Positions 1-64,000 of a stretch of DNA of 64,000 nt are shown here, piece after piece. The stretch is from Bacteroidota bacterium (GTDB taxonomy: Bacteria; Bacteroidota; Bacteroidia; B-17B0; Aurantibacillaceae), in the NCBI GenBank assembly GCA_021323535.1, contig JAJONO010000020.1, positions 1 through 64,000 of the forward strand. Direction: 5' to 3'. The notes under the pieces were generated by a model. The model was not told the origin of the DNA. It did not search any database and worked only from the letters and a program-made list of their open reading frames with translations. The position numbers and the translations under genes are program-made. Within the stretch, counting starts at the first letter, position 1; every line of letters starts with the position of its first letter.

Positions 1-326
1 GCTGTGGAATTGTATTGCATCAATTCATCCCATTCGTACAATGCGCCATAAGCAGGAAGTTTAGAAGGATCGCCATTGGGCGCGTACTTTTCAGCAATGT
101 TGTTGTTGGTCATGTCATAATGCGTTGTTGTACTGGTGTTACTGTTGATGGTTGTTCCGTAATTAAGATTCTGTTTCATCCAGCAGGCAGTTCCGATTAA
201 AACAGTCGCGTATTTTTTTCCATCACGGGTATCAATTAATGTATCTCCGCAATTGAATGTTTGTGAGATGACTTTTACACTCACAAATAAAAGAACCACT
301 GAAATGAATTGTAAATTTATTTTCAT
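1..326 (-). CDS. FISUMP-type secreted protein (partial, C-terminal part outside window)
   Basis: The reading frame is open from an ATG at 326 down to base 1, giving about 108 residues. It starts with a signal peptide (MKINLQFISVVLLFVSVKVI, cut near SQ). Next comes a stretch with DTRDGKKYATVLIGTACWM and QNLNYGT, then YGALYEWDE. This order (D-x-RDG-x-x-Y-x-T-V-x-IG-x-x-CWM-x-x-NL) is the hallmark of the Fibrobacter succinogenes major paralogous domain, common in secreted Bacteroidota and Fibrobacter surface proteins of unknown function. The rest, and any T9SS tail, lies beyond the left edge. The next gene (caspase-like) is on the same strand but 175 bases away across a palindromic repeat, so this gene is probably transcribed separately. 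Confidence 0.8.
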   Translation of the reverse strand, partial: MKINLQFISVVLLFVSVKVISQTFNCGDTLIDTRDGKKYATVLIGTACWMKQNLNYGTTINSNTSTTTHYDMTNNNIAEKYAPNGDPSKLPAYGALYEWDELMQYNST

Positions 327-410
327 GGGATTTTTCTTTTGAAGATATAAAGAAGAAAAGTAACGGAAAGTAGCTTGTATACATTCAACGGATTTCTGTA
401 GACGTAATTA

Positions 411-491
411 TTTCTCGCAGAGTTGCGCTAAGCTGAATGTGCTAATTTCTCAGCGTGTCTCTGCGGAAACTCTGCGGGCCTCTGCGAGAAA
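411..491. repeat. Intergenic inverted repeat, CTCTGCG family
   Basis: A perfect 12-bp inverted repeat, tttctcgcagag at 411-422 and ctctgcgagaaa at 480-491, encloses further partial copies of the word TCTCTGCGG. It lies in the 175-bp gap between two minus-strand genes, just after the stop of the caspase-like gene. Related words recur at 22702-22747. It could form a long hairpin in RNA, but there is no U-tract, so it is not a standard terminator. Confidence 0.7.
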
Positions 492-501
492 ACCGGCGTG
501 T

Positions 502-3500
502 TTACCAAAGCTCATAATCCAGCACCATGTTCTCCATCCTGTATGTCGGCATCTGTTTTCCTTCCGAGAGTTTGTATACTTCTTCGGCCACAAATTTCTG
601 AAGTTCACTCAGCATGATCTTTTGATCCGCATTCTGATCCGCTTCCAGCTTTTTCAAACCACGAAGTAAACAATGTGTAAATAATCCGTTGTTCCATTTC
701 TCTCCTTCAAACGCAGCTTCAGTTCCTCCCGCAGAAGAAATAATGGTTGCCCCGGAATTTTGTCTTAAATCGGAGAACACTGTTTTTGAAAGCTCGAGCG
801 CCGTGCTTTGTGCAAACACGCTTCCCGCAACACGCACCGAACGGCCTGTATCTTTTCCATCTTTTTTCTCAGGACTGAGGATCACGTCTTCATCATCGAC
901 TTCTCCGCTGAAACAGGCGTCGATGAACATAAGTTTACGAATCGGTTTCATATCCTTAAATGTTTTTTCGAATGATTTATAGGCTACAGAATTTATTTTT
1001 GGATCCGTAAAATCGGTGTAATATGTTGGAAAATAATAACTGAGATCAGAATCGAGATAACCATGCCCGGCGAAGAACACCATTACCACATCATTAATTC
1101 CTGCTTTGGAAAAAAAAGCGCTCAGGGTTTTCATAGAATCTACGGTAAAACTCTGATTGTACATTTTTTTTACCTGCACGGACTTAAATGACTTTGAATT
1201 CGCCATGGTATTGGCCACGTCGTTTGCGTCTTTTATAGCGTATGCGAGATCGTAATTGTTGTTCTTGAATTTTTCGCTGGCGATGACAACAAGATACAGA
1301 TCGGGTTTTACAAGGTTGGTGTTATTGTAGAAACGATTAATGTGCGGACTTTCCAATCCTTGTTCATCTTTAACAATAAACTCAAAACGATTTATTCCTG
1401 AAGACGTTTCGAAACTCAGTTCAGAATCAAAACGTGAACTTTGTCCTTCCTTAATTTCTTCGCTGTGAATTAACGTTCCGTTATTATATACTTCAAGTGT
1501 TTTAAGTTTATTTTGCCCTTTGTTGGCGGCAACAGTAATATTGACCCAACCCGGTTTACTTTCCTTTAAAACAACATTCTGAAGCGTTGGCAGGGTCGCA
1601 AAATTTATTTTTGTATCGGGCTTCAATCCAAGTAACCGCATACGTTTTAGGTAAGCTGTTTCATAAGCTTTGATGAGAAGTGTGTCGCTGCAATTGAACA
1701 TTTTTAAAACCTTATGGGGCTGGTTTAAATAAGCGTCAAACTGATCGAAACTGAAAATTTCGGATTGATATTTAAAACGAATGTTCTTAATGAACTCTTT
1801 CGATCCGAGATAATGAAGATCTTTTGTTATAAGAAAAAAATTATCCTTGTCGGCATTGGCCAATTGACCCATGATCTGGCGTTTTTCAAGATCAACAAAG
1901 GTAGCGAGGGAATTTACCACACTGGTGATGATTAATTTTTTGGAGCCTTCAATGAAAAAACATTTTGGTATCGCGAATCGGGAATCGCTAAGGTCTATCA
2001 GTTCTTCACCGGCTTCATTGAATACTTTAAAATATTTTCCCATGGGCTCCACCAGTGCAAAATACTTTCCCGTTTCGCTGGTGTAATGGTAACTCATAAT
2101 ATCTTTTGTAGTTGCGAGAGGCCTGGTAAATAATTCTTTTCCGCTTCCCAGTTCATACTCCGAATAAACAGATTGTTTATCCTCATAGTTTGTCATATCG
2201 TATTTGACATACCACACACCAACATTTTTTCCATTGTTCTTTATTTTAAAATCATAAGGAAAATACGTTTCGGCGTAATCCATCGCTACTTGTTTTGTTG
2301 CCATGTCGATTTTCACCAATGCGTTCGTCGGCATTTCTACTTCATAACCGTTCACCTTTTTTTTCTTTTTGATCTGGCTGAAAGTTAAAACGCTCTTTTC
2401 ATCTTCACTGATCATCACACGAGCCGACACTGACCATGTTTCGCTTTCATATTCTACTTTTTTTGTCTTACGGTTCACAATTTTATACTTCGCTGCGTCG
2501 GGAACAAAAACAAGATTTTTCGTAAAATTAATTACCTGGTACAATGGCGTTGCTGCGAGCGAATACATGCCCGTGTATTTTTCTTCCTCCATTGTTTTAA
2601 GATTAATGATGTAAATATTCTGATAATCGCAATAATAAAACTCCCCATTCATAAATCCTGAAATAAAAGAATACACACCTTTCTTGATCACCTTCGTGTA
2701 TTTCTTTTTCTGAATATTGTAAATAGAAAGATTCAGCGTCTTCATATTGGTACCGGAGTTCACCACAACTTCAGAATCATTTAAAAAGAAAACATTGGTA
2801 ATAAAAGACGAATCCTTTCCTGAAATGTCTTTGAGCTCGGCGTATTTTGTAAAATTCTTAAGATCCCAGAAGAAGCCTGATGAGGTAGAGTTAGTGTAAA
2901 GCCAGCGGTTATTCGGACTGATACTTGCCGCTGAAATAGGATTTCCCATGGCGACACGCTCCGATATTAATTTCATTCCATCAGGATCGTAAACACGCAA
3001 TGCTTTATAGGAGGTGTATCCGTTACACAGCACCCTGTTTCCCGCCAAAGAAAACTTAAGGTTGCTCACTACTGTTTTATACGAGCTAGTCAGTTTTTTT
3101 GTTTTCAAATCAATGAACTTTACTCCTTTTGAAGTGGCGTAGGCAACCATGCCGGATTTAGCATGATAATCAATATCAAAAACATATTCATCGGGAAGGA
3201 AATTGATCGTATCAAACTTTGTAATGGCGTTACGTTTATTAATGTCTTTCAGAGTTTCTTTATCGTAACCATACATCGTGTAATCCACTCTTGGCAAACG
3301 CACCTCATGTACTACTTTTTCTTTTACAAGATCAAGAACAAAATATTTATCAATAGCAAAACCAAACAGGAGTGAATCGCGAAGATTTAATTTAGCCATG
3401 GAGTTGGTGTTGGCAAGTACCGTATACGTTTTTGAAAGATCGGTGAGCGATTGTTTTACAATGGCTGACACGGTACCTGAACTTTTCGCGAGAACAGCTT

Positions 3501-4056
3501 CACCGGTTTTATAATAAGGAAGAGCGTGAATCACATAATCTGTTACAGGAAAAGCGTGAGAGGCGGTCACTGTTTTTTTAGTAATATCATATAACATGGA
3601 AAACGAAGAGATATTAATATACATTTCATCCTGTTTACCGGTAAAGAAACATCCACCGATCGGCATCGCCCCGTAATATTCAGTACCCGGAAGTCCTTTT
3701 AAAAGTTCGGCGGTAGTTGTTTTAAAAAGCAACTGGAGTTTTTGGTTAACGAAGGAGAACACCATCATTTCATTACTAATGGCGACGGAAATATATTTTC
3801 CGTCTCTACTTACCGAAAGACATTTCACGCCATAGCTCAGTTCATATTCATCAATTACTTCGGATGTTTCGGTGTTATAAATAGCCAGGGAATTGGCAGC
3901 TACCACAAAAAATTTTTCTCCGGGGAGGAACTGAATGAGATCATAATAAGAATAAGCAATTTCTTTAGGAATGATAATTTTGACGTCCTTTAGCTGAGAA
4001 AAGCCAGAAAATCCCGAAAAAAGGGCAAAAAGTATAAAAAAAAGGCGTTTAAGCAT
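502..4056 (-). CDS. Secreted beta-propeller protein with C-terminal caspase-like (peptidase C14) domain
   Basis: The protein has 1184 residues from the ATG at 4056. That start gives a clean signal peptide (MLKRLFFILFALFSGFSGFSQ). The longer open frame to 4275 would overlap rpmI and has no signal. Roughly residues 30-650 show WD40/YVTN-like short beta repeats. Residues about 919-1184 form a caspase fold: VMVFFAGHGY supplies the catalytic His (about 998) and MFIDACFSGE the catalytic Cys (about 1048). The family comprises cysteine endopeptidases (metacaspase or caspase-like) with varied bacterial roles. No T9SS tail is seen, so a periplasmic location is likely. The gene is divergent from rpmI-rplT with a 126-bp gap. 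The propeller may sense or bind a partner, but its substrate is unknown. Confidence 0.85.
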   Translation of the reverse strand: MLKRLFFILFALFSGFSGFSQLKDVKIIIPKEIAYSYYDLIQFLPGEKFFVVAANSLAIYNTETSEVIDEYELSYGVKCLSVSRDGKYISVAISNEMMVFSFVNQKLQLLFKTTTAELLKGLPGTEYYGAMPIGGCFFTGKQDEMYINISSFSMLYDITKKTVTASHAFPVTDYVIHALPYYKTGEAVLAKSSGTVSAIVKQSLTDLSKTYTVLANTNSMAKLNLRDSLLFGFAIDKYFVLDLVKEKVVHEVRLPRVDYTMYGYDKETLKDINKRNAITKFDTINFLPDEYVFDIDYHAKSGMVAYATSKGVKFIDLKTKKLTSSYKTVVSNLKFSLAGNRVLCNGYTSYKALRVYDPDGMKLISERVAMGNPISAASISPNNRWLYTNSTSSGFFWDLKNFTKYAELKDISGKDSSFITNVFFLNDSEVVVNSGTNMKTLNLSIYNIQKKKYTKVIKKGVYSFISGFMNGEFYYCDYQNIYIINLKTMEEEKYTGMYSLAATPLYQVINFTKNLVFVPDAAKYKIVNRKTKKVEYESETWSVSARVMISEDEKSVLTFSQIKKKKKVNGYEVEMPTNALVKIDMATKQVAMDYAETYFPYDFKIKNNGKNVGVWYVKYDMTNYEDKQSVYSEYELGSGKELFTRPLATTKDIMSYHYTSETGKYFALVEPMGKYFKVFNEAGEELIDLSDSRFAIPKCFFIEGSKKLIITSVVNSLATFVDLEKRQIMGQLANADKDNFFLITKDLHYLGSKEFIKNIRFKYQSEIFSFDQFDAYLNQPHKVLKMFNCSDTLLIKAYETAYLKRMRLLGLKPDTKINFATLPTLQNVVLKESKPGWVNITVAANKGQNKLKTLEVYNNGTLIHSEEIKEGQSSRFDSELSFETSSGINRFEFIVKDEQGLESPHINRFYNNTNLVKPDLYLVVIASEKFKNNNYDLAYAIKDANDVANTMANSKSFKSVQVKKMYNQSFTVDSMKTLSAFFSKAGINDVVMVFFAGHGYLDSDLSYYFPTYYTDFTDPKINSVAYKSFEKTFKDMKPIRKLMFIDACFSGEVDDEDVILSPEKKDGKDTGRSVRVAGSVFAQSTALELSKTVFSDLRQNSGATIISSAGGTEAAFEGEKWNNGLFTHCLLRGLKKLEADQNADQKIMLSELQKFVAEEVYKLSEGKQMPTYRMENMVLDYELW

Positions 4057-4129
4057 AAGGTTAAAAGTATGTATTTTTGACCTAAAATGTCTAAAAGCTC
4101 TAAAAATGAGCTTGTTTTTGGCTGTTTTA

Positions 4130-4160
4130 TTTGCCGGTTCGCGGATTATCACTATCTTTG
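4130..4160 (+). promoter_or_regulatory. Bacteroidota-type promoter of rpmI-rplT
   Basis: TTTG at 4130-4133 and TATCTTTG at 4153-4160 are separated by 19 bases. This is an exact fit to the Bacteroidota primary-sigma consensus TTTG-N19-TAnnTTTG. The rpmI start codon lies 22 bases downstream. Confidence 0.75.
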
Positions 4161-4182
4161 CCATCCTTAAAAAAATGTACAG

Positions 4183-4377
4183 ATGCCAAAAATGAAAACT
4201 AATTCCAGCGCTAAAAAGCGTTTTAGCCTGACTGGAAGCGGTAAAATTAAAAGGAAAAAGGCCTACAAACGCCACATCTTAACTAAAAAAGAAAAAGACC
4301 GTAAACGCGGTTTAGCTAAGAGCGGACTTGTTAGCAAGGAAGATACTCCTAACGTGAAATTCATGTTAGCTATCTAA
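4183..4377 (+). CDS. rpmI: 50S ribosomal protein L35 (bL35)
   Basis: The 64-residue basic protein begins [14 protein letters not shown] and contains [14 protein letters not shown], the standard L35 signature. Length and start match the family. It forms part of the large ribosomal subunit. rplT follows after 138 bases, the usual gene order. The usual upstream partner infC (IF-3) is absent: a caspase-like gene on the opposite strand lies there instead, and an own promoter is visible at 4130-4160. Confidence 0.97.
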
Positions 4378-4474
4378 CGAAAAACCTTTAAGATTATCGA
4401 GATCGGTTAATTAAACAAATGTTTAACCCGGGTTTTAGTAACAAAGTCTTGAAAAAGCGCTAAAATCCAAAGCA

Positions 4475-4494
4475 GGTGAAGAACAAACTTCACC
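4475..4494 (+). promoter_or_regulatory. Small hairpin in the rpmI-rplT gap
   Basis: ggtgaag (4475-4481) and cttcacc (4488-4494) form a perfect 7-bp stem with a 6-base loop, 21 bases before the rplT start and with no U-tract. It may influence rplT translation or mark an autoregulatory leader. That role is inference only. Confidence 0.35.
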
Positions 4495-4515
4495 AGATTA
4501 AAAAAAAGAAAAGAA

Positions 4516-4860
4516 ATGCCACGTTCAGTCAACCATGTAGCCAGCAGGGCTCGCAGAAAAAAAATCCTCAACCTTACGAAAGGTTACTGGGGAGCAAGAG
4601 GTAATGTTTGGACCATTGCCAAAAACACATTAGAAAAAGGTTTAACTTATGCTTACCGCGACAGAAAAAACAAGAAACGCAGCATGCGTGGATTGTGGAT
4701 CCAGCGTATTAACGCAGGTGTTCGTGAGCACGGAATGAGTTATTCAGAATTCATCGGTAAATTAAATGCCAAAGGTTTACAATTGAACCGTAAAGTATTA
4801 GCTGATTTAGCCATGAACCATCCTGAAGCTTTCGCCGCAGTGGTGAATCAAGTGAAATAA
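4516..4860 (+). CDS. rplT: 50S ribosomal protein L20 (bL20)
   Basis: The 114-residue protein begins [20 protein letters not shown] and continues with [15 protein letters not shown] and [10 protein letters not shown], diagnostic for L20. L20 binds 23S rRNA early in assembly and, in other phyla, represses its own operon. It is co-directional with rpmI and followed by a strong intrinsic terminator, so the transcript is most likely rpmI-rplT only. Confidence 0.97.
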
Positions 4861-4890
4861 ACAACTTACTAACAGTTAAAAATAACGTAG

Positions 4891-4917
4891 AAAAGACGCC
4901 TCAAAAAGGCGTTTTTT
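4891..4917 (+). terminator. Intrinsic terminator of rpmI-rplT
   Basis: acgcct (4896-4901), loop caaaa, aggcgt (4907-4912), then a run of T to 4917. It sits 35 bases after the rplT stop. Confidence 0.85.
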
Positions 4918-5024
4918 CTGCTTTTGGGACTGCAACATTAAAGTCCTTATTTGGATAATTTAACGTTAGTGTATAAACCAAATCGCTTAATTTGCAGTAT
5001 ATAAATGTGAAGGAGGCAAAAATT

Positions 5025-5180
5025 ATGAAAGCTAAAGCATCACCAAAAAGAGCAGAGATCAAGGGTAGCACATACCTTGTGAAATTGCGTATAGATAGAA
5101 GAACAGTTATTACTGTAAGAAATAAGGAAAGCTTAAAGAACTGGAAAGCTAAGTATCCTGAAGCGGTTGAAGTACTTTAA
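5025..5180 (+). CDS. Small basic protein of unknown function (51 aa)
   Basis: The sequence aaggagg at 5009-5015, ten bases upstream, is an unusually strong Shine-Dalgarno for this genome and decides the ATG at 5025 over an upstream in-frame start. The protein is Lys/Arg-rich (KAKASPKRAEIKGSTYLVKL) and ends PEAVEVL. It shows no signal peptide or membrane segment. The pattern of alternating hydrophobic and basic residues (STYLVKLRIDRRTVITV) suggests two or three beta strands. It sits alone between rplT and corA on opposite strands. I do not recognise a family. The strong ribosome site suggests it is translated well. Confidence 0.6.
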   Translation: MKAKASPKRAEIKGSTYLVKLRIDRRTVITVRNKESLKNWKAKYPEAVEVL

Positions 5181-5185
5181 TTGTA

Positions 5186-6229
5186 CTACATCCATTTCTT
5201 TCTTTTGAAATACAAGATCAGTCCTATGATCACTGACAACATTACGCCCCACGTGATATAATATCCGTAGGGCGTTTTTAATTCCGGCATGTTGTCGAAG
5301 TTCATGCCATAAACTCCTGCAATAAACGTAACGGGAATAAAAATACTGCTCATGATCGTGAGCACTTTCATTACTTCATTCATTTTATTCGCGTTTGAAC
5401 TAATGTGAATGTCCATAATGCCACTCAATAAATCTCTGTAAGTCTCCACTGTATCGATGATCCTGGTTGTATGATCCTGTAAGTCGCGCAAAAATATCTG
5501 CGTGTTATCAGAGATCAGTGTATTCTCCGTTCTGATAAGATTACTCACCATGTCCCTGAGCGGCCATACCTGTTTGCGAAGATAAATCACTTCGCGTTTA
5601 AGATTGTATAATTCAACGAGCGATTCTTTTTTCGGTTCACTCATAATTTCTTCTTCGATCACTTCCACCTTATCCCCTATTCGCTCAATCGCGTTGAAAT
5701 AACAGTCCACCACGGCGTCCATCAATGCATAAAATAAATAATCGGCGCCGAGTTTTCTAACACGTCCTTTATTCTGTCGTAACCTGTTCCTGATAATATC
5801 AAAAGCATCTCCCCCGGTTGGTTCCTGGAAAGAAATTACGGTATTCTCCAGTAATACGAGCGATAACTGTTCTGAATGTACATCTGATTCATACGAGATC
5901 ATTTTCATGATCGTAAGAACGTAGTTATCGTAATCTTCGAATTTCGGGCGTTGATCAACATGCACAATATCTTCCATTGTAAGCGGATGGAGATTGTAAT
6001 GCTTACCGATTTTTTCGATCATGGCCGTGTTGTGAACACCTTCCACATTGATCCACTTGATCATGTTGGGTTTTACCTGTGACAAACAATCCGACAGATC
6101 ATAAAACTCTTCTTCAATCAATTCATTATCGTTGAATTCAATAAGATTGATTTTAATCCTCGTACCGGTTTGTTCGCCGTTATAGAACAAGGTTCCCGGA
6201 GGTGCACCTATGTCATGGAATTTACTCAT
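5186..6229 (-). CDS. corA: CorA family magnesium/cobalt channel
   Basis: CorA is a homopentameric inner-membrane channel for Mg2+ (also Co2+ or Ni2+). The 347-residue protein has a long soluble N-terminal part (residues 1-285) ending in a helix-rich stalk. Two C-terminal membrane segments follow, separated by the selectivity signature YGMNF. The tail ends in basic residues (YFKRKKWM), as expected. I chose the ATG at 6229, which overlaps the rsmI stop by eight bases (ATGAGTAA). A start at 6262 would overlap further. The short overlap implies translational coupling with rsmI, which is functionally unrelated. Confidence 0.9.
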   Translation of the reverse strand: MSKFHDIGAPPGTLFYNGEQTGTRIKINLIEFNDNELIEEEFYDLSDCLSQVKPNMIKWINVEGVHNTAMIEKIGKHYNLHPLTMEDIVHVDQRPKFEDYDNYVLTIMKMISYESDVHSEQLSLVLLENTVISFQEPTGGDAFDIIRNRLRQNKGRVRKLGADYLFYALMDAVVDCYFNAIERIGDKVEVIEEEIMSEPKKESLVELYNLKREVIYLRKQVWPLRDMVSNLIRTENTLISDNTQIFLRDLQDHTTRIIDTVETYRDLLSGIMDIHISSNANKMNEVMKVLTIMSSIFIPVTFIAGVYGMNFDNMPELKTPYGYYITWGVMLSVIIGLILYFKRKKWM

Positions 6230-6917
6230 CTTCGTTTTCTTCTTTGGATGAACTTCCTTCAACCACCACTACTATTTCTCCCTTAACTGTTTTGGAAGAA
6301 AAATAAGTGATGAGTTCAGTTAATGTACCGCGTTTATTTTCTTCGAACATCTTGCTGAGTTCTCTTGAAACAGACGCTCTTCTTTCGCCGGTAAATTGTT
6401 TTAATTCTTCAAGAAGTTTTACGAGGCGGAAAGGCGATTCGTAAAGAATGAATGTCTTATTTTCCTGAGCCAGCAATTTTAATTTGGTCTGTCTGCCTTT
6501 TTTCTGTGGAAGAAATCCGTAAAAACTGAATTCGTTGCAGGGAAAGCCGCTGTTAACAAGCGCCGGAACAAATGCTGTTGCGCCCGGCAGGGTTGTTACT
6601 TTTACGCCATTTGAAATACTTTCGCGGATAAGTAAAAAACCAGGGTCGGAAATACCAGGGGTTCCGGCATCCGAGACAAGCGCGATATTTTTTCCGGCAT
6701 TAAGCATCGAAATAATTTCTTCCAGAATTTTATGTTCATTATGCTGATGATACGATTTGAGCGTTTTCTCGATCTGAAGATGTTTTAACAGAAAAAGAGT
6801 GGTACGGGTATCTTCGGCAAGAATAACATCTACGGATTTGAGAATATTAATTGCCCTCAGTGTAATATCTTCCAGGTTACCAATGGGTGTTGGAACTATA
6901 AATAACTCGCCTTGCAT
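6222..6917 (-). CDS. rsmI: 16S rRNA (cytidine-1402-2'-O)-methyltransferase
   Basis: RsmI uses S-adenosylmethionine to methylate the ribose of C1402 in the ribosomal P site. The 231-residue protein has the full family signature: LFIVPTPIGNLEDITLRA at the N-terminus, LAEDTRTT, the SAM-binding ALVSDAGTPGISDPG, LPGATA and FILYESPFR. It is slightly shorter than the E. coli enzyme (286 residues) because the C-terminal helical extension is missing, which is common in Bacteroidota. It is first in a two-gene unit with corA. Confidence 0.95.
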   Translation of the reverse strand: MQGELFIVPTPIGNLEDITLRAINILKSVDVILAEDTRTTLFLLKHLQIEKTLKSYHQHNEHKILEEIISMLNAGKNIALVSDAGTPGISDPGFLLIRESISNGVKVTTLPGATAFVPALVNSGFPCNEFSFYGFLPQKKGRQTKLKLLAQENKTFILYESPFRLVKLLEELKQFTGERRASVSRELSKMFEENKRGTLTELITYFSSKTVKGEIVVVVEGSSSKEENEDE

Positions 6918-7042
6918 CAGACAATGAAGTTAATCCATAAAAAAGCGTGCCTCCTGCAAGCCTTCAAGAGTTATTCATAGCCTCCTGTTAATGGCTTGGT
7001 ACGAACTTTGAAGCATTAGTTATGGAACCAAACATCGAAACC

Positions 7043-7294
7043 ATGAAAAAGAACATTATTCTTCTTTGTATTTGTATTATTTGCTCTTTATCAATACTGT
7101 CTATGACAATAACCTGGGCCGAGGCCATTCAGGGTATAACAACGACTGAAAACCGTGAAACTCTGCTTTTAAAGAAAGAAATCGGACAAAGAACCTCAGA
7201 AAATATAAGGAGAAGGAATTCATTGATACAGCCCCACACTGTTTCTGTAAAATCTTATGCTTCCTGCTCCCTCATTCAAGTTACAAAACCCTGA
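7043..7294 (+). CDS. Small exported or membrane-anchored protein of unknown function (83 aa)
   Basis: An ATG at 7043 gives a classic signal or anchor sequence (MKKNIILLCICIICSLSILS) followed by about 60 polar residues with many Arg/Glu/Lys. An in-frame ATG at 7022 would add seven residues. No family is recognised and no domain is visible. It is followed 15 bases later by a DUF3606 gene and could share its transcript. Coding status rests on the signal peptide and the gap it fills. Confidence 0.45.
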   Translation: MKKNIILLCICIICSLSILSMTITWAEAIQGITTTENRETLLLKKEIGQRTSENIRRRNSLIQPHTVSVKSYASCSLIQVTKP

Positions 7295-7308
7295 ACCATT
7301 ATTAATTT

Positions 7309-7482
7309 ATGTTTCCTTATAAAATCGATATCAGCACCCTGGATGGCGTGCGTATCAACCTGAACGATAAAAGTGAAGTTGAGTACTGGATCAGAAAACT
7401 AAGCTGTACCCGCGAAGATCTTGAACTGGCTGTAAGAGCGGTTGGAACACTGGCGGAGAATGTGGTGAAGTTTTTACGATAA
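7309..7482 (+). CDS. DUF3606 domain protein (57 aa)
   Basis: The short ORF runs from ATG 7309 to TAA 7480-7482. It reads GVRINLNDKSEVEYWIRKL, then CTREDLELAVRAVG, ending VVKFLR. This matches the DUF3606 pattern (R-x-N-hydrophobic-ND-x-x-E-hydrophobic-x-YW-x-x-x-L-x-C-x-x-x-x-L-x-x-AV-x-x-VG), a small cytosolic domain of unknown function. The family's length is usually 55-65 residues, so this is complete. It is convergent with the histidine kinase gene. Confidence 0.75.
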   Translation: MFPYKIDISTLDGVRINLNDKSEVEYWIRKLSCTREDLELAVRAVGTLAENVVKFLR

Positions 7483-7536
7483 AGCACTCACCATAAAAAA
7501 TATCATCCTGACGAAGGAAGAATGACCGTTTCGCTT

Positions 7537-9198
7537 TTAAGATTGTAATATCGGAAAGTATATCCGGAACGTTGCTCCTACTCCTGGCTCTCCCTCTGCA
7601 GTAATAAATCCATCGTGATTCTCTACAATTTTTTTACAGATGGCAAGGCCAATTCCTGTTCCTGAATATTCGGCTTTCCCATGCAGGCGGTGAAAGATTT
7701 CGAAAATTTTTTCGGCATACTCATTTTTAAAACCAATACCATTGTCTTTAACAGAAATTCTGTGAAAATCGTAGGTGTTGTCGGGTTTATTCAGCTCAGA
7801 AGCTTTAACAATTTCCGAACTTATTTCTACTATTGCCTGTTCACTTTGTTTCCTGTATTTGATCGAGTTGCCAATCACATTCTCAAACAATTGCTGTAGA
7901 AGAAAAGGAACCGCAAATAATTCGGGAAGATTTCCGGATTTAATTATTAACCGCTTATCTGAGATCATATCTTCATACGAATGGCTTATATGATCTATGA
8001 TTGTATTAAGATTCGTTTTTTGTTTTGAATCGATATTCGTTTGCGTGCGCGAAAAAGCCAGAAGATCCTGTATGAGTTTCTGCATGCGCATGGTCGACGA
8101 ATCTATTTTATCGAGATACATTTTTCCATCCTCTGAAAGGTTTTTATATTCCTTCTCCATTAAAATACTTGAGAAAGTCTTCACTTTTCTTAAAGGCTCC
8201 TGTAAATCGTGACTTGCCGCGTAGCTAAATGATGTGAGCTCTTCGTTGCTTCTTTTCAGCTCCTTGTTTTTCTGATCGAGCGAATGATTCAGGCGCGCCA
8301 GATCCTGAAGAATATAATGCCTGTCTGTTATATCCATGATAGTTCCTCTGAGTAAAAAAGGTTTTCCATCCTTTTTAATCAATTTGCCCCGCGACCAGAT
8401 TATCTTTTGTTTCCCATTAACAATGTAACGGTATTCGCAATCGTAATCTCCCTGATCATGTAATGCTTTGTCAATAGCGAGTGCCAGTTTAACTTTATCT
8501 TCGGGATGAACAAAGGTGAAAAAATCATCAAGATTCGTGGTTCTTTCCATTTCAAAAATTCTGTACATCTGCGGCGAATAATCCGAGTTTCCATTGCTGG
8601 TCAGATCCCATTCAAAACTTCCGATATTGGCGATCTCCTGAGCCTCTAATAATTTTTCCTTATGCTTTGTTAACTGGGCATTAACGTCGCTTAGTTTTTC
8701 CTGGCTGATACTAATGTACGTCTGAAAACCTTTCGACTGAGCGGCTAACGAATATTCTTCAATTTCCTTTACAAGCTCTATCGTGATTTTTACATCTGAA
8801 GTATAATCCGGAATAAATTCATAGAAGCCATTCTTCCTTAAATACGTGGAAAGCGTAAGATCGTCTACAACCAACTGGTCGCTTGTTATGTTAGGCAACT
8901 GATTAGTGACCCATTTCTGCATCGATCTTTCAATCTGATCATCCAGTTTATTGTTGATAGCGTAATTTAAAAATTCAGTATAACCCGGAACCGACATTTG
9001 AACAAGTTGCTCTTCGGTGTATTTACTGAGATCAAATAATTTAAGAAGAGGAACCTCTTTAGAAATAGCGAGACGAAGCTGAACCCTCACAAAATCTTCA
9101 AGTTTGTTTTTAAGGATATATTCTGCAAAAAGAGGAAGATGGATGAAATGTAGCTTCTCCCTTACAGGATCTGAATTTATCTTGCCGGAAGTTTCCAT
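7537..9198 (-). CDS. PAS-domain sensor histidine kinase
   Basis: A two-component sensor of 553 residues from ATG 9198; a TTG-initiated extension to 9249 is possible. Residues 1-170 are helical and look like an RsbR/globin-like or unknown sensory module. A PAS_3-type PAS domain covers about 190-295 (IGSFEWDL, FVHPEDK, GTIMDITDR), then a short coiled coil. HisKA follows with SYAASHDLQEPLRKV, the phosphoacceptor His near 330, and a HATPase_c domain with N box (ENVIGNSIKYR), G1 (VKDNGIGF), F box (IFEIFHRLHG) and G2 (GTGIGLAICKKIV). No transmembrane segment is seen, so it senses a cytosolic signal. No response regulator is adjacent (orphan kinase). Confidence 0.88.
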   Translation of the reverse strand: METSGKINSDPVREKLHFIHLPLFAEYILKNKLEDFVRVQLRLAISKEVPLLKLFDLSKYTEEQLVQMSVPGYTEFLNYAINNKLDDQIERSMQKWVTNQLPNITSDQLVVDDLTLSTYLRKNGFYEFIPDYTSDVKITIELVKEIEEYSLAAQSKGFQTYISISQEKLSDVNAQLTKHKEKLLEAQEIANIGSFEWDLTSNGNSDYSPQMYRIFEMERTTNLDDFFTFVHPEDKVKLALAIDKALHDQGDYDCEYRYIVNGKQKIIWSRGKLIKKDGKPFLLRGTIMDITDRHYILQDLARLNHSLDQKNKELKRSNEELTSFSYAASHDLQEPLRKVKTFSSILMEKEYKNLSEDGKMYLDKIDSSTMRMQKLIQDLLAFSRTQTNIDSKQKTNLNTIIDHISHSYEDMISDKRLIIKSGNLPELFAVPFLLQQLFENVIGNSIKYRKQSEQAIVEISSEIVKASELNKPDNTYDFHRISVKDNGIGFKNEYAEKIFEIFHRLHGKAEYSGTGIGLAICKKIVENHDGFITAEGEPGVGATFRIYFPILQS

Positions 9199-9268
9199 GG
9201 TTGCAGCTAAGATAATATTTTCCGGATAATTTAAAAATACGTGGGACAAATATTCCCCGTTGACGACC

Positions 9269-9622
9269 TTACTTATAATAATACTTTTTTAAAAGTGAAT
9301 TAACAATAGGAAACGTTATCAGCTTTTCCTTGAAAACAAGGATAACGGTCGCGATCAATCCATAAAAAAGAGCCACACATAAAAATCCGATCGAGTTCCT
9401 GCCCGTTATTTCCCCAATTACAAATCCGGCAGAAATACTCAAAAACAACAGAAGGAAAAAACCAAGAAAAGCAATTGCAATACCGACAATGAGGCCGGAA
9501 GCTACCGATCCGGCTTTATCAATCGCTTTCAGCTTAATAACATCAATACGATTGTCAATGTAATCTTCAACATCCTTTTTTATTTCTTCAACGTTTTCTT
9601 TCATTGATCCGTTTTCTTCCAT
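9269..9622 (-). CDS. Phage holin-family (Holin-X like) membrane protein
   Basis: From ATG 9622 the protein has 117 residues: an acidic amphipathic N-terminus (KENVEEIKKDVEDYIDNRID), then two membrane helices (SGLIVGIAIAFLGFFLLLFL and IGFLCVALFYGLIATVILVF) and a basic tail. This is the Phage_holin_3_6 (Actinobacterial Holin-X) layout, a family that in free-living bacteria is usually not phage-linked. The track-length ORF to 9721 is rejected because it crosses the divergent BrkB gene. The BrkB gene starts 61 bases away, and the two envelope proteins may share a control region. Confidence 0.7.
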   Translation of the reverse strand: MEENGSMKENVEEIKKDVEDYIDNRIDVIKLKAIDKAGSVASGLIVGIAIAFLGFFLLLFLSISAGFVIGEITGRNSIGFLCVALFYGLIATVILVFKEKLITFPIVNSLLKKYYYK

Positions 9623-9683
9623 GGCATACGATTTTAGTCTCTTAATAAAAAATATATGCCTGTAATACTTAACAGATCCCACT

Positions 9684-11063
9684 ATGAAACAAAAAATAAA
9701 AGACCTCGGAACTATTTTCAAGAAAACATTTCAAGGCTGGAACGCCGATGATCCTTTTCGTCAAAGTGCCGTTATAGCGTATTACGCTATTTTTTCATTA
9801 CCGGCCCTGCTTGTTCTGCTGGTTAACATAACAGGATTTTTCTTTGAGAAAGATGCTATCAGTGGTGAAATTTCACGCCAGATTGAAGGTGTGATGGGAC
9901 CAGAAACCGCGAATACGGTGGAACGCATTGTGGAAAAAGCAAGTGAAACAAAATCAGGGGTCCTTGCTGGGGCCATTGCCATAATTACTATTTTATTCGG
10001 AGCCACCGGGGTATTTATTCAGTTGCAGAAAACACTTAATCAGATTTGGGATGTAAAGGAAAAACCTGATCTCGGCTTTATGAAGCAGCTAAAAATGAGA
10101 TTGTTTTCTTTCGGACTAATTGTATCCATAGGGTTTTTATTACTGATATCACTTGCAGTGAGTACAGCGCTTGCCGCATTGAGTCATTATTTTGAAGGAA
10201 TTTTTCCTGAAGCCATTGCTTATTTATTTTATGCTCTTGAATTTGTGGTTTCATTATCCGTGATAAGTGTTCTCTTCGCGCTTATGTTTAAATTATTACC
10301 TGACGCAAAAATAAAATGGAGAAATGTGTGGATAGGTTCTGTGCTCACCGGTTTGCTTTTCATTGCAGGTAAATACGGATTGAGTCTTTATTTTGGAAAA
10401 GCGGAGCCCGCCTCTGTATACGGCGCTGCAGGTTCAGTTATCCTAATATTATTGTGGGTTTCTTATTCCTCCATGATTGTTTTTTTTGGAGCTGAATTTA
10501 CCAAACAATACGCGGTTCATTACGGAATGAAAATTTCACCGAATAAAGACGCTGTTAAAATGGAGGATGAAACAAATACGAACGAAAAAGATATTTCGGA
10601 GAAAGAACATAAAGAAGCAATATTAAAAGAAAATCATGTTACTTTTTATGAGAATGGAAATTCAAAACAAAAGGATCATGAACCTAAAAAACACGAGCCG
10701 GTGAAATACGAAAGCAACGGCGTGGGCAAACACAAAGAAAATCCTGTTGAGATGGAGATTCAGAAACGCACCGCCAGGAAAACAAAGATCAACAGCATTA
10801 AAGATCTGAAAGATGAAATTACCAGGAAAGAAATTCTCTTAAAGGTAAACGCCCAAGACATTAAAGACGATCTGAAACCTTCTCATCTTTTAAGCGGGCT
10901 GCTACCGCGACAGCTTCGTGTAAAACAATTCCGTTCAGGAAAATGGAACATGGACGAATACATGCGGGGTGTTGCGCGAAATTATATTTCGACCCATGAA
11001 ACCGAAAAAACCTTTCTTGATAAGATCAGGGATCTGCTTCACCTTAACAATGGAAAGGATTGA
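9684..11063 (+). CDS. YihY/BrkB family inner-membrane protein with long charged C-terminal extension
   Basis: The protein has 459 residues. Residues 1-275 carry the YihY/virulence factor BrkB domain: about six membrane segments, with AVIAYYAIFSLPALLVLLVN, LFGATGVFIQLQKTLNQIW, YGAAGSVILILLWVSYS and VFFGAEFTK. Members were once called RNase BN; their true role is unclear. Residues 280-380 are extremely rich in Lys and Glu and likely unstructured. Residues 385-459 form a second small basic module. The extension is unlike the second paralog in this window (21310-22632), whose tail is a winged-helix-like domain. The gene is divergent from the holin-like gene. Confidence 0.88.
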   Translation: MKQKIKDLGTIFKKTFQGWNADDPFRQSAVIAYYAIFSLPALLVLLVNITGFFFEKDAISGEISRQIEGVMGPETANTVERIVEKASETKSGVLAGAIAIITILFGATGVFIQLQKTLNQIWDVKEKPDLGFMKQLKMRLFSFGLIVSIGFLLLISLAVSTALAALSHYFEGIFPEAIAYLFYALEFVVSLSVISVLFALMFKLLPDAKIKWRNVWIGSVLTGLLFIAGKYGLSLYFGKAEPASVYGAAGSVILILLWVSYSSMIVFFGAEFTKQYAVHYGMKISPNKDAVKMEDETNTNEKDISEKEHKEAILKENHVTFYENGNSKQKDHEPKKHEPVKYESNGVGKHKENPVEMEIQKRTARKTKINSIKDLKDEITRKEILLKVNAQDIKDDLKPSHLLSGLLPRQLRVKQFRSGKWNMDEYMRGVARNYISTHETEKTFLDKIRDLLHLNNGKD

Positions 11064-11072
11064 TTGTTCTGG

Positions 11073-12443
11073 TTATTTCTTCCTTCTTGTAAAGTTTCCT
11101 TTTCCTTCGCTCTTTAACTGCTTATAATTTGAACGAAGTCTTACAAACCAGAAAATACGCTCCTCTTCATAAAAATCATTGATCTCGGTTTTAAATTGTT
11201 TGAAGTGATTATAGAATCCGAAGAACACCGACACTGATTTATCGCCATTCTTTTCTTCCGTTTTATGGTAGAATGGCAATACACTTTTCTCGCGGTGACC
11301 ATCCACTTTTACATTCGCAACTATCAGGTGAAGGAAACGATGCTCAAAATCTCCGTTCTCGTAACGCTTTGTGTAAAACGCCCTCCAGAGAAAACTGTTG
11401 GATGTGGAAACTCCCTCAATCCTGTCGAGCTTGTATAAATATGCGCTGAGAATAAACGTTTTTCTTTCCTTGCTTTTGAATGAATAAAACACAGGTTGTA
11501 TCGAAAACATTTTAGAAGTGTCTGTTTTTGCATACCACACAATCGGCGCAAATCTGAATTTTCTGGTATTACCATCCTTTAATCGCTCGCAGATGGGCCA
11601 CAGGAAAGATGTTTTTGAATAATCGGGACGCGATGTGTTTCTTAACAGGAAAAGTAAAGCTGAGAAATGTTTTTCGTCGCCGGTTCTCCTGTAATTAAAT
11701 ACAGGGAATAAGAACGCGTTCGTTTCCTGTTTTGAATGAAAACGTCCGAACAATGGCGTGATCATTAAATGCTGTTTATCGCTGTTAACTCCTTTTCCGA
11801 AAGAGAATAACGGGAAGAAGGTAAACGATTTATATGCCGTATCCCTTACTCTATAAATTAACGGGAAGAGAATATCTTTCTTCCTGTATTTGTTATGAAC
11901 GGAATAGAATAGCGGGAAGAAAAAACGCTTGGTGATGGTATCATCCCTTAAAAATTCTTTCCTGCTGACATAAAGAGGAAACAAGGTGGTGGCTGCCTGG
12001 GTTTTGTTCTTCACTTTCCAGAATAATGGCGTTACCATTAAATGCCCTGTTGAGTCGGCTCTTTTACCATAAGAGAATAATGGGAAGAAGGTAAAGCTCC
12101 TTCTTTCTTTGTTTTTTAAACTATACACAAGAGGAAAGAAGATATGATTGTTTTCTTCACTGCTTTTCTTTGCCCAGTATAGCGGAAAGAATACGCGTGT
12201 AGTAACAGTATCATAAAGACGATAATCTTTTTTGCTCCAGTAAAGCGGAAACAGCGTGGTTCTTATCCCATTTTCGTTTTTATTTCTCCAGAATAATGGC
12301 GTTACAACTAAATGACTTCTTCGTCCATCATTTGTTCCTCCGTAAGAAAACAGCGGGAAAAACGTGAACGAGTGTTTGAATTTATTTTTATGACCAAACG
12401 CGATCGGGAAGAGTACTGTATTAACGTTGTCTTTATTTTTCAC
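11073..12443 (-). pseudogene. C-terminal part of FPLYW-repeat protein, cut off by frameshift
   Basis: The 456 residues continue the repeat pattern of the gene at 12467-15775: HLVVTPLFW, TTLFPLYWSKK, FFPLYWAKKS, IFFPLVYS, SFTFFPLFSYG. Residues about 240-456 are a non-repetitive end, still strand-rich, finishing with a basic tail (NFTRRKK). There is no signal peptide. The only start-like codon near the 5' end is a GTG at 12443. Removing one 17-bp copy of the duplication at 12520-12553 joins this frame exactly to the upstream ORF, making a single 1561-residue protein. It therefore reads as the orphaned end of a broken gene, unless GTG initiation or frameshifting rescues it. Confidence 0.8.
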
Positions 12444-12466
12444 GCGCCAGAATAATGGCGTTACAA

Positions 12467-15400
12467 CTAAATGACTCCTGCTAGAATCTTTTCTTGCTCC
12501 ATAAGAAAATAAAGGGAAGAATGTGAACGAATGCCTAATGTGAACGAATGCCTTTCCTTGTTTTTGAAATTAAACACCAGTGGAAACAACACTGTAGAAC
12601 TTTTATGCTCCCAGGTATTGCTCGAATGCCAATATATCGGAAATAACACGGTTCGTTTCGAGGTGTCCTGATTATGTTTTGTGACCGTGTTCCAGAAAAG
12701 AGGGAACAATACATTTTTAGTTGTGGTTGGTGTTTTCACATGCCAGTAAAATGGGGTTACTGCATAATACTCTCTGTGTTTGTTTTTTCCATGAGAGAAT
12801 AACGGGAAAACAGTAAATAACTCACGTTTCGGATTTTTATAGCTGAACACGAGAGGAAATAGAACCGTGTTATGCTCATCCTTGCTTCGTTTTGTCCATA
12901 CAATCGGAAATATACCTTCTCTTCTTATTGTATCGTTTTTCAGGAATTCATCATGCCTCCAGTAAAGCGGGAAGAACATTCTTGTGCGTTTGTTTCCATT
13001 GCGTATCTGCCAGTACAATGGCGTAATTGCAAGATGTTCGAAGGTTGAATCTTTTGATTTGCCTTTTGAAAAGAAAGGGAAGAACGTAAAAGATTTGTAA
13101 AACATTCCATTCAGGTTATAGACAAGTGGTGTTATGATCTGATTATGGACCGTTTTATCCTTATAACTAAAGTATAATGGAATCAGGAGTTTCCAGGTGG
13201 ACGTGTCGCTCAACCGTTCCTGTTTGCTCCAGTAAAGAGGAAACAAAACTTCCCAGGTTTCCCAGTCTCGTTTTACTTTCCAATACAAAGGTGTTACCAT
13301 TAAAGTAGATTCTTTACCATCGGTTGTTGAGCTTTTTGAATACAATGGAAAAAATGTAAACGACTTTCTTTCTTTGTCGTTATAGGTCCATATCAGAGGG
13401 AAAATGGTCAATCTGCTTCTTGAACTATCTTTAAAGCTGTAAATAAGCGGGAAGAATATTTTATTTTCCTCATTTTTTCTTTTAAGTGTCCAGTAAAATG
13501 GAAACAAAGCTTCTCTCCTCACAGTATCACTGCTGTAAATATGTTTTGAATTCATGTAAAGAGGAAACAATACGTTGGTGGAGCCAAATTTGTTACTGAT
13601 TCTCCAGAAAAAAGGAGTTACAGCAAGATGAGCAAAAGTTGAATCTTTTCTTTGCCCCTTAGAGAACAGCGGAAAAACAGTTAAAGATTTGTATTCTTTA
13701 TTTTCCAGGCTCCATACAAAAGGAAAAAATACTTTATTGTCGTGATCTTTACTTCTCGAGGTCCAATAAAAAGGAAACAGGACTTCCCTGTGAATCGTAT
13801 CGTGTTTTTTATAGTGTGTAGTGCTCCAGTAAATCGGAAATAACACCGTTGATCTGCCATCGTTTCTTTTCACGTTCCAGAAAAACGGAGTAATGGCAAG
13901 ATGTCGCATACTGGAATCGGTTCTGTGGCCGAATGAGAACAAAGGAAAGAACGTGAACGACTGCCTGTATTTATCTTTGTGACTGAAAACAAAAGGGAAG
14001 ATCACCTGTTTATCATATCCTCTGCTTTGTCTCACCCAATAAATCGGAAATAATGTTTTTTTGACTATGGTATCGTTGGCCAGGTATTCTTTACTATCCC
14101 AATAGATTGGAAACAGAACATGACGTACTTCGTCTCTGGTCTTGGTTCTCCAGAACAAAGGTGTTACCATTAAATGACTGCGACTGGAATCGGCTTTATA
14201 TCCATAAGAGAAAATCGGGAAAATAGTGAGCGAGGTTCTGTAATCATCCTTGAACTGGTAAACGATCGGAAAGAAAACAGTATGATTTCTCGCGTTGCTT
14301 CTGTAGGTCCAGATGAGCGGAAATAACACATCTCTTCTCACTGTATCGGATTTATAGCGCTTTTCCTGGCTCCACCATAATGGAAACAGAACATTGGTTG
14401 TTGTATTTTTGTTTTTTACGTGCCAGAAGATGGGTGTTACAAAATGATTATGCGAAGAATCCCTGGATGTTCCATACGAAAATAACGGGAAAACTGTCAA
14501 TGAACTTCTGTAAAAATCCTTAAACCTGTAAATCAAGGGAAATAAAACAGCATGGCTTCTTTCGTTACTCCTGTAGGTCCATATCAAAGGAAATAAAATG
14601 TTTCTGCGGATGGTATCATGCAATAACCGTTTCTCTTTACTCCACCAAAGCGGAAACATTCCTCTCGACGTTGTATTTTCATCTTTCTTTTGCCAGTATA
14701 CCGGAGTTATAATGTGGCTTTTTGTGTTACTTCTCCGGGTCCATATTAAAGGAAATAAAATTTCATTATGGATTGTATCATGAATTAATCGTTTTTCATT
14801 GCTCCACCAAAGCGGAAACACTCCTCTCGAAGTTGTATTTTCATCTTTCTTTTGCCAGTAAACGGGGCTTATAAAACGGCTGTATCCTGAATTTTTTTCT
14901 TTTGTATACGTAAACAACGGGAAGAACGTGGTTGATTTCCTGTACTCGTTCTCAAAACTATACATTAACGGAAATAGTACTTTGTTATTTATGGTTCGGC
15001 TCTTTGTGCTCCAGTATAGAGGGAAAAACACATTTGTTTTAACTGTGTCGTTTTTGGTGTAAAGTGTTTTATTATAGAAGAGTGGAAAGAGCGTATTCGT
15101 TTTTTTCTCAGGTGTTTTGCGACGATCGTAAAGGAAAAGAACGTTCAGGTGTTTTTCATTGGCTCTTTTCTTTTGGTAATAGAATGGAAAGAACAGATTA
15201 GTGGTATCTTTTTTATTAGCGAAATGCCAGTAGGTAGGAAACACAACAAGCCTTTCGCGATGGAGGAGCTCGTCTTTCCTGTACCAGATAAAAAAGAAAA
15301 CATTGTTTTCAACTTTAACACCGCCCGGCGAACGACTATAACCAAACAACGAAATGTGCGGCGCCAGTTCCAGGAAATTCACCGATACTTCTTTGCCCTT

Positions 15401-15775
15401 TACACTATCGGCCAAAGGTTCTTTGCGAATGTGAAGCAATGAAGGATAATACGTGGAAAGTATGCGGCGGTCGATTCCCTTTGAACTGCTATCAGCAATA
15501 TAAAAAGGTAGAAACTGGAAATGTTTTGTGTTTAATTTATAGTTCTTTCTTTTTGAAAAAACGGGGTAAAGAATATCAAGCTCTCTTTTTTCTTCGCTTT
15601 TGTATTTTTTGAAAATTGGCCATAGGTTCACATTTCTACCACGTGTAATCCCCAGGTCGAACGACATGTTACTTTTTGTACTATCTTTTTGTGAGAAGAG
15701 CCGCGATGACAGACAAACAATTGCCGCTATAAGAAAATACTTAAAGCGTGGGGACACTCGTAATATGTTATTCAA
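12467..15775 (-). CDS. Secreted giant FPLYW-repeat protein (N-terminal 1102 aa, truncated by frameshift)
   Basis: A TTG at 15775 is the likely start; a signal peptide follows (FKYFLIAAIVCLSSRLFS). After about 190 unique residues comes a long run of a roughly 91-residue super-repeat. Each unit contains five short strands of type VTPLFW, LFPLYW, LFPLIW, LFPLIY and TFFPLFSYG, spaced by charged turns (KKD, DT-hRR, RS-x-x-x-x-H). I count about a dozen VTPxxW units over this ORF and its downstream partner. The alternating aromatic strands suggest a beta-solenoid or membrane beta structure. No named family is known to me. The final 20 residues are out-of-frame sequence caused by the duplication at 12520-12553. 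Confidence 0.85.
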   Translation of the reverse strand: MNNILRVSPRFKYFLIAAIVCLSSRLFSQKDSTKSNMSFDLGITRGRNVNLWPIFKKYKSEEKRELDILYPVFSKRKNYKLNTKHFQFLPFYIADSSSKGIDRRILSTYYPSLLHIRKEPLADSVKGKEVSVNFLELAPHISLFGYSRSPGGVKVENNVFFFIWYRKDELLHRERLVVFPTYWHFANKKDTTNLFFPFYYQKKRANEKHLNVLFLYDRRKTPEKKTNTLFPLFYNKTLYTKNDTVKTNVFFPLYWSTKSRTINNKVLFPLMYSFENEYRKSTTFFPLFTYTKEKNSGYSRFISPVYWQKKDENTTSRGVFPLWWSNEKRLIHDTIHNEILFPLIWTRRSNTKSHIITPVYWQKKDENTTSRGMFPLWWSKEKRLLHDTIRRNILFPLIWTYRSNERSHAVLFPLIYRFKDFYRSSLTVFPLFSYGTSRDSSHNHFVTPIFWHVKNKNTTTNVLFPLWWSQEKRYKSDTVRRDVLFPLIWTYRSNARNHTVFFPIVYQFKDDYRTSLTIFPIFSYGYKADSSRSHLMVTPLFWRTKTRDEVRHVLFPIYWDSKEYLANDTIVKKTLFPIYWVRQSRGYDKQVIFPFVFSHKDKYRQSFTFFPLFSFGHRTDSSMRHLAITPFFWNVKRNDGRSTVLFPIYWSTTHYKKHDTIHREVLFPFYWTSRSKDHDNKVFFPFVWSLENKEYKSLTVFPLFSKGQRKDSTFAHLAVTPFFWRISNKFGSTNVLFPLYMNSKHIYSSDTVRREALFPFYWTLKRKNEENKIFFPLIYSFKDSSRSRLTIFPLIWTYNDKERKSFTFFPLYSKSSTTDGKESTLMVTPLYWKVKRDWETWEVLFPLYWSKQERLSDTSTWKLLIPLYFSYKDKTVHNQIITPLVYNLNGMFYKSFTFFPFFSKGKSKDSTFEHLAITPLYWQIRNGNKRTRMFFPLYWRHDEFLKNDTIRREGIFPIVWTKRSKDEHNTVLFPLVFSYKNPKRELFTVFPLFSHGKNKHREYYAVTPFYWHVKTPTTTKNVLFPLFWNTVTKHNQDTSKRTVLFPIYWHSSNTWEHKSSTVLFPLVFNFKNKERHSFTLGIRSHSSLYFLMEQEKILAGVI
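12520..12553 (-). repeat. Exact 17-bp tandem duplication causing frameshift
   Basis: aatgtgaacgaatgcct occurs at 12520-12536 and again at 12537-12553 with no mismatch. On the coding strand one copy reads in frame as RHSFT followed by FFPLFSYGARKDSSRSHLV, the expected repeat sequence. With two copies the frame shifts and stops at 12467. 4703 bases between the two outer gene ends minus 17 equals 4686, divisible by three. Confidence 0.9.
14641..14864 (-). repeat. Recent 162-bp internal duplication in FPLYW gene
   Basis: Bases 14641-14702 and 14803-14864 are nearly identical, offset by 162 bases (54 codons). Both encode ITPVYWQKKDENTTSRG followed by FPLWWS-x-EKRL-x-HDTI. The rest of the repeat array is much more diverged, so this is a young in-frame expansion. 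Confidence 0.75.
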
Positions 15776-15925
15776 CCTAGCGATGAATCATCTTTTTAAT
15801 CTTCCCCTCTGGCTTTCTTCTGCATAAGTACTACCGAAAATGATCAAAAACTAATAGAAAACGTTGATTTTAACAGAAATTGGTCAAAGCGAAACGTATG
15901 AAGTGTAAAAGAAAGTTAAAGGAGA

Positions 15926-16008
15926 GTTGAAGGCTGAAAGTTGAAGGTTGAAAGCCTTCATACTGGAATAACAAAACTAAGTCTTTCAACTTTAACGTTC
16001 AACTTTAA
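15926..16008. repeat. Intergenic palindrome of AAGTTGAA words
   Basis: Left arm 15926-15954 (gagttgaaggctgaaag followed by ttgaaggttgaaag) and right arm 15983-16008 (ctttcaactttaacgttcaa) are imperfect inverted copies made of the word AAGTTGAA. The structure lies immediately after the stop of the ABC exporter gene at 16010, and the 234-bp gap up to 15775 holds nothing else that I recognise. Confidence 0.6.
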
Positions 16009-16009
16009 A

Positions 16010-17851
16010 CTATTTAAAGCTCTGCATGTCGCACAACTTTTTATAGGTGCCATTCAATGCTATAAGTTGCGAATGATTTCCGCGCTCAATGATTTCACCT
16101 TTACTAATAACAATGATCTCATCGGCGTTCATAATAGTTGTGAGGCGGTGTGCTATAACTATACTTGTTCTGCTTTTCATCAGGTTGGTCAAAGCGTCCT
16201 GAACCAGTTTTTCGCTTTCAGTATCGAGAGCCGATGTGGCCTCGTCCAGAATAAGAATTTCGGGATTTTTTAAAACCGCGCGTGCAATGCTGATACGTTG
16301 TTTTTGTCCACCACTCAGTTTACTTCCTCTGTCGCCAATGTTGGTGTTGTACCCTTCCGGAAATTGAGAAATGAATTCGTGAGCGTTGGCAATTTTCGCA
16401 GCGTGTTCAATCTGTTCTTTTGTGGCGTGAACAAATCCGAATGCAATGTTATTGGCGATGGTATCGTTGAATAAAGTACTCTCCTGCGTTACCACACCAA
16501 TGTGCCGGCGAAGCGACTCAGCTTTCAGGTCCTTAATATTTATTCCATCAACAAATATTTCACCTTTATCGCAATCGTAGAAACGCGGGAGCATATCGGC
16601 CAGTGTTGTTTTACCGCTTCCACTCTGCCCCACCAGGGCAATCATTTTTCCTTTTTCAATTCTGAGATTAATATCCTTTAGAACATATCCTTCATCACCT
16701 TTATGATATCGGAAAGAAACATTTTTATATTCAATAGCATTCGTGAATTGAATCAGTTCTTTAGCATCAGGCTTATCATGAATGAGATTATCAGCGCTTA
16801 AAATTTTATCAATGCGTTCCTCACTTGCTACACCTTTCTGAATATTATTATAAGCCGTAGTAAGTTGTTTGATTGGCGGTACGATCTGAGAAGCAATTCC
16901 GAAATAAGCGAAAAATAAAGCACCATCGAGCTTGCCATCAAACACCAGTTTTCCTCCCATGAACAATACGATCATTAAAATAGCAAAAACAATAATTTCA
17001 GTTAAGGGCGAACCAAGGTCAGTTTTACGATATACGCGAAGTGTTTGATTGTAGAAGGTCTGGTTAGATTCTTTGAATTTGAAATTGAGTGTTGCAGCCG
17101 CGTTAAATGCTTTGATCACTTTTAATCCTCCGAGAGTCTCTTCCATCATACTGACAATATTGCCAAGCGTTTCTTTTGATTCGCGTGAGCTTCTTTTCAG
17201 GCTTTTTCCGATTATGAAAATACTGATGGCGGCCACTGGTAAAAGGATCAGAATGGTTAACGTGAGTTGCGGACTGATTATAACCATTAAGCCAACAAGC
17301 ATAATAATAGTAAGCGGTTCACGGAAGATCATTTCAAGGGTTTGCATAATGCTCCATTCAATTTCGAGAACGTCGGTTGTCATTCTGCTCATGAGATCGC
17401 CTTTTCTTTCTTCGCTGTAATAACTTAGCGGAAGATCCAGCGCCTTACTGTACATTTTATTTCTAAGATCGCGAACAACACCAATACGTATTGGCGCAAT
17501 AAAATACATGGCTAAATAGCGGCAGATATTTTTTATGAATGTTAATCCAAAAGCCATTAAACAAATAATGAAGAGGGCTTCTGTTTTTCCGGATTGCATG
17601 ATGAGTCCGGCTACAAAATATTTTGAAACAAGACTCAGATAATTGGAAGAAAATGAAAACCCGGGAAGCGGGTTGGCGGCCAGCATCATGAGGTCGTTCC
17701 AATCTGTTTTAAACATGAGGTCAATGAAGGTTGCAATTAAAAGAAGTACCACGGCCGAAGAAATCGCGAAAAGAACATTGAATAACACGTTCAATACGGC
17801 ATATTTTCTATAGCCTTTAAGATATTTGAGAACCGAAAAAAGTTTGCCCAT
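16010..17851 (-). CDS. MsbA-like ABC exporter (fused permease and ATPase)
   Basis: The protein has 613 residues: six membrane helices in residues 1-330 (for example YAVLNVLFNVLFAISSAVVL, IIVFAILMIVLFMGG), with the coupling sequence YYSEERKGDLMSRMTTDV, then an ABC ATPase. Walker A is GQSGSGKTT, the Q-loop VTQESTLFND, the signature LSGGQKQR, Walker B ILILDEATSALD and the switch His in IAHRLTT. It is a homodimeric type IV exporter; lipid A/lipid flippase or drug export is plausible from its MsbA likeness, though the substrate is not shown. It is separated from the FPLYW gene by a palindromic gap. Confidence 0.9.
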   Translation of the reverse strand: MGKLFSVLKYLKGYRKYAVLNVLFNVLFAISSAVVLLLIATFIDLMFKTDWNDLMMLAANPLPGFSFSSNYLSLVSKYFVAGLIMQSGKTEALFIICLMAFGLTFIKNICRYLAMYFIAPIRIGVVRDLRNKMYSKALDLPLSYYSEERKGDLMSRMTTDVLEIEWSIMQTLEMIFREPLTIIMLVGLMVIISPQLTLTILILLPVAAISIFIIGKSLKRSSRESKETLGNIVSMMEETLGGLKVIKAFNAAATLNFKFKESNQTFYNQTLRVYRKTDLGSPLTEIIVFAILMIVLFMGGKLVFDGKLDGALFFAYFGIASQIVPPIKQLTTAYNNIQKGVASEERIDKILSADNLIHDKPDAKELIQFTNAIEYKNVSFRYHKGDEGYVLKDINLRIEKGKMIALVGQSGSGKTTLADMLPRFYDCDKGEIFVDGINIKDLKAESLRRHIGVVTQESTLFNDTIANNIAFGFVHATKEQIEHAAKIANAHEFISQFPEGYNTNIGDRGSKLSGGQKQRISIARAVLKNPEILILDEATSALDTESEKLVQDALTNLMKSRTSIVIAHRLTTIMNADEIIVISKGEIIERGNHSQLIALNGTYKKLCDMQSFK

Positions 17852-17906
17852 TTGATGAGGCGAATATAATTAAAAAAGAGTTCTGAAAGTCTTAAAATAA
17901 GACAAG

Positions 17907-17980
17907 AACCGCAGGCAGGTTTCCGCTGATGGTGCAGATTTTTATCAGCATCTGCGAAATCCTCTTAATCTGCGTGGAAA
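17907..17980. repeat. Intergenic palindrome, AATCTGCG family
   Basis: tttccgctgatggtgcagatt (17920-17940) faces aatctgcgtggaaa (17967-17980), with an inner copy atctgcgaaat between. It sits in the gap between the divergent ABC exporter and rbfA. Relatives are at 41251-41300 and 55111-55256. Confidence 0.55.
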
Positions 17981-18017
17981 TAGGCCGGATTTTGCTAATT
18001 CTTCGTACCTTTACATT

Positions 18018-18356
18018 ATGGAAAGTGTAAGACAGCAAAAGGTAAATAAACTCATTCAAAAGGAACTTGCCGAAATTTTCAGAAGTAATGCCAAAACCAT
18101 GTTTAACGGTGCTTTTATAACCGTTACCGTGGTTCGCGTGAGTCCTGATCTTGGATCAGCTAAAGTTTACGTGAGCATTATGGCCACCAAAGACAAAGAC
18201 GCGATTTTCAAACTTATAGAGAGCCAGAATTATCTCATCCGCAAAAAACTCGGAAGCGTTATCGGAAAACAATTACGTGTTGTTCCTGAATTGTCTTTCT
18301 TTATTGACGACTCTTTGGATTACGCGATGAAGATTGAAGAACTTCTGAAAAAATAG
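18018..18356 (+). CDS. rbfA: 30S ribosome-binding factor A
   Basis: RbfA binds the 30S subunit and helps mature the 5' end of 16S rRNA, notably in the cold. The 112-residue protein begins MESVRQQKVNKLIQKELAEI and contains ITVTVVRVSPDLGSAKVYVS and LRVVPELSFFIDDSLDYAMK, the family's KH-like core. Length is normal. TACCTTTA at 18006-18013 may be its -7 element. It is followed at once, in the same reading frame, by a LolC/E-like permease. Confidence 0.95.
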   Translation: MESVRQQKVNKLIQKELAEIFRSNAKTMFNGAFITVTVVRVSPDLGSAKVYVSIMATKDKDAIFKLIESQNYLIRKKLGSVIGKQLRVVPELSFFIDDSLDYAMKIEELLKK

Positions 18357-18359
18357 AGT

Positions 18360-19577
18360 CTGGATTTTTCATTCTACATAGCGAAAAGATACCTTGTTTC
18401 GAAAAAATCGAACAATGCGATTAACTGGATCAGCTGGATAAGTATTGTTGCCATTGCACTCACAACTGCAGCGCTTATTGTTATCCTTTCAGGAATGAAC
18501 GGACTCACTGGCACTGTCGCCAAACTTTACAACGTGCTTGAACCTGATCTTAAAATTTCGGTCGTTAGAGGAAAATACTTTAAGGCTGATGAAATTATGC
18601 TTCAGAAAATAAAGCAGATCGATGGTGTTAAACTGGTTTCAACTACTTTAATGGATAAGGCGCTTATTAAGAACAGCGACCGCCAGGCCCTGGTTTCGGT
18701 AAAGGGTGTAGACAAAAGCTTTATTCAATTCACGAACATAACGTCTAAAGTGAAGGATGGTTACCTTGGCATAGATGACACCAAAAGAAATAATATTTTA
18801 CTCGGCAGAGGAGTTGCCAATCAACTGCAGATTGGTCTCACTGGTTATGTAAGTGAGTTAAGTATGTTCAGTCCTATTAAGGGAAAAAGTGGCAGCCTGA
18901 ACCCGGAGGACGACCTCAACCAGGTTTATGCAACACCCACTGGAATTTTTGAACTCAACGAGGAATTCGATTATCAGTTTGTATTCGTCAATCTTGAAAC
19001 AGCTAAAAAATTATTTGACGAACCCGACAGAGTGAGCGCTGTTGAAGTTATTTGTGATAAGGACGAAGAAGAAAATGTCCAGGAAAAAATTTCGGATCTG
19101 CTTGGAAAAGATTTTATAGTAAAAAACCGTTACCAGCTCAACGACGTTCTTTTTAAATCCATGGAAACAGAGAAACTTGCCACGTTTATTATTCTCGCGT
19201 TTGTATTGATCATTGCTACCTTCAACATCATTGGCGCATTAACCATGCTTATTATTGAAAAGAAAAAAGACATTAAGACGCTTCACAGCATGGGAGCAAG
19301 CGCGGCACTCATACGGAATATATTTATGAGGGAAGGATTACTGATTACTGCCGTTGGTTCTTTTATCGGATTGGGATTAGGACTTCTTGTATGCTGGCTG
19401 CAGATAAAATTTCATTTTGTGACTATGGGTGAAGAAGGAACTTTCATTGTAGATTACTGGCCGGTAGAAATTCAACTCAAAGATTTTATCTGGATCTTTT
19501 CACTTATCATGCTCATTGGTTTTTTCGCTGCGTTGTATCCGGTAAGAGTGTTTACGAAGACGGACCTGGTACACTAA
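18360..19577 (+). CDS. FtsX-like permease of LolC/LolE type (non-ATG start)
   Basis: The frame is open from the base after the rbfA stop (TAG 18354-18356) to 19577. The first ATG is at 18495, but the 45 codons before it encode the conserved LolC/E N-terminus (DFSFYIAKRYLVSKKSNNAI and WISIVAIALTTAALIVILSG), including the first membrane helix. The start must therefore be a CTG at 18360 or another rare codon. The 405-residue protein has one N-terminal helix, a periplasmic domain (about 45-270) and three C-terminal helices (FIILAFVLIIATFNIIGAL, GSFIGLGLGLLVCWL, IFSLIMLIGFFAALYPV). The family extracts lipoproteins from the inner membrane or drives other ABC transport; no ATPase gene is adjacent. 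Confidence 0.88.
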   Translation: MDFSFYIAKRYLVSKKSNNAINWISWISIVAIALTTAALIVILSGMNGLTGTVAKLYNVLEPDLKISVVRGKYFKADEIMLQKIKQIDGVKLVSTTLMDKALIKNSDRQALVSVKGVDKSFIQFTNITSKVKDGYLGIDDTKRNNILLGRGVANQLQIGLTGYVSELSMFSPIKGKSGSLNPEDDLNQVYATPTGIFELNEEFDYQFVFVNLETAKKLFDEPDRVSAVEVICDKDEEENVQEKISDLLGKDFIVKNRYQLNDVLFKSMETEKLATFIILAFVLIIATFNIIGALTMLIIEKKKDIKTLHSMGASAALIRNIFMREGLLITAVGSFIGLGLGLLVCWLQIKFHFVTMGEEGTFIVDYWPVEIQLKDFIWIFSLIMLIGFFAALYPVRVFTKTDLVH

Positions 19578-19589
19578 AGAGTTATTAAT

Positions 19590-19655
19590 TTTTAGTGTTT
19601 AGTTTTTAATAGATCAGCTCTTTATTAATCACTAAGAACTAAGCACTCAACACTC
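19590..19655. repeat. Intergenic palindrome, TTAGTGTTTAG family
   Basis: ttttagtgtttagtttttaa at 19590-19609 faces actaagaactaagcactcaa at 19631-19650 and continues to cactc at 19655. It lies in the 79-bp gap between convergent genes (permease and Rieske protein). A second run of a related type, tcctgattcttagttcttga, is in the Rieske-dapB gap near 20018-20037. Confidence 0.55.
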
Positions 19656-19656
19656 T

Positions 19657-20004
19657 TTATAGTTCCCACCAACTCGCCTTTATCCCCACAAACACACCAT
19701 TATCTTTAATTTCGATTGGATATGTTTTTAACGCAAAGGCGCCTCCGGAAGTTGCTCTTCCATTGGCAAGATCAAAAGAGTAACGGTGAAGCGGACAAAC
19801 CACTTCGTTATTCTTTGTACAGAATCCTTTGCTGAGGCTGGCGCCGTTGTGCGGACATTTATCATTAAACGCAAACAATCCTTTATCAGTTTTGATCACA
19901 TTTATTTTTTCTCCCTTTAACTGAAATGGAATAAACGTATGCAGTTGAATGTGATTTTCAACCTCATCTTTGCTGTCAAATATTTTTATCCAATGATACG
20001 CCAA
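19657..20004 (-). CDS. Rieske [2Fe-2S] protein, nitrite reductase small-subunit-like
   Basis: The 115-residue protein carries both cluster-binding loops: CPHNGAS (Cys-Pro-His) and CPLHRYSFDL (Cys-x-x-His). It lacks a membrane anchor. It resembles the small NirD-type or assimilatory Rieske ferredoxins that pass electrons to oxygenases or reductases; no such partner is adjacent. The only plausible start is a TTG at 20004 (reading AYHWIKIFD after it). The gene is the last of a minus-strand group behind dapB (35-bp gap). Confidence 0.85.
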   Translation of the reverse strand: MAYHWIKIFDSKDEVENHIQLHTFIPFQLKGEKINVIKTDKGLFAFNDKCPHNGASLSKGFCTKNNEVVCPLHRYSFDLANGRATSGGAFALKTYPIEIKDNGVFVGIKASWWEL

Positions 20005-20039
20005 CGCTATTCTTGTTTCCTGATTCTTAGTTCTTGATT

Positions 20040-20747
20040 CTATACAATATCATCCATTGTGTACACACCCTTTTTCCCTTTCAGAAATTCAGCGGCAATA
20101 ACAGCGCCTAAAGCAAATCCTTTACGGTTGTGTGCCTTATGCATGATCTCAATATCGTCGATTGCAGATTGATATTTAATAATATGTGTTCCCGGAACTT
20201 CTCCTTCACGCACATCTTTAATAAACATGGTTTCCTTTCCCGGTTTATCAATGCTCCAGTTTTTTTTACGGTCTATTTTTTCAAGGACCTGCTGCGCCAG
20301 TGTAATAGCGGTTCCGCTTGGCTTATCGAGTTTATGAATGTGGTGAATCTCTTCCATGCTCACATCATAATCTTCGTATTTATTCATGAGTTCTGCGAGG
20401 TATTGGTTCACCTTAAAAAACAAATTCACACCAACGCTGAAATTAGTGGCGTGAAACAATCCTGCATTTTTCTTTTCGCAAAGATTTTTAATTTCATCGA
20501 ACTGATCGTACCAGCCAGTTGTTCCAACAACAACAGGTAAACCTGCATCGAAACACCGTTTGATGTTATCGGTAACCGTATGCGGGGTTGTAAACTCAAT
20601 GGCCACATCGGCCTTTTTAAGATCGGCTGCTGTAAGAAGATCTACATTATCTTTTTCTACATGTAAAACAATCGTATGTCCTCTTTTCTGGGCGATAGCT
20701 TCTATCTCCTTACCCATTTTTCCGTAACCGAAAAGTGCAATATTCAT
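20040..20747 (-). CDS. dapB: 4-hydroxy-tetrahydrodipicolinate reductase
   Basis: DapB makes tetrahydrodipicolinate with NAD(P)H on the way to diaminopimelate and lysine. The 235-residue protein starts with MNIALFGYGKMGKEIE (dinucleotide-binding Rossmann loop). It has FTTPHTV and VVGTTGWYDQ, and carries the family signature EEIHHIHKLDKPSGTA with the catalytic His and Lys. It is shorter than the E. coli enzyme (273), typical of Bacteroidota. It sits 8 bases after the DUF5683 gene, a common Bacteroidota pairing; the parA-parB genes often found with it are not here. Confidence 0.95.
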   Translation of the reverse strand: MNIALFGYGKMGKEIEAIAQKRGHTIVLHVEKDNVDLLTAADLKKADVAIEFTTPHTVTDNIKRCFDAGLPVVVGTTGWYDQFDEIKNLCEKKNAGLFHATNFSVGVNLFFKVNQYLAELMNKYEDYDVSMEEIHHIHKLDKPSGTAITLAQQVLEKIDRKKNWSIDKPGKETMFIKDVREGEVPGTHIIKYQSAIDDIEIMHKAHNRKGFALGAVIAAEFLKGKKGVYTMDDIV

Positions 20748-20755
20748 AATTGATT

Positions 20756-21313
20756 TTAAAATTTTAATTTAACTGAAAATCCGCCCGCGGTTCTTATTCC
20801 ATTGCCATCATGATATATATCCTGCCATGGATCAACGTGTATACTAAGATCGTCGCTTACATCAAATGTTTTAAGATGCGCGTCAACATTAGCGTCTACA
20901 ATATTTAAAACATAAATCGCTGCAAGTCCTATCGCTGCAAAATCCCTGTTCTTCCTGTATTGCGCCTTTAATGTAGAAAGCTGCGACGTACTATAACCGC
21001 TGGCAAAACCATTTTGTCCGGGTTCCTGTGATTTTATAAGTGCAGTCCTGAACAAGTTGTAGTTAAAATTATTTACGTAAAACAAATAGCCTAAACCTCC
21101 GAATCCAGCATAGATTACTCCAACTTTCCAATAACTTTTATTGTAAATCTGTCCGAGCCCCGGAACAACAGCGCTCATAAAAGTAGCTTTACGCGCGCGG
21201 GCATACACTGATTTTTTATTCTTCACTCCTTCTGTTTTTACAGTATCGGTTTGTGCATGAAAAGAATGCAATGAAAAAAAGAAAATGAAAACGAGTATGA
21301 TGGTCCTTATCAA
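20756..21313 (-). CDS. DUF5683 domain membrane protein
   Basis: The 185-residue protein has a signal peptide (MIRTIILVFIFFFSLHSFHA), then a linker with KKSVYARARKATFMSA. The hydrophobic core follows: VVPGLGQIYNKSYWKVGVIY and GLGYLFYVNNFNYN, then IYVLNIVDANVDAHL near the end. The PGLGQIYN motif followed by YW-K-hydrophobic residues and the VDA-x-VDAHL motif define this Bacteroidota family of unknown function, regularly next to dapB and lepB. The start codon overlaps the stop of the upstream BrkB gene by four bases (ATGA), so the two are co-translated. Confidence 0.85.
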   Translation of the reverse strand: MIRTIILVFIFFFSLHSFHAQTDTVKTEGVKNKKSVYARARKATFMSAVVPGLGQIYNKSYWKVGVIYAGFGGLGYLFYVNNFNYNLFRTALIKSQEPGQNGFASGYSTSQLSTLKAQYRKNRDFAAIGLAAIYVLNIVDANVDAHLKTFDVSDDLSIHVDPWQDIYHDGNGIRTAGGFSVKLKF

Positions 21314-22632
21314 ATGACGATATCCTTAATTTTCTGACGGCCAAGATCAGTGTCCAAAGCGTTATCCATTTCACTCATCAGTTTGTTGATGTGGATCAGT
21401 TCGGCAGTATCTTCAATAGGAATTGAGTTTACACCTTTTTGTTCCAACTTATCGAAAAGATATTTTACTGTGAATTTACTTTCTGTAACACCGGGTTGAT
21501 ACACAATTTCCTTATCTGTTTCGGTGCGCACTTCTACAAAAATTCCTGTTTCCACAAAATCGTTAATCACATTTTTAGCGAGTCGCAACGGCAGATCGAG
21601 CCGCGTGGCAATTCCGGAAGCGGTAAAGGATTTATCGCCGTTGTAAAAACTTTTCGCAACAAGATGCGCGATCATCAATGAAATTACTTTTTTGTAACGA
21701 AAGCTCAGGTTCTTGATATCTTCTTCAAGCTCAAAGTGTGCAATATTCTGATGTGCATAAGACACCTGTGCTCCAAATAAAACAAGATACCAGCTGTATT
21801 GAACCCAGATCAGGAATAATGGTAATGCCGCGAAGCCCCCGTAGATTGTACTTAGCCTGCTGGCCCCGATCTGGAACTTGAGATAACCCCAGCCTAATAT
21901 TTCGAAGAGAATAGTAGCAATGATTCCTGCCGCGAATGCTGATTTGAAATTAACTTTTGTATTTGGAAGGGCCATGTAAATAAATGTAAATACGCCTGCC
22001 ACGAGGGAGTACGCGAATAATTTCACAAGAATAGTTCCGAAAAAACCCAGCATGGAAATGTTTCCCATCTGCGCCTGGATGGCCACCGTTAATCCTCCTG
22101 AAACGATCATAAATACAGGGCCTACAAGCATAATAGTAAGATAATCGGTAAGTTTTCTTACCCAACTTCTTCCGCGCTTTACTTCCCAGATAGCATTGAA
22201 ACTATTTTCGATGTTCATCAACAGTTTCATCACACTCCACAATAACAACACAATACCAAAACCGGCAATAATTCCGCCTTTGGCAGTAGAAAGCATTTTA
22301 TTCGCGTACACAAAAGCGTTATTCAGTACTTCAGAATACGTTTCATATTTTTTCAGGATCATTACTTCCATGTCTTTTTCAATGCCGAAGCCTTTCGCGA
22401 TAGCAAAAATGAGCGCTATAACAGGAACAATGGAGAATAAAGTATAAAACGTAAGGGCTGTTGCTGTTGTGAGGCAATTATCGTCTCTGAAACCTTTGAG
22501 GGCCAGGGATAATACTCTGAGGTGTTTAATAACAAAGCCACGGCGCTTGTTCATCTTATCCAGACGAACTTTCCAGAGTTGTTCAGACACATAGGTCTGG
22601 GATTTTTTAAAGAATGAAACCGGGCCGGACAT
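21310..22632 (-). CDS. YihY/BrkB family inner-membrane protein (second paralog)
   Basis: The 440-residue protein has a YihY domain in residues 30-310 (TALTFYTLFSIVPVIALIFA, GFGIVLLLWSVMKLLMNIEN, IYGGFAALPLFLIWVQYSWY, VLFGAQVSYAHQN). A C-terminal region (320-440) resembles a winged helix followed by a dimerising tail (GIATRLDLPLRLAKNVINDF). This architecture is common in Bacteroidota. It starts the operon BrkB-DUF5683-dapB-Rieske. It is clearly diverged from the BrkB at 9684. Confidence 0.88.
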   Translation of the reverse strand: MSGPVSFFKKSQTYVSEQLWKVRLDKMNKRRGFVIKHLRVLSLALKGFRDDNCLTTATALTFYTLFSIVPVIALIFAIAKGFGIEKDMEVMILKKYETYSEVLNNAFVYANKMLSTAKGGIIAGFGIVLLLWSVMKLLMNIENSFNAIWEVKRGRSWVRKLTDYLTIMLVGPVFMIVSGGLTVAIQAQMGNISMLGFFGTILVKLFAYSLVAGVFTFIYMALPNTKVNFKSAFAAGIIATILFEILGWGYLKFQIGASRLSTIYGGFAALPLFLIWVQYSWYLVLFGAQVSYAHQNIAHFELEEDIKNLSFRYKKVISLMIAHLVAKSFYNGDKSFTASGIATRLDLPLRLAKNVINDFVETGIFVEVRTETDKEIVYQPGVTESKFTVKYLFDKLEQKGVNSIPIEDTAELIHINKLMSEMDNALDTDLGRQKIKDIVI

Positions 22633-22701
22633 GAGTGTAAAAATAGTAAAATAACTTGAGGTTCAACTGCTAAGACTTCCCATTTTGCTTCCCGCTTTTT
22701 T

Positions 22702-22747
22702 ACCGCAGAGAGGCAGAGAAACAGAGAGGCTGTCTCTGCGTTTCTCC
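22702..22747. repeat. Intergenic palindrome, CTCTGCG family
   Basis: cgcagaga at 22704-22711 pairs exactly with tctctgcg at 22733-22740. Inside, gagaaacagaga faces tctctgcgtttctc. It is located between the YbjN-like gene's 3' end (22810) and the BrkB start (22632). Same words as 411-491. Confidence 0.6.
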
Positions 22748-22809
22748 TTTATGCGATGTTGCAATTAAAATCTATGCGTCCTATATGGTTAAAGAATGGT
22801 TTTTCAGGG

Positions 22810-23202
22810 CTACATGGCCCACTTATTCGCATAAGCCTCGCTGTAAAAGGCAATGCGTGTAATGGTAGAAATGGCGCGTTCCTGGTTAAAGAACGCCGAA
22901 CATTCAATGGTTTCTTTGACAAAGATTTGACCGTTTAGCAAAGTGAACGAAGCTTCTACCAGTCCGTGATTTTCTTCGAGCAGCATTTTAAGCACTTCCA
23001 CTCTGCTTTCATCATTTATTTTTGTAACCGGACTCATGACCTGTAAAAAAGTACGATCGTGATCTTCCCATACATCCAGTAATACTTCTGTTTTCTGATC
23101 TTTGCTGATGTTGTATTGTCCGTCGCCTGTTTTAGCTTCTTTTGCTTCAATGCCCAGAGTTTTAAGAGCGCCTTCTACTCTTGCAATAATTTCGTCGTAC
23201 AT
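22810..23202 (-). CDS. YbjN-like domain protein
   Basis: The 130-residue acidic protein has no signal peptide. It begins YDEIIARVEGALKTLGIEA and shows alternating strand and helix typical of YbjN/CesT-like chaperone folds: TEVLLDVWEDHDRTFLQVMS, RVEVLKMLLEENHGL and LLNGQIFVKETI. YbjN-type proteins are small regulators or chaperones of uncertain role. It follows the aminotransferase gene with a one-base gap, so the two are an operon. The assignment is from fold-like pattern only. Confidence 0.6.
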   Translation of the reverse strand: MYDEIIARVEGALKTLGIEAKEAKTGDGQYNISKDQKTEVLLDVWEDHDRTFLQVMSPVTKINDESRVEVLKMLLEENHGLVEASFTLLNGQIFVKETIECSAFFNQERAISTITRIAFYSEAYANKWAM

Positions 23203-23203
23203 G

Positions 23204-24049
23204 TTATTGTGTTACGTGGTTTAATTTATCGATAAAGAACTGTGCCATTTTATTGGTGTAGAAACGTTGTTTGAATTGCCCCACCCACTGAACGCCTTGT
23301 ATGCAATTAGTAAGAAAGACTTCGTCGCCATTCATAAGAGTATTTACTGTGATCGGACTTTCAAACGTAAGGATCTTGTATTGCGTGGCCATGCTCATGA
23401 TCTGTTTCCGCATAATACCGGCGATACATCCTTCAGTAAGAGGGGGTGTGTAAATGGTTCCGTTTTTCACAATGAATAAATTGGAACTGATGCTTTCGCA
23501 GATACCACCGTTTTCGTTGAGGATAAAACACTCGTCAAGCTTCATACTTTGTCGTGCAAGTCCCGCCATCACATAAAGCAAGGCATTTCCTGTTTTAAGA
23601 TTGGAAAGTTTATTGATTGGTTTTTTAATGTCGCCGTAAATGTCCATCCACAAACCTTTCTGATTAAGTTCGTAGGTGCCGGAAAGTTCTTCGCTTTCGA
23701 TAAGAAACGAAATATCATTTGTTTCGGGAGTATAAAAACCTCCTTCGTTACGAAACACAGTGAGTCTTATGCGTGCGTGCGGGGCATGAACATTGTGTTT
23801 AAGTAACTGAATAATGAGTTCCTGAATATTTTCGTAGGTAAATTCGGCTGGCAGGTTCATGCGCATGACTGTCATGCCAAGCTTCAGACGAGTAATATGG
23901 TCGCGCAGAAACATAAGTTTATTGTTGCACAAACGTATTGTTTCGAAAAGACTGTCGCCATAACGGAAAGCGCGATTGTTGAATGCAACGCTGGGCTCAT
24001 AAATACTCACGAGATGCCCGTTCAATATGCAATACGAATCTTTTGCCAT
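23204..24049 (-). CDS. Class IV pyridoxal-phosphate aminotransferase / aminodeoxychorismate lyase-like
   Basis: The 281-residue protein starts at ATG 24049 (the longer frame starts with TTG at 24058). It has the BCAT/PabC fold-type IV motifs: FRYGDSLFETIR near residue 30, the PLP-binding Lys in LKTGNALLYVMA, GGICESISSNLFIVKNGTIY and LTEGCIAGIMRK. Such enzymes act as branched-chain or D-amino acid aminotransferase or as 4-amino-4-deoxychorismate lyase in folate synthesis. Sequence reading alone does not separate these. It is co-transcribed with the YbjN-like gene. Confidence 0.85.
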   Translation of the reverse strand: MAKDSYCILNGHLVSIYEPSVAFNNRAFRYGDSLFETIRLCNNKLMFLRDHITRLKLGMTVMRMNLPAEFTYENIQELIIQLLKHNVHAPHARIRLTVFRNEGGFYTPETNDISFLIESEELSGTYELNQKGLWMDIYGDIKKPINKLSNLKTGNALLYVMAGLARQSMKLDECFILNENGGICESISSNLFIVKNGTIYTPPLTEGCIAGIMRKQIMSMATQYKILTFESPITVNTLMNGDEVFLTNCIQGVQWVGQFKQRFYTNKMAQFFIDKLNHVTQ

Positions 24050-24203
24050 TATGACCAATTACAAAGGTCTCTAAAAAAGGAGGGATAAATGGTTCAGGAT
24101 CAATTTACTTAATAACAATGAAAAGTTAATGGACATGCCATACAATTGTGAAAACAGAAACGAAAAACATGACAAAAGTGCGTTAATAAAATTTTGCACA
24201 TTA

Positions 24204-24235
24204 TTTGAAAGAGATAGATTCAAGTACTACATTTG
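24204..24235 (+). promoter_or_regulatory. Bacteroidota-type promoter of clpP
   Basis: TTTG at 24204-24207, a 20-base spacer and TACATTTG at 24228-24235; clpP starts 24 bases downstream. Confidence 0.75.
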
Positions 24236-24259
24236 GTTTAATTAAAAACAGAAATTATT

Positions 24260-24931
24260 ATGTTTGATAACAATGAATTCAGAAAATATGCCACTAAACA
24301 TGCAGGCATTAACAGTTTAACTTATGACAGTTACACTTCAAAAATCACTTCATCCCTCACACCATATATCATCGAAGAGCGCCAGTTAAATGTGGCTCAG
24401 ATGGACGTTTTCTCGCGTTTAATGATGGACAGGATCATCTTCTTAGGAACCGGTATCAATGATCAGGTGGCTAACATCGTTCAGGCCCAGTTATTATTTC
24501 TTGAAAGTGTGGATGCAAAGAAAGACATTCAGATCTACGTAAACTCGCCGGGCGGAAGCGTATACGCAGGTTTAGGAATTTATGACACCATGCAGATCGT
24601 AAAACCTGATGTGGCTACAATCTGTACAGGTATGGCTGCCAGTATGGGAGCTGTTCTTCAGTGTGCAGGGGCAAAAGGTAAGAGAACGGCTCTTAAACAC
24701 GCGCGTGTCATGATTCACCAACCACTTGGAGGCGCTGAAGGACAAGCCAGCGACATCGAGATCACTGCAAGGGAAATTCAGAAATTGAAAAAAGAACTTT
24801 ATGAGATCATTGCACTTCATAGCGGGCAGACTTATGAAAAAGTATGGGCCGATAGCGATCGTGACTATTGGATGATTGCTTCCGAAGCAAAAGCTTACGG
24901 TATGATCGACGAAGTTCTTGAAAGGAAATAG
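24260..24931 (+). CDS. clpP: ATP-dependent Clp protease proteolytic subunit
   Basis: ClpP forms a 14-mer serine protease barrel fed by ClpX or ClpA-type unfoldases. The 223-residue protein has the catalytic Ser in GMAASMGAVLQ, His in ARVMIHQPLGG and Asp near DRDYWMIASEAKAYG. It also has the DRIIFLGTGINDQVANIVQA and YVNSPGGSVYAGLGIYDTM regions. Length is normal. It is a single gene with its own promoter and terminator; clpX and tig, often adjacent elsewhere, are not in the window. Confidence 0.96.
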   Translation: MFDNNEFRKYATKHAGINSLTYDSYTSKITSSLTPYIIEERQLNVAQMDVFSRLMMDRIIFLGTGINDQVANIVQAQLLFLESVDAKKDIQIYVNSPGGSVYAGLGIYDTMQIVKPDVATICTGMAASMGAVLQCAGAKGKRTALKHARVMIHQPLGGAEGQASDIEITAREIQKLKKELYEIIALHSGQTYEKVWADSDRDYWMIASEAKAYGMIDEVLERK

Positions 24932-25044
24932 TGGTAAAGTAGATCAAGATCACTTTACTATTGAGAAGTAGGAAAAAACCGCTTTACTACTAAGTAATTG
25001 TCGCAATGAAGGGATCTTTGATCTGCTTTATCGCCAAAAAAAGT

Positions 25045-25073
25045 AAAATCCCTCGAAAAACGAGGGATTTTTG
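25045..25073 (+). terminator. Intrinsic terminator after clpP
   Basis: aaaatccctcg (25045-25055), loop aaaaa, cgagggatttt (25061-25071): a perfect 11-bp stem flanked by A and T runs. It could work in both directions but only clpP needs it. Confidence 0.85.
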
Positions 25074-25103
25074 CTTTAAAAGAGCTCAAAAAATGGCACG
25101 GAT

Positions 25104-25134
25104 TTTGACTTATGGGGGGATATAAATATATTTG
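25104..25134 (+). promoter_or_regulatory. Bacteroidota-type promoter of secreted-protein gene
   Basis: TTTG at 25104-25107, 19-base spacer, TATATTTG at 25127-25134; start codon at 25157. Confidence 0.75.
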
Positions 25135-25156
25135 TTTAATCAGAAATTACTCTAAT

Positions 25157-25765
25157 ATGAAAAAGATCCTATCGTTTTTACTTATTGCGTCGGCAAGTAT
25201 TGCTTTTGCACAACCAGGTAAAAATAAAGAAGCCAAAATGGCACCCGTAACTGCTCCCGGATATTATGTTCCTGTAAAAGGCGACACAGTAAGAGGTGAG
25301 ATCCAAACTAACCCCGATTCAGAACTGGATTTTTACAAAGGTTTTAATTTTAAAGCAAAAGGGGCTAATAAAGTAACTGCCATCAGTAATAAAAAAGCCA
25401 AAGCCTACGGTGTTAACGGAAAACATTTTCAACTGGTACCATATGATGAGCAAAACTCAGTTTACATCGAAATTTTAGCTACGGGCCGTCTGAGATTCTA
25501 TGAATACAAATACGCTGATACCGAACAAGGACAACCTATCATTGTAAGCAAGTATTACATTCAGGATACACAGGCAGATGATAAAAACGTTGAATTACGT
25601 GAACTTAGGCCAATCTCTACCAAATTCTACAAAAAAGAATTAAAAGCGTATATGAAGGACCAGCCTGTAACTTACAACGATCTTGATAAATTTACATTTA
25701 ACAGAGCCGCTGTAATCAAAGCTATCCAGGAGTTTAATAAGTATTACGAAGCTCCTACAAACTAA
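25157..25765 (+). CDS. Secreted protein of unknown function (202 aa)
   Basis: The ATG at 25157 gives a clean signal peptide (KKILSFLLIASASIAFAQ). The mature part has PVKGDTVRGEIQTN, FNFKAKGANKVTAIS, LVPYDEQNSVYIEILATGRL and FYEYKY. This layout (GDTV-x-G-x-I, then a beta sheet) recurs in Bacteroidota exported proteins, but I know no named family. No lipobox, membrane segment or T9SS tail, so a periplasmic protein is likely. It is monocistronic, with promoter and terminator both visible. Confidence 0.75.
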   Translation: MKKILSFLLIASASIAFAQPGKNKEAKMAPVTAPGYYVPVKGDTVRGEIQTNPDSELDFYKGFNFKAKGANKVTAISNKKAKAYGVNGKHFQLVPYDEQNSVYIEILATGRLRFYEYKYADTEQGQPIIVSKYYIQDTQADDKNVELRELRPISTKFYKKELKAYMKDQPVTYNDLDKFTFNRAAVIKAIQEFNKYYEAPTN

Positions 25766-25791
25766 AAATTATTGTCACCCTGAGCATTAGT

Positions 25792-25823
25792 AAAAGCCTT
25801 TCAGAAATGAAGGGCTTTTTTGT
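25792..25823 (+). terminator. Intrinsic terminator after secreted-protein gene
   Basis: aaaagccttt (25792-25801), loop cagaaatg, aagggctttt (25810-25819), then T. One base of the stem is mismatched or wobble. The CGCCAAAG palindrome begins nine bases later. Confidence 0.8.
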
Positions 25824-25831
25824 TTCCCGAC

Positions 25832-25886
25832 AGCAGACATCGCCAAAGTTCATACGAATACAGACTGTACTTTGGTGAAGCCTGCT
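25832..25886. repeat. Palindrome, CGCCAAAG family (copy 1)
   Basis: agcagacatcgccaaagt (25832-25849) and actttggtgaagcctgct (25869-25886) are 18-bp arms matching at 15 positions. A second copy with the same arm words is at 55048-55104. Both lie right after a plus-strand terminator in a gap between convergent genes. Confidence 0.65.
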
Positions 25887-25894
25887 ATTATTAT

Positions 25895-28069
25895 TTATTT
25901 ACGCGCATAACTCTTAAAATACCCACACTCCTTAATCACCTCCTGGTAATATTTAGTGCTTGAGTATTTTTTCAGTTCTACAAAATTTTTAAACGGTATA
26001 AAGGCTACCTTATAATAATCACCCGACGGATTTTTATTGTACCACACATTACGCTCGCATTTGGCAAGCATGTAAGTACATTTGGCCTTTTGCTCATCAG
26101 TTTTTGCCGCACCTAATGCCATCGTATAATATTTTATCGGGAGTGTCATTTCAGAATACCTGTCAGCGTCAGAAACAGCGCAATTATAAAATAACCGTGA
26201 ACTTCCGTAATAATTCAAATTATAAAACGCGTTGGCTAGAAGCAGCGCGTTGTTATAAGTATCCGTAGCCAGCTTATCTTTCATTTCTTTCATCTTTTTA
26301 AGTGTAGAAAGTTTTGTGTACGGATTTTTCTGAGGAAGTGCGTGATCGCAATCGTGACAATCCTTAATGCCACCATTGAACGGATTACTAGGCAATGCCC
26401 CGATGCCGTTCTTACCTGCTTTTTCCATGATTGAAATGGCTGTTTCCAGGTTATCGTTTATGGCTTCTTCTATAGCCTCATATTCGTAAAGGTCCTCTAC
26501 CTTGTATCTGTAAATTTTAGCGCAGTAAAACTCATAAGGTGTTTTGTTTTCTTTCAAAAGGAAATTCTGCATATCATGCAACTGTTTTTTATTATTATAG
26601 AATTCGAGTTTCTCGCTGAAGAATTCCGCTTTCTGAAGATCGCCCTGGTCGCGGTATTTTTTTGCCATGATCTTATGGATCCACATCGAAAGATTAGTGG
26701 TTCTTATTTTTATGCCGCTGCCTTCTTTAGCTATTTCTTCAAGCCAGTTGAATTCAGGTAATAAAGCATTTTCTGATTTGGAATCGATTTTTGTCAAACG
26801 ACTTATCGAATTGATCAGTTCAAACAAACGAACCTCAGCCAAAGCATTTTTATCGGCACTCGTTTTTTTCTTTGCTATAAAAAATGTTTCTTCAGCTTCG
26901 GTGTACTTTTTATCCAGTGTTTGCAGGTAACCTAAAGCCGTATACCATTGCTCAGGTTTCTTCATTTCGCCTTTAATTAATTCTTTGATCACAGCTTGTA
27001 ATTCAAGGTTCTTTTTTATAGCCACATCGTTAGATTCATAGCCGGTAAACTGACCCTCATCAAAAAGTGTCAACTCAATTTTATTGACCGCCCGCGACAA
27101 CAAAATATCCAGCTTATCGCTTTTGGGATCTATCTTCATGATCTCTTTTATCGATCTTACTTCATCTTTGTAAAACATTCCGAGCATTTGCCAGAGTGTA
27201 CACTTCTCGTCGTTGGTTTTACACATGGCGAGTGTTTGCTGAAAATCGGTTTCGTTCTGCGGTTTAAAACTAAAATGCGCCGCTGTTTTTAAGATCTCAC
27301 TTCCATTATAAACAAGACTGTAATAATAATTTGATTTTGCAATATCCTTCTCTCTTTTGATGGAACCAGCCGCATAAGAAAGAGTACGATAGTAAGTTGA
27401 ATTCTTCTTTGCGCTTAACGATTCTTTTTCAAATAAAGCGACCCCTGTTTTGTTATCCCCTTTAAAAAAATAAGCTCTTACCAATTGAAATAAAAAACGT
27501 TGTTTTATAAATTCATCCTTACAGTTTTTGTAAGCTCCGTCGAGTGATTTAATATATACATCCATTCCGCCTAATTCGCGAACCCAGGTTTCCTTCGAGG
27601 ACCAGTCTGAGTTCTGACTTAATGAAAAAATTTCGGCTTTTTTTGCGAAGAAGAGATAATTAAAAAATTCTTTGGACTTTTTATCGCTCATCAACGTAAC
27701 CAGTTTTGAGCCGGCGAGAGATGAAGGAATTTTTCCTGCTTTCAAACTATCAATACCTTTTCGCGTAGTTGTAAAGAGAATGGTCTCAATTTCATTTTCC
27801 GGAACTTTTTTATCGAGATAAACATACCAGTCCTTTACAATTTCTTTACTGAATTTATTATTGTAATCATCATCGTATCCTGTGAAATAAAATCCGTCCC
27901 ATGAATAAATAAAAGGGCTGTAAGATTTATCCACATATACTTCGGGGGTAAAGTTGGTTTGATCTTCTATAGTGTACCAGCCACCGGCGCAGGCAAGCAC
28001 TACTCCTATTCCGGCAAAGGAAGCGCTAATTAAAGCGATCGCCGATTTCTTTGAAAATTTTCTCATCAT
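25895..28069 (-). CDS. Large lipoprotein with helical repeats, unknown function
   Basis: The 724-residue protein has a lipoprotein signal (SAIALISASFAGIGVVLACA; lipid-modified Cys near 27). The remainder is largely helical and TPR-like, with pairs such as RFLFQLVRAYFFKGDNKTGV, QWYTALGYLQTLDKKYTEAE and ALLLANAFYNLNYYGSSRLF. CHDCDH near residue 570 is a possible metal-binding loop. The gene overlaps the preceding lipoprotein gene by 44 bases, so the two are certainly co-expressed and probably form one periplasmic complex. No family name is recognised. Confidence 0.75.
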   Translation of the reverse strand: MMRKFSKKSAIALISASFAGIGVVLACAGGWYTIEDQTNFTPEVYVDKSYSPFIYSWDGFYFTGYDDDYNNKFSKEIVKDWYVYLDKKVPENEIETILFTTTRKGIDSLKAGKIPSSLAGSKLVTLMSDKKSKEFFNYLFFAKKAEIFSLSQNSDWSSKETWVRELGGMDVYIKSLDGAYKNCKDEFIKQRFLFQLVRAYFFKGDNKTGVALFEKESLSAKKNSTYYRTLSYAAGSIKREKDIAKSNYYYSLVYNGSEILKTAAHFSFKPQNETDFQQTLAMCKTNDEKCTLWQMLGMFYKDEVRSIKEIMKIDPKSDKLDILLSRAVNKIELTLFDEGQFTGYESNDVAIKKNLELQAVIKELIKGEMKKPEQWYTALGYLQTLDKKYTEAEETFFIAKKKTSADKNALAEVRLFELINSISRLTKIDSKSENALLPEFNWLEEIAKEGSGIKIRTTNLSMWIHKIMAKKYRDQGDLQKAEFFSEKLEFYNNKKQLHDMQNFLLKENKTPYEFYCAKIYRYKVEDLYEYEAIEEAINDNLETAISIMEKAGKNGIGALPSNPFNGGIKDCHDCDHALPQKNPYTKLSTLKKMKEMKDKLATDTYNNALLLANAFYNLNYYGSSRLFYNCAVSDADRYSEMTLPIKYYTMALGAAKTDEQKAKCTYMLAKCERNVWYNKNPSGDYYKVAFIPFKNFVELKKYSSTKYYQEVIKECGYFKSYARK

Positions 28070-29027
28070 ATCGTTGCAGATTTATACTGTCGAGGTCGTA
28101 ATAAATTATTTCTTTTGGTTCCTGTTTAAATTTATCTTTCAGGTGATCTGCTATTTCCATCAATTGTTCTGCCGAAACAAATTCAATTTTAGCTTCATCG
28201 CCTTCCTGGTAATAATATCCACTCTTAAACAGGCTCCTTTTAGCTTTAAAGATAGAATTAGAAACCGGAATAAAATTAGTGTCGTTAATAAAATTTTGCT
28301 CATTGGTTTTATTCAGAAGTCCGATCACCTTCTTATCACGCATTTGTATTGCCCATGAAAATACAGGCAAAGCCAGGTCGAGCTCCAGCGGGTATTCTTT
28401 TATCCAGGGAGTATATTTTGAAGCTATCTTCTGGCTGTAAATCGAATTGTTGGTATCGGCTTTTATTTCGCCCATGTTGTAATACATGAGAATACCTTTA
28501 TTCACAGGAGGAACGCCTGTTCTTTCTTTATATTTTACCTGGTGAAGACGAATGGTGGCGCTTACGGGTAGTTTCATTTCTTTAGCGCGTTGAAGAAAAT
28601 AAAAATATGTCTCTTTTGTACTTTCCGTCCAGTCGCAATCAAATTGCAGTTCGTGATACACAACCCCGTTCATCAGACTTAATAAGGCCATTGTTAAATT
28701 TACTTCTTTGTAAATTGAGTCAACATCATTTTTAGTTGCTCCTGTAAAAACTTCATTTCTAATAAAGATAACAGGTACGATTGTTCTTTTGGGATGGGTC
28801 CGGATCTTTAATGGTGCAATCATCTTCACATCACCATTTTCTTTAACAACATCAAAAAATTTTACATAAAGCTTTTCGCATTCACTTGCATTGATCGCGC
28901 TTATTTCAATAGGATCCAGTTTCATGCTGCTTTTCCAAAAATAGAATGCGGCTCGCGTTGAATGCTCCCGTGACTCTTTGCAAGCCACGCACAAAACACA
29001 AATAATTATTTTGAAAAAATATCTCAC
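28026..29027 (-). CDS. Lipoprotein of unknown function, possible TIM-barrel
   Basis: The 333-residue protein begins at a GTG (29027). The lipobox is VLCVAC (Cys 16). The body contains NGVVYHELQFDCDWTEST, VSATIRLHQVKYKER, ILMYYNMGE and LELDLALPVFSWAI. The alternation of strands ending in acidic residues with helices suggests a glycoside-hydrolase-like TIM barrel, but I cannot name catalytic residues. It overlaps the following lipoprotein gene by 44 bases. The start codon lies only three bases beyond the U-tract of a terminator hairpin (29031-29063), which is odd. Confidence 0.7.
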   Translation of the reverse strand: MRYFFKIIICVLCVACKESREHSTRAAFYFWKSSMKLDPIEISAINASECEKLYVKFFDVVKENGDVKMIAPLKIRTHPKRTIVPVIFIRNEVFTGATKNDVDSIYKEVNLTMALLSLMNGVVYHELQFDCDWTESTKETYFYFLQRAKEMKLPVSATIRLHQVKYKERTGVPPVNKGILMYYNMGEIKADTNNSIYSQKIASKYTPWIKEYPLELDLALPVFSWAIQMRDKKVIGLLNKTNEQNFINDTNFIPVSNSIFKAKRSLFKSGYYYQEGDEAKIEFVSAEQLMEIADHLKDKFKQEPKEIIYYDLDSINLQRYDEKIFKEIGDRFN

Positions 29028-29030
29028 AAG

Positions 29031-29063
29031 AAAAAAGCCGTCTGTTATGTGAGACGGCCTTTA
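29031..29063 (-). terminator. Intrinsic terminator of the acyl-CoA dehydrogenase gene
   Basis: On the minus strand aaaggccgtct, loop cacataac, agacggctttttt. It ends four bases before the GTG of the next gene. The hairpin follows the dehydrogenase stop at 29084 by about 20 bases. Confidence 0.8.
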
Positions 29064-29083
29064 AACTATTTTAAACTATTTTT

Positions 29084-30223
29084 TTATTTAAGAAGTTCAC
29101 GTGCAATAACAAGCTTCTGAATCTCACTCGTTCCTTCTCCAATGGTACATAATTTACTGTCGCGGTAAAATTTCTCTACCGGAAAATCTTTTGTATAACC
29201 ATAACCTCCGAAGATCTGAACCGCTTCTGTACTTACTTTTACAGCTACTTCACTGGCAAAGTATTTCGCATACGCGCTTTCTTTGGTCATTTTTAATCCC
29301 CTGTTTTTAAGATCAGCTGCCTGAAACGTCAATAACTCAGCCGCTTCGAATTCAGTTGCCATATCCGCTAATTTAAAAGCAATGGCCTGAAAATTTCCGA
29401 TCGGTTGTCCGAATTGCTGACGTTCTTTTGCGTATTTAATACTCGCGTTTAAAGCGCCTTTGGCAATACCAAGACTTAACGCGGCGATACTGATACGACC
29501 GCCATCCAATACTTTCATGGCTTGCACGAATCCGTCGCCAACATTTCCTAAGATCTGCGATTTATGAACGCGGCAGTTGTCGAAGATCAGCTCAGCAGTT
29601 TCGCTGGCGCGCATTCCTAATTTATTTTCTTTTTTACCACCTTTAAAGCCCGGTGTTCCGCGCTCAATAACAAAAGCGGTAATACCATGACTATCCAGCA
29701 ATTCACCTGTTCTTACAAGAACAACGGCAACGTTTCCGGTAATACCGTGTGTGATCCAGTTTTTGGTTCCGTTGATCACCCAGTAATCTCCATCCTGCAC
29801 TGCAGTACATTTCATACGCATAGCATCGCTCCCGGTACCTGCTTCAGTTAGGCCCCACGCGCCGATCCACTCGGCAGTAGCTAATTTTGGTAAATATTTT
29901 TTCTTTTGCTCTTCGTTACCGAAAGCCATAATATGTCCCGTACAAAGACTGTTATGCGCAGCCATTGAAAGCGCGATGGAACCACAGATGCTTCCGAGCT
30001 CAGTAATAGCAGTAACATATTCGGTATAGCCAAAACCTGATCCGCCATATTCTGTTGGAACAAGAACACCCATGAGACCCAGTTCTCCTAATTTTTTAAA
30101 TACATCAACAGGAAACTCCTGAGATTCGTCCCACTCCATCATTTTCGGATAAATATGTTCTTTCCCGAATTTGCGGATCATATCGGCGATCATTTGTTGG
30201 TTTTCGCTCATCTTAAAGCTCAT
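29084..30223 (-). CDS. Acyl-CoA dehydrogenase
   Basis: The FAD enzyme introduces the trans-2 double bond in beta-oxidation or amino acid breakdown and passes electrons to ETF. The 379-residue form starts at ATG 30223 (MSFKMSENQQMIADMIRKFG). An ATG at 30256 would overlap apt by 19 bases and adds a non-conserved tail. Motifs: GAWGLTEAGTGSDA (FAD/substrate loop), WVINGTKNWITHG, GMRASETAELIFDNCRV, YAKERQQFGQPI and GYGYTKDFPVEKFYRDSK, then IGEGTSEIQ with the catalytic Glu. It most resembles short-chain/butyryl-CoA enzymes. Transcribed behind apt. Confidence 0.93.
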   Translation of the reverse strand: MSFKMSENQQMIADMIRKFGKEHIYPKMMEWDESQEFPVDVFKKLGELGLMGVLVPTEYGGSGFGYTEYVTAITELGSICGSIALSMAAHNSLCTGHIMAFGNEEQKKKYLPKLATAEWIGAWGLTEAGTGSDAMRMKCTAVQDGDYWVINGTKNWITHGITGNVAVVLVRTGELLDSHGITAFVIERGTPGFKGGKKENKLGMRASETAELIFDNCRVHKSQILGNVGDGFVQAMKVLDGGRISIAALSLGIAKGALNASIKYAKERQQFGQPIGNFQAIAFKLADMATEFEAAELLTFQAADLKNRGLKMTKESAYAKYFASEVAVKVSTEAVQIFGGYGYTKDFPVEKFYRDSKLCTIGEGTSEIQKLVIARELLK

Positions 30224-30237
30224 ACCTACGCCATTTT

Positions 30238-30765
30238 CTAATACTGTACCAGACATGTGATATTATTTGAATGATTAATTAATTTATTTCTTCCGTTTAA
30301 AAACTCCAGCCCAACCACGAAATTAAATCCTGCCACTTTTGCTCCAAGTTTTTTAACCAGTTGCGCAGCTGCTTCCGCTGTTCCACCAGTGGCTAAAAGA
30401 TCGTCGTGAATTAACACGTTCCAGTCTTTCTGAAGAGCATCTTCATGAATTTCTATCTTACTTGAGCCGTACTCCAGGTCGTACTCATAGCACGTGGTTT
30501 TATAAGGCAATTTACCTGATTTTCTTATTAAAACAAAAGGAATGTTCAATTTGTTTGCCATTAAAAATCCGAATAAAAAGCCCCTGCTTTCAATACCTAC
30601 AATGGCATCGGGCTTATGATCCATTTTTGAAATGAAGCCATCAACAATGTCTGAACATAATTTCTGGTCATAAAAAATGGGAGTAATGTCCTTAAAAAGG
30701 ATCCCCGGTTTCGGAAAATCCGCGACATCACGTATGGTTTGTTTTATGGCTTGTTCGAGCTTCAT
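30238..30765 (-). CDS. apt: Adenine phosphoribosyltransferase
   Basis: Apt salvages adenine with PRPP to AMP. The 175-residue protein contains DFPKPGILFKDITPIF, VGIESRGFLFG, VLIRKSGKLP and the PRPP-binding VLIHDDLLATGGTAEAA. Full length for the family. A TATGTTTG element on the minus strand (30779-30786) could be its -7 box, but no clear -33 box is visible. Probably followed by read-through into the acyl-CoA dehydrogenase. Confidence 0.95.
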   Translation of the reverse strand: MKLEQAIKQTIRDVADFPKPGILFKDITPIFYDQKLCSDIVDGFISKMDHKPDAIVGIESRGFLFGFLMANKLNIPFVLIRKSGKLPYKTTCYEYDLEYGSSKIEIHEDALQKDWNVLIHDDLLATGGTAEAAAQLVKKLGAKVAGFNFVVGLEFLNGRNKLINHSNNITCLVQY

Positions 30766-30822
30766 TTTTTAAAGCCTACAAACATAGCAATTTTTTCAGA
30801 ACAGGGAAGGATTTTAGGCGGT

Positions 30823-31410
30823 TTAACGGGGTTCTTTTTTACAATAAACATCCGATTTTTCAACAGGATATTTTTCATCAAGGTTAATATTGTTAAAACT
30901 CTTCACATTGCCCCACATGAAGAATTTCTCAAAGAAAGGTAATAGCTTATTGGTTTTGATCTGCTCCAGGAAATACACTTCGTGTTCCTTTTCCTTAATA
31001 CCCATTTCGTACAACACTTTATCGTGTTCCGTAATTCCAATGGAGTTAAAGAATTGTTTCATCCTGAAATATTCGCACACATTACCGCTCTCAAGTCTTC
31101 CCGCAAAATAAAAAGGCATGAACCAGCCGATCACATAACAACTTCCTGAAATAATTTTTCCCACCACATGAAAGCGAAATTCGTACCATTTTGAAACAGG
31201 AATATTATATTGCTTCATAATCTCTAGCACTTCTTTACGGTGCTGCCATTCATCATCTTCAATTTGTTTAATGGCTTTTTTCTCTTCAGGGCTCTTAACA
31301 GCGCCGGCATGACCAATATAGGCAAAGGCCGCGGCCTTTTCGGCCGAATATGCCATTTGCAGAAGGTCCACCAACTCGCGGTGGTTTAATGTGATTGGTT
31401 TCTGGGACAT
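30823..31410 (-). CDS. Ferritin-like di-iron protein (Coq7/demethoxyubiquinone hydroxylase-like)
   Basis: The 195-residue, mainly helical protein carries repeated Glu/His metal ligands: AYSAEKAAAFAY (Glu), EDDEWQHRKEVL (ExxH-type), RLESGNVCEYF and GIKEKEHEVYFLEQI (ExxH-type). The central stretch GSCYVIGWFMPFYFAGRLES is hydrophobic and probably membrane-associated, as in Coq7. The substrate is unknown; menaquinone rather than ubiquinone is usual in Bacteroidota, so a true Coq7 role is doubtful. It lies three bases from the end of the M28 peptidase gene upstream, suggesting one transcript. Confidence 0.75.
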   Translation of the reverse strand: MSQKPITLNHRELVDLLQMAYSAEKAAAFAYIGHAGAVKSPEEKKAIKQIEDDEWQHRKEVLEIMKQYNIPVSKWYEFRFHVVGKIISGSCYVIGWFMPFYFAGRLESGNVCEYFRMKQFFNSIGITEHDKVLYEMGIKEKEHEVYFLEQIKTNKLLPFFEKFFMWGNVKSFNNINLDEKYPVEKSDVYCKKEPR

Positions 31411-31412
31411 TC

Positions 31413-32639
31413 TTATTTAAATTCTACATTCAGAACTTTTGTTTCTTTTCCTCGTAACACTTCTACCGTTGTTGTATCACCTTTTTTGAATTTAGAAAGT
31501 ACTTTCATGTATTCCATCACATCTTTCACCGGCATATCGCCCAGTTTTTTTACGATATCGCCTTTCTCCATTCCGGCCTTTGAAGCAGGTTTTCCATCCG
31601 TTACTCCATCCACGCGCATACCTTCTCCATCGAAGGTATAATCAGGCATTACTCCAAGTGTGACTTTAAATGAAGTTTTTCCGGTATCAGGATTTCTTGT
31701 TTTGAGAAATTTGAGTTTCCCGTAAGGATATGTTCTTTCAACAAGTTTGGCAATATATTTAAGCACTTCTGATTCTCCCGCATAGTTTACTTTTTCAAAA
31801 TCATCGGTTGGCTTATGATAATCGGAATGTTGTCCTGTAAAGAAATGCAAAACAGGAATATCTTTCAGATAAAAAGACGTTTGATCGCTGGGACCAATAC
31901 CACTGCTGTCTTTTTTAATGCTGAATTTAGAAGAAACAGAATCAATAAGCGGCACCCATACCGGTGAGGTTCCTACACCATAAACAATGAGTTTTTTCTC
32001 TTTATTCAACCGGCCAATCATATCCATGTTGATCATATAATTGATCTTTGAAAGATCTATATCCGGATTGTCGCACCATTTTTTAGAGCCAAGAAGTCCC
32101 AGCTCTTCCCCGCTAAAACACATGAACAGAAAATTATACGGTTCGTTTTTTTTATTGCCCGCAAAATATTTCGCGAGTTCTATCACACCCGCAGTGCCGC
32201 TTGCGTTATCATCGGCGCCATTGTGTATTTTCCCTTCGGGATTTGCATCAAGACTATTATGATCATGTCCTAACCCAAGGTGATCGTAATGTGCGCCGAT
32301 AACAATAGTGTAAGGCGCTTTATTATCAAGAAATCCCACCACGTTATTGCCGGTTCTTTCTTTTACACCTGCTGTAGAAGTATCGTGTGGATTAAGACTC
32401 TTTTTAAACGTAAAAGGCTTTAAATACGAATTGTTAAATGGACTAAGTCCAATCTTTTTAAAATTATCGGCAATATAATTGGCGGCTTTTACCTCATCTT
32501 CAGTTGCTGTTCCCCTGCCCTTTAGCTCATCGCTGGCTAGAAATTTTACATGTTTTTTAATAGAACCGGCATCGAAATTCTGAGCTTGTAAGAATAATGT
32601 TCCAGATAACAGAAATAATGGGGTCAATACTTTTTTCAT
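31413..32639 (-). CDS. Secreted M28 family zinc aminopeptidase with PDZ domain
   Basis: The 408-residue protein starts at ATG 32639 with a signal peptide (KKVLTPLFLLSGTLFLQAQ). Residues 25-300 form the M28 fold with all five metal ligand sites: VIGAHYDHLGLG, GADDNASGTAG, SGEELGLLGS (base plus ligand Glu), NMDMIGRL and GQHSDYHKPTDD. Residues 310-408 are a PDZ-like domain (DGVTDGKPASKAGMEKGDIV). It removes N-terminal residues from peptides outside the cytoplasm. No T9SS tail, so periplasmic. Confidence 0.92.
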   Translation of the reverse strand: MKKVLTPLFLLSGTLFLQAQNFDAGSIKKHVKFLASDELKGRGTATEDEVKAANYIADNFKKIGLSPFNNSYLKPFTFKKSLNPHDTSTAGVKERTGNNVVGFLDNKAPYTIVIGAHYDHLGLGHDHNSLDANPEGKIHNGADDNASGTAGVIELAKYFAGNKKNEPYNFLFMCFSGEELGLLGSKKWCDNPDIDLSKINYMINMDMIGRLNKEKKLIVYGVGTSPVWVPLIDSVSSKFSIKKDSSGIGPSDQTSFYLKDIPVLHFFTGQHSDYHKPTDDFEKVNYAGESEVLKYIAKLVERTYPYGKLKFLKTRNPDTGKTSFKVTLGVMPDYTFDGEGMRVDGVTDGKPASKAGMEKGDIVKKLGDMPVKDVMEYMKVLSKFKKGDTTTVEVLRGKETKVLNVEFK

Positions 32640-32700
32640 GTACAATAAATTAAATGCAGAAGTAAAAGTACGAAACCATTTGAGTTAAAAAACTAAATAA

Positions 32701-32748
32701 CAGGATGTCTGTTCATGCCAGATCACCACAGATAGTGGACAGGATGTC
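32701..32748. repeat. Short direct repeat with hairpin in intergenic gap
   Basis: caggatgtc occurs at 32701-32709 and 32740-32748, with a small hairpin ccac-agata-gtgg (32726-32738) between. Nothing else identifiable in the 200-bp gap besides the promoter at 32818-32847. Confidence 0.4.
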
Positions 32749-32817
32749 AAAAATTACCGCAAAAAAGGTATGAAATCAGGTAAAACTCTTAAAAGAATGA
32801 TTTAAGACTTTTTTAAT

Positions 32818-32847
32818 TTTGTATTCATTAGAATTTTTCTAGATTTG
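32818..32847 (+). promoter_or_regulatory. Bacteroidota-type promoter of the SulP-carbonic anhydrase region
   Basis: TTTG at 32818-32821, 18-base spacer, TAGATTTG at 32840-32847. Transcription would begin near 32854, which falls inside the longest form of the next ORF and argues for a later start or a leaderless message. Confidence 0.6.
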
Positions 32848-33162
32848 CTACGTTTGAAAATATACCGGTACATAGGCATTTTCATATTTCTGTTTGCAAT
32901 GGTGTTTACTGTTGTGCAGTATATGCCATTGGATGAAGAACTCCTTCACAAAACCGAGCTTACAAAAAAGACCGCAAGTGAAGAAGCGGGCTCTGAAAAA
33001 GATTCTGATGTTGATGGCGACGATGAACTAAACGGATTCATGGCTTCATTCGTTTCTGTTGAATGGAACAATTTTGCAATAAAGCAGAACATATACAGTT
33101 ACTACTCGCACAAATACAGGTGCGCGCTAATCAATATTATTACTCCTCCTCCCGAAGTTTAA
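32845..33162 (+). CDS. Small membrane-anchored protein upstream of SulP
   Basis: The ORF has up to 105 residues with a single hydrophobic segment (YRYIGIFIFLFAMVFTVV), an acidic middle (EEAGSEKDSDVDGDDEL) and a tail NIITPPPEV. The start is unclear: TTG at 32845, TTG at 32854 or ATG at 32899. The promoter at 32818-32847 fits the later ones. No family recognised. It precedes the SulP transporter by 68 bases on the same strand and could be a regulatory or accessory subunit; this is inference. Confidence 0.5.
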   Translation: MLRLKIYRYIGIFIFLFAMVFTVVQYMPLDEELLHKTELTKKTASEEAGSEKDSDVDGDDELNGFMASFVSVEWNNFAIKQNIYSYYSHKYRCALINIITPPPEV

Positions 33163-33230
33163 ATGAAACGTGACCCTTGCAATTTTCTGTAGGGGCTGAA
33201 TTGTACTTACCGTTTAATTTAAATTTTCAT

Positions 33231-34760
33231 ATGAATTCTAAGAATATTTTAACTGATCTTAAATCGGGCGTGGTCGTGTTCCTCGTAGCTTTACCATTAT
33301 GCCTTGGAATAGCGCTTGCCTGTGGTGTACCTCTTTTTTCAGGGATCATCGCCGGGGTTGTTGGCGGAATACTGGTAACCACCTTTAGCGGATCGGCATT
33401 GAGTGTGAGCGGACCTGCAGCGGGCCTCACTTCCATTGTTATAAGCGCCATTGCCAGCCTTGGTAGTTTCCAGGTATTTCTTGCCGCCATTGTTTTTGCC
33501 GGAGCGTTTCAGATGATACTCGGGTTCCTGAAAGCAGGAAGGGTAGGAAACTATATTCCTGTTGCCGTTATCAAAGGTATGCTTGCAGGGATCGGAATAA
33601 TTCTCATCATAAAGCAATTGCCTCACCTTGTGGGGTATGATAAAGATTACGAGGGTGATTTCGAATTTCAACAGTCCGATGGGCACAACACTTTCAGTGA
33701 GTTGTTTTACATGCTCAACAGCATTACACCTGGTGCACTAGTTATCGGAATTATTTCGGTTATAGTGCTGGTGATCTCGGGGATGAAGTTTTATAAAAAC
33801 AACCGCATCCTGTCACAAATACCTGGTCCTTTGCTCGTTGTTGTGTTCGGTGCCTTACTCAGCATTGCATTTGCATCATCAGAATCATTGAAAATTGAAA
33901 ATGAGCACCTCGTTAATCTTCCTGAAATCAAAAACCTTGACGACTTTAAGAAGACATTGCTTTTTCCTGACTTTACACATCTTGGTTCGGCAAAATTCTG
34001 GATAGTGGCTTTGACTGTAGCTATTGTTGCCAGTCTTGAATCGCTTCTAAGTATTGAAGCAACCGACAAGCTGGATCCTTTGAAGCGCGAATCTAATTCT
34101 AATAAAGAGCTTGTGGCGCAGGGAATAGGTAATATTACCAGCGGTTTTCTGGGGGCGCTTCCTGTTACAGCTGTTATTGTAAGAAGTTCGGCTAACATCA
34201 ATGCAGGGGCCACTTCAAAACTCTCGGCTGTTTTTCATGCTGTGTTTTTATTACTGTGCGTTCTTCTTATTCCAAATGTACTGATGTATATTCCTAATGC
34301 GGCACTTGCGGCAATTCTTATTGTTACAGGATATAAACTTGCTAACGTTGGTTTATTTAAAGAGCACCTCCAAAACGGTGCCGATCAGTTCCTACCATTC
34401 ATTGTCACTATTTTTGTAATGCTTCTCACCGATCTTCTTAAAGGTGTAGGCGCAGGACTCGCGGTGGCCCTGATTTTTATGATTGCGGCAAGTGCTAAAT
34501 CTAAAATACAGGCCACACATGAAAAAGTAAACGGTAAGTCAAAGCACCATGTTAAACTTCCTTCACATTTTACATTCATTAATAAATCTTCACTGGTAAA
34601 GTATTTCGACACAGTGGAAAAAGAAAGTAAAGTCGTGATTGACGGGTCACAAAACAAAAACACAGACAAAATCGCGCATGAAGCGATTCAACAACTAATT
34701 GAAAAATCAAAACACAAAAACATTCAAGTAGAAGTAATTGATTACTCACCTAAAATTTAA
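33231..34760 (+). CDS. SulP family anion transporter (probable bicarbonate transporter)
   Basis: The 509-residue inner-membrane protein starts at ATG 33231. Around 10-12 membrane segments begin with DLKSGVVVFLVALPLCLGIA and GGILVTTFSGSALSVSGPAA, and continue with the SulP signature region ALTVAIVASLESLLSIEATD and LPVTAVIVRSSANINAGATS. The C-terminal STAS domain is reduced (FINKSSLVKYFDTVEKESKV). The downstream beta-carbonic anhydrase, two bases after its stop, is the typical partner of bicarbonate-type SulP transporters, which points to HCO3- rather than sulfate. Sulfate transport cannot be excluded. Confidence 0.9.
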   Translation: MNSKNILTDLKSGVVVFLVALPLCLGIALACGVPLFSGIIAGVVGGILVTTFSGSALSVSGPAAGLTSIVISAIASLGSFQVFLAAIVFAGAFQMILGFLKAGRVGNYIPVAVIKGMLAGIGIILIIKQLPHLVGYDKDYEGDFEFQQSDGHNTFSELFYMLNSITPGALVIGIISVIVLVISGMKFYKNNRILSQIPGPLLVVVFGALLSIAFASSESLKIENEHLVNLPEIKNLDDFKKTLLFPDFTHLGSAKFWIVALTVAIVASLESLLSIEATDKLDPLKRESNSNKELVAQGIGNITSGFLGALPVTAVIVRSSANINAGATSKLSAVFHAVFLLLCVLLIPNVLMYIPNAALAAILIVTGYKLANVGLFKEHLQNGADQFLPFIVTIFVMLLTDLLKGVGAGLAVALIFMIAASAKSKIQATHEKVNGKSKHHVKLPSHFTFINKSSLVKYFDTVEKESKVVIDGSQNKNTDKIAHEAIQQLIEKSKHKNIQVEVIDYSPKI

Positions 34761-34762
34761 TT

Positions 34763-35395
34763 ATGATTGAAAGCTATAATAAACTTATCCAGGGAAACAA
34801 GATTTTTGCTGAAACAAAAAAATTCTCTGATCCCGAATATTTCAAAAAATTATCTCTTGGCCAGACACCCGATTATTTATGGATCGGCTGTAGCGACAGC
34901 CGCGTGCCTGCCAACGAAATAACCAATACCCAAAGTGGCGAAATTTTTGTTCACCGCAACATTGCCAATCTTGCCATCACTACCGATATGAACATGCTTA
35001 GCGTTCTTGAATATGCAGTACGTTATTTAAAAGTGAAACATATTATTGTATGCGGGCACTATGGATGTGGTGGTGTTAAAGCATCTATGACGAACGAACT
35101 CCACGGCCTGGTTGACCAATGGCTAAGTAATATCAAAGATGTTTATGCCAAAAATGCTGCTGAATTAGAAAATATCGCCGACATTGATGAGCGTGCCGAC
35201 AGGCTCACCGAGCTTAACGTTATTCAGCAGGTAAGAAACCTCGCTAAAACTACTATTGTTCAAAGAGCATGGAAAGAACGCGAACTCCATCTCCACGGGT
35301 GGGTTTATGGGATCAACAGTGGACTGATAAAAGATCTATGCGTGATCCACGACGGACAGGAAGATATTGACGCTATCTACAGATATAAAATTTAA
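34763..35395 (+). CDS. can: Beta-class carbonic anhydrase
   Basis: Interconverts CO2 and HCO3-. The 210-residue protein is very close to the Can type: WIGCSDSRVPANEI (zinc Cys and the Asp/Arg dyad), FVHRNIANL and HIIVCGHYGCGGVKA (zinc His and Cys), then HLHGWVYGINSGLIKDL. Full length. Its gene is two bases after the SulP transporter, so the pair is translated together and would trap imported bicarbonate or supply it to carboxylases. Confidence 0.95.
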   Translation: MIESYNKLIQGNKIFAETKKFSDPEYFKKLSLGQTPDYLWIGCSDSRVPANEITNTQSGEIFVHRNIANLAITTDMNMLSVLEYAVRYLKVKHIIVCGHYGCGGVKASMTNELHGLVDQWLSNIKDVYAKNAAELENIADIDERADRLTELNVIQQVRNLAKTTIVQRAWKERELHLHGWVYGINSGLIKDLCVIHDGQEDIDAIYRYKI

Positions 35396-35430
35396 GTGAT
35401 AGTTCCGTTCTGAAGTTCTGGTTAGTAAAG

Positions 35431-35457
35431 AAATTCCCGCTCAGGCGGGAATTTTTG
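35431..35457 (+). terminator. Intrinsic terminator after carbonic anhydrase
   Basis: aattcccgc, loop tcag, gcgggaatt followed by T: strong GC stem 36 bases after the stop. Confidence 0.85.
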
Positions 35458-35507
35458 TTTACAAAAGTCTCATCTTTAAAATAATATGTGTTTCCCGAAA
35501 ATTTAAT

Positions 35508-35515
35508 TAGATTTG
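35508..35515 (+). promoter_or_regulatory. Probable -7 element of SDR gene
   Basis: TAGATTTG at 35508-35515; the -33 region has only a weak TGTG at 35487-35490. The ATG at 35531 lies 15 bases downstream. Confidence 0.45.
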
Positions 35516-35530
35516 ATAAACAAAATATAC

Positions 35531-36301
35531 ATGAAAACAGCATTGATTACAGGAAGTACCAGCGGAATAGGACTGGGAATTGCACGTGAATTTGCGAAAA
35601 CAAAAAAGTATAATATTATTTTTAACGGACTAGAAGCCAACGGACAGGAAATCGCGGATGGTATCGGAAAAGAGTTCGGAATAGGAGTTATGTTCAGTAA
35701 CGCCAACATGCTGAAACCTGAAGAGCTTAGAAAGATGGTTGATGATGGAATTAAAAAATTTGGAGGCATTGATATTCTTATTAATAATGCAGGAATACAA
35801 CACGTTTCAGCAGTAGAAGATTTTCCTGATGAAAAATGGAACGCTATTATCGGAATCAATCTCACCTCAGCTTTCTATCTTACAAAAGCGGTGTGGAAAG
35901 GAATGAAAGAGCGTAAATTCGGCCGTATCATTAATATTGCTTCAGCTCATGGGTTGGTAGCAAGCGAATTCAAAAGCGCTTACGTTGCAAGCAAACACGG
36001 TATTGTAGGTTTTACAAAAACAATCGCGCTGGAAGGTGCTCCTTTTAATATTTCGTGTAATGCCATTTGTCCGGGTTATGTAAAAACCCCTCTTGTTGAA
36101 AAACAAATTGCCGATCAGGCAAAAACACATAACATTCCTGAAAGTGAAGTGGTAAGTAAGATCATGCTTTATAAACAAGCCGTAAAAGATTTTGTTTCGC
36201 TGGAAACATTAGGACAAACAGCTTTGTTATTGGCTTCGGAACATGCCAATACCATTACGGGAACGGCTATTCCTGTTGACGGTGGCTGGAATGCGCAGTA
36301 A
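35531..36301 (+). CDS. 3-hydroxybutyrate dehydrogenase-like short-chain dehydrogenase
   Basis: The 256-residue NAD(P)-dependent SDR starts at ATG 35531. Motifs: TGSTSGIGLGIA (cofactor loop), ILINNAGIQHV, the catalytic Ser in INIASAHG and YVASKHG (Tyr and Lys), then ISCNAICPGYVKTPLVEKQI and TGTAIPVDGGWNAQ. The IQHV and GYV-x-TPLV-x-x-QI features are those of D-3-hydroxybutyrate dehydrogenase, which makes acetoacetate. Substrate assignment is by likeness only. Monocistronic. Confidence 0.85.
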   Translation: MKTALITGSTSGIGLGIAREFAKTKKYNIIFNGLEANGQEIADGIGKEFGIGVMFSNANMLKPEELRKMVDDGIKKFGGIDILINNAGIQHVSAVEDFPDEKWNAIIGINLTSAFYLTKAVWKGMKERKFGRIINIASAHGLVASEFKSAYVASKHGIVGFTKTIALEGAPFNISCNAICPGYVKTPLVEKQIADQAKTHNIPESEVVSKIMLYKQAVKDFVSLETLGQTALLLASEHANTITGTAIPVDGGWNAQ

Positions 36302-36302
36302 T

Positions 36303-36428
36303 TTATTTTGATTTTTCAACGATAACTCTGGTAGTGAATTTTTCACCTGTTATTGTATTGAAGAATGCGGGAAGGTAATTTCCGTTGACATTTATTCCCG
36401 CTGAACGAACCCTGCGGCCAACACCTAG
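36303..36428 (-). pseudogene. Remnant of a T9SS sorting-domain protein (C-terminal 41 aa)
   Basis: An open frame directly after a stop codon reads RSAGINVNGNYLPAFFNTIT then GEKFTTRVIVEKSK and a stop. The ending GEKFTTRVIVEK resembles the last two strands of the T9SS type A sorting domain (G-x-x-F-x-x-K-hydrophobic-hydrophobic-V-x-K). There is no start codon and nothing of the protein remains upstream. Could be chance, but the pattern is a good one. Confidence 0.4.
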
Positions 36429-36576
36429 TTAATAATTTGTGGTAAAGCCTGGCCTGATTTATTCATACAATGTAATAAAATGCTTAAATGTCTGTTTTTG
36501 AACATTTTAATCAATTTATTTTTATTCACTCTGCCCCGTTTTAGCTTTTTAACACGAGTCTTTTTCAAAAAAAAGA

Positions 36577-36602
36577 TTGGGATAAAAAAACGTATAACTT
36601 TG
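36577..36602 (+). promoter_or_regulatory. Probable promoter of ABC exporter gene
   Basis: TAACTTTG at 36595-36602 fits TAnnTTTG. A TTG at 36577-36579 is only 15 bases upstream, shorter than usual. The start codon follows at 36613. Confidence 0.45.
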
Positions 36603-36612
36603 CATCTTTATT

Positions 36613-38391
36613 ATGAAGATCCTTTTAAGTTATTTAAAGCAACATAAAACTCTTTTATTTTTTGCTCTCCTTCTTGCCGCAATCAATCAATGTTTTTCAT
36701 TATGTGATTCAATCATCACTGGAAAACTGATCAACAAATTCGGAGACTCGTACGAAACATATTTTAAAAGCGGCGCGTCTTTTTCAACATTTGCAAAGGA
36801 CCTGCTTTTCTTCTTATCTCTTTCTATTGGCGCAGCCATGATGTCGCGTATTGCCAAAAATTTCCAGGATTATTTTACCAATATCGTTATTCAAAGAACA
36901 GGCGCGCAGATGTATACGGATGGTATTAAGAAAGCTCTATCACTTCCCTATCGTGATTTTGAAGATCAGCGTAGTGGTGAAACACTGGGACGTTTACAAA
37001 AAGTAAAAACAGATACCGAGAAAATGGTAAACATTTTTATTTCGTTGATCTTTCAATTCCTCATCGGAATGATTTTCGTGGTGGTTTACGCGGTTACATT
37101 TCATTGGGCAATAGGATTACTTTTTGTTCTTACTATTCCAATTATTGCCGGAATAAGTTCTTTCCTTGGAAAAAAGATCAAAGCCATTTCGAAACAAATT
37201 CTTGGCGAAACAACTGCGCTGGCTGGTGCAACAACAGAATCATTACGCAATATTGAGTTGGTGAAAAGTCTTGGCCTTGTGGAGCAGGAAGAAAAACGTT
37301 TGAACAGAACCACTTTAAAAATCCTTGGCCTCGAACTCAAAAAAGTGCGTTTCATCCGTTCATTAAGTTTTATACAGGGAACAACCGTGCACCTCGTTAG
37401 AACCTGCCTTGTGTTTGCATTGTATGCTTTCATTTATTTTGGTGTTGGTGGAATTAAGATCGGTGATCTGATCACCTTAATGTTCTTCTCATTTTTTATT
37501 TTCAATCCTCTCCAGGAACTCGGAAATGCCATTGCTGTGTACAACGAAACAAAAGCAAGTATGGATAATTTTGAAAAGCTAATGCATGCCGATTCTGAAG
37601 TGGTTCCTTCACAACCCGATCATCTCGGGGGTATAAAAACAGTTGAATTCAGTAATGTTTCGTTCGGACATAAAGCAGAATTGGGCTATGCTGTAAAAAA
37701 TATTAATCTTAAAATTTCATCCGGACAAACCATCGCATTCGTTGGGCCGAGCGGAAGCGGAAAAACAACATTAGTGAAATTATTGCTTGGGCTCTACCAA
37801 CCAAACATTGGCCACGTGCTTTATAACGATATTCAATCTACAAAGATCAATCTCACTGAACTTCGTTTACAACTCGGATTGGTTTCCCAGGATTCGCAAC
37901 TCTTTAGCGGAACAATACGCGATAATTTATTATTTGTAAAACCAACAGCCACCGATGAAGAAATTACCGACGTGCTTAACAAAGCAGCTTGTCAGAATTT
38001 ATTACGTCGCGCCGCTAATGGCATTTACAGTACCATTGGAGAAGGTGGAATAAAACTGAGCGGTGGCGAAAAACAACGTTTATCCATTGCCCGTTCTTTG
38101 CTAAGAAATCCAAAGCTGTTGATTTTTGACGAAGCAACATCGGCTCTGGATTCCTTAACAGAAGAAGAGATTTCGGAAACGATCAGAAAGATCAGCTCCA
38201 GCAAAGATCAGATCACCATCCAGATTGCACACCGTTTAAGCACCATCATGCATGCCGATAAAATTGTTGTTCTCGAACAAGGTGAAATTGTTGAACAGGG
38301 CAAACATGAAGATCTCTTGAACGAAAAAGGACTTTACTTTGCCATGTGGAGACAGCAGATTGGCGAGAGGAAGAAGGAATTATTAAGTTAA
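36613..38391 (+). CDS. ABC exporter (fused permease and ATPase), second type
   Basis: The 592-residue protein has six membrane helices (residues 1-310, for example LLFFALLLAAINQCFSLCDS, HLVRTCLVFALYAFIYFGVG). The ATPase carries Walker A GPSGSGKTT, Q-loop LVSQDSQLFSG, signature LSGGEKQR, Walker B LLIFDEATSALD and IAHRLST. It is distinct from the MsbA-like exporter at 16010. The convergent neighbour is a MerR/TipAS regulator, a class often tied to drug-responsive efflux, so a multidrug role is a reasonable guess. Its stop codon overlaps a palindromic terminator-like structure. Confidence 0.9.
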   Translation: MKILLSYLKQHKTLLFFALLLAAINQCFSLCDSIITGKLINKFGDSYETYFKSGASFSTFAKDLLFFLSLSIGAAMMSRIAKNFQDYFTNIVIQRTGAQMYTDGIKKALSLPYRDFEDQRSGETLGRLQKVKTDTEKMVNIFISLIFQFLIGMIFVVVYAVTFHWAIGLLFVLTIPIIAGISSFLGKKIKAISKQILGETTALAGATTESLRNIELVKSLGLVEQEEKRLNRTTLKILGLELKKVRFIRSLSFIQGTTVHLVRTCLVFALYAFIYFGVGGIKIGDLITLMFFSFFIFNPLQELGNAIAVYNETKASMDNFEKLMHADSEVVPSQPDHLGGIKTVEFSNVSFGHKAELGYAVKNINLKISSGQTIAFVGPSGSGKTTLVKLLLGLYQPNIGHVLYNDIQSTKINLTELRLQLGLVSQDSQLFSGTIRDNLLFVKPTATDEEITDVLNKAACQNLLRRAANGIYSTIGEGGIKLSGGEKQRLSIARSLLRNPKLLIFDEATSALDSLTEEEISETIRKISSSKDQITIQIAHRLSTIMHADKIVVLEQGEIVEQGKHEDLLNEKGLYFAMWRQQIGERKKELLS

Positions 38392-38432
38392 TCGTTATAC
38401 GTTAAAAGTTCTGAACACATAACGATTAACTT
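38385..38432. terminator. Palindrome between convergent genes (possible bidirectional terminator)
   Basis: aagttaatcgttat (38385-38398) and ataacgattaactt (38419-38432) are perfect 14-bp inverted arms around a 20-base loop; the left arm includes the stop codon of the ABC gene and the right arm ends with TTTTT. The stem is AT-rich, so it may belong to the intergenic palindrome families rather than be a strong terminator. Confidence 0.55.
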
Positions 38433-38438
38433 TTTAAA

Positions 38439-39209
38439 TTATCTTAATTGCTTATCGGCAAAATATTTCATTGCTCTGCTTAAGAACAATGCGAATTCAG
38501 GCTGAGGTTTTCCATCAATCATAGTAAAACGTTCGTCGTTAACGTATAATTGCCCAAGCCCTGCATACGCTTCTGCCTGTTTATCTTCAGAATCTGTAGT
38601 GCCCCAGAAAATTCTGGTGATCCTGTAATGTTCAGCAATAAGTTCCTGAACATTTTTGCTTTCAGGATTTTCTTTTACAAGCTCTGATAATTTTTTAGTG
38701 ATGTTCCCCTGCTCTGTTCCAAGTTTTCTGAAATCTTCCTTACTTAATTTTCTAAGTGATTTTTCAGAACGTTCAACAGCGTCTTTGCCGTATTTTTCAA
38801 TGGCTTCTTTTCTATAGGCCTCCGCTTTTTCTTTCGGAAGTCCTTCATATAATTCTTCGTGATTTAACATGGTTTTTTCTTTTAAATGATGAATAGTTTT
38901 GTCAATTGTCTGCACCATCAGTAAAAGATCTTTTTGTTTTTCTTTGATCGCTTTCTTATGACCTTCAAGCGCTTTTACAAGATCAAAGTCCGGATCGTCG
39001 AGGATATCGCGAATATCCTTTAGCGAAAAACCAAGTTCTTTGTAAAACAAAATCTGTTGTAACCTCAGCAATTCTTTTTCGCCGTATAACCGGTAATTGG
39101 CGTCGGTTCGTTGTGAAGGCTTGAGCAGATCCATTTCATCGTAGACATGAAGCGTGCGCACACTCACTCCCGCGAGATCTGATAATTGTTTTACGGAATA
39201 CGTTTTCAT
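38439..39209 (-). CDS. MerR family transcriptional regulator with TipAS antibiotic-recognition domain
   Basis: The 256-residue protein has an N-terminal MerR winged helix (YSVKQLSDLAGVSVRTLHVY, LLKPSQRTDANYRLYGEKEL), a dimerising coiled coil (about 75-115) and a TipAS domain (residues 120-256, PESKNVQELIAEHYRITRIF). TipA-like regulators bind thiopeptide or other ligands covalently or tightly and activate from promoters with an over-long spacer. Such a promoter with an operator dyad lies just upstream of its own gene (39230-39262), so autoregulation is likely. The convergent ABC exporter is a possible further target. Confidence 0.9.
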   Translation of the reverse strand: MKTYSVKQLSDLAGVSVRTLHVYDEMDLLKPSQRTDANYRLYGEKELLRLQQILFYKELGFSLKDIRDILDDPDFDLVKALEGHKKAIKEKQKDLLLMVQTIDKTIHHLKEKTMLNHEELYEGLPKEKAEAYRKEAIEKYGKDAVERSEKSLRKLSKEDFRKLGTEQGNITKKLSELVKENPESKNVQELIAEHYRITRIFWGTTDSEDKQAEAYAGLGQLYVNDERFTMIDGKPQPEFALFLSRAMKYFADKQLR

Positions 39210-39229
39210 GATGATTTTAATTAACGATA

Positions 39230-39262
39230 CAAATGTAGTCTATCACCTAAGGTAAGAGTCAA
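39230..39262 (-). promoter_or_regulatory. MerR-type promoter-operator of the TipAS regulator
   Basis: On the minus strand TTG (39262-39260), a 22-base spacer and TACATTTG (39237-39230). The spacer is about three bases longer than the usual 19, as in MerR-controlled promoters. It is filled by a dyad centred on 39249: GTCTATCACCT-A-AGGTAAGAGTC, 8 of 11 pairs symmetric with a perfect ACCTAAGGT core. Family knowledge predicts that the regulator twists this DNA to permit transcription. Confidence 0.65.
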
Positions 39263-39314
39263 GAACTTTTTTCGTCCCTACACTCAACTAATTGAAAGCC
39301 ACACCAATAAAATA

Positions 39315-40025
39315 AACCACATAGACACATAGCTTCATATTCTATATGCTATGTAAAGCAGGAGTTATCCATAGTAAAAATATCTTTCAGATATTTTTAA
39401 TAGTCCAAATTATAACCGTGTGTCTATGTGGTTAAAACTTATAAAGCTTTTAAATTTTTATAGATTTCGTTGACGTAAGTTTTCTGGCCTTGGTAAAAAA
39501 TGTTATCAGAATTAAAATTTATGATAATACCTTTTGGAGCTTTTAATAAAGACATATAAGTAAGAAGCTGGGCACCCCAATTTATAAAAGGTTCATTTCC
39601 CGCTTTTAACTCAACGACCAGGCATTTCTCAATATACAAATCAAATCTGAAATCAATTTCCAGATTTTTAGTCCTGTAAACTAAAGGGAATTTTTAATTC
39701 AGTCTGGAAATTTATTTTTTTATAATTCAACTCTTCAATTAAACATTAGTGATAAATATTTTCAGTTAAACCTCTCCACAGAGTTTTATGAACCTGAATA
39801 GCAGCACCGACAACTTCAAATGTGAGATCATCGATATACTTTTTTGTAATAATTTGATTCAACATTCATTAAATATAAATACTAAACATGAACACATACT
39901 ATTCATTTAATGAAACCTACAATCAAAATAATAAAACGTCTGGGCAATTGTTCATCGAAGATGAGCACTCTGGATAACTCCTGCCAAGTGAGGAATTTCG
40001 AAATCCTACTTTAAGCTATGTGGTT
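39315..40025. other. Nested inverted-repeat element around a GxxExxY pseudogene
   Basis: Outer arms aaccacatag (39315-39324) and ctatgtggtt (40016-40025); inner perfect 14-bp arms gcaggagttatcca (39358-39371) and tggataactcctgc (39971-39984), nested in the same order. A third partial copy, tgtgtctatgtggtt (39419-39433), is inverted relative to aaccacatagacaca (39315-39329) and sits beside the stop of the pseudogene. The 711-bp unit may have moved as one piece, but no target duplication was recognised. It fills most of the 833-bp gap between the MerR and DUF2911 genes. Confidence 0.55.
39439..39865 (-). pseudogene. GxxExxY family gene, broken by one stop and one frameshift
   Basis: Reading from ATG 39865: YIDDLTFEVVGAAIQVHKTL, GLTENIY then a TAA where a Glu codon is expected in this family, then CLIEELNYKKINFQTELKIP. 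After a one-base frame change near 39680-39690 the frame runs on: KNLEIDFRFDLYIEKCLVVE, GAQLLTYMSLLKAPKGIIIN and YKNLKAL to the stop at 39439. The order V-x-x-AA-x-x-VH-x-x-L, then CL-x-x-EL, D-hydrophobic and VVELKA is that of the GxxExxY (PD-(D/E)XK-like) family of unknown role. A 66-residue C-terminal ORF remains but is unlikely to be functional. Confidence 0.75.
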
Positions 40026-40042
40026 AAACATAGAGCTCATAG

Positions 40043-41137
40043 TTAGTTCACGTCTTTACTCTCTTCAAGTTTTTTGATCATGCCCGCAACAGCGTTTTTG
40101 TTGCCATCATCAGGAGCTAATGGTAAAGCAGCCTTAGCATTCATCAATGCGTTTTTGTAATCGCCGTTAGCCGAGAAGCCACGCGCTAAACCTACATACG
40201 TTGTAAAATTTTTAGGATTCTTTTTCGCGTTGTATTTAAAAACATCCAACGCTTCTTTCGTTCTTTTCTGGTTCAATAATCTTCTTCCGTAGAAGTGAAT
40301 GTCCATGATCTTACCCATGTCCATAGCTACTTTCATCAATGAATCTGATTTTTGTTGTTTTCCTAATTTTTCGTTGAGCATTGCGGCAGTACTTAAACTC
40401 TGAAAGTTCTTTTCAAACAATACAGCTTTGTTGGCCCAGGCCAATCCTTCTTCGAGATTAGTGTTGTATTGCAGGCATAAAGAAGCAGCCTGATCCCATG
40501 CTTCCCAGGTAAATCCTTTACTTCCTCTTAGCTCGTTTCTGTATTCAGCAATTTGCGTTTTAAACAAATCGACTTCCACTTTAAAAGGGATCATTAATTT
40601 TTCCCACATCAATGCAACGGTCGCAGAATTCTCGGTTTGGTTCATGAATTCGTATTTCAACCACTCCACGCTTTTATCCATCGCTACAGGTTTTACTGTT
40701 GCTCTTAATGCATCTTCCTTTGTATCGTAGAAATAACTTCCCCACGAAGCATTGTTCTTCGAAAAAATAATTGTGCATTCGTTTTCATTATACGCTATAA
40801 AGAAGCCGTATTTTCCGGCAGGTAGTTCTTTTCCTTCAATCTTTACATCGGTAGAAAATTCAATCGTTGTATTTTCATTCGCACCTGCTCTCCATGGCGC
40901 CGCTTTACTGGTTCCGAAACCAAGATCTTCATAACCCTTATGAACAAGTTGTCCGTATATTTTTCCTTCCCGTCCCTTTACACCAGGTCTGTCGTAATTA
41001 ATAGCCACATGTGTAATTCCAATATCTTCAGATACCATTGCTTTTTTATTTCCTCCAATGGCGGGTTGTTTTAAAGGCTGGGCCTGGGAAACCTGGAAGG
41101 CGAGTACTATTGCTGTTATTATGTTAAGTGTTTTCAT
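40043..41137 (-). CDS. DUF2911 domain protein with TPR-like C-terminus
   Basis: The 364-residue secreted protein has a signal peptide (KTLNIITAIVLAFQVSQAQ). Residues 25-190 form DUF2911: ITHVAINYDRPGVKGREGKI, PWRAGANENTTIEFS and GKELPAGKYGFFIAYNENEC. Residues 200-364 hold helical TPR-like pairs (LEEGLAWANKAVLFEKNF, FTTYVGLARGFSANGDYKNA). The family is common in Bacteroidota and its role unknown. No T9SS tail. Own transcript likely. Confidence 0.88.
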   Translation of the reverse strand: MKTLNIITAIVLAFQVSQAQPLKQPAIGGNKKAMVSEDIGITHVAINYDRPGVKGREGKIYGQLVHKGYEDLGFGTSKAAPWRAGANENTTIEFSTDVKIEGKELPAGKYGFFIAYNENECTIIFSKNNASWGSYFYDTKEDALRATVKPVAMDKSVEWLKYEFMNQTENSATVALMWEKLMIPFKVEVDLFKTQIAEYRNELRGSKGFTWEAWDQAASLCLQYNTNLEEGLAWANKAVLFEKNFQSLSTAAMLNEKLGKQQKSDSLMKVAMDMGKIMDIHFYGRRLLNQKRTKEALDVFKYNAKKNPKNFTTYVGLARGFSANGDYKNALMNAKAALPLAPDDGNKNAVAGMIKKLEESKDVN

Positions 41138-41250
41138 GCTGTTAAGTTTTATATAAAGTTAAATCCTGCTGTTTGCTTTATTATCACTCAAAAAGGGGGA
41201 TTGTGATAGCAGGCTAATAATTTGGGTAATTGGTATCATCGATAATTTCG

Positions 41251-41300
41251 CCACAGATTTCGTTGATTTTCACAGATCAAAAATCTGCCGTAATCTGCGG
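41251..41300. repeat. Intergenic palindrome, AATCTGCG family
   Basis: ccacagatttcgttgatttt followed by cacagat (41251-41277) faces aatctgccgtaatctgcgg (41282-41300); each arm holds two copies of the word. Same family as 17907-17980 and 55111-55256. Confidence 0.65.
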
Positions 41301-41319
41301 CTCCAAAAATCGGCAATAA

Positions 41320-41349
41320 AAAACCCCGCAGTGGAGTCTGCAGGGTTTT
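41320..41349 (-). terminator. Intrinsic terminator of His-rich protein gene
   Basis: On the minus strand aaaaccctgcag, loop actcca, ctgcggggtttt followed by T residues: 12-bp stem with one mismatch. It is 88 bases after the stop of the gene at 41437. Confidence 0.75.
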
Positions 41350-41370
41350 GAGTTTATGGTTCTTGTTTTG

Positions 41371-41432
41371 CTGCGCCGTCGGCAAGCCTTGTGCCTCCGC
41401 TAAAGCTTCAGCGACACGCGGTTGGCGGCCGA
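41371..41432. repeat. GC-rich palindromic patch
   Basis: ctgcgccgtcggcaagcctt and, after it, ccgctaaagcttcagcg (41397-41413), nearly self-complementary, then cgcggttggcggccgaagg. It is much richer in GC than the flanking sequence and lies between terminator and gene end. It resembles short dispersed repeats with an AAGCTT core. Confidence 0.5.
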
Positions 41433-41436
41433 AGGT

Positions 41437-41790
41437 TTAGTGTGCGTGTTCTGCTGCTTTATGAGTAGTATCAGCATGGTCATGTGATTCAGCTTTTACC
41501 GAATCCGCGGCTACCGCTGGAGTTGCGGCATGTTCCTCAGCATGAGATACATCTTTTGTTTCGTGACCGTTAGCGTCGTGGTGACCGTGGTCCCCTTTTT
41601 CACAAGCTTCCATACATTCTTTTGAGCAACCTTCTTTGCACTCGCATTTTCCGTGGTGACCATGTTTAGGATCACAAAGGCTCAATAACAAAAGCATTGC
41701 AATTAAAGTAACGGTGGCTAAAAGAAAAGGTACTGTAAATGATACAGGCTTTTGTCCTTCTGAATGATGATTATCGTGATGATTTCCCAT
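41437..41790 (-). CDS. His/Cys-rich single-pass membrane protein, probable metal binding
   Basis: The 117-residue protein has a cytosolic His-rich start (MGNHHDNHHSEGQ), one membrane helix (FLLATVTLIAMLLLLSLC) and an external tail. The tail has DPKHGHHGKCECKEGCSKEC, further HGHHDANGHE and a run of Ala/His/Asp ending AAEHAH. Six Cys and over twenty His suggest Zn, Cu or Ni binding or storage. I know no family name. It follows the T9SS gene at 41844 by 53 bases on the same strand, but seems independent in function. Confidence 0.75.
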   Translation of the reverse strand: MGNHHDNHHSEGQKPVSFTVPFLLATVTLIAMLLLLSLCDPKHGHHGKCECKEGCSKECMEACEKGDHGHHDANGHETKDVSHAEEHAATPAVAADSVKAESHDHADTTHKAAEHAH

Positions 41791-41843
41791 AATTTAATTT
41801 TTAACGGTGCTAAAATAAGAGAATAATTAATTTAAAAAAAATT

Positions 41844-42923
41844 TTATTCCTTAATAAATTTCAGGTGCATAAGCGATCCGTTTCCGCTGAGTTTCATCAC
41901 ATAAGGTCCTGGCTTAAGACCATCTACATCAACCGATGTCATTGAAATCTGTCCACCTCGAAGTTTCTGGCTTATGATCAGGCTCCCCTTTAGATCATAG
42001 ATTTCCACGACAACATCGCCTTCTTTTGTAGTATTAAAATGAAGTTTATCCTTAACCGGATTAGGATACACGATCATAGTATTTGTATTTTCATGTTCCT
42101 CCACTCCTTGTGGAACCGCAGGAATATCCCTGAATCGCGCCTGTGTTGGAGTAAAGGTGGTTCCATTACCTGTCAGGTTCCCTGTAATTTCGAGGTAAGG
42201 TATCTTAGATGTTGTATTTAACCATTGATAGCTTCTCTGGTGATTTGGAAATCCTACCGGAAAAGGCACAAAGGTATTTTTGATCGAATCCTGCGAGTAC
42301 TGCGTAGTTACCAGTCTCAGGCAAGGCGAGGTTCCGTATGGCGTTGTAATGGTTCCCCATCCATCCACCAAAGTAACCCTGTACCCGGTTTTAGAATATT
42401 TGATAGGGATCATAGTGTTACTGGCTGTAGAAAATTTAAATGTTGTACTGTCGTATTTGGGATACGTCATCGGAAAATGATACAGCTCATCTTTATCGCT
42501 GTAATAACTTGGTACAGGCACAGAACTAAAGGTGAGTCCTACCCCATCTGCAATGTAAGCGTTGACAGGACTCGTTTGTTTCTTATAATAATTGTAATAG
42601 TTGGTCATGGTTATTGGACCCGCTCCAAGAGTATCCGCTATTTTTTCACCGTATTCGTTGAACCCAAAAAAGAAAAAAGCATACGGCGTTTGAAGTGCTG
42701 ATTTAAAACTTCTAACACCCTGGCTGGTTCTTACAAGGGAGCTGAAGTTCCAGGTAAAACTGGCGCCGGTCTGGGTGTAATTTCCAAGCGAACTTAATTG
42801 TGCATTTGAATAACGAAGTGTGTCTCCGCTTCCAGGTAAGTTGGAACTGCTTAATGTTATGGGCTGCGCCATCAATGCAAATCCGGCAAATATGGAAGAG
42901 ATCAAAACGTAAATTTTATTCAT
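41844..42923 (-). CDS. Secreted protein with T9SS type A sorting domain
   Basis: The 359-residue protein has a signal peptide (KIYVLISSIFAGFALMAQ) and a beta-rich body (TGASFTWNFSSLVRTSQG). A C-terminal sorting domain in the last 80 residues reads TNTMIVYPNPVKDKLHF, VVVEIYDLKGSLIISQKL and LKPGPYVMKLSGNG. The YPNP motif and the GxYxM/V ending direct export through the type IX system and anchoring at the cell surface. The function of the body is not known. Confidence 0.88.
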   Translation of the reverse strand: MNKIYVLISSIFAGFALMAQPITLSSSNLPGSGDTLRYSNAQLSSLGNYTQTGASFTWNFSSLVRTSQGVRSFKSALQTPYAFFFFGFNEYGEKIADTLGAGPITMTNYYNYYKKQTSPVNAYIADGVGLTFSSVPVPSYYSDKDELYHFPMTYPKYDSTTFKFSTASNTMIPIKYSKTGYRVTLVDGWGTITTPYGTSPCLRLVTTQYSQDSIKNTFVPFPVGFPNHQRSYQWLNTTSKIPYLEITGNLTGNGTTFTPTQARFRDIPAVPQGVEEHENTNTMIVYPNPVKDKLHFNTTKEGDVVVEIYDLKGSLIISQKLRGGQISMTSVDVDGLKPGPYVMKLSGNGSLMHLKFIKE

Positions 42924-42992
42924 GAATGTGGTATTTTTGTGTAATATTAGTTACCGAAGATAATAAAAATCCGGTTGGACGTTATATAATAG

Positions 42993-44735
42993 TTGAGAAT
43001 CCTTATCAAATATCTTTTATCGCTGACATTTCTGTATTTAGCAGATGTCAGTTTTGCACAGAACGTGGCATTAAAGATCATTTCACCAACCAACAGCAAA
43101 GAAGTTACAACCCTTAATTACAAAAAGAATTTCGCAAGTAAGGACGCTGCTTATCGTGAAGTAACCAATGTTATTTTAGCCCTTCAGCAAAAAGGATTTC
43201 TTACCGCTTCAACAGATACGGTTATAGAAGACGGTCGAAACATGACAGCAAGTATCTCTGAGAACAAACGTTATAAATGGGCCAGTCTCAGGCTCGGAAA
43301 TCTTAATCCTTCATTGGCATCTAAGCTTGGCATTAGTGAAAAACTCTATTTCAACAAACCTTTTAAATATAAAGAAGTAGCCAGAAGCATTGAAAAAATA
43401 ATTGTGTGGTACGAAAACAATGGCTACCCTTTTGCCTCTGTGAGTCTCGACAGCATTGAAACCGGTGAGGATCAGATAAAGGCTGTTTTAAATATAGAGA
43501 AAAATAAATTATTTAAAATAGATTCTGTAACCATTGCCGGTAACGCCACGGTGAACCGTAAGTTTCTGAACCGTTATCTTTCCTTGAGAGAGAACATGCC
43601 GTATAACGAAGCCATTATCGCCTCCATTTCACAGAAAATAAAACAGCTTCCTTTTGTTTTCGAAAAACAGACACAGGTGGTTCGACTCACTGACAAAACC
43701 AACAAATTAATTTTATTTCTCGATAAAAAAAACGCGTCGCAATTCGATGGGATCATTGGTTTTCTACCTGATGCTAACACTAAAAAAACGGTAATAACTG
43801 GCGATGTAAAACTGAAAGTAGTAAATGGTATTTTTCATAATGGCGAAACATTTGATCTTGAATGGCGAAGACTTCAGTCTCAGACGCAGGATTTTAAAGG
43901 AAAAATTATTTATCCGTATTTATTCGGAACGCCGGTGGGAACAGATTACGCGCTTAAAATTTACAGGAGGGACACCACCTTCATTGATATTCATAATAAC
44001 ATTGGATTACAATATTATTTCAGCGGATTAAATTCACTGAAAGTATTTTACAAGCAAAGAAACAATAACCTTATCTCTACGTCAGGACTAAACTTCGTAA
44101 CAACACTTCCTGAATACGCCGATATAACCACTCAATCATATGGACTGGGGATATCGTTCGAAAAACTGAATTATCGTTTCAATCCGCATAAAGGAATAGC
44201 ATTGAATTTAAATGCTCAAACCGGCAACAGGGTTATAAAGAAAAACCCTAAAGTGAATGAACTTGCTTATACAAATCTCCTGTTACGGTCAACGCAATAC
44301 CAATTTGAAGGCGACCTCAGTGTTTATATTCAGCTTTACAGGAACAATGTGTTAAAAATGGCGGTGCAGGGTGCCTCTATTTTTGGAAACTCTACCATCT
44401 TCAGAAATGAGCTGTTTAGGATAGGCGGTCTTAAAACGTTACGGGGGTTTGATGAAGAAAGCATCTTCGCCTCCTCCTATGTTATCCCTACCCTGGAATA
44501 CCGTTTCTTATTCGCTCAAAACTCTAACATTGTCATTTTTACGGAAGGTGCCTGGTACGAAAACCTCAGTAATAACAGCTATCTCAAGGATACCCCTGTA
44601 AGTATTGGCGCGGGAATAAACTTTCAGACCAAGGCCGGAATTTTAAGTCTGAATTACGCTCTCGGAAATCAATTTGGTAATGGTTTTGACCCAAGAAGCG
44701 GTAAGATACATTTTGGATTAACGGCTTTGTTCTAA
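42993..44735 (+). CDS. BamA/TamA-like outer-membrane barrel protein (TTG start)
   Basis: The 580-residue protein starts at a TTG directly after two stop codons; no in-frame ATG precedes the signal peptide (YLLSLTFLYLADVSFAQ). Residues 60-260 look like two POTRA-like domains (KYKWASLRLGNLN, FKYKEVARSIEKIIVWYENN, FKIDSVTIAGNATVN). Residues 260-580 are a 16-strand barrel with the conserved GGLKTLRGFDEESI loop-6 (RGF) motif and a terminal aromatic residue (HFGLTALF). Such proteins insert or move proteins across the outer membrane. It may serve its T9SS-cargo neighbours, but this is inference. Confidence 0.8.
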   Translation: MRILIKYLLSLTFLYLADVSFAQNVALKIISPTNSKEVTTLNYKKNFASKDAAYREVTNVILALQQKGFLTASTDTVIEDGRNMTASISENKRYKWASLRLGNLNPSLASKLGISEKLYFNKPFKYKEVARSIEKIIVWYENNGYPFASVSLDSIETGEDQIKAVLNIEKNKLFKIDSVTIAGNATVNRKFLNRYLSLRENMPYNEAIIASISQKIKQLPFVFEKQTQVVRLTDKTNKLILFLDKKNASQFDGIIGFLPDANTKKTVITGDVKLKVVNGIFHNGETFDLEWRRLQSQTQDFKGKIIYPYLFGTPVGTDYALKIYRRDTTFIDIHNNIGLQYYFSGLNSLKVFYKQRNNNLISTSGLNFVTTLPEYADITTQSYGLGISFEKLNYRFNPHKGIALNLNAQTGNRVIKKNPKVNELAYTNLLLRSTQYQFEGDLSVYIQLYRNNVLKMAVQGASIFGNSTIFRNELFRIGGLKTLRGFDEESIFASSYVIPTLEYRFLFAQNSNIVIFTEGAWYENLSNNSYLKDTPVSIGAGINFQTKAGILSLNYALGNQFGNGFDPRSGKIHFGLTALF

Positions 44736-44756
44736 ACGATTAAAAGACTATATTCG
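44726..44756 (+). promoter_or_regulatory. Bacteroidota-type promoter of first choice-of-anchor B gene
   Basis: TTTG at 44726-44729, exactly 19 bases, TATATTCG at 44749-44756. The -33 element lies inside the end of the upstream barrel gene. Start codon at 44778. Confidence 0.7.
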
Positions 44757-44777
44757 TTAAACAAACCAGATTCTAAA

Positions 44778-46169
44778 ATGAAAAAAATTTTACTCGCTCT
44801 ATTTATCGTTATTACTGCTCTGTCAGAAGCGCAAACGTACCAGAAGTACAACATCAATTTAACCGGTCTTATTCACCCTAACCCCGGAAGTGGCAACCGC
44901 TACTCAGGCTGCTGGGGCTGGAAACAAACAAGTACCAATAAAGAATACGCGATTCTTGGCGGAAGTAACGGAACCTATTTTGTGGATGTTACTAACCCAT
45001 CTACACCAAGCGTGAGCGCTTATGTGCCGGGAAAAAGCAACTGTACCTGGAGAGAAATTAAAACCTATCAGAATTATTGTTACGTTATCAGCGACGATGG
45101 CGCGCCAAACCGTTTCCAGATCATTGATATGAGCACGCTTCCCTCAACTGTTACTGTTGTTCACGATGGTAAAAGTCTTTTTGAAAGAGGGCATGCCTGC
45201 TGGATCAACCAGGATAAATTCTACGTTGCCTCTGTTACCTATTCCAATACCGCGTTCTCATCAATGAACGTTTACAGTCTTGCCACGCCAACTGCGCCTG
45301 TTTTATTACGTAGCCTTGAACAGGATTATCCTTTCATTAATCACGTGCACGATATGTTTGTTGAGAATGACACTGTATTCGCTTCCTGCGGTTACCAGGG
45401 ATTATATCTTTTTAAATTCAATACCGCTACCAATACCTTTACGCAGATAGGATCGCACACTAACTACAGTGGCGGAAGTTACAATCACTCTGGCATGTGG
45501 ACCCAGGACCGCAAACATTTTCTATTTTGCGATGAGGTTCCTGCCGCTCAACCTATACGTTTTGTAAACATCCAGAACTTTGGAAACATACAACCCGTTC
45601 AATCTTTCATACCAAACAGCAATACAACTCCGCATAACCCTTACTTGATAGGAAACCAGTGGGCCATTGTATCGTGTTACCAGGATGGCCTTTACATTTA
45701 CGATATTTCTCAACCAGGCAATGCTGTTGTTTCGGGTTATTTCGACACGTATCCACAGGGCGGACAAAATACCGGAAATTACATAGGCAGTGCCTACTCC
45801 GGAAACTGGGGCGCTTATCCATGGTTACCAAGCGGAATTATACTTGCGCTTGACATGTATAACGGATTATTTATACTTGATGGTACTCCTGCATTCAGTA
45901 ATCCTGTTGGAGTTAAAAAGAATCTAGCAGAAGGAGAACTTAATGTGTATCCGAATCCGGCTTCAGCAAAAGTTGTTGTTCAGTACAATAGTTCATTCGA
46001 CTCGAAAGTGGTAATGAAAAACATGCTCGGACAAACTGTATTTGAAAAACAATTTACCGGAAATGTCAGTGAGGAAATTAATGTTCAGAACATAAAAAAC
46101 GGCTCGTACATTATGACCATTACTGAGAACGATCGCACTATTAACAAAAAATTATTAGTTACTCATTAA
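44778..46169 (+). CDS. Choice-of-anchor B propeller protein with T9SS tail (copy 1)
   Basis: The 463-residue protein has a signal peptide (KKILLALFIVITALSEAQ). Residues 20-375 form a beta-propeller of the choice-of-anchor B type: CWGWKQTSTNKEYAILGGSN, FVDVTNPSTPSVSAYVPG, TWREIKTYQNYCYVISDD, FQIIDMSTLP and NHVHDMFVENDTVFASCGYQ. The last 80 residues are a T9SS type A domain (LNVYPNPASAKVVVQYN ... GSYIMTITENDR). It is a surface protein of unknown ligand. First of three tandem paralogs (44778-49553). Confidence 0.88.
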   Translation: MKKILLALFIVITALSEAQTYQKYNINLTGLIHPNPGSGNRYSGCWGWKQTSTNKEYAILGGSNGTYFVDVTNPSTPSVSAYVPGKSNCTWREIKTYQNYCYVISDDGAPNRFQIIDMSTLPSTVTVVHDGKSLFERGHACWINQDKFYVASVTYSNTAFSSMNVYSLATPTAPVLLRSLEQDYPFINHVHDMFVENDTVFASCGYQGLYLFKFNTATNTFTQIGSHTNYSGGSYNHSGMWTQDRKHFLFCDEVPAAQPIRFVNIQNFGNIQPVQSFIPNSNTTPHNPYLIGNQWAIVSCYQDGLYIYDISQPGNAVVSGYFDTYPQGGQNTGNYIGSAYSGNWGAYPWLPSGIILALDMYNGLFILDGTPAFSNPVGVKKNLAEGELNVYPNPASAKVVVQYNSSFDSKVVMKNMLGQTVFEKQFTGNVSEEINVQNIKNGSYIMTITENDRTINKKLLVTH

Positions 46170-46212
46170 TTAACTCGTTTCACTTTTAAACAAGGCAGTT
46201 GACTTCAATCGC

Positions 46213-46242
46213 CTTGTTTACTCCACTGGAATATTAAATTTG
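46213..46242 (+). promoter_or_regulatory. Bacteroidota-type promoter of second choice-of-anchor B gene
   Basis: CTTG at 46213-46216, 18-base spacer and TAAATTTG at 46235-46242; start codon at 46260. The third paralog starts only 12 bases after the second ends, so it shares this promoter. Confidence 0.6.
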
Positions 46243-46259
46243 TTATACAACACATTCAA

Positions 46260-47678
46260 ATGAAAAAATTTCTACTTCTTATAGCCGGAATAGTATCAGC
46301 GCTTACTGTTTCAGCACAAACCTACCCAAGCCAGAATATTAGTTTGCTTAGTCTCATCCACCCCAATAACGGAAGCACCGGAATTGGTCCCGACGGAAGA
46401 AGATATGCCGGAGTATGGGGATGGAAGCAAACCAGCACCAACAAGGAATACGCCATTGCAGGCAGTAGCAGCGGAACTTATTTTATAGATGTTACCAATC
46501 CAGGCACTCCGAGCGTGAGCGCTTTTGTTCCTGGAAAAGCAGGTACCACCTGGAGAGAAATCAAAACCTATCAGAATTACTGCTATGTAGTGAGCGACGA
46601 TGCTTCTCCGAACAGGTTCCAGATCATTGATATGAGTACCTTACCAGCTACAGTAACTGTGGTTCATGACGGAACAAGTTTTTTTGAAAGAGGACACACC
46701 ATTTGGATTGATAATAATAAATTGTATGTTGGCTCAACAACCTATGCTGGCGGAAGTGGATTCTCTTCAATGAATGTTTACAGTTTAGCTACGCCAACAG
46801 CTCCTGTTCTGTTAAGAAGCCTTAACCAGGATTATAGTTTCATTAACCATGTTCATGATATGTATGTGAGAAACGACACCGTATTTGCTTCCTGCGGAAC
46901 ACAGGGTTTATATATTTTTAAACTGACCGCTTCAAATACGTTTACGCAAATTGGTTCTTATACAGGATACAGCCCTGGAAGCGCCTACAACCACTCGAGT
47001 TTTTTAACTGCCGATGCAAAACAACTTATTTTCTGCGACGAAGTTCCGGGTGCATTACCAATAAGAATTGTAGACGTTCAGAATTTCAGTAACATTCAAC
47101 CTGTTCAGCAATGGAATCCTCACCCGGGAACAACACCACACAATCCTTACATCATAGGAAACCAGTGGGCCATTGTTTCGTGTTACCAGGATGGTTTAAT
47201 GATCTATGACATGTCATGGCCAGGTAACGTTTATCTTTCTGGATTTTTTGACACATATCCACAAGGAGGATTTAACACCGGAAATTACAACGGCGCAGAT
47301 TATCGCGGAAACTGGGGAGCATATCCTTACCTGCCAAGTGGTATCATTATTGCAGGCGACATGCAAAACGGAATTTTTATTCTTGATCCTACAGCAGCCT
47401 ACAGCAATCCGGTTGGCGTGAAGAAAAACGCGGATACAAAAACAAATCTTATTTTCTATCCTAATCCAGCAAACGACAGAATTTCTCTTCATTACAATAG
47501 CACCAACTCATCAACAGTTGAAATCAGAAACGTAATGGGACAACTGGTATATGAGAAAAAATTCAATGGCATGATTCATGACTATGTAGACGTAAAAGAC
47601 CTTGCGAACGGAACCTACATGGTTACAATTATGGAGAACGATCAGACCCTGACTAAAAAACTAATCGTTAATCATTAA
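46260..47678 (+). CDS. Choice-of-anchor B propeller protein with T9SS tail (copy 2)
   Basis: The 472-residue protein aligns almost end to end with copy 1 (shared GVWGWKQTSTNKEYAIAGSS, TWREIKTYQNYCYVVSDD, FQIIDMSTLPATVTVVHDG, NHVHDMYVRNDTVFASCG) and has an extra loop GSTGIGPDGRRY early on. The signal peptide is KKFLLLIAGIVSALTVSAQ. The T9SS tail reads IFYPNPANDRISLHYN ... GTYMVTIMENDQ. Close similarity and the tandem order show local duplication. Function unknown beyond surface display. Confidence 0.88.
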   Translation: MKKFLLLIAGIVSALTVSAQTYPSQNISLLSLIHPNNGSTGIGPDGRRYAGVWGWKQTSTNKEYAIAGSSSGTYFIDVTNPGTPSVSAFVPGKAGTTWREIKTYQNYCYVVSDDASPNRFQIIDMSTLPATVTVVHDGTSFFERGHTIWIDNNKLYVGSTTYAGGSGFSSMNVYSLATPTAPVLLRSLNQDYSFINHVHDMYVRNDTVFASCGTQGLYIFKLTASNTFTQIGSYTGYSPGSAYNHSSFLTADAKQLIFCDEVPGALPIRIVDVQNFSNIQPVQQWNPHPGTTPHNPYIIGNQWAIVSCYQDGLMIYDMSWPGNVYLSGFFDTYPQGGFNTGNYNGADYRGNWGAYPYLPSGIIIAGDMQNGIFILDPTAAYSNPVGVKKNADTKTNLIFYPNPANDRISLHYNSTNSSTVEIRNVMGQLVYEKKFNGMIHDYVDVKDLANGTYMVTIMENDQTLTKKLIVNH

Positions 47679-47690
47679 TAAAAAACACCA

Positions 47691-49553
47691 ATGAAATTAA
47701 AATATATCCTCCTGCTTTTTACAACATTGCTTCTGGGAAAATTAAGTGCGCAAACTTACGCTGCAAACAATTTTACCATGATAAGCGTTATTAATCCTGA
47801 AACCGGGTTTAATGTATATGGCTCAAAATATTCGGCTTGCTGGGGCTGGTATCAATCCAGTCTTAATAAAGAGTATGCCATTGCCTGTTCTAAAAGTGGT
47901 ACGTATTGGGTAGATGTTACCAATCCTGCTACACCTACAGTTTCAGCATTTAAAGCAGGAACTTCCGGCAATGGAATGTGGCGCGAAGCAAAATCTTACC
48001 AGAATTACTGTTATGTTGTTTGCGACGACGGAAGCTCTACAGGTTTTCAGATCTTTGATATGAGTCCGCTCCCTAGTACAGTAACCACGGTTCACAACAG
48101 CAATTTTTATTTTAAAAGAGGGCACGCTGCCTGGGTGGATGGAAATAAACTTTACGTTTCGGGAATAACATACAGCAACAATACTACCAGCAGCATGAAC
48201 GTTTATAGCCTTGCTACTCCTACTGCACCCGTTCTTCTTCGTCAGTTAAAACAGGATTACAACTTTATTACCAATGTTCATGATATGTTTGTTCGCAACG
48301 ATACAGTTTATGCTCATTGCGGAAACCAGGGTATGTATGTATTTAAATTCAACACCGGCACAAATACATTTACACAACTTGGATCATTAACAACCTATTC
48401 GGGATCGGGATATAATCACAGTAGCGCATTAACGCCAAACGGACAAACACTCGTGTTTACAGACGAAGTGCCGGATGGGTTGCCTATAAAAGTTGCCGAC
48501 GTTAGTAATCTTGGCAATATACAAGTTCTCGCAATCACCAATCAATTCCCGCAAACAACTCCACACAATCCATTCATGGTTAGCAACTCGCTTTGCTTTA
48601 TGAGCAGTTACCAGGATGGAACACAGCTTTATAATATTTCAACACCATCGGTTCCTGTTCTTGCTGGATATTTTGATACGTATTACCAGGGTGGAGGAAA
48701 TAATAATAACTGGTCGGGTGACGATTATCAGGGACAATGGGGTATGTATCCTTTCTTCCCCAGTAAAAATATTTTTGCACTGGATCAGAAGAACGGAATT
48801 TTTATGTTGAAGTCTCATTTGTATCAGAATCCACAAGCTACATTTAATGTTGCAGCTTCGGGATGTGCAGGAACTGCAATCAACATGGTAAACACAAGTA
48901 CCGCTTCTACAATTTATAACTGGTCGTTTCCCGGAGGAACTCCTGCTACATCTACAGCAACCAATCCAAGTGTTACATACGCTACGGCTGGCATTTACAC
49001 CATTACATTACTTGCGGCTAACCTTACAACAACTACAGCGCAAATGACACAAACTATTATGGTTGGTGGAAATATGGCTGCTTCAGCAAATTCCTCAAGT
49101 GCATCTTGCGGAGGATGCCCTGATGGAAGCGCTACAGTAACAGTAGGCGGTGGACTTTCGCCTTATACCTATTCCTGGTCTCCAGCAGCCGGAAGCGCCT
49201 CTGTGATTGGCAATCTTTCACAAGGCTGTTACACAGTATCCATTACTGATGCCGCTAATTGTACCAAAACAGCAACAACCTGTGTTGGCGTAATGCTTCC
49301 AACAGGCATTAAAACTGTTTCGGGAACTACAGCTTTATCGGTTTATCCTAATCCTGCAAAAAACAATGTAACCATTGAATATGCAACAACATTCGCTTAT
49401 ACATTGTTCAACCAGCTTGGACAAATTGTAAAAGCAAATAAAAACAACCTGGGAAAAACTTTAGTTGATCTGTCGGAACTACCAAAAGGACTTTATTTTA
49501 TTGAAGTACAATCAGGCAAAGAAAAACTAAGGAAGAAACTCATTATTGAGTAG
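47691..49553 (+). CDS. Choice-of-anchor B propeller with PKD and SprB-type modules and T9SS tail (copy 3)
   Basis: The 620-residue protein has a signal peptide (KLKYILLLFTTLLLGKLSAQ) and a propeller homologous to copies 1 and 2 (CWGWYQSSLNKEYAIACSKS, NVHDMFVRNDTVYAHCG). It then carries added modules: a PKD-like domain (NWSFPGGTPATSTATNPSVT, residues about 385-460), a SprB-like repeat (SPYTYSWSPAAGSASVIGNL then GCYTVSITDAANC, 470-535), and the T9SS tail (SVYPNPAKNNVTIEY). It is the largest and most diverged of the three. Transcribed with copy 2 (12-bp gap). Confidence 0.88.
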   Translation: MKLKYILLLFTTLLLGKLSAQTYAANNFTMISVINPETGFNVYGSKYSACWGWYQSSLNKEYAIACSKSGTYWVDVTNPATPTVSAFKAGTSGNGMWREAKSYQNYCYVVCDDGSSTGFQIFDMSPLPSTVTTVHNSNFYFKRGHAAWVDGNKLYVSGITYSNNTTSSMNVYSLATPTAPVLLRQLKQDYNFITNVHDMFVRNDTVYAHCGNQGMYVFKFNTGTNTFTQLGSLTTYSGSGYNHSSALTPNGQTLVFTDEVPDGLPIKVADVSNLGNIQVLAITNQFPQTTPHNPFMVSNSLCFMSSYQDGTQLYNISTPSVPVLAGYFDTYYQGGGNNNNWSGDDYQGQWGMYPFFPSKNIFALDQKNGIFMLKSHLYQNPQATFNVAASGCAGTAINMVNTSTASTIYNWSFPGGTPATSTATNPSVTYATAGIYTITLLAANLTTTTAQMTQTIMVGGNMAASANSSSASCGGCPDGSATVTVGGGLSPYTYSWSPAAGSASVIGNLSQGCYTVSITDAANCTKTATTCVGVMLPTGIKTVSGTTALSVYPNPAKNNVTIEYATTFAYTLFNQLGQIVKANKNNLGKTLVDLSELPKGLYFIEVQSGKEKLRKKLIIE

Positions 49554-49583
49554 ATTTGTAACCTAATTTCTTTTTAATCTTTT

Positions 49584-50753
49584 ATGTTGAACAAAAATTC
49601 TGTTATTGGCGTTATTGGAAGTGGCGCCATGGGATCGGGCATTGCACAGGTTGCTGCCACTGCGGGACACTCTGTATTTGTTTACGATAACAACGAATCT
49701 TCTCTTGATAAAGCAGAAAGCAATTTAAAAACTTCGCTGCAGAAATTAGTCGAGAAACAAAAAATTACTGTCGATCAGCAAAACGATATTCTAAAGAACA
49801 TTCAATTTGTAAAAGGTTTGAACCAATTATCGGATTGCGATCTTGTGATTGAAGCCATTGTAGAAAATCTGGAAATCAAAAAGAAATTATTTCATGAAAT
49901 TGAAAAGATTCTTAAGCCCGGGTCGGTTCTTGCTTCCAATACGTCTTCACTTTCTATAACATCTATTGCAGCCGCCTGCGAAAAACCTCAGAATGTTATC
50001 GGAATACATTTTTTCAATCCTGCCACATTGATGCCACTCGTTGAAATTATTCCTGGCGTTGCAACCGATCCTCAAATTACCGATGCCTGTAAATCTTTAA
50101 TTGATTCCTGGAAAAAAATAACAGTAATCGTAAAAGATACTCCGGGCTTTATAGTGAATCGTGTGGCTCGTCCGTTTTACAGCGAAGCATTACGTATTTA
50201 CGAAGAAGGTATTGCCGATATGGCCACCATTGATTGGGCCATGAAAGAAATTGGCGGATTTAAAATGGGTCCCTTTGAATTGATGGATCTTATTGGCCAC
50301 GATGTAAATTATGTTGTAACTGAAACTGTGTGGAAACAATTTTATTACGATCCTAAATTCAAACCCGCTTTATCTCAGAAACGTTTACTGGAAGGTGGCT
50401 TTTTAGGAAGAAAAACGGGAAGAGGGTTTTACAACTACGCTCCCGAAACAAAATTGCCTGAACCTTTAAAAGACGCTACACTCGGAAATATTATCTTCAA
50501 ACGCATTCTTGTCATGCTCATTAACGAAGCAGCGGATACTTTATATCTAAGAGTAGCATCGCGCGATGATATTGATATGGCCATGACCAAAGGCGTAAAT
50601 TACCCGAAAGGATTATTAAAATGGTGCGACGAGATTGGCGTTGACAGTGTTATTAAAGACCTAAACGGTTTACGCGATTTTTACGAAGAGGATCGTTATC
50701 GAATTAGTCCAATGTTAAAGCAGAGCTTTATTCTGAAGAGAAAATTTTATTGA
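49584..50753 (+). CDS. 3-hydroxyacyl-CoA dehydrogenase (3-hydroxybutyryl-CoA type)
   Basis: The enzyme oxidises 3-hydroxyacyl-CoA with NAD+ in fatty-acid or aromatic breakdown. The 389-residue protein has the Rossmann loop VIGSGAMGSGIAQVAATAGH, DCDLVIEAIVEN, LASNTSSLSIT and the catalytic His in GIHFFNPATLMPLVEII. GFIVNRVARPFYSEALRI and KMGPFELMDLIGHDVNY mark the first C-terminal helical domain, and a second copy follows (ILVMLINEAADTLYL). Two C-terminal domains make it longer than simple Hbd enzymes (about 285) and like the PaaH type. It ends seven bases from a convergent gene. Confidence 0.92.
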   Translation: MLNKNSVIGVIGSGAMGSGIAQVAATAGHSVFVYDNNESSLDKAESNLKTSLQKLVEKQKITVDQQNDILKNIQFVKGLNQLSDCDLVIEAIVENLEIKKKLFHEIEKILKPGSVLASNTSSLSITSIAAACEKPQNVIGIHFFNPATLMPLVEIIPGVATDPQITDACKSLIDSWKKITVIVKDTPGFIVNRVARPFYSEALRIYEEGIADMATIDWAMKEIGGFKMGPFELMDLIGHDVNYVVTETVWKQFYYDPKFKPALSQKRLLEGGFLGRKTGRGFYNYAPETKLPEPLKDATLGNIIFKRILVMLINEAADTLYLRVASRDDIDMAMTKGVNYPKGLLKWCDEIGVDSVIKDLNGLRDFYEEDRYRISPMLKQSFILKRKFY

Positions 50754-50760
50754 TCCACGA

Positions 50761-52422
50761 TTAATTCAAAATCAGTTTTCCCCTCGCTATTGAATTCCCA
50801 CTTTTGAGATTGAAAAAATAAACACCTTTTGGAAGATGAGAAATATCTACTATTTCTTCTTCTGTAACATTCTCTTTTTCAAAAATTTTTTGTCCTATTG
50901 CATTGTAACACACAAGGAAATTGTTCCTGTTACCTGTCCTGACATTAATTTTTCCCGTACCTGGGTTTGGATATACAATAAGCGATTCTGTCGTCATTTC
51001 ATTTTCATTCATTCCATTGATAAGAACACAGGAAGCAGCAGGCTTAAATCCGATATCTGATGAGTAAATACTTTTACCGGCGTTAATACATGGAGAACCG
51101 GGGCCAAGAAAAGGAGCTGCGGAAAATAAAGGATCCTGGCTTAAATTAAAATACGAATCAACCGGGTCTCCGTTTGAGTTTGTTGCAACCGGTTGTCCAA
51201 TTCCAACAATTTGCACGTCCTTATAATTTGCAGTAGTATTGTTCCAGACAAGATTATAGGAAATATCAGAAGGAGTTGTTTGCGAGGATTGATAAATACC
51301 CAGGTCGTTTCCGGTAATAATATTATTTACTACAGTAGCATTTGCGTAAAAACTAGTAAACCATATTCCTTGCAGATTATTTATAAAACAATTATTTGTG
51401 ATCGTAGGATTCGGTGCCGGATTAACAGAATTTCCAAGCATAACACCCTGCCTGCAATCATGAACATAATTATTTGTGATTTTTGGACTACCATAACTAA
51501 TTTCAATACCTCTTCCACGATTAGGATCTGTAATATTATAAATTTCGTTGTTATAGACGTATCCTGCTGCTGGTCTTATTCCATAACCATTGCCATCATG
51601 GATCCTGTTACAGGAAATAGTACAGGTTCCTGTTCCGTTCCAGTCATTAACAATTCCTGCCGATGCGTCTATCGCCTTAAAATCATGAATCCAGTTATTG
51701 CTTACATTAGGAAAGCTCCCATTAAAATAAATTCCATACGAATAAAAATGTCTTAATTCACAATATGTGATAGGTGAATTACTGTTTTCCATCCATATTC
51801 CTTCAAATGAATATTCAATGATACAGTACTTAAAAATGCTACCATTGGCATTTACTCTAAGCCCTCCCCAGTCACCTGGCGTTGGTGCTGGCATATTGGA
51901 AGTAAAAAGGATCGGAGCCACCTGTGTTCCCTGGGCAATTAAAGCTCCGTTTACATTTATAGTATAATTTCCATTTACGCGAACCTGCGTTCCAGGTTGT
52001 ATAGTAAGAGTTTGTCCTGTTGGAATTGTAAGATTTCCATTCACAAAATACGTATTGTTATTTGTCCAGTTACCTGTCACCGTTCCTGAAACGCTAACCG
52101 GATTTCCTGAAGAGAGCGTTACGCTCGTCATTGCAACAGTATTTGTAAGTACCGTAGATACACCACCATTGTAATTCATATCAAGATACCCGGTTTTGGT
52201 ATACACAACTTTATAAAGACCACCCGTAATATTGATTGAAAAATTACCGGCTGAAGTTGTAAAAGCAGAATCAGTAACAGCTGTTCCTCCCTGTGATATA
52301 AATTTGACTTTAATACCAGAATGATCACTTTGTCCCTGTAAAAGTGCAGTGCCGCTTAATTGTGCCGAAGCGGTTAATGCTGCAAAGAAACCAGCTGTTA
52401 AAAATGTAAGTTGTTTTATCAT
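50761..52422 (-). CDS. Secreted right-handed beta-helix protein with T9SS tail
   Basis: The 553-residue protein has a signal peptide (LTFLTAGFFAALTASAQ). A carboxypeptidase-regulatory-like beta domain (residues 20-110, GNFSINITGGLYKVVYTKTG) is followed by an Asn-rich parallel beta-helix (about 125-460) with coils like NPTITNNCFINNLQGIWFTS and IITGNDLGIYQSS. The T9SS tail reads LIVYPNPGTGKINVRTG ... GVYFFNLKSGN. Proteins of this shape bind or cleave polysaccharides such as pectin or alginate; no catalytic site can be assigned here. Surface exposed. Confidence 0.85.
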   Translation of the reverse strand: MIKQLTFLTAGFFAALTASAQLSGTALLQGQSDHSGIKVKFISQGGTAVTDSAFTTSAGNFSINITGGLYKVVYTKTGYLDMNYNGGVSTVLTNTVAMTSVTLSSGNPVSVSGTVTGNWTNNNTYFVNGNLTIPTGQTLTIQPGTQVRVNGNYTINVNGALIAQGTQVAPILFTSNMPAPTPGDWGGLRVNANGSIFKYCIIEYSFEGIWMENSNSPITYCELRHFYSYGIYFNGSFPNVSNNWIHDFKAIDASAGIVNDWNGTGTCTISCNRIHDGNGYGIRPAAGYVYNNEIYNITDPNRGRGIEISYGSPKITNNYVHDCRQGVMLGNSVNPAPNPTITNNCFINNLQGIWFTSFYANATVVNNIITGNDLGIYQSSQTTPSDISYNLVWNNTTANYKDVQIVGIGQPVATNSNGDPVDSYFNLSQDPLFSAAPFLGPGSPCINAGKSIYSSDIGFKPAASCVLINGMNENEMTTESLIVYPNPGTGKINVRTGNRNNFLVCYNAIGQKIFEKENVTEEEIVDISHLPKGVYFFNLKSGNSIARGKLILN

Positions 52423-52841
52423 AATACAGTTTTTTTTAACGTTTAGCCTGTATTGAAGGCTGGTTCAAATTTATAACATATTTAAAACCAATAATAAATA
52501 ATCTACAATTAAATGATTTGACTTTACAAATGGTAGATTCTGATGAGAATTTGAACTATAGATTAAATTCAGAAGATATCCTTACTGAAAATACCACAGA
52601 AAAATCGGGAACACGGGTTGTGGTTTCGGAGACACCAACTTTCACTTTAGAGATACCGATTGTTGCTTTAGAAACACCAGATGTCATTTTAAACCTACCA
52701 TCCGATAAGTTTTTTTACGTTTTTTAAGCTAAATCATCCCTGAAACTAACTATTTACGGGCTTTTTTAACTTCTAAGCGCTCAATTTGTCTCTCAGGACA
52801 TACTTTTTTTCCCTACTTTCGTGGCGTTTAAATAACTGAAA
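52423..52841. other. Intergenic stretch between divergent surface-protein genes
   Basis: These 419 bases separate two genes on opposite strands and must hold both promoters. A TACTTTCG at 52814-52821 is the best -7 candidate for the plus-strand gene, but no -33 box is at the right distance. A short open frame (52533-52727, 64 codons, SETPTFTLEIPIVALETPD) has a repeated ETP motif but no signal or ribosome site, and I do not call it a gene. No palindromic repeat is seen. Confidence 0.5.
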
Positions 52842-54986
52842 ATGAAACAAAAATTTACTTTATTATTTGCTTTTATCGCATCCCTTTTTAGTGGAAATGC
52901 GCAAACCATTCTGTTGAATGAGGGATTTACTTCGCCTTGGGCCCCTACAGGCTGGGCCATTCAAAACAATTCGGTACCACTGGGAACCGCATCCTGGTTC
53001 CAGGGTTCGAGCTCTGTTTATTTCAATTCTTTTGCGGGTGGTCCAGATGATTACGTTGGTGTAAACTATCAGAGTCAGGGAAGCACTACAGGAGGCATCA
53101 GTAATTTTTTAATTACTCCTACTGTGACCCTAGTAAACGGCGCTACTTTTAAATTTGTTACACGAACCAATACACCCGGTTCAGCAACATACCCTGATCG
53201 CTTACAGGTATTAATGAGCCAGGGAACAGGTACAGGTGCTATAGGAAGTGGTACGGCCGCCGTTGGTACTTTTACTACTTTGTGTTTTGACATAAATCCT
53301 AATCTTACAACTACCGGTTATCCTGTTACCTGGACTGTTTACACGTATACTGTTTCAGGAATTACAGGAACAACACCTGGACGATTTGCTTTCAGGTATT
53401 TTGTAAGTAATGGTGGATCTTCAGGGATCAACAGCGATATGATCGGAATTGATGAAGTTGTTTATACTGTTCCCGCAGGATGTAATCCTCCGGTTGTAAA
53501 TATTGGCCCCGCTTCTCCGATTGTATGCGGTGGCGGAAACGTAAATCTTACCGCTAGCGGAGCAAGTTCTTATACATGGAGCAATGGTTCAAACGGAACT
53601 TCTATTAACGTGTCTCCTTCTTCAACCACTGTTTACACTGTTAGCGGATCAAACATTCCTGGTTGTAATGGTGTTGCCAGTACAACTGTAACCGTAGTAT
53701 CTCAACCTACTGTAACAGCAAACAGCGTTTCGGTTTGTACAACGCAAAACGTTACTTTAACAGCAAACGGTGCCAGCACGTATAGCTGGAATACAGGAGC
53801 AAGTTCACAATCCATTACAGTTTCTCCGGGCTCTACTACAGTTTATACCGTTACCGGTATAGTTGGGTCATGCCAGTCTACCGCCACAGCAGCGGTTGTA
53901 TTTATCAGCCCTCCTACAGTAAGTGCAGCGAGCCAGACTGTTTGTCCGGGCGCTACAACAACTGTGAGCGCGAGTGGAGCCAACTCATATACATGGAGTA
54001 CAGGAGCTATAGGATCATTCATTGTTTTTTCAACCAATGTTACTTTAACACTTTCGGTAACCGGTTCTAACGGACCTGGATGCGACGACACTGAAGTAAT
54101 CACCGTTACCACTAATACTTTCCTTTCTGCGCCAAGCATTACAGCTTGCCCTAATGTTGCTGCATCACTTGGTGCAAGCGGCGCTCTTATTTACAACTGG
54201 AGCAATGGAGCTACAACAGCTTCGATCATTATTACTCCAACAGCCAGTTCGGTTTATACTGTTACAGGAAACAACGGAACATGTTCAGAAACCAAAACAG
54301 TTGGTATTACTGTTGATCCTTGGGTAATAGTACCAAACTTTACAACCTGTGCAGGTACTGCCGCTACATTAATTGCATCAGGAGCCAGCAGCTATACATG
54401 GAGCAATGGTTCCAACTCATCTTTAATTATAGTAACGCCAACTGCTAATACCGTTTATACAGTAACTGGAGGTAATGGTACCTGCACTGATACAAAAACA
54501 GTTGAAGTAGCCATTGGTAACAACTTATCTGTTTCTGCTAACTACTCGTGTATTCCAAATTCCGGAACACTGATTCTTACAGCTAGTGGCGCCAGTTCAT
54601 ATACATGGTTCCCGGGCGGGCAAAATTCTCCGAATCTGATCTTTGTTCCTAGCGCTGCCAGTGTTTATACTGTTGCAGGAGCTTCGGGAACATGTACAGG
54701 CCAAACAACCGTAACAGTTGCATATTGCGCCGGTGTTGAAGAAAACTATAATTCATACCTCAGTTCAATGGTTGTTTATCCTAATCCTTTCGTAAACGAA
54801 CTTAATATTACAGGAGCTTACGGTAATGTAACTATTCTAAATTCAATAGGACAAGTGATTATGACAACTACAGTTGAAGAATCAACTACAATAAGTGCTG
54901 AATCATTTGCTCAGGGTATTTACTTTGTATTGGTTCACAATCCTAAAACCAACGAAAGAAAAATGGTGAAGGTTGTAAGAAACTGA
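52842..54986 (+). CDS. Large surface adhesin: cleaved-adhesin domain, Ig-like repeats, T9SS tail
   Basis: The 714-residue protein has a signal peptide (TLLFAFIASLFSGNAQ). A choice-of-anchor J/cleaved-adhesin domain covers about residues 20-210 (LLNEGFTSPWAPTGWAIQNN, SNFLITPTVTLVNGATFKF, GIDEVVYTV). About six Ig/PKD-like repeats of 70-75 residues follow, each with a Cys, LTASGASSYTWSNGSNGTSI and TVYTVSG-type sequence. The T9SS tail reads MVVYPNPFVNELNITG ... GIYFVLVHNP. It is rich in Thr, Ser, Gly and Asn, as surface adhesins are. It probably mediates attachment. Confidence 0.87.
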   Translation: MKQKFTLLFAFIASLFSGNAQTILLNEGFTSPWAPTGWAIQNNSVPLGTASWFQGSSSVYFNSFAGGPDDYVGVNYQSQGSTTGGISNFLITPTVTLVNGATFKFVTRTNTPGSATYPDRLQVLMSQGTGTGAIGSGTAAVGTFTTLCFDINPNLTTTGYPVTWTVYTYTVSGITGTTPGRFAFRYFVSNGGSSGINSDMIGIDEVVYTVPAGCNPPVVNIGPASPIVCGGGNVNLTASGASSYTWSNGSNGTSINVSPSSTTVYTVSGSNIPGCNGVASTTVTVVSQPTVTANSVSVCTTQNVTLTANGASTYSWNTGASSQSITVSPGSTTVYTVTGIVGSCQSTATAAVVFISPPTVSAASQTVCPGATTTVSASGANSYTWSTGAIGSFIVFSTNVTLTLSVTGSNGPGCDDTEVITVTTNTFLSAPSITACPNVAASLGASGALIYNWSNGATTASIIITPTASSVYTVTGNNGTCSETKTVGITVDPWVIVPNFTTCAGTAATLIASGASSYTWSNGSNSSLIIVTPTANTVYTVTGGNGTCTDTKTVEVAIGNNLSVSANYSCIPNSGTLILTASGASSYTWFPGGQNSPNLIFVPSAASVYTVAGASGTCTGQTTVTVAYCAGVEENYNSYLSSMVVYPNPFVNELNITGAYGNVTILNSIGQVIMTTTVEESTTISAESFAQGIYFVLVHNPKTNERKMVKVVRN

Positions 54987-55005
54987 TTCCTTTAAAATTT
55001 ATTGA

Positions 55006-55037
55006 AGAGCCCGTGCTGAAAAGTGCGGGCTTTTTTG
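55006..55037 (+). terminator. Intrinsic terminator after adhesin gene
   Basis: gcccgtgc, loop tgaaaa, gtgcgggc, then TTTTTTG: GC stem with two wobble pairs, 20-odd bases after the stop at 54986. Confidence 0.8.
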
Positions 55038-55047
55038 TTTAATGCAT

Positions 55048-55104
55048 GCTGTACTTCGCCAAAGTTCCTTAGCAGTTAGTATGTACTTTGGTGAAGCTAT
55101 CAGC
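55048..55104. repeat. Palindrome, CGCCAAAG family (copy 2)
   Basis: gctgtacttcgccaaagt (55048-55065) and actttggtgaagctatcagc (55085-55104). The inner words are the same as at 25832-25886, and it too starts about ten bases after a plus-strand terminator. Confidence 0.65.
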
Positions 55105-55110
55105 TTTTAG

Positions 55111-55256
55111 CCGCAGATTTTGTTGATTAAAAGATCTGTGTTTAAGCCTAACACGAATCCCACGAATTAACACGAAACTTTTTTACACACAGATCAGTGC
55201 TAATTCGTGAAATTCGTGTCTCATTTATTGTTTGGATGAAATCCTTGAAATCTGCG
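55111..55256. repeat. Nested palindromes of AATCTGCG and ACACGAATT families
   Basis: Outer arms cgcagattt (55112-55120) and aaatctgcg (55248-55256). Inner arms acacgaatcccacgaatta (55151-55169) and taattcgtgaaattcgtgt (55201-55219), matching at 17 of 19 positions; around them lie agatctgtgt and acacacagatc. One palindrome family sits within the other. It ends 18 bases before the stop of the glycosyltransferase gene at 55274. Confidence 0.7.
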
Positions 55257-55273
55257 TGAATTAATAGTAGATA

Positions 55274-56584
55274 TTAAATCCCCAGCTCCTTCGCGTGTCT
55301 CGAAGACTTACTTGGGTTCCAGGCATCGTCGTAAGATTTCTTGAAGAAGAATTCACTGAAGTAAGCAATGGTTCTTACAATACGGAGGTAATATCCAAAA
55401 TAAAAAACCATGCATGGAATGTAAATTAAAAAATAACTTATAGTTTCATTCTTCCTGTCTCTGAACAACGAAAAACAGATGTACTTTAAGTAATTGGAAG
55501 TTGTATAAAGCAAAATATTGAAGGGAATAATAAATCCGATCAGGGATGAAAAATTAATGATCATGTCAAGAATGTAAACCCACCATTTTAAATTGAGCAC
55601 AATGTTGTACGTAATATTCTCAAACGAAGAAACAAAGTTGGACCAGTTAAATAATTCGTTCGGATAAAAAACGTCTTTGTGTTTTCTTACCCTGAAACGA
55701 ATAATGGATTTGTCCCAGCGCAAACGTTGTTTGGTTAATTTGGCGTAATTTTTTGGAACATTCGTCTGGCAAACCGCCTCTGGTTCAAAACCAATCTTAT
55801 ATCCAAGCTTCCTTAATTTTAAAGTAATGTCGCCATCAAGACCCGGACCAATATCCCAGCCCACTACTCTATCCAGGGCGTCTTTACGAAATGCGCCGAA
55901 CGCACCCGAAATAACACGGTATAATCCCAGGTAACTGGTAGTGATCCTTCCCGCTGAAATAGTATCTGCATATTCAATAGCCTGTAAGGTGGTACATAAA
56001 CTCTCTTTATAATTTCTTACCATTACGTTTCCGCCAACGGCGCCAATGTGTTCATCAAGGTAAAATGGAATCAGTATCTTTTCGATGGCGTCATTATCGT
56101 AAGAACAGTCCGCATCGAGGTGAATAATTATTTTTCCATTCGAGTATCTGTAAGCCGTATTTGCAGCAGAAGCTTTTCCGCCACGCACTTCGTTACGAAT
56201 AAATAAATCAATAAGATGATTGCGTTCAAGGCTACGACAGATCTTTTCAGTATCATCGTCGCTCCCATCATCGACCACAATTATTTCAAAGTTGTTGTAG
56301 GTTTGTTCCCGTAATGAAGACACCAGTTTATAAATATGCTTTCCTTCATTTTTCCCAGGAACAATAATAGAGATAAGTGGCCGCTCGATGTATAATTTTC
56401 TCCTCGCTTCGTTATACAGTTCTTTTTGTCCATTACGACGGATTCTCCATAGAATTAAAACAAGAAATTCGAAAACGAAAAAACGAAGGAATTCAAAAAA
56501 AACAAAAAACCAGAAAATACGGATGAGCTTTCCGGGACCAACCTGGTAAATGTAATTGAAAAAATTATCAACGTAATCAAACAT
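55274..56584 (-). CDS. Membrane family 2 glycosyltransferase (polysaccharide synthase, PgaC/BcsA-like)
   Basis: The processive synthase has 436 residues. An N-terminal membrane segment (about 20-48) precedes the cytosolic GT-A domain: SIIVPGKNEG, IIVVDDGSDDDT, HLDADCS (DxD at 157-159), the acceptor-side Asp in GPGLDGDITLKL (about 252) and QRLRW (QxxRW, 286-290). At least three C-terminal membrane helices follow (VYILDMIINFSSLIGFIIPF, ISYFLIYIPCMVFYFGYYLR). QxxRW marks synthases that push the chain through the membrane, as in poly-GlcNAc, cellulose and hyaluronan enzymes; the sugar here is unknown. It overlaps the upstream zinc-ribbon gene by one base. Confidence 0.88.
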   Translation of the reverse strand: MFDYVDNFFNYIYQVGPGKLIRIFWFFVFFEFLRFFVFEFLVLILWRIRRNGQKELYNEARRKLYIERPLISIIVPGKNEGKHIYKLVSSLREQTYNNFEIIVVDDGSDDDTEKICRSLERNHLIDLFIRNEVRGGKASAANTAYRYSNGKIIIHLDADCSYDNDAIEKILIPFYLDEHIGAVGGNVMVRNYKESLCTTLQAIEYADTISAGRITTSYLGLYRVISGAFGAFRKDALDRVVGWDIGPGLDGDITLKLRKLGYKIGFEPEAVCQTNVPKNYAKLTKQRLRWDKSIIRFRVRKHKDVFYPNELFNWSNFVSSFENITYNIVLNLKWWVYILDMIINFSSLIGFIIPFNILLYTTSNYLKYICFSLFRDRKNETISYFLIYIPCMVFYFGYYLRIVRTIAYFSEFFFKKSYDDAWNPSKSSRHAKELGI

Positions 56585-58032
56585 TATTGATCGGCCAGCT
56601 GTTTAGTAACTTCTTTAAACTGCGACTCAAACGACTTATCAATTCTTAATCCTATCACTTTGTATTTTGTCTTCAGGATGAAATTATCGAAGTTGTTGGC
56701 GATTATATTTTCCAGCTTCTGAATGGCACGCTCTGTCATAAGTTGCGCCACAGCCAGATCCTCATCGTTAATATTCATCACAACTGTGGTGTTGTTCTGG
56801 AAAGAAATAATATCGGCAGGGGAAATATTGTCGCGTAGTATTTGAGCAATGTCTACCAATAACATCCGCTCATTGTTCTTACCAACGTTCTTATAAATTT
56901 CGTGAACGTTATCAAGAATTATCACAGCAATACAGGCCTTAAGTAATGGATTCGATTTCATTCTTTGACGCTCATAGTGCATCATGGTATTAAACGTATT
57001 AAAGTTCACCGTATTTAATACCGACTTTTCTAATTCAATTTCGCTTTCAGAAATTCCGGTGATAGCAGCATTTCTGCCCTTTTTTGTCAGTTTAAACACA
57101 TTCAGATCCTTTGCAAGAAGATATTGTACTTCCACATCGTTCTTACAATTCAGACATCTTGCTTTTACCTTGTAATCCTGGAACACTTCGTTGCAATCCA
57201 GACATTGATTAATGAGACTTGGCTTGTCATAATCCACACCTATGTGACGTAAATTCTTGGAGCATTTAGGACAAGACAAGGTTCCGTCGATCTTATTTTT
57301 AAAATCGGAGATAGGACCAATGTAACCGCAGGAGAAATGATGCACGAGATCTTCGGGTTTTAATTGAGAAGACTGGCATGAAGGGCAGGTCTCTCTCATA
57401 GAAACGTGCATTGATTTACATTGATTACACAAATACACACGGTCAAAATAATCGGGCCAGATATAATCTTCATTAAGTGCCCAGTCAAGAATATCAAGTA
57501 CCATATATTCTTCATAAGGTTCAAAATTTACAGATACCACGGGATATGTAAATCCAATAAAGGAAGTTGGATCAGGAATAGGAGCCAGTGTACGTTCTTC
57601 ACGCGTGAAAAGATAATCAAGTACTTTTTTAAATATCTGAACTTCGAATGACTTTCCTTCCGATATATCGAGCTGAAGAATGTGTGTCTTAATATTTTTA
57701 ATATCGTTCACTTTTTCAGGAATCTGATCAAATGAAAGAAGGGTTCCATCTGTTAATTCAGTTAATGCTTTATCATAATGATCTTTGTAGTTAATAAGAA
57801 AAACCGGCTTGAGATAAATCAGTGGATCGTTGCTTGAACGGATACGTTTTACAATGATCTTGGCATGTTCGAAATCACGCGCGTCAATAATGGCAGCATC
57901 ATGTTGCGATACAAATTCGGCCCTGAGCGGACTATCCGAATCGTAAAAATAGATGGTGTAATTGTCATAAGTGAACACGCTATCTTTAAATGATGTTCTC
58001 TTCTCTCCTATGTATTCTTTCGTTTTGTCCAT
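56584..58032 (-). CDS. TackOD1-like zinc-ribbon protein with degenerate GGDEF domain
   Basis: The 482-residue protein starts at ATG 58032 (a GTG at 58035 overlaps the previous stop). Residues 1-145 look like a decayed receiver or sensory domain. Residues 165-305 carry a series of metal-binding knuckles: CNQCK (202, 205), CPSCQ (216, 219), HHFSCGYIG (232-235), CPKCSKNLRHIGVDYDKPS (254, 257), CLDC (277, 280) and CLNC (293, 296). This order fits the TackOD1 output domain. Residues 340-482 have the GGDEF-domain fold (CIAVIILDNVHEIYKNVG), but the GGDEF loop is replaced (IISFQNNTTVVM), so no cyclase activity is expected. It may bind a nucleotide or metal and control the synthase. Confidence 0.75.
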   Translation of the reverse strand: MDKTKEYIGEKRTSFKDSVFTYDNYTIYFYDSDSPLRAEFVSQHDAAIIDARDFEHAKIIVKRIRSSNDPLIYLKPVFLINYKDHYDKALTELTDGTLLSFDQIPEKVNDIKNIKTHILQLDISEGKSFEVQIFKKVLDYLFTREERTLAPIPDPTSFIGFTYPVVSVNFEPYEEYMVLDILDWALNEDYIWPDYFDRVYLCNQCKSMHVSMRETCPSCQSSQLKPEDLVHHFSCGYIGPISDFKNKIDGTLSCPKCSKNLRHIGVDYDKPSLINQCLDCNEVFQDYKVKARCLNCKNDVEVQYLLAKDLNVFKLTKKGRNAAITGISESEIELEKSVLNTVNFNTFNTMMHYERQRMKSNPLLKACIAVIILDNVHEIYKNVGKNNERMLLVDIAQILRDNISPADIISFQNNTTVVMNINDEDLAVAQLMTERAIQKLENIIANNFDNFILKTKYKVIGLRIDKSFESQFKEVTKQLADQ

Positions 58033-58034
58033 CA

Positions 58035-59147
58035 CTAATTAAAAATAAATTTTGAAACTACAACGCCCATTTTGTGGAAAGCATACCATTTCTTTGAATC
58101 CTCTTCATTGAACGGATAAATATCAACAGCAATGGTCCTGGTTGTTGGCTCGTATTTTTTCTGAAACTCGTCCGGCATATTGTAAGTCGCGATATAAAAT
58201 CGTTTCACGTAGCCCTTGGATTTTGATCCGTCTGGAAATTCGATCGTAAATTCATCTCCGATGCGGATGTGCTGAAGATCTTCCTGGTAAAAGAAGCCTT
58301 TGATGGTTGTAGGATGCTGCTTGTGGACAGACATAACATCTTCAGATTTTAAATTTACCTCCTGTTCTTTTCTGTGGATCCTTGTAATAATACCATCCAT
58401 TGGGGTCTTAAAATATTTTAGCTCGCTAAGATATTCGTCGCTGTATATATTATAGGTAACGCCGTTATTGGATACGTACCCGCCGCCGCCATCACGTCCG
58501 TCGCGGAAAGAATTCATTGTAAGCTTTGATCCGCTTGGCAGATTCTTCATAAAGTTTTCAAGTTCTTTATTTTCAATGAAGAGTTTTGTATTCTCAGCAT
58601 TCAATCGCAGTAGTTCGTTCTGAACAAAATCCAGACGGGTTCGTGGGAGCGCATCGAGGATAACCTGGTTGGTGAGATTTTTAATTTCCGCTTCGTAACT
58701 TTTAATCACCGTATAGTTTTTGCTGATATCAATTTTATTAAGAACAATTTTTTTCTTAAGGTTATAGATCTCTTTCAAAGCCCAGTTATCCTGCGCGTTA
58801 TACGATTTAAGGTTGATACCGTTTTCAGAATTCTCGAGATCATTTTTTAATGAATTAGCGTAACAGAAAAGAGTATCTCCTGTTTTTACACTATCGCCTT
58901 CGGCTACAAAATGTTTTAAGATTCGGGCGTCTTCGGTTAAACGGATATTGATAACATCAATAAGTACCTGTCCCTGCGCTGTTACGAAAAGATTTTTAAT
59001 GCAAAGATAATAAACACCAAAAAACACAACGGCACAAAGCAGGATAAGGTAAACGATCTTGTCAATGTTTCGTTTTTTAGGCTTGTTGCTTTTTTCGTTA
59101 ACAACCCGAATTAATGATTTATTCCTTTGAAAATCTACACTCTTCAT
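58035..59147 (-). CDS. HlyD-type periplasmic membrane fusion protein
   Basis: The 370-residue protein has a cytosolic start, one membrane helix (IVYLILLCAVVFFGVYYLC, about 31-50) and a split lipoyl/biotinyl-like domain (ARILKHFVAEGDSVKTGDTL, KTPMDGIITRIHRKEQEV). A long alpha-hairpin coiled coil covers about residues 105-205, and a beta-barrel domain follows (EDLQHIRIGDEFTIEFPDGS). Such proteins bridge inner and outer membrane parts of export machines. The Gly-rich loop GRDGGGGYVSNNG is unusual. It overlaps its upstream TolC-like gene by four bases (ATGA) and ends next to the zinc-ribbon gene, so the complex is made together. Confidence 0.85.
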   Translation of the reverse strand: MKSVDFQRNKSLIRVVNEKSNKPKKRNIDKIVYLILLCAVVFFGVYYLCIKNLFVTAQGQVLIDVINIRLTEDARILKHFVAEGDSVKTGDTLFCYANSLKNDLENSENGINLKSYNAQDNWALKEIYNLKKKIVLNKIDISKNYTVIKSYEAEIKNLTNQVILDALPRTRLDFVQNELLRLNAENTKLFIENKELENFMKNLPSGSKLTMNSFRDGRDGGGGYVSNNGVTYNIYSDEYLSELKYFKTPMDGIITRIHRKEQEVNLKSEDVMSVHKQHPTTIKGFFYQEDLQHIRIGDEFTIEFPDGSKSKGYVKRFYIATYNMPDEFQKKYEPTTRTIAVDIYPFNEEDSKKWYAFHKMGVVVSKFIFN

Positions 59148-61264
59148 TTCCCACCCTCTTTGTTAACGTTTTTCTTACTCATTTTTATCAATTCGTCCAG
59201 ATCGTGATACGCCGTGTTCTTTACTCCAAGTGAAAGAAACAATGCATCCATCTGCGCCTTATTACTAAAATCATTTGTTCTTAATGCAAGAACCACTTTA
59301 TCTTTATTCAATGCTAGTTCTTCTTTTATCTTTTCTGTAATGAAAGAGGGTTTTACATTTTCGTAAGCCATAAGGTAAACATGATCGCATTTTTCAAACA
59401 GAACGCTCAGAACGTTTTCAGGATAATTCAATGGAATAGAAACACAGAGTTTGATCTTGTTTTTCTGTGTAAAGTCGTAGGTACTATTTATAAGGGCAAT
59501 ATATTTTTCAAAATATTCTTCTTTCCTGGTTTTAAAATCGCTGAACGTGTGCGGTTCAATATCAAGATGAATGGCATTGACCCTTGTAAGATTTACAGAT
59601 CTGGAAAGAGAATCTAACAGTGTTGTAATTGGACCTTCTGTAACCAGTTTGTTATTGCTGATCATTAATTCGCAGTTAAGATTGAGATTAAGATCCAGAA
59701 TACTATTAACCGATTGAAGATTATTTTTTCCACCTGAAATAACTAATGTGTTAAAATTGTTGAGCTTGCAATAATTTACAACTTCACCTGTGCTATGGTT
59801 TTTAAACACATCGCTCCAAAGGTAAACGGCGTTAATATTTTTAAAATTGTTTTTGATCGATTCTTTAGCGGGATCAAGAATCATAGGATCATAAACGTAA
59901 GGCTTGATTATTTCAGAAAGATCAACGGTGGGCAAATTTAATTTAAGGTCATTAAGAATACGATACATGTCCTGTTTCAGATCAAGCAGTTCAATCGTAA
60001 TGCTCCAGTAATCGTCGAGGACAATGTTTGCCGTTAACGGATTAAACTCAACGCTTCCGTACTGTTGTTTTACTTTTTCGTTACGCAATAATTCTTCAAA
60101 CATCTGGCGTTTCTGAAGCAGATTTGAATATTGTTTTTGCTTATAACTGAATTCATAAAGCGAATTAAGTACCACGTTTTGAGTATCCATTCCAAAATGA
60201 CTTTTGGTAATAGCCTGCAGTTCGGCGATCATCACATCTCTTTGTTTTTTGAGATTATGATTCATGGCCAACGGAACCGAAAGATTTAATCCTGCCGAAA
60301 GAAATGTTCTGTTGTTGGAAGTTGTATTGTAAACGTCGTAAAAATTATATTTAAGATTAGGCTTTAGCGACATTTCTTTCAGAAAATAATTCTGATCATT
60401 AGCCGCAAGCATATTATAATAATCTGCCGAATCTATTACCGGTGTGTTGATTATTTTTTCGGCAACTTTCTCATAGTTAATATCAAATACCGGCAACGTT
60501 GCCTTTTGAGGTTTATTGGTCTTGAATTTTGTATACAGATCGTTATATCGTTTGTAGAGATTGATCTGGTAATTGATATCGTTAAGATGCTGTGCCACCT
60601 TAATGTAATTTTCTTTAGTGATCTGGTTAAGGGAAAGAAGTTGCGCTGTAATGTCTTTAAAACTTTCTACAAAGGCCTTTCGCGCTGTAAGGATCTCGAT
60701 CTTTTCTTCGTTAAGAAGATAAATGATCATGTTATAATTGTTCTTAAGAACAAGGCTGCTGAATGCTTTTGAACGCTGGTAATTAAGTGCTTGTTGTTTG
60801 TATTTAAGTTGCTTTATTTTCGCCTTGCTTTCATAAAATCCCGAGCGAAAAATATCCCACTCTATGCCTGCCTGGAAACGCTGGCGGAACACAACCATTT
60901 CTTCGGGATCAACAATTGGAGGAGAAAAATTGTATTGATATCCTGCAATAAGATTAAAACCTTTATCTTTTTTGTAAATGAGTTGTTCCTGCGCAAGGAT
61001 CTTTTGCTGCGCCATTATTTTTTTCTGGAACGTTTCATTGAATGCTTCGTCTTTAAAATTAAAAAAATAAGGTATTTGTGATAAAGCATCGTTCGATGAA
61101 TACAAATAAGAATTGAATGATTGATTTGAATTCTCTGCCCATATAGAACTTAATTTCCGGATGTAATCCGAAACCAGGGAGTCTTTCTTTAATCCGGTTT
61201 GGGCCCGGACATTTAAAAAAATTAAGCAGAAAAACAGGGGGATTTTATAAAGTACCTTGCTCAT
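59144..61264 (-). CDS. TolC-like outer-membrane factor fused to a TIM-barrel glycosidase-like domain
   Basis: Starting at ATG 61264 gives a signal peptide (VLYKIPLFFCLIFLNVRAQ) and 706 residues; the longer frame to 61300 has none. Residues about 30-465 have TolC/OEP features: two halves with long helical hairpins (AKIKQLKYKQQALNYQRSKA, KQQYGSVEFNPLTANIVLDD) and barrel strands (FLSAGLNLSVPLAMNHNLKK). Residues 475-700 form an alternating beta/alpha domain with strands INAVYLWSD, TLVISGG, CELMISN, VNAIHLDIEPHTF, KLCVSIPLNYP, HVYLMAYENV and VVLALRTND. LDIEPH with Asp 568 and Glu 570 resembles a glycosidase site. The fusion is unusual and links export to trimming of a glycan. A weak -7 box (TAAATTCG) lies at 61277-61284. 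Confidence 0.8.
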   Translation of the reverse strand: MSKVLYKIPLFFCLIFLNVRAQTGLKKDSLVSDYIRKLSSIWAENSNQSFNSYLYSSNDALSQIPYFFNFKDEAFNETFQKKIMAQQKILAQEQLIYKKDKGFNLIAGYQYNFSPPIVDPEEMVVFRQRFQAGIEWDIFRSGFYESKAKIKQLKYKQQALNYQRSKAFSSLVLKNNYNMIIYLLNEEKIEILTARKAFVESFKDITAQLLSLNQITKENYIKVAQHLNDINYQINLYKRYNDLYTKFKTNKPQKATLPVFDINYEKVAEKIINTPVIDSADYYNMLAANDQNYFLKEMSLKPNLKYNFYDVYNTTSNNRTFLSAGLNLSVPLAMNHNLKKQRDVMIAELQAITKSHFGMDTQNVVLNSLYEFSYKQKQYSNLLQKRQMFEELLRNEKVKQQYGSVEFNPLTANIVLDDYWSITIELLDLKQDMYRILNDLKLNLPTVDLSEIIKPYVYDPMILDPAKESIKNNFKNINAVYLWSDVFKNHSTGEVVNYCKLNNFNTLVISGGKNNLQSVNSILDLNLNLNCELMISNNKLVTEGPITTLLDSLSRSVNLTRVNAIHLDIEPHTFSDFKTRKEEYFEKYIALINSTYDFTQKNKIKLCVSIPLNYPENVLSVLFEKCDHVYLMAYENVKPSFITEKIKEELALNKDKVVLALRTNDFSNKAQMDALFLSLGVKNTAYHDLDELIKMSKKNVNKEGGK

Positions 61265-61389
61265 TTTTTGGCTCGACGAATTTAGTGAAATTATCGACAT
61301 AAATCGGTTTTAGTCGGCACTTTTTGAGTCCTAAATCGTTGTTTTTTGAGGCTAAAGTGTTAAAAAGTGTGTCGAATGTTAAAAGCAGG

Positions 61390-62250
61390 TTAAGGATGGT
61401 TGACCCTGAACTTTTTTTCCTCTTTTGCTTTATGAAGCAGCTGGGTTTTATATTGCTGAATCAACTGTGTTTTACGTTGATTAATGATGAAGTTTTTAAT
61501 GTTCTGCCTTTCAAAATTAATTGGTGAAAGTCCGTTCTTTACTTTTACATCTTTTATTTTCAGGAAGTAATAATACAATTCGTCGGTGAACTCAAATACT
61601 CTTCCGTAACTGATGCTGAAATCCGGCTGATCTTTCAGTTTCGGAATTTCTTTTTTGATATCATCGAGATAGAGCCATGTACTGTCGTTGGTAAAAAAGT
61701 TCTCGGCGTATTGCACGCATAAACTCTGCAGTTGCTCTTTGTCTTTTGGTTGCGTTGCGTAAAACAGGCGCTTCATTTTTTCAAGTACCTGAACCTTTAC
61801 TGGGATTTTGTAGTAATTAACTTTTACAATGTTATCTTTTAGAATAAAATTATCGCGGTTGTTATCGTAATATTGTTGAACTTCTTCTTTGGTAATGTTT
61901 GTATCGAGGTTTGCTTCAATGATCTTTGTCTGGTAAATATGATTTACTAATGAACGTTTATAAGCTTCAACCTCACGCTGAACCTGTATTTCATCTTCAT
62001 TTAATTTACTTAAAGCTTCCTGGTAAAATAAAGCTTCCGTTGCCCAGTTGTCAATGGTCTTAGCAACCATATAAGCGCTGTCTTTTGAGTTTCCGGTCGA
62101 AATAAGATTTTCCTTTAGTTCTTCCCTGCTTAATTCATCCGTACCCGCGATTGCTACAGCTGGTGTTTTTTCTTTATCATCCGAATTTTTATCGGTGCAT
62201 GAGAATAAACTCATGAACAGACAAAAAAATATGAAAAGAAGATTTTTCAT
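61390..62250 (-). CDS. SurA/PpiC-related periplasmic chaperone lipoprotein
   Basis: The 286-residue protein has a lipoprotein signal (NLLFIFFCLFMSLFSC, Cys 17). The N-terminal helical region resembles SurA_N (ELSREELKENLISTGNSKDS, LNEDEIQVQREVEAYKRSLV) and VQQYYDNNRDNFIL is the usual linker to a parvulin domain. The second half keeps the RVFEFTDELYYYFLKIKDVK ending of parvulins. It lacks an obvious complete parvulin active site, so it may be a pure chaperone for outer-membrane proteins. It sits 126 bases upstream of the TolC-fusion gene (start codon to stop codon) on the same strand. Confidence 0.72.
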   Translation of the reverse strand: MKNLLFIFFCLFMSLFSCTDKNSDDKEKTPAVAIAGTDELSREELKENLISTGNSKDSAYMVAKTIDNWATEALFYQEALSKLNEDEIQVQREVEAYKRSLVNHIYQTKIIEANLDTNITKEEVQQYYDNNRDNFILKDNIVKVNYYKIPVKVQVLEKMKRLFYATQPKDKEQLQSLCVQYAENFFTNDSTWLYLDDIKKEIPKLKDQPDFSISYGRVFEFTDELYYYFLKIKDVKVKNGLSPINFERQNIKNFIINQRKTQLIQQYKTQLLHKAKEEKKFRVNHP

Positions 62251-62276
62251 TGGTGGTGTTCTGGTAAAATTAAGAA

Positions 62277-63263
62277 TTAGTTTTTGAATATCTCATTGGC
62301 TATTTTTTCCCAGAGAGTCTGACCAAAAAGAACGCTGAATCCAGCCTGTACGTAAGGTCCCGGAGCAATGCTGAAATTAGTTCTATATCCGTCCATTGGT
62401 GTGTATTTCAGATTCTGATAAAAAATATAACCTCCTTCTACTCTTGCAACCAATGTGTTGGTAAACTTATACCTGAGGTTTAAATAAGCCGACGCAGACG
62501 TATAGTTTAGATTAACACGTTTTGTTTTGTAATTGATGCCGGTGCGGTAACCATCTGCAGTAACGCCAAGTGTAATGAGTGTGCGTCTATCATCCCTGTA
62601 TTGAAGATTGAGTTGAACAGGAAGCGTGTAATTAAAAATAAACTTTCGCCCTATTGGCTGACTTCCTCCAAAGAAAGCTGCAGGAAGAAATAGTCCATCG
62701 CTGTACGTAGCAGCAACGCCGTAAAAGAAATTCTTTTTTAACCCTCTTAAATGTAATTGTCCAAGTAAGGCAGAGGCCCTGGCTCCCGGTGCATTTGCGG
62801 TAATATCCTGTTCAGCGAAAGACGCATTTGCTGAATAGAACATGATCCTGTATTTTCTTGTAAGGCGAACGCCAAGAATTCCGCCAGTTACATTTACAAT
62901 ATTTTTATTTGGTAACGAATCAAAACCAATATGCGTCTGTTTTACATTTACTCTGAACACTCCCATGACCTGCGACGCTTTGATACGTACACTGTTTCTA
63001 AGAATATCCTTTAATTTTAAGCTACTCAGGTCTAGCTTAATATCTGTGTCAACCCTGGTTTTAATAGGAAACGTAAACACAGCGTTAGCTTCGCCCTGCC
63101 TGAATACAGAACTCGTGTCGTTAAATTTTGAATCGAAAATATATTTTGAATCGAAACGTAAACGGGGACGAAACAATTGCTCGATTTGTTCCACTTCAAA
63201 AGTCTGCGACCATGAAATGAATCCTGAGATCAGAAGAATGAGTATGAGTGAAAACTTCTTCAT
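62277..63263 (-). CDS. Predicted outer-membrane beta-barrel protein (DUF6268-like)
   Basis: The 328-residue protein has a signal peptide (KKFSLILILLISGFISWSQ). Alternating polar and hydrophobic strands follow throughout, for example FNYTLPVQLNLQYRDDRRTL, SASAYLNLRYKFTNTLVARV and PYVQAGFSVLFG. GGSQPIGRKFIFNYTLPVQL resembles DUF6268-family barrels, but this family call is tentative. Its ATG is only 9-10 bases after the T-run of a terminator hairpin. Adjacent chaperone genes suggest it may be a client or partner. Confidence 0.65.
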   Translation of the reverse strand: MKKFSLILILLISGFISWSQTFEVEQIEQLFRPRLRFDSKYIFDSKFNDTSSVFRQGEANAVFTFPIKTRVDTDIKLDLSSLKLKDILRNSVRIKASQVMGVFRVNVKQTHIGFDSLPNKNIVNVTGGILGVRLTRKYRIMFYSANASFAEQDITANAPGARASALLGQLHLRGLKKNFFYGVAATYSDGLFLPAAFFGGSQPIGRKFIFNYTLPVQLNLQYRDDRRTLITLGVTADGYRTGINYKTKRVNLNYTSASAYLNLRYKFTNTLVARVEGGYIFYQNLKYTPMDGYRTNFSIAPGPYVQAGFSVLFGQTLWEKIANEIFKN

Positions 63264-63271
63264 TTTGTATT

Positions 63272-63303
63272 AAAAAAAACGGCGATCTTCTGATCGCCGG
63301 CTT
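63272..63303 (-). terminator. Intrinsic terminator of PpiC-like gene
   Basis: On the minus strand cggcgatc, loop agaa, gatcgccg, then TTTTTTTT. It follows the stop at 63318 and ends right before the next start codon at 63263. Confidence 0.8.
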
Positions 63304-63317
63304 TTTATTTCTTTGCA

Positions 63318-64000
63318 TTATTTTACCGTGCTCAGCACATCTTCATGTACCTTCACTTTGTATTTATCCCTTAGGTATTTTAACCATTCAGCTTCAAGGT
63401 AGTTTTGATAATCGGCTGTTGCCATTCCTCGGCATTCGTTAAGATTTTTAGGGGATTTAGGAAGTATCTTATTGACAACAATCACCAGTACTTTATTTTC
63501 CTTTTCGTCTTTAATATTAGTTGCAACAACGCCTTGTTTCCAATTGGCATCGATATTTTTGTTTTCGCCTTTCAGGTATGTAACATTCTCCAGATTAACA
63601 TTTAGCTGTGAAGTTTTGTTGAGTGCTTCAACAATCTCTTTGTCTTTTTTTCCTGCTTTCAGCATTTTACGAACTTCAGCAGCCATTTTATCATTAAGAC
63701 ATTTGTAAGTTGACACTTCAGCACGCTCACCCCACAGATAATTGTTTTTATTTTTCTCGTAGAAATCTTTTAATCCTGCAGTATCTTTCACCGCTTTGCT
63801 CCACACTTTCTGATCAGTTAAATCAAATAGAAGAATTCCATCGCGGTATTCACGGAGTAAATTTTTAAAATCAGGATATTTCTGATCGAGTAAACCATCT
63901 TCGTAACTGATCACCATTTCTTCTGACCAGGTTTTATATAATGTTCTGAGTAAATCACCCATATCTGAAGGACCTCTGAATACCATTTGCGATTCAAGAT
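63318..64000 (-). CDS. Peptidyl-prolyl isomerase/foldase of PpiC-SurA type (5' end outside window)
   Basis: The open frame continues past base 64000, so at least 226 residues of the C-terminal part are present. KNKNNYLWGERAEVSTYKCL and KMLKAGKKDKEIVEALNKT, then a final helix NYLEAEWLKYLRDKYKVKVH, match the tail of Bacteroidota SurA-like foldases, where a beta-strand pair precedes repeated parvulin modules. The parvulin active site would be upstream and cannot be judged. It is followed by a terminator and then a barrel and a second chaperone gene, an arrangement typical of outer-membrane protein folding loci. Confidence 0.75.
   Translation of the reverse strand, partial: LESQMVFRGPSDMGDLLRTLYKTWSEEMVISYEDGLLDQKYPDFKNLLREYRDGILLFDLTDQKVWSKAVKDTAGLKDFYEKNKNNYLWGERAEVSTYKCLNDKMAAEVRKMLKAGKKDKEIVEALNKTSQLNVNLENVTYLKGENKNIDANWKQGVVATNIKDEKENKVLVIVVNKILPKSPKNLNECRGMATADYQNYLEAEWLKYLRDKYKVKVHEDVLSTVK

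Follow-up and report, generated by a model that had tools for sequence, protein, structure and literature searches.

We found four open reading frames in a tight array on the minus strand at 55274-61300 of the window (the whole 64,000-nucleotide stretch of DNA that was analysed; Table 1). They probably encode a system for synthase-dependent polysaccharide secretion that has a TolC-type conduit and a built-in hydrolase and does not use c-di-GMP. The four proteins of the operon comprise only an OEP-TIM fusion, a HlyD-like protein, a TackOD1 protein and a family 2 glycosyltransferase (GT2). An earlier, sequence-only reading of this DNA had named a TolC-like factor with a TIM barrel, a HlyD-like protein, a zinc-ribbon/GGDEF-fold protein and a QxxRW glycosyltransferase, and Pfam, profile searches and structure prediction support these assignments. 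The junctions are also as given there: genes 1 and 2 overlap by 4 bases (59144/59147), the ATG of gene 3 at 58032 lies two bases past the stop at 58035 (58032/58035), and genes 3 and 4 overlap by 1 base (56584/56584). The reading frame of gene 1 is open from the ATG at 61300, and starting at the ATG at 61264 yields a good signal peptide, MSKVLYKIPLFFCLIFLNVRAQ.

Table 1. Coordinates of the four genes and of the domains and motifs of their products
Feature	Position	Strand	Basis or remark
Gene 1: OEP/TolC-like with C-terminal GH18-like TIM barrel	59144..61300	(-)	718 aa from ATG 61300; 706 aa from likelier ATG 61264
OEP/TolC-like part, about residues 36-470	59891..61195	(-)	Pfam OEP
GH18-like (beta/alpha)8 barrel, about residues 486-715	59156..59845	(-)	AlphaFold2 and structure matches
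Putative catalytic motif H578-x-D580-x-E582, end of barrel strand 4	59555..59569	(-)	alignment
M-A-Y-E motif, end of barrel strand 6, position of GH18 M-x-Y-D	59360..59371	(-)	alignment
Gene 2: HlyD/EmrA-type periplasmic adaptor (membrane fusion protein)	58035..59147	(-)	HlyD_3; hydropathy
Gene 3: cytosolic REC-like, TackOD1 and degenerate GGDEF	56584..58035	(-)	start ATG 58032 or GTG 58035
TackOD1 domain	57088..57633	(-)	PF18551 E 1.3e-51
GGDEF-fold domain, without GGDEF motif and without RxxD I-site arginine	56587..57048	(-)	structure match
Gene 4: membrane-bound processive-type family 2 glycosyltransferase	55274..56584	(-)	PF00535
QRLRW motif of synthase	55715..55729	(-)	sequence

Based on profile matches, the N-terminal part of the gene 1 product is predicted to be OEP/TolC-like, weakly so for the protein in the window and more firmly for the family. 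Pfam OEP matched residues 92-247 of the window protein below its cut-off (E 0.009, 16.3 bits vs 22; E 8e-4 in the genome search) and matched 21 of 51 gene 1 homologues, the best with an E of 1.6e-8. A single OEP-TIM protein compared by phmmer to solved structures gave nothing useful, and profiles did slightly better; hhalign of OEP against OEP also gave a poor probability. Structure was predicted for the TackOD1 protein and, within the gene 1 product, for its TIM domain.

The C-terminal region of the gene 1 product had been proposed to be a glycosidase domain, and we found that it is predicted to fold as a glycosidase-type TIM barrel with a conserved pocket. The AlphaFold2 model (pLDDT 92.5, pTM 0.89) matched GH18 chitinases and the C-terminal hydrolase domain of PgaB with Z 17-19 over about 220 residues; the match to GH153 (the PgaB C-terminal domain) is at the level of fold. 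Twelve residues of the barrel are invariant, and nearly all of them are at the C-terminal (catalytic) ends of strands. HMMER aligned H578-x-D580-x-E582 with DGIDVDWE, and M-A-Y-E with LMAYD, of a GH18 chitinase. The GH18 signature DxxDxDxE is incomplete. The barrel has xxxHxDxE: it retains the catalytic E and the third D, and other residues stand in place of the first two D. Pfam GH18 had no match in the window protein and was below its cut-off on the domain of the nearest homologue (E 6.8e-5, 22.8 bits vs 29.6). Alignment by hhalign of the TIM profile to 16 GH18 proteins of relatives was in the right register and weak (P 0.02, probability 2%).

It is possible, though in our view unlikely, that the four genes encode the proposed synthase-exporter and that the barrel, without being catalytic, binds sugar and guides the chain to the channel. 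The best structural match of the barrel is 1jnd, imaginal disc growth factor-2, which has the GH18 fold and is not known to be an enzyme, so the fold alone is no proof of activity. The missing first-motif aspartates also fit a guide, as does the one clade that retains the other operon genes and manages without the barrel, which is thus dispensable for the machine. In contrast, D580 and E582 of strand 4 and the M, Y and E of strand 6 are invariant in 53 sequences, and the D-x-E is also present in 7 further, more diverged loci. Non-catalytic chitinase-like proteins have usually lost the catalytic glutamate, whereas it is retained here.

The gene 4 product is the most conserved part of the operon (71% mean column identity, 31 sequences). 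It matched the GT2 family of Pfam (PF00535, E 2e-29) and has three hydrophobic segments, one of them N-terminal and two C-terminal. Its catalytic motifs are invariant, among them the Q, R, R and W of QRLRW in 31 homologues. Its best NCBIfam model is PgaC_IcaA, at 172 bits vs a cut-off of 422. The gene 2 product matched HlyD_3 with E 7e-4 and 20.8 bits, just below the cut-off of 22.2, and scores at the level of the family were better (HlyD_D23, 3e-7; HlyD_3, 9e-6). With this lipoyl/barrel-sandwich match and one N-terminal transmembrane helix predicted by hydropathy at about 26-57, it can be assigned to the HlyD/MFP adaptors. Its best match among solved structures is EmrA (E 4e-6).

Pumps are the usual partners of HlyD/OEP pairs, and EmrA is nearest to the adaptor among solved chains. 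Some QxxRW GT2s produce glycolipids, and ceramide glucosyltransferase is a weak match of this GT2. Perhaps the GT2 lacks processivity and its product is a glycolipid or a modified small molecule; the OEP-HlyD pair would then export this product, or some unrelated substrate, in partnership with an ABC or MFS pump that is not linked to the operon. However, no pump gene is prominent among the recurrent neighbours of the operon, the GT2 adjoins HlyD in five Proteobacteria also, and the nearest curated model of the GT2 is PgaC/IcaA. A glycosidase fold fused to the channel is hard to reconcile with a lipid or a drug. We consider this explanation quite improbable. We rejected type I protein secretion with the GT2 as an accessory glycosylation enzyme, which is hardly credible here: HlyD and TolC-like parts are its hallmarks, but there is no ABC transporter in the four-gene cluster (as the sequence-only reading had remarked) or among the conserved same-strand neighbours, and the GT2 and TackOD1 proteins are the most constant members of the operon.

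The gene 3 product does have the zinc ribbons and the GGDEF fold reported for it previously, but that description was incomplete: it consists of a REC-like region, a TackOD1 domain and a catalytically dead GGDEF domain, and has no predicted transmembrane segments. The TackOD1 match is strong (175 bits vs a cut-off of 32 for PF18551) and includes five CxxC motifs and one HxxC (CNQC, CPSC, HFSC, CPKC, CLDC and CLNC). In its published description, TackOD1 is an output domain of archaea whose function is obscure and which occurs close to type IV pilus genes of Thaumarchaeota (PMC5847659). Gene 3 shares with those proteins the REC-TackOD1 architecture and the 5 CxxC and HxxC motifs (PMC5847659), and differs from them in its linkage to a polysaccharide synthase and in the GGDEF fold that follows TackOD1.

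The GGDEF fold matched DosC with Z 17.7 (145 residues, rmsd 2.4). Compared with a canonical cyclase, it has no GG(D/E)EF catalytic motif, and NNTT or a similar sequence takes its place across the family. The I-site RxxD is SPAD in the window protein and is retained in homologues from Crocinitomix and Gammaproteobacteria, those of Plesiomonas and Photobacterium included. A search of the window genome (97% complete) gave no GGDEF match. In 16 other genomes that have the operon there was no canonical cyclase either, as the only GGDEF match was the TackOD1 protein itself, below cut-off. In the window lineage, the gene 3 product is unlikely to act as a PelD-type receptor for c-di-GMP. It does resemble PelD in being a cytosolic subunit, in its degenerate GGDEF domain and in being encoded beside a polysaccharide synthase. 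Streptococcal PelD has lost its GGDEF domain where c-di-GMP is absent (PMC7112168), and the gene 3 protein of one locus (L131) similarly has no GGDEF domain. Unlike PelD, the gene 3 product has REC-like and TackOD1 domains in place of the PelD domains, and the window protein is missing the I-site arginine. The Pel synthase is PelF, whereas the synthase here is a GT2. We rejected a true Pel assignment: the window protein has no RxxD I-site, and no cyclase was found in its genome.

The same four genes occur elsewhere in Bacteroidota, as the sequence-only reading would have it. The complete set was present, with the order kept, in 68 of 80 related loci (median intergenic distances 2.5, 2.5 and -1 bp), and most of the remaining loci were truncated by contig ends. 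Cultured strains with complete sets are Crocinitomix catalasitica, C. algicola, Brumimicrobium glaciale and B. oceani. All OEP proteins longer than 550 aa (64/64) had the OEP-TIM fusion. Identical order and fusion repeated across dozens of diverged Bacteroidota loci indicate that the locus is not a product of chance. In a search of 392 genomes, all 8 strong matches to the TIM family were in the operon; weak matches in other genomes (L134-L137) were to other large proteins, and partner genes were not adjacent.

Based on the gene content and order, the predicted folds and the conserved pocket, we infer that the four gene products form one envelope-spanning machine that exports and cleaves a polymer. 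The GT2 synthase would polymerise sugar on the cytosolic side and thread the nascent chain across the inner membrane. Its partner in the cytosol would be the REC/TackOD1/GGDEF protein, as a dedicated control or assembly subunit. The HlyD-like adaptor would bridge the synthase and a trimeric TolC-like channel, through which the polymer would pass the outer membrane. Suspended at the periplasmic end of the channel, the GH18-like barrel would cut the chain, which could keep the tunnel clear of stalled or overlong polymer or trim the polymer at release.

The nearest precedent is the proposed XcsAB-TolC route for cellulose in cyanobacteria. According to a review, an XcsA-XcsB-TolC route with the endoglucanase XcsC was proposed (Maeda 2018, via PMC12430437), and the model awaits validation. 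As we propose for the operon, that route would combine a GT2 synthase, a HlyD-like adaptor and a TolC-like channel in one exporter, plus a glycoside hydrolase (PMC12430437). Genes for all three putative exporter parts are present and linked here. In contrast, the cyanobacterial genes are scattered or only partly linked, with TolC encoded elsewhere, XcsA includes a PilZ or PCR domain, and the hydrolase stands apart as its own protein (PMC12430437); in the operon, the hydrolase-like barrel is fused to the channel, and the TackOD1 protein is an extra part. BgsA/BgsB, a rhizobial system for mixed-linkage glucan, also pairs a GT2 with a HlyD-like protein (PMC7902896, PMC9495663). In the portions of those papers available, c-di-GMP is bound by the C-terminus of the synthase, unlike in the operon, and there is no mention of a TackOD1 protein or of a linked OEP or hydrolase. 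The statement that no such system had been described was thus too strong (PMC12430437; PMC7902896, PMC9495663), although we did not find this exact set of parts in the literature searched. On a hydrolase fused to TolC, or on an operon that joins a synthase with HlyD and TolC, the cyanobacterial review was all that we found there; the literature searched included few subscription papers, and a prior description is possible.

The operon is like PgaABCD, which makes PNAG, in its PgaC-like GT2 and in that the nearest solved relatives of the barrel include the PgaB C-terminal domain. We rejected a Pga system: the GT2 score is far below the PgaC cut-off, and the linked PgaA porin, the PgaB deacetylase domain and PgaD are absent. 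A Bcs cellulose system was rejected also, as Pfam found no PilZ-bearing BcsA and no BcsB among the four proteins. The view of the locus as a hybrid of the Pga/Bcs type probably has its origin wrong, since TackOD1, GT2 and HlyD form a core cassette of their own, which is also found in Proteobacteria without the TolC fusion. The distribution beyond Bacteroidota is based on plasmid records: tblastn with the HlyD protein found no relatives among plasmids, and a profile search of plasmids did detect the adaptor, adjacent to TackOD1 and GT2. We think the chances are about even that TackOD1-GT2-HlyD forms a class of its own among polysaccharide synthase-exporters, one that spans phyla and has TackOD1 as a dedicated cytosolic subunit, and that the Bacteroidota branch has no c-di-GMP, a fossil GGDEF domain and a polymer-cutting enzyme in its TolC conduit.

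If true, this would be a new family beside the known synthase-dependent polysaccharide exporters (Bcs, Pga, Pel, alginate) and would give TackOD1 its first concrete functional setting. A synthase-HlyD-TolC conduit could be tested in one compact operon, in contrast to the scattered genes of the cyanobacterial proposal, and a glycosidase covalently joined to an outer-membrane channel would be a handle on the role of hydrolases in polymer exporters. There are two weak clues to the polymer. The GH18-type D-x-E and M-x-Y pocket hints that it contains N-acetylhexosamine. Operons of a sister clade contain an internal gene for a UDP-HexNAc dehydrogenase, which hints at a hexosaminuronic acid in the polymer of that clade.

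The four window genes that the sequence-only reading had proposed as a machine for polysaccharide synthesis and export lie on one strand, each touching or overlapping the next. They encode an OEP/TolC-like protein fused to a C-terminal TIM barrel (OEP-TIM), a HlyD adaptor, a third protein (TackOD1/GGDEF) and a family 2 glycosyltransferase synthase (GT2). For OEP-TIM, the start chosen in that reading, 61264, is favored over 61300 because a proper signal peptide is encoded from there. The OEP assignment in the window is probable, based on family matches rather than on the window protein's own score.

Features of the window operon and of related operon loci (L numbers) in other genomes
Locus	Feature	Coordinates	Strand	Remark
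Window	OEP-TIM	59144-61300	minus	
Window	HlyD	58035-59147	minus	
Window	TackOD1/GGDEF	56584-58035	minus	
Window	GT2	55274-56584	minus	
Window	EpsD-type and rotamase-type peptidyl-prolyl isomerase genes, DUF6268 outer-membrane protein gene between	61390-63998		directly upstream of operon
L122	TviB-like UDP-HexNAc 6-dehydrogenase	7255-8622		in operon, barrel-less clade
L127	same	10015-11388		same
L128	same	10715-12082		same
L129	same	8076-9443		same
L130	OEP with short tail	11894-13504		
L120	Region with receiver-like part as separate small gene and TackOD1 protein	8546-10343		
L142	REC-TackOD1 protein	6882-8792		Roseibium
L074	CotH-kinase protein	5083-7731		
L078	Putative polysaccharide deacetylase	8545-10671		near operon
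L038	OEP, SPOR-like N-terminus	5729-8212		
L121	HlyD, SPOR C-terminus	10292-11833		

The conserved unit is these four genes only. In a sample of 100 genomes (genus, family and class), 19 had the TackOD1 protein, and every TackOD1 locus on a long enough contig had the same gene order with differing flanks. A scan of named genome contigs gave 311 relatives. Among the 80 loci kept for comparison, 68 had the complete set, the median intergenic gaps were 2.5, 2.5 and -1 bp, and all 64 OEP proteins longer than 550 aa were OEP-TIM fusions. Holders of the complete set include Crocinitomix catalasitica, C. algicola, Brumimicrobium glaciale and B. oceani. Presence within the genus was patchy, which speaks for an accessory trait.

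Downstream, a gene encoding a surface-type protein converges on the window operon. In 15 related loci (L074 and 14 more), a gene for a CotH-kinase protein directly follows GT2 (mean gap ~70 bp); the one scanned had lamin-tail, CHB_HEX_C and T9SS sorting domains. The putative deacetylase of L078 also has a T9SS sorting tail. At ten loci (L062-L068, L070, L085 and L103), a second, ArnC/PgfS-like GT2 precedes the OEP gene by ~100 bp.

We found that the TIM domain is GH18-like. Its predicted structure (pLDDT 92.5) had E. coli PgaB as the top Foldseek match (E 9e-8), and a second aligner scored it at Z 17-19 against GH18 proteins and the C-terminal domain of PgaB. The Pfam GH18 model matched the nearest homologue's TIM domain, though below the model's cut-off (E 7e-5). 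In a profile search of solved chains, KGIHLDVE and VYLMAYE aligned with DGIDVDWE and INLMAYD of a GH18 chitinase, in exact register at a weak E of 0.1. In an alignment of 53 diverged domains, the least similar being 21% identical to the window domain, 12 residues were invariant: W26, N81, D111, E113, P154, M175, Y177, E178, A203, D208, H230 and D231 (numbering of the 249-residue fragment). In the predicted structure these lie at or just past the C-terminal ends of strands 1 and 3-8, the face that holds the active site in TIM-barrel enzymes. The domain is nevertheless not GH18 by motif, because it keeps the D-x-E pair and M-x-Y but not the first two aspartates of DxxDxDxE. The PgaB domain also is without the GH18 motif and nonetheless cleaves dPNAG (PMC5933820). 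All eight strong TIM-domain matches in 392 Bacteroidota genomes were inside this operon.

GT2 conservation averaged 71%, with the DG, DAD, D-G-D and Q-R-x-R-W residues invariant. The nearest NCBIfam model was PgaC, and chondroitin and hyaluronan synthases were among the best matches in solved structures. Processive synthases of this kind extrude polymer via their own membrane channel, as established for hyaluronan and cellulose synthases, and HlyD-type adaptors connect inner-membrane machines with TolC-type channels. The C-terminus of TolC is periplasmic, so the fused barrel would be expected on the periplasmic side, suspended at the mouth of the channel. The proposed polysaccharide machine is drawn from sequence and predicted structure.

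Parts of this arrangement resemble known systems. A synthase-HlyD-TolC route with a separate endoglucanase has been proposed but not validated for cyanobacterial cellulose (PMC12430437). BgsA/BgsB pair a GT2 with a HlyD-like protein, as in this operon (PMC7902896, PMC9495663).

The core extends beyond Bacteroidota. Searching plasmids by tblastn with the TackOD1 protein, we found adjacent TackOD1, GT2 and HlyD genes in Phyllobacterium, Aminobacter, Roseibium, Plesiomonas and Photobacterium. None of these plasmid loci had an OEP or TIM gene next to the three. In the GT2 tree, Bacteroidota formed a single group with the proteobacterial proteins outside. In one well-supported Bacteroidota clade the OEP lacks the barrel; this clade was placed inside the fused set with moderate support only (82-86). 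With the tree rooted on Proteobacteria, this absence reads as a loss. In one member of this clade, L130, the OEP tail matches only the barrel's end (profile 198-240), lacks the active-site middle, and is apparently an eroded enzyme domain. Four members of the clade carry a TviB-like dehydrogenase gene inside the operon, which hints at a polymer of hexosaminuronic acid there; away from the operon, the window genome encodes a copy with 60% identity. A DUF4114-type lipoprotein gene lies beside the TviB-like gene in three of the four loci tabulated. At L042, L092 and L116, a nucleotide-sugar dehydrogenase gene that clusters with the TviB-like one is found upstream, on the other strand.

The third protein is predicted to have a receiver-like N-terminal region (residues ~14-120), a TackOD1 zinc domain and a GGDEF fold. 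In several rows of the structure comparison, the receiver-like region was matched to REC domains, those of PleD and WspR. TackOD1 has been described as an output domain of archaea whose function is obscure and which some bacteria also have (PMC5847659). The GGDEF motif is lost family-wide, the I-site arginine is missing from the window protein, and RxxD is retained in gammaproteobacterial relatives. The window genome gave no GGDEF match, and 16 other operon-holding genomes gave none except the TackOD1 protein itself. At L131 this protein has no GGDEF domain at all. We infer, as the simplest reading, that the third protein once served as a c-di-GMP receptor like PelD, that its signal was lost in these Bacteroidota, and that the GGDEF domain persists as a structural element or one with altered tuning.

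The receiver-like part also varies. In L120, and similarly in L121 and L123-L126, it is encoded by a small gene of its own, and the N-terminal stretch of the TackOD1 protein is a different one; that of L120 is REC-like, with what seems to be N at the phospho-acceptor aspartate position. In L142, an apparently intact REC domain (DFHMPG) precedes TackOD1, and the gene lies beside others of the histidine-kinase and Hpt types; control of the synthase by a phosphorelay seems possible there. SPOR-type sequences occur in two other operon proteins, the OEP of L038 (judged by eye) and the HlyD of L121 (a Pfam SPOR domain).
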